DNA from: Archivesica marissinica
Taxonomy: Eukaryota > Mollusca > Bivalvia > Venerida > Vesicomyidae
Assembly (NCBI GenBank): GCA_014843695.1
Contig: CM026387.1
Coordinates: 81,213,128 to 81,277,127 of the forward strand
Direction of reading: 5' to 3'
Length of the DNA stretch: 64,000 nucleotides
Position 1 is the stretch's first letter. Each line of letters begins with the position of its first letter. The position numbers were made by a program, and so were the translations under genes. A model generated the notes under the pieces. That model searched no databases. It was not told the DNA's origin and worked only from the letters and a program-made list of their open reading frames with translations. Of the stretch, positions 1 to 64,000 are shown piece after piece.

Positions 1-206
1 TTTAACAACTTATATTAATCAACTTATATTAATCAATCTCGTTGACGCGGATGAAACCGGAGTACCCGGAGAAAACCCACCTCTTCGATCTGGTGACCAC
101 CTTAAGCAAGTTTTAACAACTTATATTAATCATTCTCGTTGGCGTGGATGAAAGGGTATATGTGGTCATTCGTGTGGAAGGAAACCGGAGTACCCGGAGA
201 AATCTT
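1..206 (-). mobile_element. SINE type A fragments, two partial copies
   Basis: Two tail-side pieces of the type A tRNA-SINE lie in tandem, one at about 1-115 and one at about 107-206. Both carry the reverse complement of the tail (ACTTATATTAATCATTCTCG) followed by the CCGGAGTACCCGGAGAA segment. The tRNA heads are missing. Confidence 0.7.
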
Positions 207-629
207 ACCTTTAGACAACTTTAATGGACAAAACAAAAACTAAACAACTTGTTAACATTTCAAAACAAAAGATCTTCAAATGACAAGTTCAAAACAAAAG
301 ATATATTCTTGCTTACTATACACATACACATACTATACACATACACATACTGTACACATACAGAACAGCGTAGGGTCTTAATCCTGTTACAAATGGCCAC
401 TATGTAGGACTGTAATTGACTTACTTGATTTCTGTTCATATCTCTTATACAGATCCATCTCATGTATGGTGCTGGATTTCGGCATAATGCTTGGTATATA
501 TCTATACCATAATACCTACAGAGGTATTTCACTAGGTACACCCTAAAATGATACCAGAAACACATGGTTACTACTCTATAACACATTCTGTAGTAAAGAG
601 CTGTTAACATTTTTAAATAATACACGGAC

Positions 630-918
630 GGATCTGTAGTCCAGTGGTAAAACGCTTGACTGGTAATCCAGGGATCGCAGGTTGGATCCCCCATCTGACA
701 CTAATACAATTAACAGTCTTTCAGAGGGGACTTTAAACCGAGGTTTCGTGTCTGTGATGTACACCGTGTGCATAAAAGAACAAGAGGTTACTCTGGAATG
801 GGTCTTTGTCTGTATCATTGCACTATCCTCCAAAAACCTAACATGACTAATATCTTCAGGAGGCGTCGCTCATATGGGCAACTGGTAGCGACGATAAATA
901 AACGTAAAACACACACAT
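630..918 (+). mobile_element. SINE type B
   Basis: tRNA-headed SINE with box A-like GTAGTCCAGTGG and box B-like GGTTGGATCCC, then the family body (TTTCAGAGGGGACTTTAAAC, AGGAGGCGTCGCTCATATGG) and a tail ending AACGTAAAACACACACA. Same family as copies near 21.6, 29.6, 33.0 and 41.4 kb. Confidence 0.82.
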
Positions 919-944
919 TCAAATAATAAATATAAGTTTAAACT

Positions 945-1066
945 TTGCGAAACAAGCTGTAACAACTTATATTAATCATTCTCATGGGCGCAGATGACAG
1001 CGCATTTGTGGTCATTCCGTGAGTGAGGAAACTGGAGCGTGCTAACCACTGTGCTAATCGGACAGC
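945..1066 (-). mobile_element. SINE type A, degenerate
   Basis: Reverse-strand copy with tail (GCGAAACAAGCTGTAACAAC), centre and a shortened head (GTGCTAATCGGACAGCC). It lies in the intron downstream of exon 31. Confidence 0.65.
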
Positions 1067-1239
1067 CTAATAATACAATGATAATAGTATTCTGTATTAA
1101 ATAACAAAACTATGATGTTGGTGACTAACCAATACATATGATCATTTTATAATTATCAAGCACACGTGTCAACAAGTACGGTGTAAGTACGACACAACCA
1201 GAAGCCCAGTAGGAAAGGTAGGGTTTTAAATAACCATAC

Positions 1240-1517
1240 CTTGTCCATTTTACATTTGTTTCCTCACACAGTATCTCAGCTGCCTCAATCATCTTCCTCA
1301 CACTACGATCTATATGTCTGGTGTCTCCTTGATTTCTAACAATTTTCGCTATGTATTTGGCTACTGTCGCTAGGCCCATTCTTGCACTGGCTAGTGCGTA
1401 CAGTTTCTCTACTGTCAACTCTTCTCCGTTGATGTGCTGTGTAGCCTGCTGTAAGGCCTGCGAGGTGTATTGTGTTTCAACGACATTTGCTCTAGTGGCT
1501 TCTTGTGTAAACATATC
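1240..1517 (-). CDS. RNF213: RNF213-like exon 31 (last in window)
   Basis: 278 nt, phase 0 in and phase 2 out, so the gene continues beyond the left edge. Acceptor GTGAACAG|GATATG, donor GACAAG|GTATGG. Encodes NVVETQYTSQALQQAT, LASARMGLATVAKYIAKI and AEILCEETNVKW, corresponding to the region between RING and RZ finger in RNF213. Confidence 0.85.
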
Positions 1518-4500
1518 CTGTTCACAAACATATTTAAACAGTTGATAAATCGGTTTACCCAAAATCGTATGCTTAAGCATTAACAAAACATTAAAATCAA
1601 AACTATCAACACACTATGTCTTTCAAAGAAATAGTTTAGATTTTGTTCAAACTATTGGGTGAGGAAATAACTCATTGTAGACCGGATGCCAAACCTTTGA
1701 TTTAAATTCAGCGACAATAAGGGCATGTTCACGGAGACCGCTCCATTACATACATACATACACTTACACTACATACAAGTATCTACCTATGAAACAGGAA
1801 ATTTAATTCACATGTTAATTCCTAGTTATATATTTACTTCAGCTGTGACCACAGAGAGAGTATGAATGGCATCATGTTGCAACTGTGACAGTTATATACA
1901 GTCGAAATACATTGATTGTTTTTTCAACAAGTGCACCAGTGAGTCAAGTATCTAGAAATACTGATTTACACATGTATGAACATTTATTGTCGGACATATT
2001 CCCTGAATGTGAGAAAAATATGTCAATTGGTTCAGCAGCAATGACTAAATCTTTAACATTAAAGATATGTCTTATTTTGGAAACAACAGGTCACGTCGAT
2101 TATCAAGATGAAATATGTGGAAGTGTATGAGAGAATGGGTTGAGATGCTATGACCAATCACCGAAATCGCTTCTTCTGGAATTGGAAATATATTGCAAAA
2201 TCATGAAATAAGAGGTTTATGCTGGTCATGGGTTGCTCACCAACAGAGTATTAGCAGTACACGATTGGGGAGCAGGGAAGATTGGCTGGTCAGGCATGCT
2301 CACGTAATTCCAATTAATTATTACTATTAATCTCGATGCCACCTACTAGTAATGTTGATGCCAAGTTAACAGTCATCATCTATTAATCTCGAAGCCAATG
2401 TAACATTTTCATCTACTAGTCATCTCGATGACAAGCTAAAACTTTAATTTACTTGTTTTCTTGATGCCAATATAACGCTTTAATTAGTCAAATTTAATAT
2501 ATCAACGGCGAACATTTGTGGCACATAGTTTTCAAATCCCTCTATAGCCGAAGAAGTTACAGACTGGATTGTAAATATTGTACCTATATATCCCAGTTAA
2601 CCTCCGAATGTGACATTGACCGCGAAGCTACGGATATAGGTATTGTGAACGATACATCACCTATAGATGACATTGATTGTGAAGCTACGGATGTAGGTCT
2701 TGTGAACGATACATCACCTATAGATGACATTGATCGTGAAGCTACGGATGTAGGTAGGTATTGTGAACGATACATCACCTATTGATGACATTGATTGTGA
2801 AGCTACGGACGTAGGTATTGTGAACGATACATCACCTATTGATGACATTGATTGTGAAGCTACGGACGTAGGTATTGTGAATGATACATCACCTATAGAT
2901 GGCAAACATTTGTGATACATTGAAATCCATCCATAGCCGATGAAGTTACAGCCCCAGAAGGAAATATTGGCTCGGACATATCCAACATTGCATATTAGCA
3001 ACATATACGGAATTCATACACACATACAAGTTGCATAGCCACATGAATCCTATGTCAGAGATAAAATATGATGGAACAGTTTTCTAAGTAGCAACAAAAT
3101 CCCTCATTCGGTTGCAAGGTCATTGCAAATACACGAAGGAAGTGATTTGTACAATAGCCCCCAAGTGTGAACTTGATATTGCATGTAGGGACAAGGGTTG
3201 TACTATAATCTCAACTGATAGCTTGACATTGCAGACAGGGACAATGGTTGTACTATAATCTCAAGTGTTAGCTTGACATTGCAGACAGGGAAAATGGTTG
3301 TACTACAATCTCAAGTGTTATCAAGTGTTAGCTTGACATTGCAGACAGGGGAAATGGTTGTACTATAATCTCAAGTGTTATCAAGTGTTAGCATGACATT
3401 GCAGGTAGGAATAAGGGTTGTACTATAACCTCAAGTGTTAGCTTGACATTGCAGGTAGGAACAAGGGTTGGGCTATAGCCTCAAGTGTTAACTAGACATT
3501 GCAGGTAGGAACAAGGGTTGGACTATAGCCTCAAGTGTTAACTAGACATTGCAGGTAGGAACAAGGGTTGGGCTGTAGCATCAAGTGGTAACTTGACATT
3601 GCAGGTAGGAACATGGGTCGGGCTATAGCATCAAGTGGTAACTTGACATTGCAGGTAGGAACAAGGGTTGGACTATAGCCTCAAGTGTTATCTTGACATT
3701 GCAGGTAGGAAGAAGGGTTGGACTATAGCCTCAAGTGTTAACTTGACATTGCTGGTAGGGACAAGGGTTGGACTATAGTTTCAAGGTTTAACTTGACATT
3801 GCAAGTAGGAACAAGGGTTGGAATATAGCCTCAGGTGGGAACAGGTAGGGTCTGATAGACAAATGCAGTGTTTGATCTATATATAGAGAAGTATCTGACA
3901 GACAGATGCAGTGTTGAACTATATATGGAGAAGTGTCTGATATATGGATGGAGAGTTTGAACTATATATGGAGAAGTGTCTGACAGACAGATGGAGAATT
4001 TGAACTATATATGGAGAAGTGTCTTACATACGGATGGAGAATTTGAACTATATATGGAGAGGTGTGTTACATACGGATGGAGCATTTGAACACTATGACT
4101 CATTAAGACGTGATATATAAAAATGAGGCATGGTTCTGTAGTTCTAGTATAATGGTGCTACCCAACGATATATCCAACATAGTGCATGTATTTTAGTTCA
4201 ACCTATATTTATTTCTTTGAATAATAATAGTCAAGTATAATTAATATGTACATACATGTACATGTATGATTTGAGGAGAAAGCAACCTGCTTGAAGGTTA
4301 CCTCTTTCATATGACATGTCTTTTTACATTTTCACTTGCTTATACTTTTATAACTTCTGTGCACTAGCAGTATTTTGACACCGATATCATTAACTTGAAA
4401 CAAATAAAAGTTGTATCAGACCGATGGATGATATATTCAGATATTCGAGAAATAATATCGGTTTGTTACCTGGACAATTATTTTAAATTGTTCTATTTCT

Positions 4501-7500
4501 ACAATATTACCTGTCGATGTCATTAGTGGAGGTTTACTCTGTCAGTGCAGAACACTAGAGGTTTACTCTGTCAGTGCAGAAAACTAGAGGTTTACTCTGT
4601 CAGTGCAGAAAACTAGAGGTTTACTCTGTCAGTAGAAAACTAGAGGTTTACTCTGTCAGTGCAGAAAACTAGAGGTTTACTCTGTCAGTGCAGACAATTA
4701 GAGGTTTACTCTGTCAGTGCAGACAATTAGAGGTTTACTGTCAGTGCAGAAAACTAGAGGTTTACTCTGTCAGTGCAGACAATTAGAGGTTTACTCTGTC
4801 AGTGCAGACAATTAGAGGTTTACTCTGTCAGTGCAGACAATTAGAGGTTTACTCTGTCAGTGCAGACAATTAGAGGTTTACTCTGTCAGTGCAGACAATT
4901 AGCAATTAGAGGTTTACTCTGTCAGTGCAGAAAACTAGAGGTTTACTCTGTCAGTGCAGACAATTAGAGGTTTACTCTGTCAGTGCAGAAAACTAGAGGT
5001 TTACTCTGTCAGTGCAGAAAACTAGAGGTTTACTCTGTCAGTGCAGAAAACTAGAGGTTTACTCTGTCAGTGCAGAAAACTAGAGGTTTACTCTGTCAGT
5101 GCAGAAAACTAGAGGTTTACTCTGTCAGTGCAGACAATTAGAGGTTTACTCTGTCAGTGCAGAAAACTAAAGGTTTACTCTGTCAGTGCAGACAATTAGA
5201 GGTTTACTCTGTCAGTGCAGAAAACTAGAGGTTTACTCTGTCAGTGCAGACAATTAGAGGTTTACTATGTCAGTGCAGACAATTAGAGGTTTACTCTGTC
5301 AGTGCAGAAAACTAGAGGTTTACTCTGTCAGTGCAGACAATTAGAGGTTTACTCTGTCAGTGCAGAAAACTAGTTAAATAGATGCATTGACATTACTTGT
5401 TGATACTGTGCCATGGATGCACTAAAGGAGAGCGCACTGACTACAACAACTAAGTAACGTGTATGCTCTATGTAACAGTGTGAACTCCGTTTGTTAATTA
5501 AAACAGAGTTATCAGTTATGTCCCTTTGACTGAAATGTACATAATTCAGGGATATTGGATATATTTAGAATATATCCCATGTCACACATGGAAGGTCATG
5601 TGACCAAACAGCTGTTCAGAGCCACAAGATATTAGTCACTGAGAAGAACACATGTTTATTTGTGTGGGACAGTTTTTATATTTTTAACAAGGTAAATATG
5701 CTTTCAAATGTTTTGGGAGTTATTGCACTCAGTGCACAAAGATAATATACAGGTTTAAAGTGAACTTGTTTTGTGTTGGCATTACATATTTTGGCAGTAA
5801 ATAAGTAAAACATTTACATTGAATGTTCTTCTGGTAACGGTCAAGCTAGCAGCATTGCATTGTCTGGTAAAGGTCAAGCTAGCAGCATTGAATTCTGTTT
5901 CTAATATTTCTAATAGTTATTAATAATAATATGACATTCACAATTGCATCTCGTCTCTTACACACACGTAATACTTATTTACAGGTTTATTGTTTGTCTA
6001 ACAACCACGTTAAACGTTGAGGGCGAATGCATTGGGAGAAAGGAAACACTCGTTCCACAAATGGTAAGCTTTAGAGTGTAATTAAATGTACATTGAAGAA
6101 GTAAATTGTTGAATGCTACATAGATATTTATTTGATTGAATATGTGATGTTTATTTAATATGTTGATGTCTGTTGCATATCTCGTTATAGAAGATTATAG
6201 TCATGCTTCCGAGTCTTTGACGACACTGGACTCATTGATTGGTTGAGAAATGATTATGCCAGCATTAACAATTGCCACTGTGACATATGATGTATGAATT
6301 GAATATATAGATAATATGTCTTTCAGGAGGATTGATGGATAAGACATATTATTCATTGCTGTTTTTATATATATTTCAGAGTGTTATTAAACATTCCAAC
6401 CACGATTACAGATGTGTGTTGTCTCCAAATTATTATTCTGTAGTGAATCCACCCCCCTCAGAACATATACGAACAAGAGCTAGTCGGAAGGGGTACCTGT
6501 CCAAGATTAAAGGATAGTGAAAATGCGAGATGCTACAAATGCTCTAATTGGTAAAAGACCGTGATGATATTGGCATCAACTTTAATTGCGTTCTCATAAT
6601 GACACAAATATGGCACATTACGTTGATATGTGTTGAGTAGATTACCTCTAGACACTGTATAACAAGCAGACTTAGTTCCACATAATGTTGTTCCTTGTCA
6701 GTTGAATTTTCCTTTATAAATTCTTGTGCCTCACTCAGATATCGTTGCAGGTTATCCATTACGTTCTGTTCACTGTAAATTGAAACATTTTACACACATG
6801 TTGTACCATTACCTCACACAAGAAAATGTATCATGGGTAGAATTCAAAAAGAAGTCCCGAACTGGTATTATTTGTGATTATTCTAACAGAAAATGATCTA
6901 TATGTGGTTAGCATGTTCAGACGAAATTAAAAGGCGATATATAACATATAAAAACAGAGACCTATCGCAACAATAATACCCCAAATAATATGCAACTCTA
7001 TGTCTGCTCCTGGTAAATTGTAAATGTACATAGAATATTGATACAATATTGTGTATGTGTTAGCATTGATGATTTAATCATTGCAAAATGGCAGGTTTAC
7101 AATAATTGTAAATTGGTTTAGTTGATTTTCTATGCTTAAATCTTTAGCAACCATTTTATTTAATCATATTTTATTGCAAATCAGTAGTACATATGTCATA
7201 CATATTAAGATACAATACATAGCATGAAACTACAAATGGTTTGGGCCACACGTTTTAACAACATTAGACAACAGCCCGCACAGCACAGCAACCTGTTAAA
7301 TTCACGTCATAAACTCTTCAGGTATGTAACATCATGTTATTTTGCAAGTTCTTGTGCGGTTTTTCCAAACTCTGCTTGAAAAAAAAGCAATCTAATTGAG
7401 ATATATAATATATTTATAAGTCACCTTGTTCTCATAAGAAGTTGCAGAAGGAAGGATCTAAACACAGGATTAGGATCTATCCCAGTATCAAATATTGTCA

Positions 7501-10500
7501 GGTTTCTTGTGCGCTGACGTTGTCCTCGTGTAGTAAAGAAGATGTATCCCAGCAGTTTCTCTACAACTTCCTGTGATGGTGCCCTGTTTTCAGCAAAGCA
7601 CAGCTGGGATACAACATCCATGAAGAATGTGTTACATCGCTTCTGATAGTCTTTCAATTTATCTATTGCATCTCTGGTAAAAAGTAAATTGCAACATTAT
7701 ACAATGACAAATCATGTTGTACAAGTCCCACATATTTGATTTTGGTCTGTGTATACTAAAAATAGTCATTGCCATTGACGTGCTAAGTAATAATTGTTTC
7801 ATTACAGAGCAATATTGCATGAGCAACATAGCTGACTTTTGTTACGTCGGATTTATACCAAATTGTAAATAGGTCCTTTTAGTTGGAATCCTTAGTTTTT
7901 ACTGTTGTTACTTAACAAGATGTTGCGGTAGGATACATGTCTCCGATTATTTGTTATTCTCTAGAAGGGTGTTCAAACTTGTGTAAAGACATTTCAAATC
8001 CCTATTGCGGTTCAATCCCCTATCTCAATAATGGCAATCATCTGTCCTGTGCACATGTCATAGGGGCAATTGTTTTTGGTTGCAAATCTGCTTCCTGAGA
8101 ATATGAAATAAAACTTGAAACTTGGTTGCTATAGTCAAGTAATGTTGCAGAACCTTAAATTAGTATAAATATAGTATAATAATGTAGAAAGTACGACTTT
8201 GCACTGTAAACCACTGGGCATATCAGGAATACTTAAATGTGAGTTGTGCAATACCTATGATATCACATCTGACTACATGAACACATGATCTCATGCTATA
8301 ACTACATAATAAAACAATTATTTGGTTAGCTGATGTATGGATTTCGTCTGTCAGCTTATAATTAAATACTTTTTTGCTGTCCGATTAGCGCGCTCGTTTC
8401 TCACAAATGCAACCAGGGTTCGATCCTGGGACCGGGAAGTATGTGAGATGGTACGGTGGTCGCCATATCGGACTGGTGGGTTTCCTCCGGGTACAGCGGT
8501 TTCCTCCCACATGAATGGCCACATTTACGCTTTCATCCGCACCAACGAGAGTGATTAATATAATTTGTTAGACCTTGCTTCGCAATCGTTGTAAAATAAA
8601 TAAAGTTTAAGCTTGTGATTAAACATTTGAAGGGTCATTATAGTTTACCTTCAATGGTTTCTTACAACTACAGAAACAAAAGAAGCAATAAAATGTTTTT
8701 TATTATTTATTAAGTGTTTGTACAATGATGCCAAAGAGAGATTTTAGAAAGTATACAATATGATAAAGCTAGCATGTGTTCATTCTATCAGAATATGGAC
8801 CAGCAAACATACATATGCATGATTTATGTACACAAATTATATGTTCCTTTCAGTGACAGGGATACCAACTACAATCCATAATGATTACCGTTACTAGATA
8901 ATTATGTGCTTGAATGATAAAACTTTACTTTTTAGCCGTTTGACGCTCTGGAGTCCAGTCGCTTGGAATCTGTTTACGACATTTGACACACATGTTCTCT
9001 TTGAGGGCTTGCATTCCATCGTAACACTGGTCACACAACACATGCTTGCAGGGCAACGTGATTGGTGGACCCTCCAGCACAGACTCGCATCCATTGCACT
9101 TCACTTCAGCTCTATACAATGGATACATTATATGATAGAACCAATAGCTTATAAGAACATAATGTTAATATGAATAGAGTACACTACATACCAGTCTATG
9201 GTAGCAGTATTGGGGACAAATCTGATAGTCAGAGATACTATTAATATCACACTAATTGTCTGACAGTTGCTACTAAAAGGCCGAAAATTGGGAACATAGT
9301 TGTTCTTCCTCACATATTGCATATAGGTCAATGGTCCAATTGCAGTGTGTTACTTCATAGTAATGTTTGCGGAGACGATCGTGGTGTCTAACTCAATCTA
9401 GAGTTGTGAGTGCCAGCCCCACAATTCGGTGACTTTGTGGTGGTGTTACCAAGCTAGACACTTACATAAATATTGTCTCATTTATTTCTCTTATTGGTTG
9501 GATTCCATAAGAAATGAGATATTGACAGTGATTATTGTAATGTTGACATATGGAGAGGGGAGGCCAGACACATCATACCAACTATAAAACAAAAAGGAAA
9601 CATAGGAAGGTTTTGAGGGGGATTTGTGAAACTTGGCAATTTAAATACATTTGAACCTCGTAACAGTGACAGCAGGCCCGTAACAGTGACAGCAGCCCGT
9701 AACCGTGACAGATGCCCGTAACCGTGACAGATGCCCGTAACAGTGACAGCAGCCCATAACCGTGACAGCAGCCTGTAACAGTGATAGCAGCCCGTAACCG
9801 TGACAGCAGCCCGTAACCGTGACAGATGTCCACCTTGAAGGGGGATATCATGTGCATGGACATATTCAAATATCTCACCCCATATACTCCTTCATGGCCT
9901 GCTTATTACAGCTCCTAAGGAATTTTTCCACTCCTATCAATGACTTCAGTTCCTTCAAATCTGTCTCCTCACCCAGTATCTGCAACATTACACATAACAA
10001 TCAGAAATAATTGAAAGAGGAAACTCATACAACAAAACAGACCACTATAACAGCGCATGTGAAACAATCATATGCTTGAGATATTACGGTCTCAGATAAT
10101 GTGTGAATATACTAGAGTGTTAGGAACCCAAACATGGTAGTATACGGAACCATTAAAGCGACATTACATCGCAAAAAGCAAATAAAATGCATTTGTTCAC
10201 CTATAAATGCATTGCTACTACAAATTCTTCCGAATACATTCGAACACTAACATTGAAGCAATAACGAGTGATTTTGTGGAGTGAAAGTGGAATTTCATAT
10301 AATGGTCATCCATGCTCCTGAAATGACGTTTGTTTGTCATCGGTGTCAATACCAAACGCCGATAATGTCGTTTAGAGATAATTTAACTAAGAATGGTCTA
10401 CAAATAAATAGGCACAAATGTGAGATATAACTGTAAATCTGTACAATAAATCGTGCTATTCACGATACACGAGTAGTATTACGCATGGATGTTAACATTA

Positions 10501-13500
10501 TTTTGCTGTGTCAACAAACCGCGTATACGACGTTTGTTTATTAGTTAAACTACTCAGTATTTGAGGCAAATATGTGGGGGATAATTATACAATATAATAG
10601 GAAATTATATTCTGTAGAAATTTGTGTTTTCACTGATGTATTGTCGCTTTAACTACATGTTAGTTTATACAAATTTACTTTAGCTCGATTGCGAAACAAG
10701 TTCTTACAACTTATATTAATCACTCTCGAGACCTCATTCCTGATGGAATTCATCGCCGCGAAGGAGATAGAAGAGGCAATGTGGAATTTAAATGCCTTGC
10801 CTAAGGGCACAATCGTAACAGCTCCTGCAGACCTTTCGTACCTGAAGCGAACGCGCTACCACTGCGCTATCACGACTTCCAATTTATTCGGTGTTCTATG
10901 TTTTTAAACTGTCCATTCCCGTACACTGGGATTTACGGGTACACTGCCGTACATGAATTAATTTCACTCAGTGTTGATATTCTATTAACCATGGCCGAGC
11001 ATTGTTGATCATCTGATATCCCCAGAACTACACAATGACATGTGGGAATATTTGAATCTGGATCTGGAATAATGTTATTCATTTAAGTGGACTATACTAA
11101 TCACGAGTTGTACATGTACGTGTAGGAAACTAGAAATGTTGGTAACTAGAGATTTGGTTTGAAAAAATAAACGTTGTCTCCCCCACTCATTTTGCCACAG
11201 TGGAGTGAGTAATGGACATTAAATATATGAAGTAATTGCAATAAAGAGTCATATTCTAGTAGTAAATCAACTAGAAATCTTTCAACCGGAACAATATTCA
11301 CAATATGCAAAACTAGACATCATACTGGCTCTTCATGCCAAGATTGGTAAAACACGTTATGTTATTCGGGAGATAAAGCACAGGCAAGCTTTGTGTTATA
11401 AACATGTTAAAATTGCTGTTAATCCGGAAAAATCACCCAACCGGAACGGTATTAAAATATGCACAACTATACATCATACTGTTGCTTCCTGCCAAGTTGG
11501 AGAACATGCAGCAAGGGGTTATAGATATGAAGCGTGGACACGTTTTGTTTCATAAATATGTTCAGAATTTGGCGCAAAATGATAAAGCGGAAAATGGCAA
11601 TGGCAAAAACAGTATTTCTCTCCCATCCATATTGACAAGCTGTTAGTGCACACAATCCACAGTGACAAACTATTAGTACATACAATCCATAGTGACAAGC
11701 TCTGTTAGTACATAAAATCCACAGTGACAAGCTGTTAGTACATACAATCCACAGTGACATACTGTTAGTACATACAATCCACAGTGACATACTGTTAGTA
11801 CATACAATCCACAGTGACATACTGTTAGTACATACAATCCACAGTGACAAGGTGTTAGTACATACAATCCACAGTGACAAACTGTTAGTACATACAATCC
11901 ACAGTGACAAACTGTTAGTACATACAATCCACAGTGACAAACTGTTAGTACATACAATCCACAGTGACAAACTGTTAGTACATACAATCCACAGTGACAA
12001 GGTGTTAGTACATACAATCCACAGTGACAAACTGTTAGTACATACAATCCACAGTGACAAGCTGTTAGTACATACAATCCACAGTGACAAGGTGTTAGTA
12101 CATACAATCCACAGTGACATACTGTTAGTACATACAATCCACAGTGACAAGCTGTTAGTACATACAATCCACAGTGACATACTGTTAGTACATACAATCC
12201 ACAGTGACAAACTGTTAGTACATACAATCCACAGTGACAAGGTGTTAGTACTTACCATCCACAGTGGCATACAGTGTTTGATTGTTATTTTATCTTCTCT
12301 CTCAGAGGCACACACATGCTCAAGGAATAACTTTACAACAAGAACTCTACTCCATAATCCCCTGAAAAAACGGAATGGATGAAAAGGTTACTACCTATTA
12401 ATGTGTCCATCACCCATAATTACGTTCAAGTGCACGAATTTGTAGAAAGGGTTTATATATTCTAAAGATAGATGGCTGGATAATACAAGCAGTGTGGAGG
12501 TTCGTTTTACTCAGATGGTTAGTTCCAAGCAATGTCAAAGAGCTTCGAATTACACATACATGTACATATATTATAGACTGTCATCAGTTCAAATTAAATT
12601 AGACCAGATTACTTATTAATTACAACATTTTCAAATTCAATTATCACAATCCAATTTTCTGGTTCTGAGTGAATCTACACTAACTTTGCCCTTCGTACAG
12701 ACTGGAAGCTATGAGCCCCATACAAATTGGAGTCTTCCCCATGTAGACTGATCACTTTCTCTACCACTGGTCTGTATCGGTGAACTCTGTTCAACCAATG
12801 GGAGCGCACTCTTGAATTGTTCAGGTCTGTTCCTTTTGGTGCTATGTTCTCTAGTAGTAGACACAATGCAGCAAATGTCTACAACAAAAAACATACTGAA
12901 TTTGTAGATATGAATGATATTTTTAATTTCAACACCCACTAATCATCATTACTTGCAGCCTCCATAATTGAGCTTATATCTATTTGTCCTCGTTTGGGCT
13001 TAAAATCACACCACTACCTTACTTCACATAGTGACTTCCAATGACCCCCGTCCAGACAGTATTCCATGCCCAGGTGGGAACCCATGTAGAAACATCAACT
13101 TGCTGCCGGATGAATCACTCCTAGTAATGAAATAATATGTCACCCCCAGTAGGATTCAATCAAAGTGATGAGCGTAATTAAGTAACAAGTGATGCTCATG
13201 CATTGGAGTTAGCCATATGGACGAGCGCCGTTATGCATCCTGCAACGGGAAAGAGTCAATATTTTAAGTTAAAAACAGTTTTCAATCACTATTTTTGTTT
13301 AACTGTCAGCTCCGCTGGAGCCGTTAAAATTGTGCCCTTAGGCAAGGCATTTCAATTCCACATTGTCTCTTCTCTCTCCATCGTGGCGATGGATTCCATC
13401 AGGAATGAGGTCTCGAGAGTTATTAATATATGTTGTAAGAATTTGTTTCGCAATCGAGCTAAAATAAATGTGTATAAACTAACTGTCACCGATTTCACAG

Positions 13501-16500
13501 CACATCCAGATATGGAAGCCCGTAAATTTCCCATATTTTCCCATACATTATGTCGCTGTTTGTCCTACCAGATGTTAAGAGATTCAACATACTTAAATGG
13601 TGAAACATTATAGAAAACTTACTTCAATGTTTATATCGAAGATTTGTATACAGTCAAACCTGTGTTAGTGGTCACCTCCATTAAGCAGCCAACTTGTATT
13701 AAGCAGCCAGTTTCCAGATTCCCAATCGATTGTTTTATTATATATTTGACCTCTATTATGCAGCAACCTGCACTAAGCAGTCACTTTCTCTGACTCCCTT
13801 GGCTGGCTGCTTAAGACAGGTTTGACTGTAATTTATTGTGCAATTCAATTATGCACAGTGTATAAGATTTGCGAGGCACGAGAAAGATATGTATATTAAG
13901 CTTTATAAAATCACTAGGTTATCCAATATAAAACACTGCATTAAAACCTAATGAAACATATATATTACACTAACAGAGTACATTAAATTCAATATCGCAA
14001 TTGTGGTTGTCATGTTTTATCTCACTCAGCCCAGAATAGACCAGTGCGTTTTTATGTCGGACAATGGTGCACTTTCATTGATTGCATTTTCCAGTATACA
14101 ACTTGGGTAGAAATCTAGTCATTCATACACAACAACGAAGCTTTCTTACTTTAAACACCAGATTTATGAATTTGAATGGAAGACTTATTAAGGTTTCATA
14201 AGAGATACTTACAAATTCCTGCTCTTTGAACATGAAGTGATCTGGCTTAGTTGTTTTCAGTTCTACAATAGCAACGCTACACACTGGCCAAACACTGTTC
14301 ATCGCTCTGAAGTAAGTCAGTCTTGGTGCCAATGTCCGGTAGGCAAGATGCACATTAATCAGACTGTGCAGCAGACTGTTCCCTCGGGCCTCTGTTGATA
14401 CTTCATTGGCTACGTAGTACACCGACTGGCACACCAACTAAAACAGCATAAATCTTATACTTAATATACCGAGAAATTATAGCATCAGGTTTTCGAACCA
14501 TCACATTTTTCGCAAGTCTGTTACCGGTAGTTACATACAAACATTGTATTAATTTGAAGTTTCTGATGAAACTTTATTTCCCAATAAAATACATTCTTTT
14601 AAATTAACTTTTACAATTGGAAGTCATTGTCGTGCCCGAAATATTTCAGTGTTAGTGGTAGGGTGGCGGACTTACTATGGAAATTGATAATAATTACTTC
14701 TCGGATTGTGTATCAATACCGTTCACAGTTTTTAATGTCACTGCTAGGATCGGAAAATTCGGTATCTGTAAAGAATTAGTCCACTGATGTGTATGTAAAG
14801 TTTCAAAGAAATATATTATAAGAAACATTGAGTATAATTTGACGGGTTAAACGTTTCTGAATACCACATCATTATTGTATCAACATTTTAAGTTCAATGT
14901 TATGCTTGGGATGGAACTTGTGAGGGGGCAAGGATCAACCCCTAGAAACAGTATGCAACTAATCAAAGCATGATATGTGATGGTATTTAGTGGAAAGTGA
15001 GACTAAGCAGTCAGTCACCTTTCTGATTGGGGCTCCATCAACAATTGCATATTTGCATATAACTAAACTAGAAATATCACACTATGTGATAAATGTCCTC
15101 TAGCATTTATATGTTTGAGATGTACTGAAAACGACATACAGGAATGGTAAATATTCAACATTTGAAGACATGATAGAGTTATTTAATTTAAATGAAAAGG
15201 ATTTCTTAACCTATCATAAACTAAAAAATAATATACCACAATCATAACGTAAATATAATGTACCAATGACTCCTTGCAGAAACAAGAACAGAAATGAAAA
15301 AGCCCCAATCAACTACTATATAAAACACAAATGGACAATTCAGATATTGAAGGAAGTAAATCAGAAAATAAATGGAATATCATACTAGGTAAACAAGATG
15401 TTCAATGGAAACGTATTTATTCAGTTTTGTATTTTGCGACAATAGATACAAAGTTAAGAAGTTTTCAATACAAATTCTTGAAACATATTCTACCGACTAA
15501 TACACATTTATTAAAATGCAAAATAGTTTCTTTGTGATTTCTGTAATATGAATGTCGAAAATATTGTTTTGGGAATGCCCATGTGTACAACACATGTGGA
15601 ATCAACTAAGCATATTTCTAAAAACAAAAAATATTGATGTGGATATAAATTTTGAAGTAATTTGTTTTGGTAAAATAAACAACTCAGTAATAAACAATAC
15701 AATTAATTTCGTAATTATTCTATGTAAATCTTTTATATATAGAATGAAGTGTAGAAAAGAATTGCCACGTCTTGAGTGCTTTAAAAGTTATCTAAATATT
15801 AGAATTAATTTAGAACGCGAAATTGCTTTACGAACAGACAAATTAGAAAAACACAACTCCAATAATCAATTAATTCCTCTATTTGTATTTTCTTGTGTAA
15901 TTGAAAGTAAATAAATGGAAACGATCACCCATATGCCTTCCCCCTCCCTTCTCTTTAAAATTTATTTTTCAAAACCTGGGATACTTATCCGTAAATAACT
16001 CTTTTGTGTATATATATGAAAGGCAAAAGTTTTATTAGAAGCTTTATGTTATAAAATTGTGTAAATGCTTGTTATGTATATACAAGGAAGAAATAAACGG
16101 GGTTACCCGAAAAGGGGCCTCAAAATTAAAGAAAAGAAAACGACATACAGTATAGCAATAATCTTAATTTGGAGAAAAGTATCTTATCCGCTACTCAGTT
16201 CAGTAAGCTTGAATTGTGACATGCGCAGTGACATAATTATTACATAACGATAGCAGGTGTTGTCGAAACAAACATAGTCGTTTTGTTAGTGTTACGGACA
16301 CTTTTCGGAATAGTATTTATGTTTGCTACGACTACCAAAAACAGTGAAACAGCTATTATTATTAAACATTATAGTAAATAGATATTAACTGTGCTCTACA
16401 TTTGTCTCATATCGCAACAAAACCAACAACATGGAGGCAGTTTTCAACTGTTTAATTCTATAGTTGCATGTACCTGAATTACAGAAACATTATTATATGT

Positions 16501-19500
16501 GGCGTATGTACTGACCTGATGTTCTTGCTCTGATCCAGCATGATACAGGGTGTGAACGAAATCATAGATGTATTCCTGGGCAGCTTCGGTTACTGTTTGC
16601 TCTTGGTGAATACAGCTTAGTACCCTACATAATGCGTGTTCACTCAGCACTCTCACAGCCGATTCTGCTAATGAAATATTCTCCTCTTCCTCTATAAAAT
16701 ACACGTATCATACAACATGAACACAAGTGGAGTTTAAGAAATAATAGTTGTCTTTCAGTTATTTAATGTTATGTTATATTTCGGGTTTTATACCTGCATC
16801 AGCACCATTTTGGGCTATATCGCCGGCGGGCAGTGTTACCTAACAACACCTTTCCTGGGCAGGCTCCAACGGTTAACCAGTACTTGGGTGCACCAACCTC
16901 CGTAAGTAACTGCCAACTTTTTTCATATAAATGAGACACGACCTGAGCGGGGCTCGAACCCGTGATGATAGGTTACAGTGGTATACAAATCAGCGACCTT
17001 AACCACTCGACCACGGAGGCGGACTCGAACCCGTGATGATAGGTTACAGTGGTATACAAATCAGCGACCTTAACCACTCGACCACGGAGGCGGACTCGAA
17101 CCCGTGATGATAGGTTACAGTGGTAACAAAATCATCTCCCTAACCACTCGACCACGGAGGCGGACTCGAACACGTGATGATAGGTACAGTGGTATACAAA
17201 TCAGCGACCTTAACCACTGCTACACGGAGGTCTGACTCGAACCCGTGATGAAGTTACAGTTGGTATAGCAAATCCGCGACCTTAACCACTCGACCGAACG
17301 GAGGGCGGACTCGGACCCGTGATGATAGGTTACAGTGGTATACAAATCAGCGACCGTAACCACTCGACCACGGAGGCGGACTCGAACCCGTGATGATAGG
17401 TTACAGTGGTATACAAATCAGCGACCTTAACCACTCGACCACGGAGGCGGACTCGAACCCGTGATGATAGGTTACAGTGGTATACAAATCAGCGACCTTA
17501 ACCACTCGACCACGGAGGCGGACTCGAACCCGTGATGATAGGTTACAGTGGTATACAAATCAGCGACCGTAACCACTCGACCACGGAGGCGGACTCGCAC
17601 CCGTGATGATAGGTTACAGTGGTATACAAATCAGCGACCTTAACCACTCGACCACGGAGGCGGACTCGAACCCGTGATGATAGGTTACAGTGGTATACAA
17701 ATCAGCGACCTTAACCACTCGACCACGGAGGCGGACTCATTCGTCTATAAATAACGCAAATACAAATATGACCAAAATATATAAAAAGAGCAAAAACAGT
17801 TGGTTGTTATTTCTTATAGAGTGTGTAAATAACGTCCCAAAACTACAAAAATGATGAAATGTTTGACAACACATGTTAAACCATGTAATTATCCACAATT
17901 TCAATTCATTAATATTTTGAAGGGTGCCTGTCTGTCTGACAGAACACAAACTCGGAATGGCATCGTGAGTCTTCCTCCATCATTTAAATCTGAAATGCCT
18001 CAATTGAAACAAAGCTGTTGGTATACTAAATTAAAATTAAGAGATAACTATCTTTATTATACCCCCGTGATCGTGTGATCCTGCCGACGGGTGATCCAGT
18101 GTCAGTATTTCACCTATCTTGGATATCAACAACCAAGAGAAGGGCATTCTAGAACTGAACATGTGACCTTCACATCCGGTTGTCAGAACAACCACTTCCT
18201 TAAGGTCACTCTGCCTGGTAGGGGACTGTAAATCCGTAAACTGAAACAAAATAAAATCAGTAAACTAAATTCAAATTACTGTGATACAACTTCTTAAGGA
18301 TATCAGGCTATCAAAACGGTCTCATTCCCTAACTTATTGTTCATTAAATGTTACTAAAACAATATACACGTTAATCACATAACTGGGCTTGTATTCAATC
18401 TCATAATGTTTTTATAAGTACACACTGTAATAACACCTTGAAGGATGAGAGAATAGTCCTGATAATTTGTAAATTAAACTGTAAATTATGCATATATCTA
18501 GGTGAATTGAACGTTAACGATAAGACAAACGACGATTTAAAAGAAGTCTCAACGCAATTATAATGCTGTATAAAAAATCAATGTAACGCTGATTTGCGTA
18601 GTGATGTCATGATATTTTAATGACGTCATTAATATTCGGCCTCCACAAACTTTAACCACGCCTAATGTAGTTCATACCCCGATGAAAACTATTCTTACTA
18701 CGCGATTCATTCCTTAAACATACATAGTGTGGTCGTTTTAATAATTAAAACAGCATGGTTATATACAAATTAAATACTTTCCACCATGGTTGTTGTCTCA
18801 GAACAATCGTTTGGTTATTTGATTAGCATGGTGGTTAGCATGCTTGCGTCTCACCAGTTCGAGTCCGTTCCTCGCGCAGGGAAGTACTGGTAATTGAAAT
18901 GGTAAGGTGATCACAATATCAGATGGGTGGGTTTTCTCCAGATACTACAGTTTCATACTACATGAACGACAACACACATGCTTTTATCTGCGGCAATGAG
19001 AGTGATGACTATAAGTTGTTAAAGCCTGTTTCGCAATCATTGTAAAACAGATATAAAGCAAACTACCCACCTGTAGGTTAATTGCATCTGCAGTGTTCAG
19101 AAAAGATAACCACACAGTTTGTTTCCAGGAACAGTGTGATTCTTGAAGAATATTCAGGTTATTATTTGTGTCTAGGTATGCTATAATGCCAGCGAGGATC
19201 GGTGACACCTTGGTTTCTAGAGTCTGAATACATGAACGTCTGAAAGAAACCAGAAAGGTTGAGATACGTATAATTAATTGATGGAAATGTTTGAGTCACA
19301 GTGAGTAAATGTGTGTGATTAGATACCGTTATTTGCAAAGAGCACTGCACGAATGTACAGAAAATGATGTGGTCGTAATGCAAACTAATAAAATCAACAT
19401 GGTACAAGGAATCATAAGACCATTATATATTAATATGGATGTGTCGGCCACAACATTGCGTGGGTGAGAATCTGGGATCAGCATTTCTACGACAATAATA

Positions 19501-22500
19501 GGGGTAGTATGTGCCTTGCATGCTCAACTCCCTGAAAAAACCATTACACATCCTATTCGTACATGATGTTATATCAACAGACCTGAATGTACCAGCCTTG
19601 TTTATATTTTCTTTGCATGCAGCCTCATTAATTAGCCAATGCTGTGTCATGTGGGCACTATGTGTCTTGGATTCCTTCTCTTTAAGAAGCCTGGCTATCA
19701 GGCAACACACTCCATGTAGGAAAGATGCTTGACCTAGAAATAACATTATAATAACTTGATAATGGAACACCACAAACTGAATAATTGTTTGACAGATAGA
19801 AACACCTCGCTGATAAAATTCCATTGACTGGATACTATTATTTGAATATAATGCAATTTGTTTATATAACAGGCAATAGAATGAATGGACATAAATTTTA
19901 TTTTTGACTTTGTGCAGGATAATCAAGATATTTAAATGCATTGATCAACAGTTTATATATAATATAGTTTATACCTCCTTCATCGTGTTCCTGGTGTAAC
20001 AGTTTCAGCAGAAGAGCAACTCTATCTGTCTCTCTACTTGAATTTTCCTGCTTGTCTTTCACCATAGACAGTGCAGCCTGTACACACGCCAGAATTAGTC
20101 CTTTAACATTCAGTCTACGCTGACCATAATCTGGTTCATTTTGTTGGTTTACATTTTGCAAGTCTAATAGCACATCCTCTAACTGTAATGGTCCTCCTCT
20201 AATTCTGTCCTCCATCCCAGGTTCCAGTATATCCAAGCCATCATGCAAAGGCTTTGTTTCTTCTACACTCCTGTCCATCTGTTCTCCAGAAGCACTGCAT
20301 AACATAGGTCATATATTAAATACTGTTCTGTTCCAATATATTTCAAAACATTATCATTACGTGTTATTTATAAGAAATAAAATATGCACTACAATTATGC
20401 ACAGATCTATTACTTACATTGCCATGCAATGCAAACATAGTTGGCATGTGTTGATGAGTATATATATATATATATGGATACAGTTGCAGTAAAATAAGCA
20501 TTTTAATTTCGAATCCATTAATAAGAAATTAACAATGTTACTTCTCTCTTGAAATGTCTTCTTCCATTTCCATAGCAGATGCGCCCCTGACTGCATCAGT
20601 GAATAACTTGGCTACCGATTTCCCCATCATTTCATGTAGTGTAGGCATGTTCATATCTTCTGTATACAAATCATCTATGTGTGCAGAGTGCCAGACACCA
20701 CACTAGCAAAATAGATCAATATATGAAATGTTGTATGTGTCAACGGAAAACACTATACCATTTGGAAAACACTATACCATTCGGAAAACACACTATACCA
20801 TTCGGAAAACACTATACCATTCCGAGATGTTTGTTAAATATTAAAAAGTCAATAAAGGTCATGAAACATCATTTAATACCTTCTGGTTTTATATTTTAGA
20901 GCATAATTATATTCTACTATTTATAATCATGTTCACAAACAAGTATGGCTATTATTAAAAATAAGAGACATTTTGCAATCGCAATATAAACTTATCGTAC
21001 TGCCCACCCATAATGTATCTATTGCAAGATCAGCCTTCAGCTGTTTTTCCAATGAAGACATAAATTATTCTTAGGAGTTAATGGGTGGTACATGAACGCT
21101 CCTTGAAACATTTCAGGTTACTACTGGAGAATCCAAAATACGTTTATCGTGTTTGTCAGACATTGATGATTTATAAACAAACATGCACTAGATTCAGTTG
21201 TATATATTTCAATTATTTTGTACTATTATATTGTCCTAAATATGTTTCTCCTTCTCCACTATGTCGTTATATACGACATATATTTAAAATGGTGATTTCA
21301 ATAATTTTGGAAAGATGAATATGATTGTAACATCATATTGCATGAAATTATATTAGAAAGTACCTGAAATCCGGTAAATGCTGCTCCTCTAGGAAGTTGT
21401 ACAATAAAAACAACATGTACTGGTGCCCGCAGTTCCTCTCTCATTTTTTCAAACTCATCCATGACACAGTACCGGGCGCAAGCTATCAGGTTGGCATTGA
21501 CATCACCGGAGTCACATTGTATCACCATCAGACTGGGTTCTTTATTAGTGTTCTTCTGTATGTGCTGTCTGAATTTATACAGTCAAAATACATTAAAGGC
21601 AATCCTCCGATATATATTAACAACACAGGCGGGTCTGTGGTCCAGTGATTAACATGTTGGATTGGTAATCCAGGGATGGCAGGTACGATCCCCTGTCTGA
21701 CAGTAATTAACGGTATTTCAGATGGGACATTAAATGGAGGTCTCGTGTCGGTGCTTTACACCGTGTACGTAAAGGAACAAGAGGAGACTCTGGAATGGGT
21801 CTATGTTTGTATCATTGCACTATCCTCCAACACTCTAAAATGACTAATCTATTCAGGAGGCGTCGCTCATATGGGCAACAGATAGCTACGATGAATAAAC
21901 GTAAAACACACACATATCCTAACAAAGCTGGAAAATCTGGTGGTGATCAAAAATTACATTATTAAAAGTGAACCATTGACAGATAACATGTTTTAAGCTT
22001 GCTTCCATTCTTCTACAACAATCTTTACTAAGAATGATTCAACCAGAATATAAAGTATTTACCCTACATGGATACTAGGGATTCAACGAATGTTCGAATA
22101 TGCATTCGATAGTTCGAATATTAAACGTGTATTCGAATATAACAACTTGAATTTTAATATTTCTTTTCAAATAACATTTTTAGTAAATGTCATACATCCG
22201 TTTGTTTAATGTTCATCAATTAATGCACAAAGAATGGCCCCATGCATGACCGGAGGTGCGAAAAATTGTTGTAATTATGGTTCGAATTAACAAAGGCAGA
22301 TGATGACACTTTGCTTAATTACAGGTGATACTAATTGATTTAACAGAGGTCATAAAATTAAACTTCTTAATATATAATACAATTGAGAAAGGAGTTTGGA
22401 AAACAATAAAGAGAACAAATCAAAATACTGACTAAGGCTCCATGAGTCTAAATGTAAATTATATGCGGTAAAAAATGCTTTATTTTCACAAAACAATCGA

Positions 22501-25500
22501 AAAAGCCGATAACTTAATAGCCAACGTATTCAAAAAGTCGTTTGACATTATTTCAACGGTTTTAATTAAATTATTTAATATAATATTTATTAATGGAGAA
22601 CATTTACGTAGCTGGGGCGGCAAGGGTATAATTGTCCCAAAATTGAAAAGGGGCGACTCTAATGAAACCAAAATATAAAGAGGTATAATTACACTCATAA
22701 ATATTTTATCAACCATTTATTCTAAGCTTTTATCAAATAAATAATATGTCGATTGTTCCTAACAAGGCACTAGTAATATATATATATTCGGAAAATTCGG
22801 ACCACATATATATATAGACTCACCAAATGGTCTTCAACTAATAATATCATTGTGGACTCCAAAAAGGCATGTCCACTATTGATTGTATATACATGTACAT
22901 ATTACATGCTTTAATCACAAAACATTTGCAGAAAAGAAAAAAAAACGTTATGTTGCCTTCCTAGATTGGGAGAAAATGTTCGACAAAATCGACAATGCAC
23001 ACTTGTTTCATAAACTAATCCAACATACCGACAGTTACATATAGAACTCTATAGTAAAGCCAATGGTGTTGCGATGAATATTAATAAAACTATGGTCATG
23101 ATCTTAGAACTAGGCAGACCAACACGATATGATTTCACCTTATACGATAAGCCATTAGAAATTGTAGATAATATTAAATACCTCGTTTCATATTTAAGAA
23201 CGGTAAATAAAACTAAGGAGAGAAACTATATAAGTTCTGTTTACGTTTTAATCCTTTCATATATACTTACTTTTTTGACTGTGTGTACATGTATTGTTTG
23301 TGAATGTATATATTGGAATACATATGCTTAAAAACAATGAAACAGGACTCGTATCAGAATTGCACAAGGTGCTGCTTACCCTTTACACAAACTATTCGTG
23401 ATTTGTTAACACATACATATGCCTATCCCACAGAAGATGAAATTATTTAATACTCTAGTACAACCAACATTAAATCATGCAGCTGAAATATGTGGTAATG
23501 AAGAACCGAAATATATTATTTAATTCATACGACATTTTGCCGCAAACTGTAAACCGATCTACAAATATTGAAGCACGTAATGGAGAACTTGGTAGATTCC
23601 CCACGATAGTTATTAAAACTAGAAATGGTTAAATATTGGATATCCCTCTTAGCAAAACCAGAAACGTCAATCCTTTTAAAAGTCCATAATATGTTAAAGC
23701 ATACCAAATAAAAACAATGCTAGACAATAGTGGATTATCCTATATTTGGACTAATCAGTATAACATGCTAACTGACTACATACAACTCAATCAAAGATTT
23801 CTTGATGAATACCGACAAAACTGGTACGCAGTGATTAATAATGCCAGACATCTAGAATCTCATGTACTTTCGAAATATAATTTGGACCTCGAACCCTACT
23901 TTAATATAACCACCGAACCAAATTTTAGAACCGCTATATCGTTTTAGAACGTCATCACACGACTTACAAATCGAAACTGGAAGATATGCGAACCAACCTA
24001 GAAACGAACGCATCTGCATAAACTGTAATCTAAATTTCATTGGAAACGAATACCATCTCATTCGTATATGTCACAAAATACTTTACATCATGGCCACCTA
24101 GATATAAATTTGAACAACTGACTTCATTAACCTCAAAAACCAATGTAGTAAATCTTTCAACGTTTATTTACTTTGCTAAAATGGCAAGATGTTAATTTCA
24201 TTCGATAAGGTATCATTTTGAACCTACGATATTCAACACTCTAGCAAAAGTAGTTGTTTATATTAATATATTCCACAAAATTAATACATTTACAATTTAC
24301 TTTCAGATAACTAAACCATGTTTATTTCACCTATATTATTTATAATGCTATAAGTATAATGAACACACTTAACGCAATGAATATTGTTGTTGTTGTAAAC
24401 TCTAGAATGACGGTGTAGCATATCGCTAGGACAGTTCTGGATGCTATCCGGTTCCATCGGAAGTCAGGCGCGTAGCTAGACCTACATATGGATTACGCAC
24501 CATTCTAGGGGGTCCGGGGGCATGTTCCACCCGGAGATTTTTTTATCCCACTACATGGTCTAAGGTGACTTTTGCCTACTATGAACATCAGCTACAATCA
24601 ATATCTGTTGGCATTTCGTTCATGTCTACTTTCTAGTGAATGATCAATGTCAGTGCCCCCCTTACCCCTTTACGATCCAGTTTAGCCTATATTGTATTTT
24701 TCGCATTTATTTCATTTTCAGGAACTGTCAAAATAAATGTACGCACGTGCGTACATGCGTAGGCCTAGCTACGCGCCTGGAAGTCAATAAAAAGAGATTG
24801 TTTTGCCTAATTAAAATTGTTCAAATATTAAAGTTATTTCTTCAAGCTTTCCCATACAGAGAAATGTTAGATTCTCGGACCCACCAGAGTCAACTATATG
24901 CATTCAGTGATTATGGAACAATCAGCACAGGCCATATTTATTCGTAAAGATACGGGATGTTTTGCATTCACAATGGCTGTAAAATGCTGAATATGTTAAA
25001 CTTTATAAATATCTGGCTAACTAAAGACCTAAGCAGACGTCACGTTTATATAATTCCAACACCACCATTTTCAACCAGAAATGGTGCTACATCAGTGCTG
25101 CAAAACAGAAAGGAAAAATGTGTAGTTTATATAAATTTATTTTAGTTTGATTGTTCTTACAACTTATACTAATACATCGCAATGGCCCCAGCGTGGTTCA
25201 AACTCCGGGCCTTTCGCACCTGAAGCGAACGCGCTACCACTGCGCTATCACGACTTCCACTAAAACGTGTACATTTCGAATGTTCAAGAAATTAGCGAAT
25301 ATTCGTTCAGAAGATCATTAGATTTCCAAAATCACAATTTGTTGCCATCCCTAATTGGCTACATAATTATGCTTATTTATTTATGATACTTACTGAATTC
25401 TGTTACTGAATTGCTGTTCTGTATCAAATGATGATAGTGTTTCTAGCAGCATTATTTTCTCGATACCTATACCAGTAGCTTTACTGATTTCACTCTTGTG

Positions 25501-28500
25501 AACTCCTGCCATCAGTTTGGAGTGGGTTGTTACCTATAAAGAGATAACTTGTAACAAAAGTATTTCTGGAATGACTTCAGCTTCAAGATACAGTTAATTA
25601 TTTTTCTGCGTATTTGTACATTTACATCCGTATTTAAAATAGTTCTGGGCTAATTTCGCTGACAGTGCTGAAGCATGGTTCAATAGCATTCCGTTACGAC
25701 TATCGGTCACATTGTGCAACTGTCACGTGACTGGACCAATAGACAAACAAAAGTAATCTAAATTAAATATGTACGCGGTACTAAGTTGCTATGGAAATAT
25801 TACAAGAATATAATTAATATATATATTTTTTAACTTTCTTAATAATATTTAATATTCTGAAGTTGCGATTCTATATCAGTGTGATCTGTAATTCTTACTT
25901 GGGCAAAGAGCCGCTCACATTTCTGTTTGGCTAGTTTCATCTCAACGTACGCTATAAGACTGTCATGTGATTGTCTATGGAAATACCAATCTTTAAGTAA
26001 TTTCGTCTCTTCATTCGGCAGACTACTTTTGTCTAGTCGAACCAGTGAATCCGGAGTGGCACACCATAGCAACACAAACTTTGCTTCTTCAAGAATCTTC
26101 ATAATAATACAAAACAAATGTCTTTAATATAATATTATAATAATAATATATATATGGCATTAGTAGACAATTGAAATCATGACAACCTTGAGAAATGTGC
26201 TAATGTATTTGCTATAAATTCATTACCATTAATTTATTATTTAACGTCAAACTTGTTCGAAAGACCATGTCTATTAAAGAGATCACTTGCATTAAGATAC
26301 CATTTTTTCAATTTATGTGGTATTAAGAGACTGTATTGTGCCTATCGCTCTTTGGTGGTGTCTTAATACACATTTGACAGTATTGTATTTTATATGTTAC
26401 TATATGCCTACTGATTGCAGGTCTATATTGGATATCGAACGCTTCCGCCTACCACGGAGTTGCAGAAAGAATACGGAGTTGCAGACAGAATACGCTAATA
26501 GTCATGATGAAAGATTGGGAAGAGTATCTATCTATCTACAATGTCAATAAGCGAAGGTGTGTGCGTACATCTACTCACTGCGCATGCACCATGGCTGTTG
26601 TCACACGGTGAGCATCTAGATCAAAGTAATGATGTAATTGTTGGAGGGTTTCTTGTTGATAACATATTAGGTTGCACTTATTTTACATATAACCGTATAT
26701 ATGATCAATAAACTATACTTAAAATGGGCATACATGAACACTATTTAATAGTATTTATGCAGTATTGACCAAATTGTATTATCAAGATTTTGATGATCAG
26801 CACATTAGCAATTAATGATTTCGAAATATTGATCAAGCTCAAAGATTATAAAGATGAATCAGTTATATGTTATATTTCGGGTTTTACGCCTGCATCAGCA
26901 CCATTTTGGACTATATCGCCGGCGGGCAGTTTACCTAACAACACCTTTCCTGGGCAGGCTCCAGCAGTTAACCAGTACTTGGGTGCACCAACCTCCGTAA
27001 GAATCTGCCAACTTTTTCATATAAATGAGACAGGGTCTGAGCGGGGCTCGAACCCGTGACCATCAGTGATGATAGGTTACAGTGGTATACAAGTCAGCGA
27101 CCTTAACCACTCGACCACGAAGGCGGTAAAGATGAATCAAGAGTATCATTTTGTATTAGTTTGTCCATATTATATTGATCTCTGAACGTGACATTTACAT
27201 AAATATTATTGTTCCTGAACACATATTAACACATTGAAAACTCTTATAATAGCAACACAAAAAAGCAATACATGTATTAACAAGTTAGCTAAATATATAT
27301 TTGAATACAAATAAAATAAATGATATTAATTAGTAAATATGATGCATATCTGAAACAATTATACTAATCTGCTTTATTCTATCACATGATATTGCAAAAT
27401 ATAGCTAGTTATTACTTATATTTTGAATTTTACAATATTATTTGCCTACAACAATACTGTCTCCCACCCAGGTTGTGTTTTCCAGTCTGATATTATGTTT
27501 CCTGGTTTGATACGGTCACCAAAAAAGAAACGACTTTAAGTATCATAACTAGTTCCTGAGAAAATAACGCATGCGCAGTTGAAACTGCCAACTTTTTCAT
27601 ATAAATGAGACACGGCCTGAGCGGGGCTCGAACACGTGACCATCAGAGATGATAGGTTACAGTGGTATACAAGTCAGCGACCGTAACCACTCGACCACGG
27701 AAGCGGACTAATTATTATTATGTATTGCATTATTGTTATTATATTGTAGTACTATTATAGTTACCTGTGTAGATATATCCTTCTCATCTTTTGCATGTCC
27801 ATGTTTTTCCCACACATCCAGAACAATTGCGGAGCATGTGTCATCATGGTAACCTATAAAAACATCTCCCAATTTCGTAGTATCTTTCTCCCTCCTGAAA
27901 CCAAGTTACATACATGTACAATCATATTCTATACAAGTATGCCTTAAGTATCTCGTGGCATAGAACATACATTTACTAAATGTATTCGATTGTCTATTTT
28001 TAATGTGCTTGTTATCCCAGCATTTGATTATGAATGCAATACTTTTGACTTTATATTATGGCTATACGATATTGACTCATACTGTGTGTTATAAGGCCTG
28101 TCTTTCAGAAATAACTATCTGCTTTGTTAGCTAGAATGCAATAATTTATTCTAAACTGTTAACATAAAAAGAGCTTTCAAACAGATCTGCCACAATCCTG
28201 TATTTCACTGTGTTACAAACAATACCAACAAGTATATTTATACATACAACTGTCTCATTCCTGTATGTCTCTGTGTTACAAACAATACATGTATCAACAC
28301 GTATATTTATACATACAACTGTCACATTCCTGTATGTCTCTGTGTTACAAACAATACATGTACCAACAAGTATATTTATACATACAACTGTCACATTCCT
28401 GTATGTCTCTGTGTTACAAACAATACATGTACCAACAAGTATATTTATACATACAACTGTCGCATTCCTGTATGTCTCTGTTTTACAAACTCTGCAGCCC

Positions 28501-31500
28501 AATCCTTCAAGCTTTGCACAACATTCTGTTGTTCCAAGGACAGCATGGTGTTTATTGTGAGGAAATGTTTCTCCAGACGGTTGATCAGGGGTATAGGGAA
28601 CTTCTTGTACACTGTTTGCTTCTCTGCTACAACAATTAATCTACAACAGGAAATTAAAATTATCTTTCATTGTCCACCTGAGTATTATACTTAACATAGC
28701 ATAACTTTTAATGAGAGTCATCAACTAGAGCTAGGCTGTCTGATTAGCGCAGTGGCGCGCTCGCCTCTCACCAATGCAACCCGGGTTCGATCCTCGGACC
28801 AGGGAAGTATGTGAGATGGTACGGTGGTCGCTGGATCGGAAAAGAGTGTTTCTCCCCGAGTACTCCGTTTTCCCCCCACACGAATAACCACATATACGCT
28901 TTCATCCGCGCCAACGAGTGATTAATATAAGTTGTTAGAACTTGCTTCACAATCGTTGTAAAATAAATAAAGCTTAAACTTAAACTAGAGTGATATGGAA
29001 ACTAAAAGTAAGATTTTACAGTTACTGGAAAACTTCCTAAATAGATTCAATGTTCATGCATCCCATAAGAACAAAAGGAGAATATTAAATTCTACACTCT
29101 CCATTGATAGATACGTTTCTAACACAATAACAAGTTGAGACATCTCATTGACACAGATTACAACTGTCTAGAGTATCCTGTAATGCCTAAAGATACTCAA
29201 CTACATAATTGAATGTAATATTTTATACATGAACATTTAATTCTCTGGCAACAACAATCTAAAAATGCAGTCCTTCACTCCAGAATTCCAAAGTTCACAG
29301 ACTTTCAAAGCTATTTAAATTCTATGACGTAACCAAAGAAAGGTAGCAATTAAAACAATCTTCTACATCTTACCTGAAGTTTCTGTGCACAGGACATTTG
29401 ACTCTGTGTGTTCCCAGTCCGAGATCGACATATCTCTCTCCCCCAAAGTACACATAGTACTGATTGAGTGCGTCATACAGACTCTCATACAAGTTCTCCA
29501 GGTTTAGGAGGACTACCGTGTTCCCTGTCTCCATACACACCTTAATCTTGTTGATATTACGACACACCTATATAATGACATAATAAACATCAGTCGAGCA
29601 TACTTGCAGAGTATACTTGCAGGTCCGATCCTCCGTCTGATCCTAAGAAAAGTAATAGTCTTTCAGATGCGACTTTAAACCGAGGTAACGTGTCGGTGCT
29701 TTACACCGTGTACGTAAAGCACCAGAGGAGACTCTGGAATGGGTCTCTCTCTGTATCATTGCACTATCCTCCAAAAATCTAAAATGACTAATCTCTTCAG
29801 GACAATTATAGCTCCAAAAGGACTGTATTTAGAATTATCTGCTCAGATGATTACAAATTCTGATTAATGTCAGCAATTTCCATAATCTGATTTTAACTAA
29901 ACCTATCCACATTTAAACTGCATTTTGTGATTTTATTATTTTTGAATGACCTTATATCATCAATAACTTTGTCTCAAGGTGGTTTACACTAGCATTGTAG
30001 CAGTTTTAATTTTGTTCTCGAAGTAGATGTGAGTTAATACATGTAGATGTATTGGGTTTTTTAAAGTTAATTTAATACAACGGTTATATAACTCCCTCTC
30101 CCTGGTTTCCCAGTTCAACTGTTAACCATTGGACTAGTTATCCGTCTGCTCGCTTCAAAAACAAATACTGTATTATATCATGATAAAAACCGCATGAATC
30201 CAGTTTAAACTGCCTGGCCATAAAGTTGGGTGCTCCGTACAGTCTGATATTTGCTATGGTGTTGATTAGTTTAGGTTAACGTAAATGTGGTCATTCGTGT
30301 GGGAGGAAACCAGAGTACCCATCTCACATACTTCCCAGTCCGAGGATCGAACCCGGGTTGCATTGGTGAGAAGCGAGCGTGCTAACCACTGCGCCAACAA
30401 ATCATCACCATTAAGCATATACCATATTGCAAGGCGCAGCCACTTTGTGACACCACAAATAGGGCCTGGATTTGAACATGCCCTCAATCATCTGAGTAAC
30501 CTTTATTGACGAATGTGCAATTAAACATTTGAACTATGCAAATAATAACATATACGTACATGTACACACTATCATATACGCAGTTACGCTCTGCATATAT
30601 TTCGCAGGTCAACCATCTGTTCTTTCATTGGTTAGTGCACCTATTTTTATATCAGAATTAATTATCAACAACTTCAAATGTGTAAATGTGTACCTGTGTG
30701 TATTCCTGGTCACTTCTAAAGCTGCTACCAAATATGGTAATAGGTCTGATGTCACTGCTCCTAGATAGTATCTGTTGTTGTATGATGGATAGCGCTCCAT
30801 AGTTCTCAGTTAGCAACAGTAGGTACCGACTCTCACTGTATATAACAGACATTGGAATTGTGCATTAAAACTAACGATTTTGACATAAAAACAATCATTA
30901 CCGTCCTTTCTACCAACAGATTATGGCCTGAACATGGTTTCGAGTCTTATAATTGAGTGCTAAAAAACATTTCTTCTTTCTAAAATGTGTTAACATCATA
31001 ATTACGTTTTAGAAAAGAAAGCACTCTGAAGTCGTGGAAGTCGTGATAGCGTTCGCTTCAGGTGCGAAAGGTCCGGAGTTCGAGCCCCACTGGAGCAGTT
31101 ACGATTGTGCCCTTAGGCAAGGCATTTAAATTCCACGTTGCCTCTTCTCTCTCCCTCGTGGCGATGGATTCCATCAGGAATGAGGTCTCGAGAGTGATTT
31201 ATATAAGTTGAAATAACTTGTTCCGCAATCGAGCTAAAATAAATTTGTATAAACTAAGCACTCTGACAGTGACCATTTCTTCAACTTGCACGGGACATGT
31301 AATTTATGCTTGGTCTGATTTCCATTTTATCAACCCGTCTTATATGCGAGTGCATGCCAAAACCCACATATTTCAGGACAAAGTAGGGGGTCGTCTTATA
31401 GGCGTGATCGCCATACAGGCGAGGATGGACGATACCCAAGATGTGTAAAACAGAGGCACCAGCAAAACATATTACAACTACTTTAATGTAAACTATTAAT

Positions 31501-34500
31501 TTCCATTAGCAGTGTCATTATGAACTTTCAATACTATAATACTATAGCTGTACCTTTCCATCTTATTTGTATCAAACAGGCATGCTTGAACAAGTCCAGC
31601 AGGGCTACAGTCCGGGTCGGAATGCTTGGGCTGAAATGAGATGCATGACAATCATTCTAAAACGCTATAATTGTTCTAACATCACCCTTGGTTATTGTCC
31701 TTATCTTGTAATGCATTAATTATCGAGTGTTTACGAATACATCATAGGGGGCTATCCGACAAATTCCAGCAATATGACTTTCTCACTTCAATTAATCCTG
31801 CAGTATTGTTCAGGAGCCACCCCAACCCAAATGAAAACGAATACAATTATTGAAACTATGGCAACATACATTTAATGCATAGTACAAATAGTAGATAAAT
31901 GTACAGTTTATTCAAATTAACCATGATCATCTTAACAATAATACTATATAGCACAATTGGGGAAACTATATTTATTAATCCTTTGCCTACAAGTCCATTG
32001 CATATATGTAAGTTGAAGTATCATTTTAACTATAGGTCAACCTCCATTATGTGTACAATAAGCTTAGATCAAATTTCATATTGTCGTACTCATATGCTTA
32101 AGCACTCTGTATTTTGTCTGACATGACGACAGTGTAAATTGTGATATAATACAGTCTATAATCTGATAACACATATGCATAGTAGGTATTGTTTCAAATA
32201 ATGAAACATTTGTATATTTTCTTGTGAATGCTTTTATGTATATATGTGTTGTACAATGATGAACTATTATATTATAGGTTATATTTCGGATTTTACGTCT
32301 GCATCAGCACCATTTCGGGCTATATCGCCGGCGGGCAGTTTACCTAACAACACCTTTCCTGGGCAGGCTACAGCGGATAACCAGTACTTGGGTGCATCAA
32401 CCTCCGTAAGAAACTGCCAACTTTTTCATATAAATGAGACACGGCCTGAGTGGGGCTCGAACCCGTGACCATCAGTGATGATAGGTTACAGTGGTATACA
32501 AGTCAGCGACCTTAACCACTCGACCACGGAGGCGGACCTGTGTTGTACAATGATGAACTATTTAGTTGAAATTGGAAACTAAATGTCTTCTTCTTATTCA
32601 TCTATAATTATCAACACAAAAATAAAATATGACAAATAATAGGACTAATTCATTTAAAGCATCATTTACCTTTTCTTCAAAATGAATGATTTGTGCCAGG
32701 TTCCTCTTGAAGTCTTGCACAGGATCCACCTTGTCAAGTCCACCGAAGTTTCTTTTGATTGCATGCAACATCTCATGCCACGTCGGTTTCTGCTTCGATT
32801 TCGCCACAAAACTGTACACCATCTTTACCAAACTTAAAACACACATACTGATCATTATGTCAACATTACAATGAGGTTGCTACAAATCTATTGTGTCATT
32901 TTCAAATCACTTTAACAATGCGTTGAAAATCAACTAAAGTAAAATAAAATGGGGATGTGATTAGAATACTTACAACAGACAGCATACACACATATGGTTT
33001 TGTGCAAGAAAGAGAAATGGATAGTCTCCTCTGGTTCTTTTACATGCATGGTGTAAATCACCGACACGAGACCTCTGTTTAAAGTACCATCTGAAAGACT
33101 GTTAATTTTATTAGGGTCAGACAGGGGATCGAACCTGCGATCCCTGGATTATAGCTAAGTATGCACTAATGGACTACAGTTATTACAACTATTGTGGCGA
33201 GTATTTGCGTGACGATGTTCGATTATCACGGACTATTTCCTACGGCGTACGGATGCGCTAATGTGACAAGGCTCAAACATATACTGTCTTAATAGCAAAA
33301 TTCCAAGACTCGTTTTATAAATAGTTCAACAAATCTGCCTGCTCAGTATTTCAAGCTTACATGGGCTGCCCAGATCGGAATCACACTCATCATCAATACT
33401 CATATTGCATAGTCTCACAAGTTGCACACACCTAACATCTACAATAATACTTGTCATAAGTTGCACTACAAATCAATTCAAAAGTTAATTTGGCATAAAC
33501 ATATATGTTCATAGCCAGCAAAAACATGTATGGCGGCATACAATTACATACATAAACAATGACAATTCAACACATGAAAAAAGCATGTATAAATACATTC
33601 ATATTGAGTATGAAAGTTTTAGTATAATGCATTCATTCTACAAATAGGAACATATTTAAAGTCACGCTAACACACATTTATCTATATACACAAATGTGAG
33701 ACCATGTCATTCAGCAGCTAAGTTAATTTGCTAGATAAATATATTTAGACAATTTATTAATAATTCCACTTTGTGAACTATTTAACAATGTTTTAAACTT
33801 AACCAAGTGAATCAATTTCTTAGTTAGTTAAAATGTACATCTACAAGCTGGATAACTTAAAAGAACATCTCTATCTATTCAGTTGTTGAAAGGTTGTCAT
33901 TATTGGGGCCATGGTGGGGGTAGAACTGGAGGGGATGTTCTGCTTCAGTGTTTGGGGTGATGGTAGTTTAAATTCAGCAGTCTAATATATCGCTCAGTGC
34001 TAGGAATGAATTTCACATGAAGATTGTCAACACCTGGTATTGCTCTACTGAGCAAAGCTATGATAAAATATAAAACAAGTGGAATATTAATTTTCTATTC
34101 TCATTACAACATTTCAAACTCCTAGTGCCTAACATAATATACAGCTACATGTAGTTTTAATAATTAAATGGCAACATAGATGCAACATTCTTTCAGTCTG
34201 GTGGTTTTATATGCCTGTGGTCTAGTGAAACCTTTGACATGCATACAATAACAATACAATCTGACATTACCTATAGAAATCTGACCTTACCTATAGAAAT
34301 CTGACATTATCTATAGAAAATCTGACCTTACCTGTAGAAATCTGACCTTACCTATAGAAATCTGACCGTACCTATAGAAATCTCGAAGTCCATAGAATTC
34401 CCTCATATTTTGCGATGCTTTCTCAAATATTTCTAGGTAAGAAATTGCCATAGGCTCAATTAAGGGATCTATCCAGTCGCCAAGCTTGTCATTTGTACTG

Positions 34501-34604
34501 CAAATACCACTGCAAAACAGATGCATACAACGGATAATAGGCAAATATCACTGATTGTAGACAACGACCGCTGGTTATAGGTCTATAAGCTGATATGAAA
34601 TAAC

Positions 34605-34699
<95 letters not shown>

Positions 34700-37600
34700 C
34701 GAATATACTGGATTGTACGGATCCATATATACTATTGTGTTCCATATACGGGAACATACACTCCAATACAGTCAGTTGTATGTGATCTGTACACTATTGT
34801 GCTCCACATACAGGAACATACACTCCAATACAGTCAGGTGTATGTGATCTGTACACTATTTTGCACTCCATATACAGGACCATACACTCCCATACAGTCA
34901 GGTGTATGTGATATGTACACTATTGTGCTACATATACAGGAACATACACTATAATACAGTCTGGTGTATGTGATCTGTACACTAATGTACTCCACATACA
35001 GGAACATACACTCCCATACAGTCAGTTGTATGTGATCTGTACACTATTGTACTCCATATACAGGAACATACACTCCAATACAGTCAGTTGTATGTGATCT
35101 GTACACTATTGTGTTACATATACAGGAAAATACACTCCCATACAGTCAGGTGTATGTTATCTGTACACTATTGTACTCCATATACAGGAACATATATTAC
35201 AATACAGTCAGTTGTATGTGATCTGTACACTATTGTGCTACATATACCGGAACATACACTCCAATACTGTCAGTTGTATGTGATCTGTACACTATTGTGC
35301 TCCACATACAGGAACATACACTCCCATACAGTCAGGTGTGTGTGATCTGTACACTATTGTACTCCACATACAGGAACATACACTACAATACAGTCAGGTG
35401 TATGTGATATGTACACTATTGTGCTCCATATACAGGAACATACACTCCCATACAGTCAGGTGTATGTGATATGTACACTATTGTGCTACATATACAGGAA
35501 CATACACTATAATACAGTCAGTTGTATGTGATCTGTACACTATTGTACTCCACATACAGGAACATACACTCCAATACAGTCAGGTGTATGTGATCAGTAC
35601 ACTATTGTACTCCACATACATGAACATACATTACAATACAGTCAGTTGTATGTGATCTGTACACTATTGTGCTCCATATACCGGAACCTACATTACAATA
35701 CAATATGGTGTATGTGATCTGTACACTATTGTGCTCCACATACAGGAACATACACTCCCATACAGTCAGGTGTGTGTGATCTGTACACTATTGTGCTCCT
35801 TATACAGGAACATACACTCCCATACAGTCAGGTGTATGTGATCTGTACACTATTGTGCTACATATACAGGAACATACACTATAATACAGTCAGTTGTATG
35901 TGATCTGTACACTATTGTACTCCACATACAGGAACATACACTCCCATACAGTCAGGTGTATGTTATCTGTACACAATTGTACTCCATATACAGGAACATA
36001 CATTACAATAAGTCAGTTGTATGTGATATGTACACTATTGTACTCCACATACAGGAACATACACTCCAATACAGTCAGGTGTATGTGATCTGTACAATAT
36101 TGTACTCCACATACAGGAACATACACTCCAATACAGTCTGGTGTATGTGATCTGTACACTAATGTACTCCACATACAGGAACATACACTCCCATACAGTC
36201 AGTTGTATGTGATCTGTACACTATTGTACTCCATATACAGGAACATACACTCCAATACAGTCAGTTGTATGTGATCTGTACACTATTGTGTTACATATAC
36301 AGGAAAATACACTCCCATACAGTCAGGTGTATGTTATCTGTACACTATTGTACTCCATATACAGGAACATATATTACAATACAGTCAGTTGTATGTGATC
36401 TGTACACTATTGTGCTACATATACCGGAACATACACTCCAATACTGTCAGTTGTATGTGATCTGTACACTATTGTGCTCCACATACAGGAACATACACTC
36501 CCATACAGTCAGGTGTGTGTGATCTGTACACTATTGTACTCCACATACAGGAACATACACTACAATACAGTCAGGTGTATGTGATATGTACACTATTGTG
36601 CTCCATATACAGGAACATACACTCCCATACAGTCAGGTGTATGTGATCTGTACACTATTGTGCTACATATACAGGAACATACACTATAATACAGTCAGTT
36701 GTATGTGATCTGTACACTATTGTACTCCACATACAGGAACATACACTCCAATACAGTCAGGTGTATGTGATCAGTACACTATTGTACTCCACATACATGA
36801 ACATACATTACAATACAGTCAGTTGTATGTGATCTGTACACTATTGTGCTCCATATACCGGAACCTACATTACAATACAATATGGTGTATGTGATATGTA
36901 CACTATTGTGCTCCACATACAGGAACATACACTCCCATACAGTCAGGTGTGTGTGATCTGTACACTATTGTACTCCACATACAGGAACATACACTACAAT
37001 ACAGTCAGGTGTATGTGATATGTACACTATTGTGCTCCATATACAGGAACATACACTACAATACAGTCAGGTGTATGTGATATGTACACTATTGTGCTCC
37101 ATATACAGGAACATACACTCCCATACAGTCAGGTGTATGTGATCTGTACACTATTGTGCTACATATACAGGAACATACACTATAATACAGTCAGTTGTAT
37201 GTGATCTGTACACTATTGTACTAAACATACAGGAACATACACTCCCATACAGTCAGGTGTATGTTATCTGTACACTATTGTACTCCATATACAGGAACAT
37301 ACATTACAATAAGTCAGTTGTATGTGATATGTACACTATTGTACTCCACATACAGGAACATACACTCCAATACAGTCAGGTGTATGTGATCTGTACACTA
37401 TTGTACTCCACATACAGGAACATACACTCCAATACAGTCAGGTGTATGTGATCTGTACACTATTGTACTCCACATACAGGAACATACACTCCAATAGTCA
37501 GGTGTATGTGATCAGTACACTATTGTACTCCACATACATGAACATACATTACTATACAGTCAGTTGTATGTGATCTGTACACTATTGTGCTCCATATACC

Positions 37601-40600
37601 GGAACCTACATTACAATACAATATGGTGTATGTGATATGTACACTATTGTGCTCCACATACAGGAACATACACTCCCATACAGTCAGGTGTGTGTGATCT
37701 GTACACTATTGTACTCCACATACAGGAACATACTCTACAATACAGTCAGGTGTATGTGATATGTACACTATTGTGCTCCATATACAGGAACATACACTCC
37801 CATACAGTCAGGTGTATGTGATCTGTACACTATTGTGCTACATATACAGGAACATACACTATAATACAGTCAGTTGTATGTGATCTGTACACTATTGTAC
37901 TCCACATACAGGAACATACACTCCAATACAGTCAGGTGTATGTGATCAGTACACTATTGTACTCCACATACATGAACATACATTACAATACAGTCAGTTG
38001 TATGTGATCTGTACACTATTGTGCTCCATATACCGGAACATACATTACAATACAATATGGTGTATGTGATCTGTACACTATTGTGCTCCACATACAGGAA
38101 CATACACTCCCATACAGTCAGGTGTGTGTGATCTGTACACTATTGTACTCCACATACAGGAACATACACTACAATACAGTCAGGTGTATGTGATATGTAC
38201 ACTATTGTGCTCCATATACAGGAACATACACTCCCATACAGTCAGGTGTATGTGATCTGTACACTATTGTGCTACATATACAGGAACATACACTATAATA
38301 CAGTCAGTTGTATGTGATCTGTACACTATTGTACTCCACATACAGGAACATACACTCCAATACAGTCAGGTGTATGTGATCAGTACACTATTGTACTCCA
38401 CATACATGAACATACATTACAATACAGTCAGTTGTATGTGATCTGTACACTATTGTGCTCCATATACCGGAACATACATTACAATACAATATGGTGTATG
38501 TGATCTGTACACTATTGTGCTCCACATACAGGAACATACACTCCCATACAGTCAGGTGTGTGTGATCTGTACACTATTGTACTCCACATACAGGAACATA
38601 CACTACAATACAGTCAGGTGTATGTGATATGTACACTATTGTGCTCCATATACAGGAACATACACTCCCATACAGTCAGGTGTATGTGATCTGTACACTA
38701 TTGTGCTACATATACAGGAACATACACTATAATACAGTCAGTTGTATGTGATATGTACACTATTGTGCTACATATACAGGACCATACACCCCAATACAGT
38801 CAGTTGTATGTGATCTGTACACGAGTGTGCTACATATACAGGGACATACACTCCAATACAGTCAGTTGTATGTGATCTGTACACACAGGTGTATATCTGT
38901 ACAGTCTCATGTATGAGACACTTTTCAACAGTTTGTGTATTGTAAGAAGGTGGTTGCTTAGTACAGTTGCTTGTTTATTGGAGGTTAAATACATTGTATA
39001 TGAAGCAATACAATTTCGGTAATCTGAAATATGTCTGTTTAGCATACTTTTGTGGATTAATAGATGTGACTGCTAACACGATTATAACTGTAGACACATA
39101 TGATAGATATAAGCAACCACCACTTACAATAGACACATGCCATAGATAATTGTCAAATTAACACAATACCACTGCAAATAGGCAAGACAAAACAACTACA
39201 CACAGATAGCATAATGACATCATTGACAAGTAAAATCACTTTAATATTGATATAAATATGTTGTTGAATTAAAGTATTTTGAACGATAATCAGTTCATAA
39301 AAAGAAAACAAATTGAAGGAGAGCATAGATATAATTACCGGGCACTGTTAACGAGTTCCTCCTGATCGGGTACCTCTCTCTGTACCAGAATTCCACGATT
39401 CATCTTGGCCGGATCTAGAGCCCAGTTGGATATACCAATGAAAGCCACCTTTAAGTGAAACAATAGGCACCAGGTTTAGCCATAAAACTGCCATCTCTGT
39501 GTGTTTATAAGTCATTTACCTATTTATCAAAACAGGTTTCTGCATATTTTATCTTACAACAAACTGCATATCACTATTAGGATTAAAGCTACATGCACTT
39601 GCTTTCTATTGATCAAAATAATATTTAATTAACATAAGCTGCTGTGGCTTTCAATTCAATCAACTTGTCTTGATAGTTGTATTGTATGGATGTTATATGT
39701 ACAGATGTTATATGTCATGTGTATCTTGATAAATAAAATATGTTTAAACCAAAATAATAATGATGAAAAAATCAACCTTTTTATGTTTATCTGGTTTTTC
39801 ATCACCTTGGCAACCATCTTCCAGCAGAGGGTGAAGTGTCTGTAAATTACGTAAACAATCATATTTGTATCTATCAAGTGAGTTACAAGGACCACTGTGT
39901 TATTGCAACAACACAATAATAGGTTCTACTAATAAAACTGTTAAATTTATAGCTATAATATGATAACACCACTGATTATAAGCAAAGGGACTTATTACAC
40001 GTACCACATGTCACAATGATAAGCAAGAGGACTTATTACACGCAACACATGTCACAATTATAATCAAGGGGAGACTTATTACACGTACCACATGGCACAA
40101 TGATAAGCAAGGGGACTTATTACACGTACCACATGGCACAATGATAAGCAAGAGGACTTATTACAGGCACCACATGGCACAATGATAAGCAAGGGGACTT
40201 ATTACATGCTCCACATGGCACAATGATAAGCAAGGGGACTTATTACACGCAACACATGGCACAATGATAAGCAATGGGAGACTTATTACAGGCACCACAT
40301 GGCACAATGATAAGCAAGGGGAGACTTATTACAGGCACCACATGGCACACTTATAAGCAAGGGGAGACTTATTACACGCAACACATGTCACAATTATAAG
40401 CAAGGAGAGACTTATTACAGGTTCCACATGCCACAATTATAAGCAAGGAGAGACTTATTACAGGCACCACATGCCACAATGATAAGCAAGAGGACTTATT
40501 ACAGGCACCACATGCCACAATGATAAGCAAGGAGAGACCTATTACAGGCACCACATGCCACAATTATAAGCAAGGAGAGACTTATTACAGGCACCACATG

Positions 40601-43600
40601 GCACAATTATAAGCAAGGGGAGACTTATTACACGCAACACATGTCACAATTATAAGCAAGGGGACTTATTACACGCAACACATGTCACAATTATAAGCAA
40701 GGAGAGACTTATTACAGGCACCACATGGCACAATTATAAGCAAGGGGAGACTTATTACAGGCACCACATGTCACAATTATAAGCATGGAGAGACTTATTA
40801 CACGCAACACATGTCACAATTATAAGCAAGGGGAGACTTATTACAAGCAACACATGTCATAATTATAAGCAAGGAGAGACTTATTACAGGCACCACATGG
40901 CACACTTATAAGCAACGAGAGACTTATTACACGCAACACATGTCACAATTATAAGCAAGGAGAGACTTATTACAGGCACCACATGGCACACTTATAAGCA
41001 AGGAGAGACTTATTACAGGCACCACATGTCACAATTATAAGCAAGGAGAGACTTATTACAGGTTCCACATGCCACAATTATAAGCAAGAGGACTTATTAC
41101 AGGCAACACATGGCACAATGATAAGCAAGAGGACTTATTACAGGCACCACATGCCACAATGATAAGCAAGAGGAGACTTATTACACGCAACAGATGGCAC
41201 AATTATAAGCAAGGGGAGACTTATTACACGCACAACATGTTACAATTCAAGGGAAGACTTATGACATGCAACACATAGCACAATTATAAGCAATGGGAGA
41301 CTTATAATAAAACTTCCGGCACAGTAATAATTATATTCAGTATCATCCATATCAGGATCTTTTGATTGTCTATCACATGTAGGTTCTTGGTCAATTAGAA
41401 CATTCTCACAAACTTTCATTCATAAAAATCATGAGTGGTAACTCTGCACAGACAGATCTGTAGTCCAGTGGTTAACACGTTGGATTGGCAATCCAGGGAT
41501 CACAGGTTCGATCCCCCATCTAACCCTAATAAAATTAACAGTCTTTCAGATGGGACAAACCGTGTTCTCGTGTCGGTGCTTTACACTGTGAACGTAAAAG
41601 AGATTCTGGAATGGGTCTCTGTCTTGCACTATCCTCCAAAAGTCTAAAATTACTACAGTAATCTCTTAAGGAGGCATCGCTCATATGGGCAACCGCTAGC
41701 GCCGATATATAAACGTAAAACACACACAATCTGAACAGCATAAATATTTATAAATATTACTATGTGGGTAATTTGTCCATCATGAAAGTAGTTTGTCTGT
41801 GGGCTTGGTTTAATATACTAGATAAATATAGCCTGGGCAATTGATTGTATAGTAGAAATTGCCTATATTTACATAGTAGATAACCAAACTTAAAAATATA
41901 ATACGATATGTCATGCTTGAATTAAAGTGCCATTAATACATTGGATTACTAACATGCCCATCTTTATTGTCCATCAAATTACATCACTGTAAGATAGTAA
42001 TATCCGTATAATGAAAGCACAATGGTGTCAAAGTGCAAAAGATATTAAAATATATAACTTCTACATTTATTGCCAGATTTTAACTATTATTTCACTTCAA
42101 ATTTCAAATGGAAGTGTCTATTATTTGACAAGCATTAAAACTACATAAACATTCAATAGTGTATCTAGCTAATAGCTAAGCAAGGCATAGGGAAGTCGTG
42201 ATAGCGCAGTGGATGCGCGTTCGCTTCAGGTGCGAAAGGTCCGGAGTTCGAGTCCCGCTGAAGCTGTTACGATTGTGTCCTTGGGCAAGGCATTTAAATT
42301 CCACGTTGTCTCTTCTCTCTCCCTCGTGGCGATGGATTCCATCAGGAATGAGGTCTCGAGAGTGATTTATATAAGTTGAAATAACTTGTTTCGCAATCGA
42401 GCTGAAATAAATTTGTATAAAAAAGGCATAGGGACCTATTTGTACCTTGAGCGGCATTCTGGGACTGTCCTCAGCTAGGCCCACTTCATCTAACACAACA
42501 ATGGAGACAAAGGTATCGAGATCCTTGTCTTTCTGAAACTGTGCACATTGTCTGAATGTACCCACAATACCATCAGGGGTGGACAGGGGACTGCACTGGA
42601 AGGATACCATCTGTGCCTGAAATCAACATAACATTCAAATATTTACTGCTCAGAAAAAATAAAATGATACTGATTATATAGGCATGCAATACGATTAAAG
42701 CCTGAATCACTACTACGGTATCGGTAGTAGCTAAGTCAACTATCAAAATCAAATATGGCCGCTGTATCTACTAAAGAGGACCGAGTAAAATTTGTTGAAA
42801 CTCTAAAGATTATCAAACATAGTGCTGCTAACAAATAATTCACAATACTGATGAAAAGATAAATCAGGCATGGAGATCTCAAATATGAAGTGTAAATGTG
42901 GAGACAGAGTACGAGTTCGGAGAAAAATGTTATAAACTCCAAGAATAATACCAAAGTGTAACGAAATCATAGACTAACAATCTAAGTACAAACGTTAAAG
43001 CTAATATAACAATAACTTAGTCTACTGGAACATGCTTAGGTCATAATAATGTTTCTCACTTAATGTTAATGATTAATTACTATGCAGGATTTATGGTTCC
43101 ATATTTGGATATGCAGTCAAACCTGTGTTAGTGGTCACCTCCGTTAAGCAGCCAACCTGTATTAAGCAGCCAGTTTCCACATTCCCAATCGGTTGTTTTA
43201 TTATACATTTGACCTCTATTAAGCAGCCACCTGTGCTAAGCAGCCACTTTCTCTGACTCCCTTGGCTGGCTGCTTAAGACAGGTTTGACTGTAAATCACA
43301 ACAACAGCAATAGTCATATAGCAATATAGCAACTTGTCAGCTTTATGTGAGAGAGATCACACCATATGTATCCCTACAAACCTTGTTTTATGTGAGAGAG
43401 ATTACACCATATGTATCCTTACAAACCTTGTTTTATGTGAGAGAGATTACACCATATGTATCCCTACAAACCTTGTTTTATGTGAGAGAGATTACACCAT
43501 ATGTATCCTTACAAACCTTGTTTTATGTGAGAGAGATTACACCATATGTATCCCTACAAACCTTGTTTTATGTGAGAGAGATTACACCATATGTATCCCT

Positions 43601-46600
43601 ACAAACCTTGTTTTATGTGAGAGAGATTACACCATATGTATCCTTACAAACCTTGTTTTATGTGAGAGAGATTACACCATATGTATCCCTACAAACCTTC
43701 ATTTATTTGCGAGAGAGATTACACCATATGTATCCTACAAACCTTGTTTTATGTGAGAGAGATTACACCATATGTATCCTTACAAACCTTGTTTTATGTG
43801 AGAGAGATTACACCATATTTATCCTTACAAACCTTGTTTTATGTGAGAGAGATTACACCATATGTATCCCTACAAACCTTGTTTTATGTGAGAGAGATTA
43901 CACCATATTTATCCTTACAAACCTTGTTTTATGTGAGAGAGATTACACCATATGTATCCTTACAAACCTTGTTTTATGTGAGAGAGATTACACCATATGT
44001 ATCCCTACAATTTAACAAACCTTGTTTCAGGCATGGATGTGCACACAAATAGAATCAGTTGTACAGCTTCACCACTTGAATAAATCCAACCCTTGTAGGG
44101 ATTGGACCTTTAAACAGATGATGGAAAGAAAGCTATTGATAGTGCACAACTTAATCATCACTCAGCCACAAATAATTCCTGAGTAGGAAATCATAAAAAA
44201 GTATTTATTTGATAGGTCAGTATGAACATGCTATGTACGAAAACATATTCCAAAGAAACCTTGTCAATTAGGCATAGGTATTAATTATATAGTAGTACCC
44301 ACTAATTAAGGTCATTGGGGATACCCGCTAACTCTGCTTATAAATTTCATATATCATTATCTTACTTGTTTCAGCTCCTTGAACAATTCCTCACGGGCGG
44401 CATTCCCCTGCATGGCATCAGATACGATAGTTTTGGCCAGGGACTTTGAACTTCCGGGCTTTCCAACAAGAAAGAGGGGCACACGAAGCTCGATACAAAC
44501 AACCATCATGAACACATTCTCCTTGAGTGCCATGTTCCGAGCAATGTTCTTCTCCAGGTGTACATGGTCGAGGAACACTTCCTGACAACTGAGAGATAAT
44601 AGTAAACATGATCACTGACAACCTTCTCCAGGTGTACATGGTCGAGGACCAACTCCTGACAACTGAGAGATAATAGCCAACATGATCACTGACAACCTTC
44701 TGCAGGTGTACATGGTCGAGGAACACCTCCTGACAACTGAGAGATAATAGTAAACATGATCACTGACAACCTTCTGCAGGTGTACATGGTCGAGGACCAA
44801 CTTCTGACAACTGAGAGATAATAGTAAACATGATCGCTGACAACCTTCTGCAGGTGTACATGGTTGAGGACCAACTCCTGACAACTGAGAGATAATAGCC
44901 AACATGATCACTGTCAACCTTCTACATGTTAACATGGTCGAGGCCCAACTTCTGACAACTGAGAGATAATAGTAAACATGATCACTGATAACCTTCTGCA
45001 GGTGTGCATGGTCGAGGACCAACTTCTGACAACTGAGAGATAATAGTAAACATGATCACTGATAAACTTCTGCAGGTGTACATGGTCGAGGACCAACTCC
45101 TGACAACTGAGAGATAATAGTAAACATGATCACTGATAACCTTTTAACATTGCCAGCAGATATTTGAAATTAACATTTCACTGAAATATATGACGTCAAC
45201 ACATATTTATACTACTTTTTGTAAGCATGTAAATGCTCGAGATTAAACCACATGTACTCTTGTATCTAGTATAGGTTCATTAGCACCTAGTAGTGAGATA
45301 TCATGCTCAGAGATGTGCAGTTTAGTATCGTGTTAACATATATTAGCCATGCCTGCACCTACCTGCCCGATTTGCCACTGCTTGACCTGTTTGCTCGAAA
45401 GGTTGGCCAAATGTGAAGGCACATCACTATTAGTTTAATACGAGCAGGACTAGTAAAATCATTGTTATAATTTATAGCTAAAGTGTAAAAAGTATTGGTG
45501 TCATTATTTTATATTTGGCTTAGAAATGGAAATATTTACCTTTCGATTTCTTCTTTTATCTGGTCATCCATGCCAGGCAGCTTACATGGTGTACGGAAAT
45601 GTTTTGCAATATGTGCTCGGTACTGCGGTCTGGTTTTCAGACAGGCATGATAGCACACACCCAGGGCCAGTATGAGAGATCGGGTTATATCATCCACTTT
45701 GTCTTGCTGTAAACATACAGGCTTTAGTGCATTTTAAATTAATCACTAGTATACTGGTATCAATTACACTTAATCTCAGAGAATATATCTCCAAGAACAA
45801 ATCAGCATGATGTTGATATATGATGTCAAAAAGATGGTTTCATGTATATTGTCATATGATGGTCATTTCAGCCTATGCCATACACATGTTATGTTATTCT
45901 TACAAAGTCACAAGGTAATAAAAAGTGGCATGCTTATAATACACACATGTTTTAATAAGAGCATGTTTTAATGTTGCTCTCGGTTCCCTGGTAATGGGAT
46001 GTATATTAGTCATTTTCTGCTTTGAAGAATTGAGTAAGATACAGATGACGCTCCAATTACAGAAGTCTTCCTAAACATTGCATAGCACTATTGCATGGGA
46101 TCTTGGTTCATTGTTTCGTCCCATAGAGAGTCAAGAAAATTAGGGTAGGCCAGGAACTCAGTCCGCTTTTACCAATGGTCAACTGATCCACCACTAGAGC
46201 ACACTTCTAGTTTCTACACCTTGACTACAACTCTTTATAGAGTCATTATCTGTCTCAAGTACAACATTATGGAAGGCTCTCATTAAGCAGATAGCTGTTC
46301 AAATAACTTGAACACTTTTAGAAGAACCTACTATTTCAAGAGGTGATTCGTTGGTCGTCAACTTTAATTTACTGACATTGAGCAAAGATCTGTATATTTA
46401 AATACATTATATGTATCTGGTTCCAAATATGCTATTTTGTTCTTTAAGATTTGTGTTTTTTTGATCTTCAATGAAGTGTTATTTTTTGTTCTAGCAACTT
46501 TTTCAGTCCACAAACTGTTTTCGTAAATAGTATGTACATGTATATGTGTTTCACAGAACCCTGAGAGAGAATTGAGCTTGACCATCTGTGTTGCGTTTTT

Positions 46601-47973
46601 AAATAAATCTGTGATTATAATTGGTAGTACTAGTATGTTATACTTATGTTTACCTCTCATCACATTCATATCTCTAATTACCTCATCTTCTTCGTCTATA
46701 TCATCTTCAGACGAGGAATCATTATGTTCACCATACAACTTCTCATCCATTAGTTGGTACAACATTCGATACCCTTGGCTCTGTTGGTAGAACCAACTCA
46801 TGACTGTCAACACTCTATCCACATCCCGTAGAGACACAAAACTACATTCATCCTACAAGAGAATACTCATCCAACTAATATACCCGTATCAACATTGCAT
46901 TGGAAGTCACAAAGTAAGGAACAAGCCAAAATGTTAATAACCCACTACGATCTCTAATATAGTTCCTAGGATCAGAATAAACTATGAATAACCCCCTGAT
47001 CTCCCATATAGTCTACAAATTGCAATAAAATAGGAATTACACATTGATCTCTCACATAGTCTCTAGAAGCACAATAAAATAGGAATTACCCTTTGATCTT
47101 ACATAGTCTCTAGAATCACAATAAAATAGGAATTACACATTGATCTCTCATAGTCTCTAGAATCACAATAAAATAGGAATTACACTTTGATCTCACATAG
47201 TCTCTAGAATCACAATAAAATAGGAATTACCACCCTTTGATCTCACAAATATGTTCCTAATATCACAATAAACTATGAATTACCCTTAGAACCTATGCTG
47301 ACAATAAACTATTAATTACCCTCTGATCTCGCATATAATCCTGTGATGCAGTCAGGATGGCACTAACTACCTCAATCAGACCTGCAATATCTGGCAACCT
47401 GTCTTCTCGAATCTGTTGGAATTAAATATCTGATTTACTATTGAAGTTCAGGCATACACACTACTATAATAGTCACAATAACATTAAATGCTGACTTTTT
47501 CATTAAAAAGATATAAAATCGACACTATAATTATGTATCATATGGAATAAAACTATTATAAAATATTACTACAAGTAGCAATGCTACTACACATAATTCC
47601 ATTATAATATGAATAATTATTTTCATCAGTAAGTTTATATGCAAAGTAAAATATCTGAAAGTGAAAATACGACGTTCCAGATTTGGTTTGCCACGCCCTG
47701 TATACATTGAGGACACATAAATTGATGAAACTATGATAATGACTACAATGACTCACGTATCTCCTGACCATCTGTCTTATATATAGATCCTCCACATGTG
47801 TATTGAGTTGACCAAAGTCCCAGACAAGGGGAAGCATACTTTGTGGTAGAGGCTGTACTCTGTATACCAGACGTCTCATGGGTACACGACCCAGTCTATC
47901 CGTAGTCTCATCCGCGTCCACATGATAACCTAGGCCAGCCTGTTCCAACTTCTTGATCAATTCGTCGGAGTGT
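1240..47973 (-). CDS. RNF213: RNF213-like giant AAA+ E3 ubiquitin ligase, partial gene (31 exons in window)
   Basis: This spliced gene runs from high to low coordinates. Seen: 31 exons whose translations follow the order of vertebrate RNF213, with a Walker A (GKPGSSKS) in exon 5, a Walker B (VVLDEVGLAEDSP) in exon 6, the ISNWALDPAKMNRG segment in exon 8 and a C3HC4 RING in exon 28. Known of the family: RNF213 is a cytosolic protein of about 5,200 residues with six AAA modules, of which AAA3 and AAA4 are catalytic, plus a composite E3 module. It acts in lipid-droplet biology and antimicrobial ubiquitylation. Inferred: this is an orthologue or one of several paralogues in the genome. The coding chain is open and phase-consistent except for one doubtful junction (exons 14/15), so it does not look like a pseudogene. 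The upstream half and the RZ-finger end are outside the window. No promoter or polyadenylation signal of this gene is visible. Confidence 0.93.
1518..2600. other. Intron 30, 3' part: no feature recognised
   Basis: AT-rich intron sequence between exon 31 and the 57-bp array. Short reading frames here (for example 1885-2130) have no recognisable homology or splice context. I see no promoter, RNA gene or transposon. Confidence 0.5.
2612..2900. repeat. 57-bp minisatellite, 5 copies
   Basis: Units start at 2612, 2669, 2726, 2787 and 2844, so the period is 57 bp with one 61-bp step. Each unit contains GAAGCTACGGATGTAGG and CGATACATCACCTAT. As 57 is a multiple of three, both strands give spurious repetitive reading frames. 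It lies within the intron between exons 30 and 31. Confidence 0.92.
3153..3843. repeat. 50-bp minisatellite, about 13-14 copies
   Basis: Unit of about 50 bp, with CTTGACATTGCAGGTAGGAA and AAGGGTTGGACTATAGCC as its two halves. Two units are 60 bp through an internal 10-bp duplication of TCAAGTGTTA. Divergence grows towards the left end. Confidence 0.92.
3855..4092. repeat. About 43-bp minisatellite, 5-6 copies
   Basis: Repeated unit with GAACTATATATGGAGAAG, GTGTCTGACA and GATGGAGAATTT. Copies are diverged. It adjoins the 50-bp array without sharing its unit. Confidence 0.85.
4526..5373. repeat. 29-bp minisatellite, about 29 copies
   Basis: Very homogeneous array of the unit AGAGGTTTACTCTGTCAGTG plus CAGAAAACT or CAGACAATT. 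The two unit endings alternate in blocks. Only a few units are shortened, or extended by a repeated AATTAG. Not coding. Confidence 0.95.
5374..6645. other. Intron 30, 5' part: no gene recognised
   Basis: About 1.3 kb of AT-rich intron. The only structure seen is a two-copy duplication at about 5827-5890 around GGTCAAGCTAGCAGCATTG. Confidence 0.5.
6646..6772 (-). CDS. RNF213: RNF213-like exon 30
   Basis: 127 nt: one leading base plus 42 codons, ends phase 0. Acceptor ATTTACAG|TGAACA, donor CTAGAG|GTAATC. Encodes VMDNLQRYLSEAQEFIKEN and LSLLVIQCLE, matching the helical region after the RING. The 5.1-kb intron that follows holds four unrelated minisatellites. Confidence 0.86.
6773..7424. other. 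Intron 29: nothing recognised
   Basis: AT-rich intron between exons 29 and 30, without repeats or open frames that I can name. Confidence 0.5.
7425..7673 (-). CDS. RNF213: RNF213-like exon 29
   Basis: 249 nt: one leading base, ends phase 2. Acceptor TTACCAG|AGATGC, donor ACAAG|GTGACT. Encodes KRCNTFFMDVVSQLCFAENR and PSQEVVEKLLGYIFF, matching the segment directly after the RING of RNF213, then NPVFRSFLLQLLMRT. Confidence 0.92.
7674..8360. other. Intron 28, 3' part: nothing recognised
   Basis: About 690 bp of intron with no repeat, RNA or transposon signature visible. Confidence 0.45.
8372..8614 (+). mobile_element. SINE type A
   Basis: tRNA-derived head (TCCGATTAGCGCGCTCG, box B GGGTTCGATCC), body GTGAGATGGTACGGTGGTCG, and the family tail GAGAGTGATTAATATAA, CGCAATCGTTGTAAAATAAA. 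Box A has lost a few bases compared with the 28.7-kb copy. It lies in the intron between exons 28 and 29. Confidence 0.85.
8929..9111 (-). CDS. RNF213: RNF213-like exon 28: RING finger
   Basis: 183 nt: one leading base, ends phase 2. Acceptor TGTATAG|AGCTGA, donor TAAAAA|GTAAAG. All eight zinc ligands are present in a C-X2-C-X12-C-X-H-X2-C-X2-C-X11-C-X2-C array (CNGC ... CKHVLCDQC ... CVKC), a C3HC4 RING. Known: RINGs recruit E2 enzymes, and in RNF213 this RING sits in the E3 module behind the AAA ring. The linker before it seems shorter than in vertebrates. Confidence 0.94.
9660..9832. repeat. 18-19-bp minisatellite, about 9 copies
   Basis: Unit CCCGTAACCGTGACAGCAG, with variants ending CAGATG. 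The array begins 46 bp downstream (gene sense) of the exon 27 donor and does not include exon sequence. Confidence 0.9.
9879..9979 (-). CDS. RNF213: RNF213-like exon 27
   Basis: 101 nt, phase 0 in and phase 2 out. Acceptor ATGTTGCAG|ATACTG, donor ATGGG|GTGAGA. Encodes ILGEETDLKELKSLIGVEKF and RSCNKQAMKEYM, the linker immediately before the RING exon. Confidence 0.82.
10020..10665. other. Intron 26 segment: nothing recognised
   Basis: About 650 bp of unique-looking AT-rich intron. No supported feature. Confidence 0.4.
10664..10882 (-). mobile_element. SINE type C
   Basis: Reverse-strand copy from the tail (ATACAAATTTACTTTAGCTC) through GACCTCATTCCTGATGGAAT to the tRNA-like head (box A and B complements CGCTACCACTGCGCTATCAC and CTGCAGACCTTTCGTACC). 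Confidence 0.85.
11265..11615 (+). repeat. Dispersed repeat of unknown class, two degenerate tandem copies
   Basis: Two related segments (about 11280-11400 and 11425-11600) share AACCGGAAC, TGCAAAACTAGACATCATAC, and a CCAAG-TTGG core. The second ends with AAAATGGCAATGGCAAAAAC. The reverse complement of 62.09-62.46 kb carries the same motifs, so this is an interspersed family. It has no terminal repeats or coding motifs I can name. Confidence 0.6.
11640..12272. repeat. 30-bp minisatellite, about 21 copies
   Basis: Unit of exactly 30 bp, CTGTTAGTACATACAATCCA followed by CAGTGACAAA, with variable last two bases (AA, AT, GC, GG). Because 30 is divisible by three it yields long repetitive open frames on both strands, which are not genes. 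In gene sense each unit reads GTATGTACTAACAG. Confidence 0.96.
12699..12878 (-). CDS. RNF213: RNF213-like exon 26 (3' end uncertain)
   Basis: 180 nt, 60 codons in phase 0, from acceptor TTGTTGTAG|ACATTT to donor CAGTCT|GTACGA. Another in-phase GT at 12675-12680 would add six codons before a stop. Encodes TFAALCLLLENIAPKG and RVHRYRPVVEKVISLHGE. A few residues expected here from vertebrate RNF213 are not found, so either the loop is shorter or a small exon was missed. Confidence 0.78.
13309..13482 (+). mobile_element. SINE type C, head-truncated
   Basis: Starts inside the element near CCGCTGGAGCCGTTAAAATT and keeps the body (GGATTCCATCAGGAATGAGG) and tail (TTCGCAATCGAGCTAAAATA). The tRNA head is absent, which fits 5' truncation during retrotransposition. 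Confidence 0.8.
13651..13828. mobile_element. 178-bp MITE, pogo/Tigger-like termini
   Basis: Perfect inverted ends CAGTCAAACCTG and CAGGTTTGACTG, flanked by TA on both sides (13649-13650 and 13829-13830), as expected for a Tc1/mariner-superfamily TA duplication. The inside has repeated TTAAGCAGCC motifs. A second 178-bp copy is at 43114-43291. It has no coding capacity, so it would need a transposase supplied elsewhere. Confidence 0.82.
14213..14437 (-). CDS. RNF213: RNF213-like exon 25
   Basis: 225 nt, 75 codons, phase 0 both sides. Acceptor TGTTTTAG|TTGGTG, donor GAATTT|GTAAGT. Encodes LLHSLINVHLAYRTLAPRL and VCSVAIVELKTTKPDHF; the VHLAY motif is characteristic of RNF213 in this region. 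Confidence 0.87.
14450..15150. other. Intron 24, 3' part: nothing recognised
   Basis: About 700 bp of AT-rich intron without identifiable repeats up to the LINE fragment. Confidence 0.4.
15155..15920 (+). mobile_element. LINE fragment, L1/Tx1-like ORF2 C-terminal end
   Basis: Broken frames read FATIDTKLRSFQYKFLKHIL (around 15430-15490) and FWECPCVQHMWNQLSIFLKT (15570-15630). They parallel the C-terminal part of the LINE at 59.6-61.7 kb (IDTKLRAFQYKY; RHMFWNCIIVQAFWTDLQ). Several frameshifts and no RT core: a dead 5'-truncated copy. Confidence 0.8.
16516..16691 (-). CDS. RNF213: RNF213-like exon 24
   Basis: 176 nt: two leading bases plus 58 codons, ends phase 0. Acceptor TTTTATAG|AGGAAG, donor CATCAG|GTCAGT. 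Encodes NISLAESAVRVLSEHALC and EAAQEYIYDFVHTLYHAG, a helical E3-scaffold segment. Confidence 0.85.
16775..17019 (-). mobile_element. SINE type D, with amplified tRNA head
   Basis: Reverse-strand SINE with 3' part TATATTTCGGGTTTTATACC and ATATCGCCGGCGGGCAG and head CACTCGACCACGGAGGCGG. Its tRNA-like head continues without a break into the 71-bp tandem array on the right. Confidence 0.88.
16949..17738 (-). repeat. 71-bp satellite made of a SINE tRNA head, about 11 copies
   Basis: Each unit read on the minus strand is a tRNA-like sequence: CTCCGTGGTCGAGTGGTTAA (box A region), a GTATACCACTG arm, and CACGGGTTCGAGTCC (box B). Most units are exactly 71 bp and nearly identical. Two units around 17160-17310 carry clustered indels and substitutions. 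Compared with the free SINE head the unit lacks the nine bases TGATGGTCA, so the repeated unit is an internally deleted variant. Confidence 0.93.
18063..18240 (-). CDS. RNF213: RNF213-like exon 23 (3' end uncertain)
   Basis: 178 nt, phase 0 in and phase 1 out with donor CGGGG|GTATAA. A second donor, GATAG|GTGAAA (exon start 18114), is 51 nt shorter and in the same phase, so both isoforms are possible. Acceptor TTGTTTCAG|TTTACG. Encodes FTDLQSPTRQSDLKEVVV and MPFSWLLISKIGEIL, the latter matching the RNF213 PFSW block. Confidence 0.82.
18815..19056 (+). mobile_element. SINE type A, degenerate
   Basis: Head remnants (TTTGATTAGCATGGTGGTTA, AGTTCGAGTCC), body GGTAAGGTGATCACAATATC and tail TTTCGCAATCATTGTAAAAC. 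Its 3' end stops about 15 bp from the exon 22 donor. Confidence 0.75.
19071..19239 (-). CDS. RNF213: RNF213-like exon 22
   Basis: 169 nt: one leading base plus 56 codons. Acceptor TTTCTTTCAG|ACGTTC, donor CTACAG|GTGGGT. Encodes TKVSPILAGIIAYLDTNNNL and WKQTVWLSFLNTAD. A degenerate SINE ends about 15 bp downstream of the donor. Confidence 0.88.
19583..19733 (-). CDS. RNF213: RNF213-like exon 21
   Basis: 151 nt: two leading bases, ends phase 2. Acceptor TTTCTAG|GTCAAG. The donor ATTCAG|GTCTGT was chosen because it alone keeps phase with exon 22. Encodes QASFLHGVCCLIARLLKE and NEAACKENINKAGTF. Confidence 0.78.
19975..20294 (-). CDS. RNF213: RNF213-like exon 20
   Basis: 320 nt, the longest exon in the window: one leading base, ends phase 1. 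Acceptor TTATGCAG|TGCTTC, donor GGAG|GTATAA. Translation is acidic and helical, with GLILACVQAALSMVKDKQE and LLLKLLHQEHDEGG. Sequence conservation is low but position and phase are right. Confidence 0.82.
20542..20702 (-). CDS. RNF213: RNF213-like exon 19
   Basis: 161 nt, phase 0 in and phase 2 out. Acceptor TTGCTAG|TGTGGT, donor GAGAA|GTAACA. Encodes GVWHSAHIDDLYTEDM, matching the W-S-HIDDL motif of RNF213, then a less conserved helical stretch (LFTDAVRGASAMEMEED). Confidence 0.88.
20743..20823. repeat. About 19-bp tandem repeat, 4 copies
   Basis: GGAAAACACTATACCATTC repeated four times with small indels, about 40 bp upstream (gene sense) of the exon 19 acceptor. It may cover the branch-point area of that intron. 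Confidence 0.85.
21364..21568 (-). CDS. RNF213: RNF213-like exon 18
   Basis: 205 nt: one leading base plus 68 codons. Acceptor TAAATTCAG|ACAGCA, donor TTTCAG|GTACTT. Encodes LMVIQCDSGDVNANLIACA, YCVMDEFEKMREE and VFIVQLPRGAAFTGFQ, equivalent to the RNF213 helicase-like scaffold segment before the HIDDL motif. Confidence 0.9.
21628..21918 (+). mobile_element. SINE type B, near full length
   Basis: Head GGGTCTGTGGTCCAGTGATT, TTGGTAATCCAGGGATGGCA; body GGACATTAAATGGAGGTCTC, TTTACACCGTGTACGTAAAG; tail AGGAGGCGTCGCTCATATGG to AACGTAAAACACACACA. It sits in the intron just upstream of exon 18. Confidence 0.87.
22430..24185 (+). mobile_element. Degenerate LINE, same family as LINE A
   Basis: Plus-strand relic with many frameshifts. 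Its pieces align in order with LINE A ORF2: RSWGGKGIIVPKLKRGDSNE, NKTMVMILELGRPTRYDF, and SYIWTNQYNMLTDYIQLNQR. The conserved catalytic FADD part is not preserved. It shows that LINE A's family has been in this genome for long. Confidence 0.85.
25143..25260 (-). mobile_element. SINE type C fragment
   Basis: Head and part of the tail, with the body deleted: GTTCTTACAACTTATACTAA joins directly to CAATGGCCCCAGCGTGGTTC and the head complement CGCTACCACTGCGCTATCAC. Confidence 0.78.
25394..25533 (-). CDS. RNF213: RNF213-like exon 17
   Basis: 140 nt, phase 0 in and phase 2 out. Acceptor TTTATAG|GTAACA, donor ATTCA|GTAAGT. Encodes VTTHSKLMAGVHKSEI and LLETLSSFDTEQQFSN. It was missed by simple ORF length but fits between exons 16 and 18 in both phase and homology. 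Confidence 0.85.
25899..26096 (-). CDS. RNF213: RNF213-like exon 16
   Basis: 198 nt, 66 codons, phase 0 both sides. Acceptor ATTATGAAG|ATTCTT with a poor pyrimidine tract; donor GCCCAA|GTAAGA. Encodes FVLLWCATPDSLVRLDKS and DWYFHRQSHDSLIAYV, matching the RNF213 CATPD/YFHRQ region. Confidence 0.91.
26862..27126 (-). mobile_element. SINE type D with 13-bp target duplication
   Basis: Full element from TATATTTCGGGTTTTACGCC to the tRNA-like head CGACCACGAAGGCGG. It is flanked by a perfect TAAAGATGAATCA duplication at 26849-26861 and 27127-27139, the hallmark of LINE-mediated insertion. Confidence 0.92.
27587..27709 (-). mobile_element. SINE type D, head half only
   Basis: Keeps TGCCAACTTTTTCATATAAA through the tRNA-like head (CGACCACGGAAGCGGAC). 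The 3' half is missing. It lies about 55 bp from the exon 15 donor. Confidence 0.8.
27765..27894 (-). CDS. RNF213: RNF213-like exon 15
   Basis: 130 nt: one leading base plus 43 codons, ends phase 0. Acceptor GGTTTCAG|GAGGG, donor ACACAG|GTAACT. Encodes GDVFIGYHDDTCSAIVLDVW, an RNF213 hallmark. A second AG 8 nt further in would give the phase that exon 14's stronger donor requires. Confidence 0.88.
28205..28486. repeat. 69-bp minisatellite seeded by the exon 14 donor, about 4 copies
   Basis: Units begin at about 28211, 28274, 28343, 28412 and 28481 (63, 69, 69, 69 bp). In gene sense each begins TTTGTAACACAGAGACATAC, which is the exon 14 donor region TTTGTAAAACAGAGACATAC. The last unit is the real exon/intron boundary. 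Confidence 0.9.
28487..28640 (-). CDS. RNF213: RNF213-like exon 14 (donor uncertain)
   Basis: About 154 nt: one leading base, then LIVVAEKQTVYKKFPIPLIN and RLEKHFLTINTML. Acceptor GTTGTAG|ATTAAT. The best-looking donor is GAGTTT|GTAAAA (phase 0), but exon 15 needs phase 2. A weak alternative, CAGA|GTTTGT, 4 nt inside the exon would restore phase. A small unseen exon in between is also possible. The donor region has been copied into a 69-bp tandem array in the intron. Confidence 0.85.
28731..28982 (+). mobile_element. SINE type A, near full length
   Basis: Reference copy for the family: head CTGATTAGCGCAGTGGCGCG, box B CGGGTTCGATCC, body GAGATGGTACGGTGGTCGC, tail GTTAGAACTTGCTTCACAAT and AAATAAATAAAGC. 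Flanked by AACTAGAG at 28723-28730 and 28983-28990, a short target duplication. Confidence 0.9.
29374..29567 (-). CDS. RNF213: RNF213-like exon 13
   Basis: 194 nt, phase 0 in, phase 2 out. Acceptor TATATAG|GTGTGT, donor CTTCAG|GTAAGA. Encodes CRNINKIKVCMETG, NLENLYESLYDALNQYYV and YVDLGLGTHRVKCPVH, among the best conserved parts of RNF213 after AAA4. Confidence 0.94.
29590..29812 (+). mobile_element. SINE type B, head-truncated
   Basis: Begins within box B (AGGTCCGATCCTCCGTCTGA) and retains the body GACTTTAAACCGAGG, TTTACACCGTGTACGTAAAG and CACTATCCTCCAAAAATC. The tail is cut near CTCTTCAGGA. Confidence 0.8.
30283..30405 (-). mobile_element. SINE type A fragment
   Basis: Reverse-strand head and body (AAATGTGGTCATTCGTGTGG, GAACCCGGGTTGCATTGGTG, GTGCTAACCACTGCGCCAA). 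No tail. Confidence 0.78.
30694..30835 (-). CDS. RNF213: RNF213-like exon 12
   Basis: 142 nt: one leading base plus 47 codons. Acceptor ATATACAG|TGAGAG, donor ACACAG|GTACAC. Encodes ESRYLLLLTENYGALSII and IFGSSFRSDQEYTQ, both closely RNF213-like. Confidence 0.92.
31030..31255 (+). mobile_element. SINE type C with 11-bp target duplication
   Basis: Near-complete copy: head GTCGTGATAGCG, GGTGCGAAAGGTCCGGAG, body GATGGATTCCATCAGGAATG, tail CGCAATCGAGCTAAAATAAA. AAGCACTCTGA flanks it at 31019-31029 and 31256-31266. Confidence 0.9.
31554..31630 (-). CDS. RNF213: RNF213-like exon 11
   Basis: 77-nt exon, phase 0 in and phase 2 out. Acceptor CATTTCAG|CCCAAG, donor GGAAAG|GTACAG. Encodes PKHSDPDCSPAGLVQACLF then DTNKM. 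It is weakly conserved on its own but fits in phase between two strongly conserved exons. Confidence 0.82.
32269..32538 (-). mobile_element. SINE type D with 24-bp target duplication
   Basis: Complete reverse-strand element (TATATTTCGGATTTTACGTC ... CGACCACGGAGGCGGACC). The flanks at 32245-32268 and 32539-32562 are an identical 24-bp stretch that begins TGTGTTGTACAATGATG. The long perfect duplication points to a recent insertion. Confidence 0.94.
32670..32832 (-). CDS. RNF213: RNF213-like exon 10
   Basis: 163 nt: one leading base plus 54 codons, ends phase 0. Acceptor TTTTAAG|TTTGG, donor GAAAAG|GTAAAT. Encodes LVKMVYSFVAKSKQKPTW and AIKRNFGGLDKVDPVQDF, a conserved RNF213 segment. Confidence 0.92.
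33021..33180 (-). mobile_element. SINE type B, reverse copy
   Basis: Reverse-strand body and head (GAGACCTCTGTTTAAAGTAC, CAGGGGATCGAACCTGCGAT, CCCTGGATTATAGCTAAG). The tail is cut off. Confidence 0.78.
33190..34255. other. Intron 9 segment: nothing recognised
   Basis: About 1.06 kb of AT-rich intron with no repeat or transposon I can name. Confidence 0.4.
34263..34382 (-). repeat. 20-bp minisatellite made of the exon 9 splice donor, 5-6 copies
   Basis: In gene sense the unit is TTTCTATAGGTAAGGTCAGA, which is the last nine coding bases of exon 9 (TTTCTATAG), a GT donor and the next intron bases. The first unit is the real donor. Three downstream copies keep an intact GTAAGG donor, a better consensus than the real GTACGG; one copy has lost GT. 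Confidence 0.93.
34372..34509 (-). CDS. RNF213: RNF213-like exon 9
   Basis: 138 nt: one leading base, ends phase 2. Acceptor TTTTGCAG|TGGTAT, donor CTATAG|GTACGG. Encodes GICSTNDKLGDWIDPL and REFYGLRDFY. The intron downstream starts with a 20-bp tandem array made of this donor site. Exon 8 and exon 9 are separated by the 62-bp satellite. Confidence 0.88.
34605..34699. repeat. (CTGT)n microsatellite
   Basis: Uninterrupted tetranucleotide run of GTCT/CTGT for about 95 bp (about 24 units), 95 bp upstream in gene sense of exon 9. It is likely length-polymorphic. Confidence 0.98.
34738..38885. repeat. 62-bp satellite array of about 67 units with higher-order repeats
   Basis: Basic unit 62 bp: CATACAGGAACATACACTCC, AATACAGTCAGGTGTATGTG, ATCTGTACACTATTGTACTC. 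Variant units (for example the GGTGTGTGTGATC unit) recur at 35340, 35774, 36517, 36951, 37692, 38126 and 38560, with gaps of 434 or about 742 bp; 434 is 7 units. A longer block repeats at exactly 1177 bp (35088 and 36265). It fills the intron between exons 8 and 9. Confidence 0.95.
39339..39448 (-). CDS. RNF213: RNF213-like exon 8: AAA4 sensor region
   Basis: 110 nt, starts phase 0 and ends phase 2. Acceptor TTAAAG|GTGGCT, donor GCCCG|GTAATT. Encodes VAFIGISNWALDPAKMNRG, a near-invariant RNF213 block whose ISN asparagine is in the position of an AAA sensor residue, then ILVQREVPDQEELVNSA. Confidence 0.93.
39777..39839 (-). CDS. RNF213: RNF213-like exon 7
   Basis: 63-nt microexon of 21 codons, phase 0 both sides. 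Acceptor ATTTACAG|ACACTT; the donor AAAAAG|GTTGAT is GT but off consensus. It encodes TLHPLLEDGCQGDEKPDKHK, which follows the Walker B block directly as it does in vertebrate RNF213. Confidence 0.88.
39968..41313. repeat. About 41-43-bp minisatellite, about 31 copies
   Basis: Unit ATAAGCAAGGAGAGACTTAT plus TACAGGCACCACATGGCACA, length 41 or 43 bp depending on GGGGAC or GGGGAGAC. Variants differ at CAC/CGC/GGC and at TGGCAC, TGTCAC or TGCCAC. It lies in the intron just upstream of exon 7. Confidence 0.95.
41443..41736 (+). mobile_element. SINE type B
   Basis: Full family structure: GATCTGTAGTCCAGTGGTTA, TTGGCAATCCAGGGATCACA, GGTTCGATCCC, body AACAGTCTTTCAGATGGGAC and tail GGAGGCATCGCTCATATGGG to AACGTAAAACACACAC. 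Confidence 0.87.
42188..42422 (+). mobile_element. SINE type C with 12-bp duplication beside the exon 6 donor
   Basis: Complete copy: head GTCGTGATAGCGCAGTGGAT, GGTGCGAAAGGTCCGGAG, body GATGGATTCCATCAGGAATG, tail CGCAATCGAGCTGAAATAAA. AAGGCATAGGGA flanks it (about 42182-42193 and 42423-42434). The second copy ends 11 bp before exon 6 begins. Confidence 0.92.
42446..42616 (-). CDS. RNF213: RNF213-like exon 6: AAA4 Walker B
   Basis: 171 nt, 57 codons, phase 0 both sides. Acceptor GATTTCAG|GCACAG, donor CTCAAG|GTACAA. Encodes MVSFQCSPLSTPDGIVGTFR and then the Walker B motif VVLDEVGLAEDSPRMPLK, with the DE pair needed for ATP hydrolysis intact. This is one of the most recognisable RNF213 signatures. 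A SINE has inserted on the downstream side, its duplication ending about 11 bp from the donor. Confidence 0.95.
43114..43291. mobile_element. 178-bp MITE, second copy
   Basis: Same length and ends as the 13.65-kb element: CAGTCAAACCTG ... CAGGTTTGACTG, with TA on the right and a mutated TG on the left. It retains TTAAGCAGCC motifs more faithfully than the first copy. Confidence 0.85.
43343..44012. repeat. 45-bp minisatellite, about 15 copies
   Basis: Unit TTTTATGTGAGAGAGATTAC followed by ACCATATGTATCCCTACAAA and CCTTG, exactly 45 bp in most copies. CCC/CTT alternates at one position. It stays open in all three plus frames, so the repetitive open frames are by-products of the period and not proteins. 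Confidence 0.95.
44366..44588 (-). CDS. RNF213: RNF213-like exon 5: AAA4 Walker A
   Basis: 223 nt: one leading base plus 74 codons, ending in phase 0. It encodes the ATP-binding P-loop GKPGSSKSLAKT inside the conserved block ELRVPLFLVGKPG, preceded by ALKENVFMMVV. Known: in RNF213 this unusual P-loop belongs to AAA4, one of the two nucleotide-binding modules. Phase with exon 4 picks the acceptor CTCTCAG|TTGTCAG rather than a second AG 7 nt further in. The first 40 or so nt of this exon and its acceptor are repeated seven more times just upstream. Donor AAACAA|GTAAGA. Confidence 0.93.
44589..45140 (-). repeat. 74-bp minisatellite made of the exon 5 splice acceptor and exon start, 7 extra copies
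   Basis: The motif TGACAACTGAGAG recurs at about 44583, 44657, 44731, 44805, 44879, 44953, 45027 and 45101, every 74 bp. In gene sense each unit carries the CTCTCAG acceptor and a copy of the first 40 or so coding bases of exon 5 (LDHVHLQK in place of LDHVHLEK). The lowest-coordinate unit is the real exon; the others are intronic. The units keep a pyrimidine-rich ATTATCTCTCAG stretch. Confidence 0.95.
45141..45539. other. Intron 4 remainder: nothing recognised
   Basis: About 400 bp of AT-rich intron between the 74-bp array and the exon 4 donor, with no named feature. Confidence 0.4.
45540..45706 (-). CDS. RNF213: RNF213-like exon 4
   Basis: 167 nt, starts phase 0 and ends phase 2. Acceptor TTTACAG|CAAGAC, donor CGAAAG|GTAAAT. 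Encodes SLILALGVCYHACLKT, a strongly RNF213-like block, then a charged end (DDQIKEEIE). The acceptor is a tandem CAG/CAAG pair, but only the first gives a phase match with exon 3. Confidence 0.87.
45707..46681. other. Intron 3: nothing recognised
   Basis: About 970 bp of intron. Exon 3's open frame continues into it only because of the alternative donor area; no repeat or RNA gene is seen. Confidence 0.4.
46682..46852 (-). CDS. RNF213: RNF213-like exon 3
   Basis: 171 nt, 57 codons, phase 0 both sides. Acceptor TTGTAG|GATGAA, donor GATGAG|GTAATT. Encodes SFVSLRDVDRVLTVMSWFY and ends in a very acidic run (SSSEDDIDEEDE). A second GT donor at 46648-46653 (AGAG|GTAAAC) exists 28 nt further on but would break the frame into exon 4, so the first is preferred. 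Confidence 0.88.
46930..47319 (-). repeat. 47-53-bp degenerate array derived from the exon 2 donor, about 8 copies
   Basis: The copies end with AATTAC at about 47040, 47089, 47136, 47183, 47230, 47283 and 47319 (the last is the true donor). In gene sense a typical unit reads GAGATCAAAGTGTAATTCC, against the exon 2 boundary GAGATCAGAGGGTAATT. One copy (about 47080-47098) keeps an intact AAAGG|GTAATT donor. Confidence 0.85.
47320..47412 (-). CDS. RNF213: RNF213-like exon 2
   Basis: 93 nt, 31 codons, phase 0 on both sides. Acceptor CAACAG|ATTCG, donor CAGAGG|GTAATT. Encodes REDRLPDIAGLIEVV and ASQDYMRDQR. The donor end of this exon is the parent of the degenerate 47-53-bp tandem array lying directly downstream in the intron. 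Confidence 0.86.
47757..47973 (-). CDS. RNF213: RNF213-like exon 1 of window
   Basis: 217 nt: one leading base, then 72 codons ending in phase 0. The acceptor reads TTTGTAG and the donor GATAC|GTGAGT. It encodes LPQSMLPLVWDFGQL followed by EDLYIRQMVRRY, a segment I recognise from the part of RNF213 before AAA4. The leading single base needs an upstream exon ending in phase 2. I found no candidate for that exon between here and the right edge. Confidence 0.88.
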
Positions 47974-48154
47974 CTACAAAGGCCAATAGATAGTTTATAA
48001 AAATAATACGTTAAGTAAGTGGTTTTATTGCTGACGAAACAACTAGTATGTTACTGAGCAAGGACATGTCTCCATAGTGACATATATAAATATATGATTG
48101 ACCTTAAAGTAGAATTACTATTCAATAGTCCAATAAATGCCCCATAATGCAATT

Positions 48155-48184
48155 AGTTAGTTAGCTAGTTAGTTAATTAGTTAT

Positions 48185-48221
<37 letters not shown>

Positions 48222-48222
48222 C
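48155..48222. repeat. (TTAG)n microsatellite
   Basis: Tetranucleotide run of TTAG with a few interruptions over about 68 bp. It is not the TTAGGG telomeric repeat. Confidence 0.93.
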
Positions 48223-48424
48223 ATGGGCACTGATATGTTGTAAGGAATATATTGATAGAAATTGAGATTGCTGTATTATTTTGCAATTTTTCCACAATAT
48301 ATTATTAAGAGTTCAGAAAATCATGCAGATTTACCCACTTGTAAATTAACTGTTCTTTGTGAAATGATTATTTGTAAATAACTACATTTACAAAATGGTG
48401 ATTAATCTTTGCACTCTAGTGTCA

Positions 48425-48624
48425 GATAAAATCACTTTTGCAAACAGCATAGAGCCATATCAGACGGCTCAGTATGTGATGTCTGATCAGGCTCTATGTT
48501 GTTTGCTATTCGGATAGTGGAACCAAAACACTTGGCTGAATAACAAACAACATAGATCCTGATCATATGCAGCATTACGCCATGGCTGATCTGGATCTAT
48601 GTTGTTTGCAAATGTGATTTTATT
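48425..48624. mobile_element. About 200-bp double-hairpin MITE-like element
   Basis: Outer ends are inverted (AAAATCACTTTTGCAAACA and TGTTTGCAAATGTGATTTT). Inside are two hairpins in series: GCAAACAGCATAGAGCC pairs with GGCTCTATGTTGTTTGC (48437-48506), and AACAAACAACATAGATCC pairs with GGATCTATGTTGTTTGC (48542-48609). No coding capacity. Confidence 0.8.
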
Positions 48625-49038
48625 TACCCAACAGGCAAAGATTTAAGTGTAAATAGTGGTTTATTAAAGATAACACTACAATAAATATGTATAGGAAATG
48701 TATTTATTATTTCCATTTGAAGAACAAAAACGCATATGACACTCAAGTAACAAGCACAATATCTTGAAATTGGAGACATAATATGTATACCAGTATATGT
48801 AGACGTAGCATACGTTATCATTGCAAAGCGTTAACATTGCATACATAACAAACATAACATAACATATATTTTATTAGGCATTAAATGGTACAAAACACAT
48901 CTATAGCCATCAAAATTAACAAATATGTAAAGTGCAAAGACAATTTACAGAGAAGTTTAAATAATATTATGTTCTCCCTTGTTTTCTATTATAATTAAAA
49001 CTACATGATGAGCTTTAAAGCATAACACTATTAATATT

Positions 49039-52000
49039 TCATATGAGCTCATTAATTGTTCGTTCTCTTTCTTTAGAAGCGAAATGCAAATATTTTGATA
49101 GATTATGAATTAATTTTGGGTTACTAGAGCTCATTAGATTATCAAATTTGTGTAGTGTCGGCCAATGACAAAAATATGGCTTAAAAAGTGTTCTACGTAA
49201 ATCATAGTATTTTGGACAGACCAGTAGGAAGTGAAATTCATTTTCGATTACATTCATAGTACATTGCAAACATTTTCGATCTTCTCTGGGAATATTAACG
49301 TGCCTACCCTTTTCTATCGCTAGATTATGCGAAGATAACCGGAATTTTGTCAGACTAATTCTATATTTATTTATATTTATGATTTTTAGATAGTCCTCTA
49401 GTATGAATTCATGTTTGTATACACTATATGTAGATAGTCTATTTGAGTTATTAATATTGGAGTACCATACTTGTTTATACATATCCAATATTCTAAGTTT
49501 GATCATTTGAAAATTAAAATTATAATTGGTTTGATTTAACCATACATCCGACATTCCTATTTCATTCAATATAGTGTTCACCTGATATGCCCAGTTATTT
49601 CCATTGTATGAGTTATTAATATCAGCATCGTATTTTAGAGTATTATACATATATTTAATTAAGGTGTTATTTTCTAATTTTAATATTTTTAGCCAATGTT
49701 TGATGATAGTTAATTTACGTTGTATTTTCATTGGGTGTCTTCCTAATTCCCCGTATAATCCATCAAGATTTGTAGATTTTTTAACACATAGTATTTTTCG
49801 CATGAATTTACAATGTACAAGCTCTATATTTTTACAGTCATGATAACCAAATACTTCTGAACTATAGCTTAATATTGAACCTACCATACTATCAAATAAT
49901 TTACATTTTTCGGATATAGATAATTCTAATTGGTTGAATACTATGAATAAATTGTGTAATGCGTATAATGAGTGCTGCGCAAGTTTCTGTTGGGTACGAA
50001 CCCAATGGCCATTTTTAAACAAATGTATCCCTAAATACTTAAACGATTTTACTACTTCTAAAACTGTATTATTAAGAATAAAATCATGAGATGTATGTCG
50101 TCCTAGTTCAAATATCATAATCTTTGTCTTTTTGGTATTGACTGTTAGACCCCAAGTTGTGCAGTACGTGTGTAAGTCGCTTAACATAGACTGAAGTGCT
50201 TCCGGAGTATGTGCAAATATTGCAGCATCATCCGCAAATAATAATATATACAATTTCATATCATCTAACGTAAATAAACCGTCGATGTTATTATCTATGT
50301 TATTTACAATATCATTAACAAAGAATAGAAATAGCAAACTTGAACTCCGATCACCTTGTTTTGCTCCTATATTGGATTCGAAAAATGGAGAAAGATTTTT
50401 ATTAAACCTGACAGCTGCCTTAACGGCGCTATACATATTCTTCATAGCATTTACGTATTTAGAGCTAACTTGTTCACGTAGTAATTTATTAAATATAAAC
50501 GATCTTTCAAGTTTGTCGAAACATTTTTCGAAATCGATAAAGGCTACATAGAGCTTCTTATGAGAATTTAGTGTTTTTGCAATAATAGAATGTAACATGA
50601 ATATGCAGTCTGCAGTCGATTTTCCCTTTTGAAATCCATATTGGTTATCTATAATTTTCTTGTGTTTAATAGACCATTTTGTTAAACGGTTTAATAATAC
50701 CTGTGAGTAAATTTTTGAGATAATATTTATTAATGTTATACCTCTATAATTTTTGGGATCCTCAATGTGTCCCCCTTTGAACACTGGAACTATAATACCC
50801 GATCCCCAAGACTTTGGATATTCTCCATTTTGAAAGATTCTATTGAACAGTGCTAATATTAGAGGCGAGATTTCAGGAAATGAGATTTTATATATTTCTG
50901 CAATTATTGAATCTAGACCACTGCTTTTATTATTTTGAGAATAAACAGCGTCCTTAATTTCTAACATTGTGATTTCCTGATCGAGATCATCATCTTGAAT
51001 GTCAGAGTTTATATTTATATGTTCTGGTGTTTCCTCGTTGCCGGTACTGTATAATGTTTTAAAATGGTTATATAAATCTGTTGTATTTAGATTTATTGCT
51101 GTTGGGCGCTTTTTCATATACCGACTCTTTACCTTCTTCCAAAAGTTTCGTGGTTGGGATTTACTTAGGTTTTTTAATGTTTGCTTTTGCTTTATATTAT
51201 AATTATTTTTTTGAGTTCGTTTTATACGATTATACTGTGCCTTACAATTGATATATTCTTGCCTCAATTGAATATCAACTTTATTTCTTATAAAAGCGTT
51301 TCTAGCAAATTTGAACCTCAATCTTGCATTATAGCAGTCAATGTTGAACCTCAATCTTGCATTATAGCAGTCAATGTTGAACCTCAATCTTGCATTATAG
51401 CAGTCAATGTTGAACCACGGTTTCTTATTATATCCCTTGTATGAATTTATATTAGGATTAATTTTACGTGTTTTTCCAAATACATGTTTTGTACAGTCAT
51501 ATAGAATATCAGTAAAGGCATCTGCTATTGAATCAATATTATCATTATTGTGAATATCATCGATCAGACAGGAAATATCATCTTTGTTGGTAAACAATGT
51601 TTGTTGAAATTCATTTACTTTCGACTCATCCCAGTTTATAAATGTCTCCGTGCCTACCGAATTAGTGTTACTTGTCTGTTGTTGATTCATCGTAATATTT
51701 AATGTCAATCCAGAATGGTCTGAAAACTCATTTGTTTGCAATATACAAAAATCAGAAACACAATGAAAATCATCAATATTTAACAATAGGTAATCCACGA
51801 CACTTGACCCATTTAATGAATGGAATGTATAATCTCCTATATCTCGGTCGCTATGTAGACGACCGTTACCTATAACAAACGAAGTTGAATGGCAGAGCTC
51901 AATCAAGCGTCGGCCGTGATTATCGGTCACATGATCCTTCGAAACACGTGGAGGTATGTTTACAACATTTGACAGTTGGTTGTCATTATCAATATACATG

Positions 52001-52524
52001 TCATAATCTAACAAATCAGATGAATTAGAAGTACGACTATTTAAATCTCCAATGACGAAGCATTTTCCTAGTAACTTATATTTTTCTAGACCCGATTCTA
52101 TTTCTTCAAAGAAGTCAAAATTGTTGGTATCAATTACGGTAGAATTATTGGGCGGAATATACGTACAACAAATATAAACATTCTCCTGAAATTCAAATAA
52201 ATCTTTACATAGTTCGACCCATATAATTCCATTTTGGATTTTTTCTATGATCTTTATACTGTTTCTAAGTGATTGTTTATAGTATATACTTATTCCACCG
52301 CTATATCGTCCTTTACGGATGTTAGCAGTTTTATTTCCATGCAAATGTTCACTGTCATAGTCACTTATGTCAAGATTAATATGTGTATTATTTGAAATCC
52401 ATGTTTCCGATAAAAATATGATATCATAATTTTTAATGTTGTTAATGAAATCTGGGTCTAGTATTTTACGAGCTAACCCATTCACGTTCCATGATATGAT
52501 TTTTAAGTCCTTCTCTTGACATCT
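49039..52524 (-). CDS. LINE A ORF2: endonuclease and reverse transcriptase
   Basis: The open frame begins right after ORF1's TAG with RCQEKDLKIISWNVNGLAR; the first ATG-like start is a GTG at 52485, giving 1,148 codons. Endonuclease residues seen: IISWNVNGL, FLSETW, GDLNSR, and SDHSGL near residue 255. RT: KNYRGITLINIISKIYSQVL, QYGFQKGKSTADCIF, motif A YVAFIDFEKCFDKL, motif C LLFADDAAI. C-terminal knuckle CLQCTMNVIENEFHFLLVC. The 11-residue block FNIDCYNARLR is repeated three times near residue 365. All catalytic motifs are intact, so this copy may be young. Confidence 0.95.
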   Translation of the reverse strand, partial: RCQEKDLKIISWNVNGLARKILDPDFINNIKNYDIIFLSETWISNNTHINLDISDYDSEHLHGNKTANIRKGRYSGGISIYYKQSLRNSIKIIEKIQNGIIWVELCKDLFEFQENVYICCTYIPPNNSTVIDTNNFDFFEEIESGLEKYKLLGKCFVIGDLNSRTSNSSDLLDYDMYIDNDNQLSNVVNIPPRVSKDHVTDNHGRRLIELCHSTSFVIGNGRLHSDRDIGDYTFHSLNGSSVVDYLLLNIDDFHCVSDFCILQTNEFSDHSGLTLNITMNQQQTSNTNSVGTETFINWDESKVNEFQQTLFTNKDDISCLIDDIHNNDNIDSIADAFTDILYDCTKHVFGKTRKINPNINSYKGYNKKPWFNIDCYNARLRFNIDCYNARLRFNIDCYNARLRFKFARNAFIRNKVDIQLRQEYINCKAQYNRIKRTQKNNYNIKQKQTLKNLSKSQPRNFWKKVKSRYMKKRPTAINLNTTDLYNHFKTLYSTGNEETPEHININSDIQDDDLDQEITMLEIKDAVYSQNNKSSGLDSIIAEIYKISFPEISPLILALFNRIFQNGEYPKSWGSGIIVPVFKGGHIEDPKNYRGITLINIISKIYSQVLLNRLTKWSIKHKKIIDNQYGFQKGKSTADCIFMLHSIIAKTLNSHKKLYVAFIDFEKCFDKLERSFIFNKLLREQVSSKYVNAMKNMYSAVKAAVRFNKNLSPFFESNIGAKQGDRSSSLLFLFFVNDIVNNIDNNIDGLFTLDDMKLYILLFADDAAIFAHTPEALQSMLSDLHTYCTTWGLTVNTKKTKIMIFELGRHTSHDFILNNTVLEVVKSFKYLGIHLFKNGHWVRTQQKLAQHSLYALHNLFIVFNQLELSISEKCKLFDSMVGSILSYSSEVFGYHDCKNIELVHCKFMRKILCVKKSTNLDGLYGELGRHPMKIQRKLTIIKHWLKILKLENNTLIKYMYNTLKYDADINNSYNGNNWAYQVNTILNEIGMSDVWLNQTNYNFNFQMIKLRILDMYKQVWYSNINNSNRLSTYSVYKHEFILEDYLKIININKYRISLTKFRLSSHNLAIEKGRHVNIPREDRKCLQCTMNVIENEFHFLLVCPKYYDLRRTLFKPYFCHWPTLHKFDNLMSSSNPKLIHNLSKYLHFASKERERTINELI
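51311..51409 (-). repeat. 33-bp in-frame triplication inside LINE A ORF2
   Basis: Three perfect 33-bp copies starting at 51311, 51344 and 51377, each containing TTGAACCTCAATCTTGCATT. In the protein they give three tandem FNIDCYNARLR blocks between endonuclease and RT. The frame is preserved. Confidence 0.97.
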
Positions 52525-53653
52525 CTATATCTCGGGATTTACACAATCGATCACTTTCCCATCCAGGTATTTCATTGTTAATTTATTGTTCACGTATAAC
52601 TTTGTACCTACTATGCGAGCTCTATCTCCACGTGCTCCCATGGTTTTCGTGTATTCGTACAGTGCCTTTCTGGCATCCCTGTACTGTTGAGGCGATTGTA
52701 TACCCACTCCTTGATTTTGTATCTTGAGCGCATTCTTGATGACCTCATCATAAGATTGAAATCGAACTGCTTCTCGGTCTGGATAATGTTGGAACTTAGC
52801 CACTATTGGACGTGTTTTTTTTGCAAGATCACCACCTAGCCTGTGGACTCGTTCAAATTGCATGTTTGTTGTGTCGATTTGCAATGTGTCAGAAATTAGT
52901 CCTTTAATTAATTTCTCACATCTATCTGGTTGTGGATCCTCACCTACTTTCGGTCTTGGTGGTTCTTGTAGGCCGTAAAATATGAGGTTATCTCTCATGG
53001 ATCTAGCTTCTAGTTCTAGCAGTTTGTCGTTTGCTTTTTCTTCACGTGTTATGTACTCCTTAATAGTTTTATCCATGTTGGTACACATTGTCTGTAGTTT
53101 CTTAATATCCCCCTTGGAATTATTCAGGTCAGCTTGTTGGGTTTCAAACCCTTTGTTTATAAAGGTCATTGACTGTTCTATATCATTGACTTTAGTGTCC
53201 AATGCACATATTTTAGTTTCCATCTCCGAAACCTTCAAACTCATATTCCACTAACAGTTCAATTTGGTCGATTTTTGGAAGAGATGCTTTAATAGTTTTA
53301 ACATCCTCTATCAGTGTTACCGCCCAGTTCGGTGGAGTTGTCGGTCCTTGTGGCAACGAAAATACGCTCGGTGTTTGAGGGGATTGCATATTCTGTAGTG
53401 TATGAATGCCAAACGGGATTTGTTGCCCGATGTTCATTGTTGGTGTAGTAGATGGGTTCATGACTGAGTGTACATAGTCTTGACTAACCTGGTATAAATC
53501 TGGGATAGAACATGTCACGCTCGTTGCGTTCGAACTATGCACAGGTAAAATATGGCCGTCATTGTCAGATCCAGGTGAACTGCTGGCTTTTCTTTTGTCA
53601 GTCTGTTTTAGTCTTTTCCTTTCCTTTTTTGACAGATTTTGTTGGTCTGACAT
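52525..53653 (-). CDS. LINE A ORF1 (nucleic-acid chaperone-like), one frameshift
   Basis: The first frame (53653-53213) starts MSDQQNLSKKERKRLKQTDK, basic then Ser/Pro/Thr-rich. A second, overlapping frame (from about 53244 to 52525) carries a heptad-rich coiled coil (VSEMETKICALDTKVNDIEQ) and an RRM-like block RDNLIFYGLQE with FERVHRLGG, as in L1-type ORF1 proteins. The two overlap by about 30 bp, so one frameshift (mutation, error or programmed) separates head and body. It ends VNPEI-TAG. About 350 codons in total. Confidence 0.85.
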
Positions 53654-53774
53654 GTAGATTTTATCAAATGTTATCCTGGCACAAAATTATTTTCCACATT
53701 ATCCTTTAAATATGTTAAAAAGTCCAAAAAACACAGAGCTAAAAATCAATTGCCTCGCACTTTACATGTCACGT

Positions 53775-54774
53775 NNNNNNNNNNNNNNNNNNNNNNNNNN
53801 NNNNNNNNNNNNNNNNNNNNNNNNNNNNNNNNNNNNNNNNNNNNNNNNNNNNNNNNNNNNNNNNNNNNNNNNNNNNNNNNNNNNNNNNNNNNNNNNNNNN
53901 NNNNNNNNNNNNNNNNNNNNNNNNNNNNNNNNNNNNNNNNNNNNNNNNNNNNNNNNNNNNNNNNNNNNNNNNNNNNNNNNNNNNNNNNNNNNNNNNNNNN
54001 NNNNNNNNNNNNNNNNNNNNNNNNNNNNNNNNNNNNNNNNNNNNNNNNNNNNNNNNNNNNNNNNNNNNNNNNNNNNNNNNNNNNNNNNNNNNNNNNNNNN
54101 NNNNNNNNNNNNNNNNNNNNNNNNNNNNNNNNNNNNNNNNNNNNNNNNNNNNNNNNNNNNNNNNNNNNNNNNNNNNNNNNNNNNNNNNNNNNNNNNNNNN
54201 NNNNNNNNNNNNNNNNNNNNNNNNNNNNNNNNNNNNNNNNNNNNNNNNNNNNNNNNNNNNNNNNNNNNNNNNNNNNNNNNNNNNNNNNNNNNNNNNNNNN
54301 NNNNNNNNNNNNNNNNNNNNNNNNNNNNNNNNNNNNNNNNNNNNNNNNNNNNNNNNNNNNNNNNNNNNNNNNNNNNNNNNNNNNNNNNNNNNNNNNNNNN
54401 NNNNNNNNNNNNNNNNNNNNNNNNNNNNNNNNNNNNNNNNNNNNNNNNNNNNNNNNNNNNNNNNNNNNNNNNNNNNNNNNNNNNNNNNNNNNNNNNNNNN
54501 NNNNNNNNNNNNNNNNNNNNNNNNNNNNNNNNNNNNNNNNNNNNNNNNNNNNNNNNNNNNNNNNNNNNNNNNNNNNNNNNNNNNNNNNNNNNNNNNNNNN
54601 NNNNNNNNNNNNNNNNNNNNNNNNNNNNNNNNNNNNNNNNNNNNNNNNNNNNNNNNNNNNNNNNNNNNNNNNNNNNNNNNNNNNNNNNNNNNNNNNNNNN
54701 NNNNNNNNNNNNNNNNNNNNNNNNNNNNNNNNNNNNNNNNNNNNNNNNNNNNNNNNNNNNNNNNNNNNNNNNNN
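53775..54774. other. Assembly gap, exactly 1,000 N
   Basis: A run of exactly 1,000 N, the usual placeholder for a gap of unknown size. The flanks are the 5' side of LINE A and the endonuclease of LINE B, so the missing sequence is probably the rest of LINE B's ORF2 and more. Open frames through it are meaningless. Confidence 0.99.
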
Positions 54775-55112
54775 TACATGTTAAATATAGATACATTTCT
54801 ATCGTTAATATTTAACTCTATATTAATCAGACGGCCTGCTATAATCTCATTATAACACATGTTACTATTTGATAAAGATAAAGACTTATTAAACAGCATC
54901 GCTACTCCTGCCCTATTACTTTTGTTTCCGCTAAAAAAAGCTGCTCCATTCCACTCACTTTTCCATTTGTCAATAATATTGGGTGTTGAATGTGTTTCTT
55001 GTAATAAGCATATAGAATAATTTTTATCTTTTAACCATTGAAATATGTGCTGCCTTTTTTTGTAACTATCTAAACCTCGCACGTTAAGAGAACATATTGA
55101 GATAGTTTCCAG
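54775..55112 (-). pseudogene. LINE B ORF2, endonuclease N-terminus only
   Basis: The frame reads ISICSLNVRGLDSYKKRQ, then YSICLLQETHSTPNII, EWNGAAFFSGNKSNRAGVAM, and stops at the N gap after about 105 codons. N, LQETH and the W..FFS..S.RAGV pattern identify an L1/Tx1-clade endonuclease. I cannot say whether the gene is intact beyond the gap. Confidence 0.85.
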
Positions 55113-57044
55113 ATAAGGTTTTGTTAATATTTAGTAAGAAGCGTGACATTGGGGACGATCTGCTAGAGAAAAGAATGTTCATATTAGTGTGAAAAAAGTA
55201 ACAAAAATAAGTTAAATAGAAGAGATCTAGTATAGGCGACTAATAATAGTTCTAGTAAAATTCTATGTATTCTGTACTATATATTTTTGTTCAAACAAAC
55301 AGATTCGTGATTAATTTTTATATACATCCCAAAATATTTAAATCCTACAAACTACGATAAGCGTTTTATAGAATAATCATACCATACTCATATTCTTACA
55401 AGAGTAATTAATATGTGTATAGTTTCATCGTGATATTATGTTCTATAAACAAACGAAAACGTAAGTAAAAACCGTATGTTATATACCGGTTCAACAAAAC
55501 TGATTCATAGTAAAACTTTTTTACATTCAAATTACTAAAACTTACAAAAGTATGATAAGCATGTTGAGAATATTTGACAAAGGTGCGTCGAAATCACAAT
55601 GCGATTTTTTGTATATGAATGTTGTATACTGTTCAAAACCCTACACATATAATTTAAAATGTACGCTCTACATGTTTAATGTGTGCAGTATAGCAATGTA
55701 AGTCACTACCAACTAGCATTACTTCACAGTACTCTGTTTCAGTATGAAACAGTCTGAAACACATACCATTCGCATATTCTTACATTGCTATTTAATATGC
55801 ATATTTTCATCATGATATTATACATAGTATATGCTTTATAAACAAAATGAAAGCACAAAACAAAACAGTATGTTACATGGCAGTCGAAGTAATAACTTGG
55901 TATCGGCATTATTTTAATGTTTTTCAGCTTTTTAGCAACACTGTAAGTATACAAATGTATTATAATTGTATTGAGAAATGTTTGATATTGCTAGCATATT
56001 ATTTTGCATTAAAATTTTAGAAAAAGTAGATGCAATGATAGACCAGAATAATTTAATAACGGCGTTGTCTTCAAATATGTGGCAGCAGAAAAAAACAAAA
56101 AAACAATTAAAATAGAATTTAAAAAATGATGTACATGTGTTTTATTATCCAAAGTGTGTCACCTCGACTGATGTACCATACTGTATAAAACACATACCGC
56201 ATGCTAATTAGGATAGGTACTCCACAAACAAACCTTTTCCTAAGGTAGAACATATACAAGTTGTTCTATGCTATGTCAATATATCATACAACACAATTCC
56301 ATACAGTATTATTTTGTATATGATTTTCATATACCGTTTAAATATCATGTAATAGACTATTTTACTATTGAGTATAAAAGTGTTTCAATGTTAAACTCGA
56401 CATTACAGCATTAATATTAAACTGTTTACAATATACATATGTTTAGCTTACTATCGATTATGATACGTCAATACAAAAAATGTCCTATGATCAACTTCCA
56501 ACCCCACCCCCAGATAAAGACATCAAGTGTCAATAACAATCGATAAAATGTGCATTGTTGGGGCAGTGTGCCTCGTACTAACAGGTGATAGGGGAGAAAA
56601 AACATTCTCAAAATCACATACAGTAAAAGATTCAGCGAAATTTGTTTTTAAGTTAATTGGTTTTATAAGAAAACACACACACAAAACTCAAACAGCAATC
56701 AGTACTTCAGTATCACAGTATCATAGTATCATCATAATGCTAGTGTGTTAACTTGTGCGGGCTATTCGATATCAAACTTCCAAGTTTATTTTTACTAACA
56801 TTTTACAACGTTATGTGATAGTATTGTTGTACACTACTGGTAGTATATATATACTTCAAGTGATATATTGCATCTGAATTATTGTTCAATCGTGCTAAAA
56901 AAAAGACGCGTTAATTTTACATTTGATAGGTTTGTTCCATTGTCTCATACCGTTAAAATCAGTTAGGCGCAGTACATCTTTACCAACAGTTTATAACATT
57001 TGTAAGTAGACACATATGTTCTTAAGTCATTTGTTTCACTTTTG
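55113..57044. repeat. LINE B inter-ORF region with diverged tandem repeats of about 390 bp
   Basis: 1.9 kb of AT-rich DNA without long frames between ORF1 and the endonuclease. Blocks around 55381-55490 and 55765-55880 share CATATTCTTAC, TCATGATATTAT, TTATAAACAAA and a GTATGTTA-ATA series in the same order, offset about 385-395 bp. A similar offset links 55544 and 55942. Weaker echoes lie near 56340 and 56985. Confidence 0.55.
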
Positions 57045-58065
57045 TTATATTTTGGTTTCATCATTGTGACTAACAACAACTTTGATTGGTTCAGTTTGTT
57101 TAATTTTCCTTGGCCTTTCTATCTCTTGCCACGGAAGATCAAACCAGTTTTGATACTCTGAGAATCGGACGTGATGAATGCTTCCTGTTTTATTCTCATA
57201 GAATATTTTGCCGTTTCTAGTCCACACTGATTTTATGTCGTCGCTCATTTTATTCTTAACGCACATAAATGCATCCTGATTCAGGCCAGTCAAATCCTCT
57301 GTGATGAACATCTGAGACCCCTTGAAATTTCTGAGGTTATTCATCACCGTATTCTTTGAAAATCGTGATATAAATGTAACTATCACTTGTCTCTTTTTAT
57401 GTGGCTTATTTGGACCAAGTCTGTGAGCTATATCGATATCGTCGTGGCTCAGTTGTATTTGAGGAATTTTCCCATTCAGTGCCTTGATGACTTTCTGTGT
57501 TGTTTGATAAGCATTCTCATGTTTATCTTCTTCAGGAATGCCGTTGATTCTAATGTTGTTTGAACGGCTGTATTGTTCTATGTCATTCATATATTCATTT
57601 GCTTGATTACTAGTTTTTTCTACTTTTATTCGTAGATCGTTGTTCTCTTCCTTTTGAGTTTCGATCGTCTTGTTCAGTTGTATGATCTCTTCTTTTAGGT
57701 TATCATTGTCTTGTTCTTTTTGAAACACATTACTTTCTAGTATTTCTACTTTCCGTATCACAGACTGCAGTAATTCTTCTTTCATCTGTTTAATCATTTC
57801 ACGAATCATGTCTATTAAGTGTCCATCATCCTTTGTCATGACGTTGTTCAGTTTTTTATTTATCTGTGACAGATCGGCACGTATTTTGGTCAAGTCTTCT
57901 TAACTGTTTTCAGTGGTTTCAACCTTTTTAGTCTTTTTCTTGTTGGGTTGTTTTTTTACTAGGCGGTGTATTAACACTCGAGTCAAGTTCGCTAACACTG
58001 CTAATTTCACTTCTACCTCTCTTCCTATCATCTTTGTCAAGTGGTGTCTTGTCTGCCATTTTATC
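57045..58065 (-). pseudogene. LINE B ORF1 (L1-type, transposase_22-like), 5' end broken
   Basis: The main frame 57893-57045 (282 codons) has a coiled coil (VEILESNVFQKEQDNDNLKE), the block YSRSNNIRINGIPEE, and DIDIAHRLGPNKPHKKRQ, then a C-terminal domain with GLNQDAFMCVKNKM and RNGKIFYENK. The likely original start is ATG near 58059 (MADKTPLDKDDRKRGRSEIS); a frameshift in an A-run and a TAA before 57893 separate it from the body. Known family role: RNA-binding trimeric chaperone in the L1 RNP. Confidence 0.85.
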
Positions 58066-58305
58066 GCGTACAGACAGTATTTGGTGAAATGAAAATCGAC
58101 CGTGACCCGTGTAATAGTTCCCTTTGTTTGAACAAAAGCAATAGCTACCGATAAATCAAAATGGCGTCGCCCATAGCGATCTTAGCTTATCTACATGGTT
58201 TATTGAATAGGTTTATAAAGTTTTCCATGTGTGTTTTATCTTTTAAAACTCTGGTTTCAAAGAAGAAAACAGTTACCATATAATAAAATCCACAAAATAA
58301 TCAAT

Positions 58306-58910
58306 TTAATGTTCACTAATTAACAGAAAAAACACATTTTCTTGGAAAATTATCAGATTTCTTTTGTTTACGTCCGTCATGCAAGGGAGGTCACTCTTTC
58401 CATTTATACCATTTGCAATTAATTTTTGAAATACTTGTGCTCTAGGTAAGTTATCAAACGCGCGGGAAAAATCTACGTATAATTTACGTTTATGTGCATG
58501 AAGAAGATCAATTAGAAATTTAAGTGTAAATACATGGTCAATAGTAGAATGATCCTTTCTGAAACCTGCTTGGTTTTTATGAATAATATTATTTTCTTCA
58601 CTAAATTTAGTTAATCGGTCATTCAAAACAGAGGTGAACAATTTGCCAAGACAGCTTAACATAGTAATTGGTCTGTAGTTTTCGGGGGCCATGGGGTTTC
58701 CTTTACCTTTATAGATAGGGATAATATAACCTTCAGACCATGTACTAGGGATAAGGCCTGTATCTAAAATAAGATTAAACAGCTTTGTGTAGATTGGAAG
58801 CATAACATCTTTGGTCGATTTAATATATTCGTTACATATATTGTCAGATTTACTGGAAGCCTTGCCATTCTTGCACTTATTTATCATATTATCAATTTCT
58901 AGTATTGTAA
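58306..58910 (-). pseudogene. LINE C reverse-transcriptase fragment
   Basis: About 190 codons with GYIIPIYKGKGNPMAPENYR, PITMLSCLGKLFTSVLNDRL, NQAGFRKDHSTIDHVFTL and motif A LYVDFSRAFDNL, from which two or three residues after LYV seem lost. It ends abruptly after FQKLIANGINGKSD. The sequence type differs from both LINE A and the L1/Tx1-like elements (more like a CR1/I-type RT), so it is a third family, heavily truncated. No motif C. Confidence 0.85.
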
Positions 58911-59600
58911 ATGCACAGAGATCTTTGTTTCGTTACTATCTAATAAGTCAGTTCGATCCGTTTGGAAATTATCGGTTTCGTCGGACTTGGCGTTAGCGTT
59001 TACTATTTCGTCATAGTGTTTATTCTAAATTAAAACTGAATGTGCTTCCGATTTCACGGGTAGATCTACATCCCTATAATCAATAATGAAACGGCCCGCA
59101 CTTTTGTGTATTGCGACTGTAATACATACGTCACACATGTATGTTTAACGAGACGGTAGGCTAATCGTGAAACAACCGAATGTAGTAGCAGATTGTAGTA
59201 AACATTTCTTGCAGGTTAGTGGTTTTATTAAGTTAAATGGTGGGGGTAGAATATCCAGGGTCAGTCTGCTGGGAAATACCCTCTCAACTCTATATACATG
59301 CACAGTTAGAATGATGTACAATGATGGTGTTTGACTTTTCAGGGTGTGTCTGCTTGGACCCTCCTCAACTCTATAATTATTTTATGTTTTTTATTCAAAC
59401 AATTGTACATTATTACATAGTTATATACACAAACAACAATTGTACACAATGGTATAATACAAAAGTTTGCTTTTTAATAAATAAGCTTGAGACTAGCTAT
59501 TCCATCAATAAAGCGTTGTTCAACGAGACTGAATTTGGATTATAACAATTGTCAAATGAATTGTTTTTGTTTGTGTTACGGAAAGGATTCCTAATTAAAA
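58911..59600. other. No gene recognised
   Basis: About 700 bp between LINE C and the 3' end of LINE E. The segment just left of 59040 may still be LINE C (poor RT-upstream coding). A direct repeat around GGTCAGTCTGCTGGGAAATA and CAGGGTGTGTCTGCTTGG is faint. Nothing else is supported. Confidence 0.4.
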
Positions 59601-59619
59601 CAACAACATATGTTAAAAC

Positions 59620-61705
59620 TAGGCATGCTCACTAGTAGTGTTATTGGAGTTGAGAAAATATCTGCATTGGATTTCAAATTTACGATTGCTTCCTTTCATA
59701 AATGAAATTGTCTCCTCTATATTTAGATTCCATAAAACGTATGGTCTAAAATCTATCAACGTTGGTAATGAGCTTGCATATTTACATTTGAAAATGAAAT
59801 ATTTTGCTAGCAAGATAATATAATTAATATGTTCTGCTATTCTTTTACTGCCAGAAGTAAAGTTTAGAAACGAAATATTTGTATACGTTAAGTCCGCCTT
59901 CGTGGTCGAGTGGTTAAGGTCGCTGACTTGTATACCACTGTAACCTATCATCACTGATGGTCACGGGTTCGAGCCCCGCTCAGGCCGTGTCTCATTTATA
60001 TGAACAAGTTGGCAGTTTCTTACGGAGGTTGGTGCACCCAAGTACTGGTTAACCGCTGGAGCCTGCCCAGGAAAGGTGTTGTTAGGTAAACTGCCCGCCG
60101 GCGATATAGCCCAAAATGGTGCTGATGCAGGCGTAAAACCCGAATCATAATCATAATAATCATAATTATAATAATCATAATAATTGTATACGTTAAATTT
60201 GACACATTGTTAAATATATTGCTTAGAATGTTCTGTAAGTCTGTCCAAAATGCTTGTACTATAATACAGTTCCAAAACATATGTCTATTTATATCAGTGT
60301 ACATGTGAGATTGGAAGCTATAATTTTACATTTGAACAGAAATGAGTTGTTAGGTATAATTATCATTATGTATTTGTATTGAAATGCACGTAATTTTGTG
60401 TCAATTGTATATTTAGAATAATTTGTGCATATTTCATCCCAGCTTGGATTAAAATTTTCAATTTCATATTCCCATTTGCAGTGATTTTTTCTTTTTGCGG
60501 GTATTCTTTGTTTTATCAAAATATCATAAATAAATGTATTCACTTTCTTTGTTGTGTGAATTTTATCAAGTAATAGCGCTGGTGGGTTATACATCATAAT
60601 TTCATTTTTCATATCCTCTTTCCATTTCTTTGGTATATTGTTTATTAATATATGGTATTTAAGATAATCTCTGGATTTTACATTATAAAGTCTGGAAAAA
60701 ACTTGAAAATTGTAAAACGTTTTATTTCGAAAATCGTACACATGTTCAATGAATTGCACTCCATTATTAAACCAATCATTATAACAGGAGGTTTTCTTTC
60801 TTGAATCCTTAATGTTTTCATTATTCCATAACAAGCTGCTTATTATATATGTGTTTCCCTGTTATATTAGTAGAGTTTAACAAACGTTTAATCCAATTTA
60901 TTTTCAAAGAAGTTATAAAAGATTCTATGTCTATCATTCTTAGTCCACCATTCTCATAATCCTGTATTATAGTATTTCGAGCAATTTTGTCCGGTTTTGA
61001 ATCCCATAACAAATCAAACATTATTTTGTTAATATCCTTAAGAATGACTGCACATGGGTTGCTTAGAACTGTTATGGGATAAACAAGTTTAGGAAAGGCA
61101 TATGTTTTTAGAACTGTTATTTTGCCAATCTGTGATAGCTTCCAACGTTTCCACTTATTTAGACAATGTTTAATGCTGCTATTTTGGGGTTTAAATGTAT
61201 TTCAATTGCGTTTCTGAAGTTGTTTGTAAATATGATTCCAAGTGTTGAAGCAGTCGTTGAAGACCATGAAAAATGTTTCTCTTTACAAAATTCAATGTTG
61301 GCTCTCTTTAGTGAACCTATTTTTAAAGCTGTACATTTCTTAATATTTAATTTGAGACCCGAGACATTTCCAATTTTTTCTATTGTTTCTATTAATGTTT
61401 CAAAATACTTTTTTGTGCCGTCAGTGATATACGTAGCATCATCTGCAAACAATATTTGTTTTATTTCTGTATTATATAATGTGATCCATCTACTGTTATC
61501 GTTTTTGTGTATTTCCCTAGATAGAATTTCCAAGCATATTACAAATAAGTATGGAGAAAGAGGACAACCTTGTCTAACGCCTTTTTTATTTTGAAAAATT
61601 GTGATGAATGTCCATTGATACTAATACAGGCGTTTGCATCTTTGTAAAACAACCGTACCCATTTTATTATATTATCATCTCCAAAGTTAAATTGTTTAGA
61701 CATTT
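59620..61705 (-). mobile_element. LINE E: L1/Tx1-like ORF2 3' half, broken, with nested SINE
   Basis: Minus-strand relic. In order: RT motif B region with a frameshift near 61590, motif C QILFADDATYI (61420-61450), thumb-like VSGLKLNIKKCTALKIG, FDLLWDSKPDKIARNTII and ENGGLRMIDIESF (about 61020-60900), then IDTKLRAFQYKYIMI and the C-terminal HMFWNCIIVQAFWTDL. It resembles the 15.2-kb fragment. A type D SINE splits it at 59892-60183. Several stops and frameshifts: inactive. Confidence 0.88.
59892..60183 (+). mobile_element. SINE type D nested in LINE E, with 13-bp duplication
   Basis: Complete plus-strand copy: head GTCCGCCTTCGTGGTCGAGT, box B CACGGGTTCGAGCC, body TTACGGAGGTTGGTGCACCC, ATATAGCCCAAAATGG, then an (ATAATC)-type simple tail. 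The 13-bp TTGTATACGTTAA is at 59879-59891 and 60184-60196, joining LINE E's two halves. Confidence 0.95.
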
Positions 61706-62089
61706 AAACATATTTCCTAGGCCTTAGCATAACGAGACAATTTTCAGGGGGAGAAGGCTTTCTGTTGCATCGGTATCTATACAATATTAGTTATAGAATT
61801 ACAGTGTGACCGTTTTCCACTAACAACAATAACATCAACCCCATTCATACCTGTTAATCTCGAGTTAGTTTACATGGTACAAGGAATCATAAGACCATTA
61901 TATAGTGTTGTGTTAAATAAATTGTTGGAATTGAGATAGAATAGTATGCCTACTTATATTATTCTCAATTTTAATATTTGACTATGTGGTGCAAATAGAT
62001 GTATATGAATTAAAAACAAAAATGGAAAAAAGTAACTATTGAAAAAAAATGGAGTTTAACGGTTAGCATAATGTAGTTCAGTACATTAA

Positions 62090-62460
62090 TTATATTTCCC
62101 ATAATGGGAGGGGTGTATTGTTTTTGCCATTGCCGTTTGTTATCTGTCGGATTAACCTTGTCCGCACATGTTCACCAAACATGGCGTCAGGAAGCACCAG
62201 TATGATGTCTAGTTCAAATTGTGCATAATTGTAACCCACTTCAGATTGGATGATTATTTGCGGTGTTACGGCCAATTGAAACATTTTATGACATAGTTTG
62301 TCCGGTAATGTTCTCCATATCCCCTTGTTGGATTTTCACCAAACTTAGCATCGTCATGATGTCCAGTTGTGCATAATCTCGTTCTGATTGGATGATTGTT
62401 TGTGGAGATTGTTTGCGGATTTACGGCTAATTGAACATTTTTATTATGACACAAAACTTA
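62090..62460 (-). repeat. Dispersed repeat of unknown class, two degenerate tandem copies
   Basis: Two copies of about 180 bp share TTGTGCATAAT, GATTGGATGATT, TTACGGC-AATTGAA-CATTTT and ATGACA-A-TT. In reverse complement the first contains ACTAGACATCATACTGGTGC and GGCAATGGCAAAAACAA, as in the 11.3-11.6-kb repeat. I do not recognise the family. Confidence 0.6.
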
Positions 62461-62469
62461 TCTGCGCAT

Positions 62470-63190
62470 TTTCTATGTAACCCCAGACGATGTGTTCTCG
62501 TTACAAAGGAGACGAGTTGCGACTGGGTCGTAGTGTGCCAAAATAGTTCTTTGTTAAACTCACTTGTAGTGTTCAATGGACAGTTTGCGTATATACATGT
62601 ATGAATGTGAAGAAACATTGTCTTTTATTGGCAAAGGATGAGTAGGCTATACATGTAATCTTTATGTTCGGTCTTAGAATAACAAGAACTTATATTGTGT
62701 TTTACAGGAATGCTAATTCGCAGCGGATAGTCACATATGTTCGGTACTGCATCATTCCACAGGTGAACAGACAAAAGTGCCGCTGTGGTCGTCTGTGATG
62801 AGACATGTCGAAAAAACATTATCATGGTGTCATTCAATTGCGAATTGTTTTGAAGGAAAGTGGCCGATCTGTATGGAATATTCAATAGTGTCTTGAATAT
62901 GTTGGACTATCAGTGAAATAATGACTGAAAGCAGAAACATGTGACAATGCATATCAAAGATGATGTGTACTTTGTTACTCCAGCGTAGCATTACAGTGAA
63001 CATTTGTATGGACTACATTTATGCATTTTACTGCATTATTGCTGATTACAAGTTGTACATGCATGTATATCTCGCGCAGCAAAATAGAGGGAGTATAGGA
63101 ATGGCCTTCGTCCGTTAAGCATTTGTGTTATATATCTTAAACCGCTGGAGGAATTTTAGAATTACTCGGCACACATATTTCATATCAAGC
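62470..63190. other. No gene recognised
   Basis: About 720 bp of AT-rich DNA. The short minus-strand frames (62625-62885 for example) have no recognisable domain or splice context. Confidence 0.4.
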
Positions 63191-63206
63191 CAAATGCAGA
63201 CCGTAT

Positions 63207-63478
63207 TCAGTCCGTCTCCGTGGTCGAGTGGTTAAGGTCGCTGACTTGTATACCACTGTACCCTATCATCACTGATGGTCACGGGTTCGAGCCCCGCTCA
63301 GACCGTGTTTCATTTATATGAAAACAGTTGGCAGTTTCTTACGGAGGTTGGTGCACCCAAGTACTGGTTAACCACTGGAGCCTGCCCAGGAAAGTTGTTG
63401 TTAGGTAAACTGCCTCGATATATCCCAAAAAATGGTGTTGATGCAGGCGTAAAACCCGAAATATAACATAATAATATA
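63207..63478 (+). mobile_element. SINE type D with 9-bp target duplication
   Basis: Complete plus-strand copy (CCGTCTCCGTGGTCGAGTGG, CACGGGTTCGAGCCC, GGTTGGTGCACCCAAGTACT, GCAGGCGTAAAACCCGAAAT). AGACCGTAT flanks it at 63198-63206 and 63479-63487. A small deletion has removed part of the GCCGGCG centre. Confidence 0.92.
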
Positions 63479-63679
63479 AGACCGTATACATGTTTCAGTC
63501 ATGTAAGTTCAAGGTCATTGTCACACTTACAACTTACATACACGTACATGTAGTGCTTAAATGGCTATGTTGCAATTTAAAAATTACTTTGCACAAATGT
63601 TACCCATATCGAGACATTGTATGGAATATGGTAGTTTACTTCATTCCTGATGTTTTCATTTTAGTACTCAACGGCATAT

Positions 63680-63900
63680 CACGCCTCTGTGGTCGAGTTG
63701 TTATGGTCATTGATTTGTATACCACTGTAACCTATCTATGCTTAGGGTGACTGTTTCGAGCCCCGTCTCATTTTTATGAAACAAATGGCAGTTTCTTAAC
63801 GGAGGTTGTGGAGGTGCGCACCGAGTACTAATTAACTGCTAGAGCCAGCCCAAGAAAGGTGTTGTTATATAAACTGTCCGCCGGCGATATACATGTAGCT
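63680..63900 (+). mobile_element. SINE type D, old degenerate copy
   Basis: Diverged copy: CGCCTCTGTGGTCGAGTTGT, TTGTATACCACTGTAACCTA, TTTCGAGCCCCGTC, CGGAGGTTGTGGAGGTGCGC and CGCCGGCGATAT. No clear flanking duplication. Confidence 0.85.
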
Positions 63901-64000
63901 GGTGTATTATTGTAGAGACAAAAGATTAATATTCCAATTATTTATGTTGCGTCTGTCTTCACATTTCTAAAACTAATTTAGGAGACACTATTTCTAAACA

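What the first reader, a model, noticed from the sequence alone, without database searches (positions are those of the whole stretch)
44366..45140. Exon 5 acceptor and exon start amplified into a 74-bp minisatellite: one real and seven decoy splice acceptors
Seen: TGACAACTGAGAG recurs eight times at 74-bp steps. The lowest copy is the real 3' splice site of the AAA4 Walker A exon. Each other unit carries the CTCTCAG acceptor plus about 40 nt that reads LDHVHLQK, clearly exon-derived (exon: LDHVHLEK). 74 is not a multiple of three, and a TGTCAGTGA in most units puts a stop in one frame, so use of a decoy would usually truncate the protein just before the P-loop. The spliceosome must choose between eight near-identical acceptors in a catalytic exon. 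Inference: array length could tune, or silence, this ATPase.
Basis: partly seen in the sequence, partly recalled or inferred. Interest (0 to 1): 0.82.

Follow-up and report, generated by a model that had tools for sequence, protein, structure and literature searches.

The report
Splice sites amplified into tandem arrays
In a clam-like genome, the start of a key exon of the giant RNF213 gene, splice signal included, has been copied into a row of near-identical repeats whose number differs between the gene's copies, a natural test of how cells pick the right splice site; no RNA data were available to show what the extra sites do.

Summary
Confirmed. On the minus strand, 44549-45143 holds eight 74-bp units, each 34 nt of intron end (TTATCTCTCAG) plus 40 nt of exon start. 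The lowest copy is the acceptor of the RNF213 exon with GKPGSSKS; the other seven are decoys of equal predicted strength (7.0-7.2 bits against 7.0). All seven would truncate or frameshift the protein.

It is not an isolated assembly error: all nine close copies of this exon found in the genome (two of them letter-identical) carry the array, with 4-11 acceptors. The real copy always encodes SCQEVFLDHVHLEK; 0 of 59 decoys do.

Three donor sites of the same gene (exons 9, 14, 27 of my model) are amplified too; exon 9 has 6-25 units in five gene copies.

Best explanation: length-changing minisatellites captured exon edges and are tolerated because the exon-proximal site supplies enough correct mRNA, while distal copies drift. 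Regulation by array length is possible but untested: no RNA was available. Repeats at exon-intron boundaries are known in human paralogues (PMC2812944); this is a strong variant.

The parts
45540..45706 (-). Exon 4 (167 nt), donor GAAAG|GTAAAT
   Evidence: Homology to RNF213 and splice signals (start by inspection)
44589..45539 (-). Intron 4, 951 nt, more than half of it array
44549..45143 (-). 74-bp x 8 minisatellite; unit = 34 nt intron end + 40 nt exon start
   Evidence: TRF, unit listing
44663..45107 (-). Seven decoy acceptors, AG ending at 44663, 44737, 44811, 44885, 44959, 45033, 45107
44366..44588 (-). Exon 5 (223 nt) with Walker A GKPGSSKS; first 40 nt are the last repeat unit; real acceptor AG ends at 44589, donor CAA|GTAAGA
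34372..34509 (-). Exon 9 of the partial model; its donor TAG|GTACGG is the first unit of an array
34258..34383 (-). 20-bp x 6.2 donor array; four decoy donors, three scoring above the real one
28455..28640 (-). Exon 14 of the partial model; donor GTT|GTATGT
   Evidence: weaker support, since the junction lies in a length-variable loop
28187..28490 (-). 69-bp x 4.5 donor array; real donor and three identical decoys
12256..12361 (-). Exon 27 of the partial model; donor ATG|GTAAGT
11625..12266 (-). 30-bp x 21.3 donor array; 19 decoy donors counted, 18 of them ATT|GTATGT, weaker than the real one

Best explanation
A tandem duplication of 74 bp straddling the intron 4/exon 5 border of an RNF213-like gene copied a 3' splice site together with the exon start, and further duplication or unequal exchange made a minisatellite of it. 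The array is shared by all close copies of the gene that I found and keeps changing length. Shown: structure, homology, equal predicted acceptor strength, presence at nine of nine close exon-5 copies, length differences, loss of the open frame from every decoy, conservation of the real copy alone. Inferred: the exon-proximal acceptor supplies enough productive mRNA because, in genes with long introns, sites tend to pair across the exon (intron 4 is 653-1166 nt over nine loci, intron 5 is 1749 nt in the window), so distal copies are largely passed over, leakage is lost as truncated message, and the array is tolerated rather than used. The same reading covers the three donor arrays, in each of which the donor that I place by homology is the one nearest the exon body.
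For: Array and exon model. Equal strength: real 7.0 bits, decoys 7.0-7.2, five of seven decoys letter-identical from -20 to +3. Nine of nine exon-5 copies at 97-100% protein identity carry it, with 8, 9, 9, 9, 11, 9, 5, 4 and 4 acceptors. Real copy encodes SCQEVFLDHVHLEK in 9 of 9, decoys in 0 of 59. 0 of 59 decoys keep the frame open. The window copy and L002 have an identical 840-nt upstream flank but 8 and 9 units. Homologues show no unit-sized insertion at exon 4/5 (120 examined), 9/10 (115 of 116 without any length change) or 27/28 (56 of 64 without any; of the other eight, three differ by one residue and five have a gap at a test position). Arrays in this gene region hold 113 exonic bases against 1298 expected from random placement, P 0.0002 (approximate exon ends). 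PMC9225289 reports pairing of the sites closest across the exon when introns are long (abstract, passages and section 9).
Against: No RNA was seen, so use of the exon-proximal site is inferred from conservation. For 3' sites PMC9225289 reports an overall upstream preference that is only reduced, not said to be reversed, when both introns are long, so decoy use may be sizeable. 58 of 59 decoys keep their AG, and letters from -14 to +7 vary less among 29 of 31 distinct decoys (6 of 108 minor letters; fixed-window P 0.003), which could mean constraint; but the window was chosen after seeing the data and over any window P is 0.07. Edge contacts exceed a conditional null (5 against 1.7, P 0.02; 4 against 0.95 for arrays of 100 bp or more, P 0.0135), which could mean that exon edges are favoured places; the 40-nt limit used was post hoc. 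The exon 14 junction is length-variable among homologues (15 of 114 without change).
Confidence: 0.63

Rival explanations
1. Splicing rheostat: decoys catch a share of splicing events, those messages carry early stops and decay, and array length sets the output of each gene copy.
For: Decoys equal the real site in predicted strength; all 59 are non-productive; length differs between copies; 58 of 59 keep AG; 3' sites show upstream preference in general.
Against: No RNA evidence; length changes between near-identical copies suggest drift; similar arrays at donors of the same gene range from weaker to stronger than the real site, with no shared design.
Confidence: 0.14
2. Helper array: extra sites recruit U1 or U2AF and strengthen definition of the neighbouring exon, the real site being used.
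For: All units carry whole splice-site letters next to the exon; in exon 9 three of four window decoys score above the real donor.
Against: Untested; exon 27 decoys are much weaker than the real donor (2.31 against 8.12); copy number ranges widely.
Confidence: 0.07
3. Coding use: distal sites are spliced to lengthen the protein, above all at exon 27, where 17 of 19 decoys would add ten residues per unit in frame.
For: Open frame through most of the exon-27 array; one open in-frame decoy (60 nt) in each of four exon-9 copies outside the window.
Against: 0 of 59 decoys at exon 5 and 0 of 3 at exon 14 stay open; homologues show no such insert at exon 27/28; exon-27 decoys are weak.
Confidence: 0.05
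4. Assembly artefact or decayed gene copy.
For: L008 and L009 are letter-identical over 3953 bases on one contig, perhaps a doubled assembly; the copy at C2:77719159 is followed, after exon 6, by matches to earlier parts of the protein, so it may be partial. No reads could be checked.
Against: Units differ by point changes and by a 72-bp and a 67-bp unit; other loci have other lengths; frame-consistent splice sites placed for 31 of 32 introns of the window copy.
Confidence: 0.04

Closest known systems
Variable internal tandem repeats at exon-intron boundaries of human genes in segmental duplications (PMC2812944; abstract and passages seen)
   Same: Minisatellites that vary between recent paralogues and lie at exon-intron boundaries, with alternative splicing reported
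   Different: There novel introns with transcript support, units of 30 bp repeated 4 times on average; here splice sites of equal predicted strength repeated 4-11 times (acceptor) or up to 25 times (donor), no transcript evidence
Human introns derived from tandem arrays (Zhuo et al. 2007; title seen only, in the reference list and as a search term; content recalled)
   Same: Tandem copies that carry splice sites
   Different: No new intron is seen here; an existing intron border is multiplied
Engineered tests with competing or duplicated splice sites (Reed and Maniatis as described in PMC9225289; Lang and Spritz 1983, title only)
   Same: Competing sites in cis; the outcome is expected to depend on distance across intron or exon
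   Different: Natural, many-copy, and of different length between gene copies; outcome not measured

Membership tests
RNF213-like gene | Sequence homology of the AAA region and collinear exons | tested here: met
   PDB chains named RNF213, E 1.5e-70; up to 33 matched pieces with three clam proteins
RNF213-like gene | RING and RZ-type zinc finger parts | not tested
   Pfam was run on eight reading frames only; relatives list PF20173
Minisatellite | Head-to-tail units of roughly 10-100 bp with length variation | tested here: met
   74 bp x 8.0; 4-11 acceptors over nine loci; variation between animals not tested
Variable tandem repeat at an exon-intron boundary (PMC2812944 kind) | Array overlaps the boundary and varies between paralogues | tested here: met
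Variable tandem repeat at an exon-intron boundary (PMC2812944 kind) | Alternative transcripts or novel introns with RNA support | not testable with these tools
   No RNA data on hand
Alternative 3' splice-site event | Decoy acceptors have full splice-site strength | tested here: met
   7.0-7.2 bits against 7.0 in a matrix from 31 acceptors of this gene, tested site left out
Alternative 3' splice-site event | More than one acceptor used in transcripts | not testable with these tools
   No RNA data on hand

The most novel reading that the evidence does not exclude
In this RNF213 family splice sites are evolvable elements: at least four have become arrays whose length, different between gene copies, sets how much correct message a copy yields (exons 5, 9, 14) or how many decapeptides its protein carries (exon 27), a fast-mutating dial on a gene family that I recall as involved in innate immunity.
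Probability: 0.13. Interest if true: 0.88.

Novelty: new variant of a known kind. Interest (0 to 1): 0.6.

Why it matters
How splicing picks among equal sites has been studied with engineered competitors. Here one genome holds a natural series: the same exon behind 3, 4, 7, 8 or 10 decoy acceptors, and another exon whose donor is followed by 4 to 22 decoys counted. One long-read cDNA run could tell cross-exon pairing from first-come-first-served choice, and show whether array length changes gene output. It also warns gene prediction and short-read mapping in such repeat-rich genomes.

Tried and rejected
Chance: rejected (eight exact 13-mers at 74-bp steps; nine loci). Assembly error confined to this locus: made unlikely by the other loci, with the L008/L009 identity kept as a caveat. 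Insertion of units as the normal protein form at exon 5: rejected, since every decoy shifts the frame or meets a stop; the exon-4 end used was one base short, so frames were settled. Each unit as a 40-nt mini-exon: the would-be donors AAG|GTTGTC look poor by eye and the 34-nt remainder looks too short for an intron (recalled, not computed). A branch site in the TGAT about 24 nt upstream of each acceptor is a guess from a recalled consensus. Constraint on decoy acceptors: suggestive only. Excess of arrays at exon edges: weak and post hoc. A tRNA-like look of the 71-bp array at 16953-17738: no ARAGORN gene in the window, no Rfam match in 16800-17900. Literature: the answered searches listed no paper that I recognised, from titles and abstract starts, as describing splice-site arrays in RNF213 or bivalves; only open-licence papers are held.

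Rows dropped or set aside: 2 of 31 distinct decoys (the shortened units) in the diversity count; two poorly placed donors left out of the donor matrix, one acceptor set by inspection, and one of 32 introns not placed; overlapping TRF rows merged, and rows at 2-36 and above 48221 left out of the 25 arrays; L010-L014 are the same places as L005, L006, L002, L003 and L004, and L015-L023 are the nine exon-5 places again; the four C10 matches were not examined; of the 133 matches I used four places for array-length estimates (C1:86918575, C2:78595195, C2:78216713, C2:78126447), and two further flank-bearing places (C2:81193639, C2:77870806) gave no firm estimate. Exon 9 and 14 arrays were read in four other gene copies only, those within the stretches.

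Full report
What is there. The window lies in a genome of 1.54 Gb in 2808 contigs, at C2:81213128-81277127. Its minus strand, from about 48 kb down to 0.4 kb, carries part of an RNF213-like gene. Protein relatives of exon 5 are best in Mercenaria mercenaria (96-97%) and Mactra antiquata (95%), so the animal is probably a clam; it is unnamed. Tblastn with clam proteins gave up to 33 matched pieces, and 31 of 32 introns could be placed with a consistent frame, two donors of them poorly.

The array. Tandem Repeats Finder gives 44549-45143, 74 bp x 8.0, and the eight acceptor AGs end at 44589 + 74k. A unit is 34 nt of intron end plus 40 nt of exon start. The lowest copy is the acceptor in use by homology: exon 4 + exon 5 is collinear with RNF213 at the junction, and 111 of 120 listed relatives have no length change round it, the other nine differing by one or two residues. 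With a matrix made from 31 acceptors of this very gene, the tested site left out, the eight sites score 7.0 or 7.2 bits, the real one 7.0; five of the seven decoys are letter-identical to it from -20 to +3. Within that stretch nothing sets the real site apart.

What a decoy would do. In the window, extensions of 222 and 444 nt are in frame and contain a stop; the other five shift the frame. Over all nine loci 16 of 59 decoys are in frame and 0 of 59 keep the frame open.

The same array elsewhere in the genome. A DNA search and an exon-5 protein search agree on nine places on C2, all with the array: 8 acceptors (window), 9, 9, 9, 11, 9, 5, 4 and 4. L008 and L009 are identical over 3953 bases, and L002 and L003 differ by 11 mismatches and 2 gap columns in 4252, so there are at most eight distinct sequences. 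Four further protein matches on C10 (41-44%) were not examined, and more distant copies may have been missed, since only the best candidates are scored. The window copy and L002 have identical upstream flanks (840 of 840) but differ by one whole unit: length changed there without a point change in that flank. One unit of 72 bp and one of 67 bp occur. The first 40 nt of the real exon encode SCQEVFLDHVHLEK in nine of nine. Among decoys this occurs in 0 of 59; the commonest is SCQELVLDHVHLQK (18), and eight carry a stop within these 40 nt. Over the whole real exon, pairs of loci differ by 0-2 amino-acid-changing and 0-6 silent codons. So selection on the protein is seen at the exon-proximal copy only.

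The same thing on donors. Three further arrays overlap exon ends of the gene. Exon 9 (34509-34372): the 20-bp units begin at the real donor TAG|GTACGG (7.12 bits), and three of four window decoys score higher (8.28, 10.75, 8.28; one 5.79). There are 6 units in the window and 25, 21, 16 and 16 in four other copies, the real one included; AGGTAAGG, which differs from the real AGGTACGG and is the commonest form, makes up 15, 12, 10 and 10 of them. A stricter count gives 4, 22, 20, 14 and 14 decoy donors. Exon 14 (28640-28455): 69-bp units, the real donor and three identical decoys GTT|GTATGT; the other four copies have 8, 4, 4 and 4 such sites. Exon 27 (12361-12256): 30-bp units, real ATG|GTAAGT 8.12 bits against 2.31 for 18 of 19 decoys and -0.91 for the other. 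Here 17 of 19 decoys would lengthen the protein in frame without a stop. From match coordinates, and assuming ungapped flanks, other copies have about 41 units (C1:86918575), 43 (C2:78595195 and C2:78216713) and about 104 (C2:78126447); those sequences were not read. A fifth, tiny case (25390-25418, 14-bp unit x 2.1) also clips a donor.

Is edge capture more than chance? I counted 25 arrays in the gene region, 11.8 kb. Placed at random they would hold 1298 exonic bases; they hold 113 (P 0.0002), and 7.2 would touch an exon edge against 5 seen (with approximate exon ends). So arrays are rare inside exons, and edge contacts are not in excess of plain random placement. If placements are limited to at most 40 exonic bases, 1.7 edge contacts are expected and 5 seen (P 0.02), or 0.95 and 4 for the 14 arrays of 100 bp or more (P 0.0135). 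That limit was set after seeing the data, in one gene, so the excess is a hint only.

How it most likely works. Tandem duplication across a splice border does little harm if the site next to the exon body goes on being used. Carranza, Shenasa and Hertel (PMC9225289; abstract, passages and section 9 seen) report that with long flanking introns sites closest across the exon are favoured, with short introns those closest across the intron. The introns flanking exon 5 in the window are 951 and 1749 nt, and the shortest placed intron of the gene is 241 nt. In all four arrays the donor or acceptor that I place by homology is the one nearest the exon body, with the weakest support at exon 14. Against too confident a view, that paper finds for 3' sites that the upstream preference is only reduced when both introns are long. 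Some leakage into decoys is therefore likely, and at exon 5 all of it would be non-productive. Whether leakage matters cannot be told without RNA.

Comparison. Variable tandem repeats at exon-intron boundaries of human paralogues, with alternative splicing, are in print (PMC2812944, abstract and passages), so the kind is known. What I did not find in the searches named under Tried and rejected is a case with whole splice sites of equal strength in such numbers, on several splice sites of one gene family, with a length series inside one genome. I file it as a new variant of a known kind.

Verdict.

Noticed in passing
11625-12266, 28187-28490, 34258-34383: Three donor splice sites of the same gene are multiplied in minisatellites of 30, 69 and 20 bp.
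   Followed up: partly
25390-25418: A 14-bp unit x 2.1 also overlaps a donor edge, at 25394.
   Followed up: no
34731-38884: 62-bp x 67 array; the same 119-residue frame recurs at 34986-35345 and 36163-36522, 1177 bp apart, which suggests a higher-order repeat of about 19 units.
   Followed up: no
49039-52524: Uninterrupted 1161-residue frame with endonuclease and reverse transcriptase domains, a LINE-like element.
   Followed up: no
about 53.7-54.8 kb: A run of about 1 kb of N (seen as X in the frames).
   Followed up: no
16953-17738: 71-bp x 11 array with a tRNA-like look by eye; no ARAGORN gene in the window and no Rfam match in 16800-17900.
   Followed up: partly
L024, L025, L026, L027 (C10): Four exon-5-like matches of 41-44% identity; three lie in open frames of 4023-4122 residues and one in 608, so intronless RNF213-like genes may exist.
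   Followed up: no
G000:C5:13768152-13776724, C17:26018826-26021116, C6:30308686-30315938: Long arrays about 70% similar to the exon-27 array stretch lie on other contigs; whether they are related or only alike in period was not tested.
   Followed up: no
P0001: A protein labelled Marmota monax scores 197 bits to exon 5, more than clam proteins of 96% identity, perhaps through several matching stretches.
   Followed up: no
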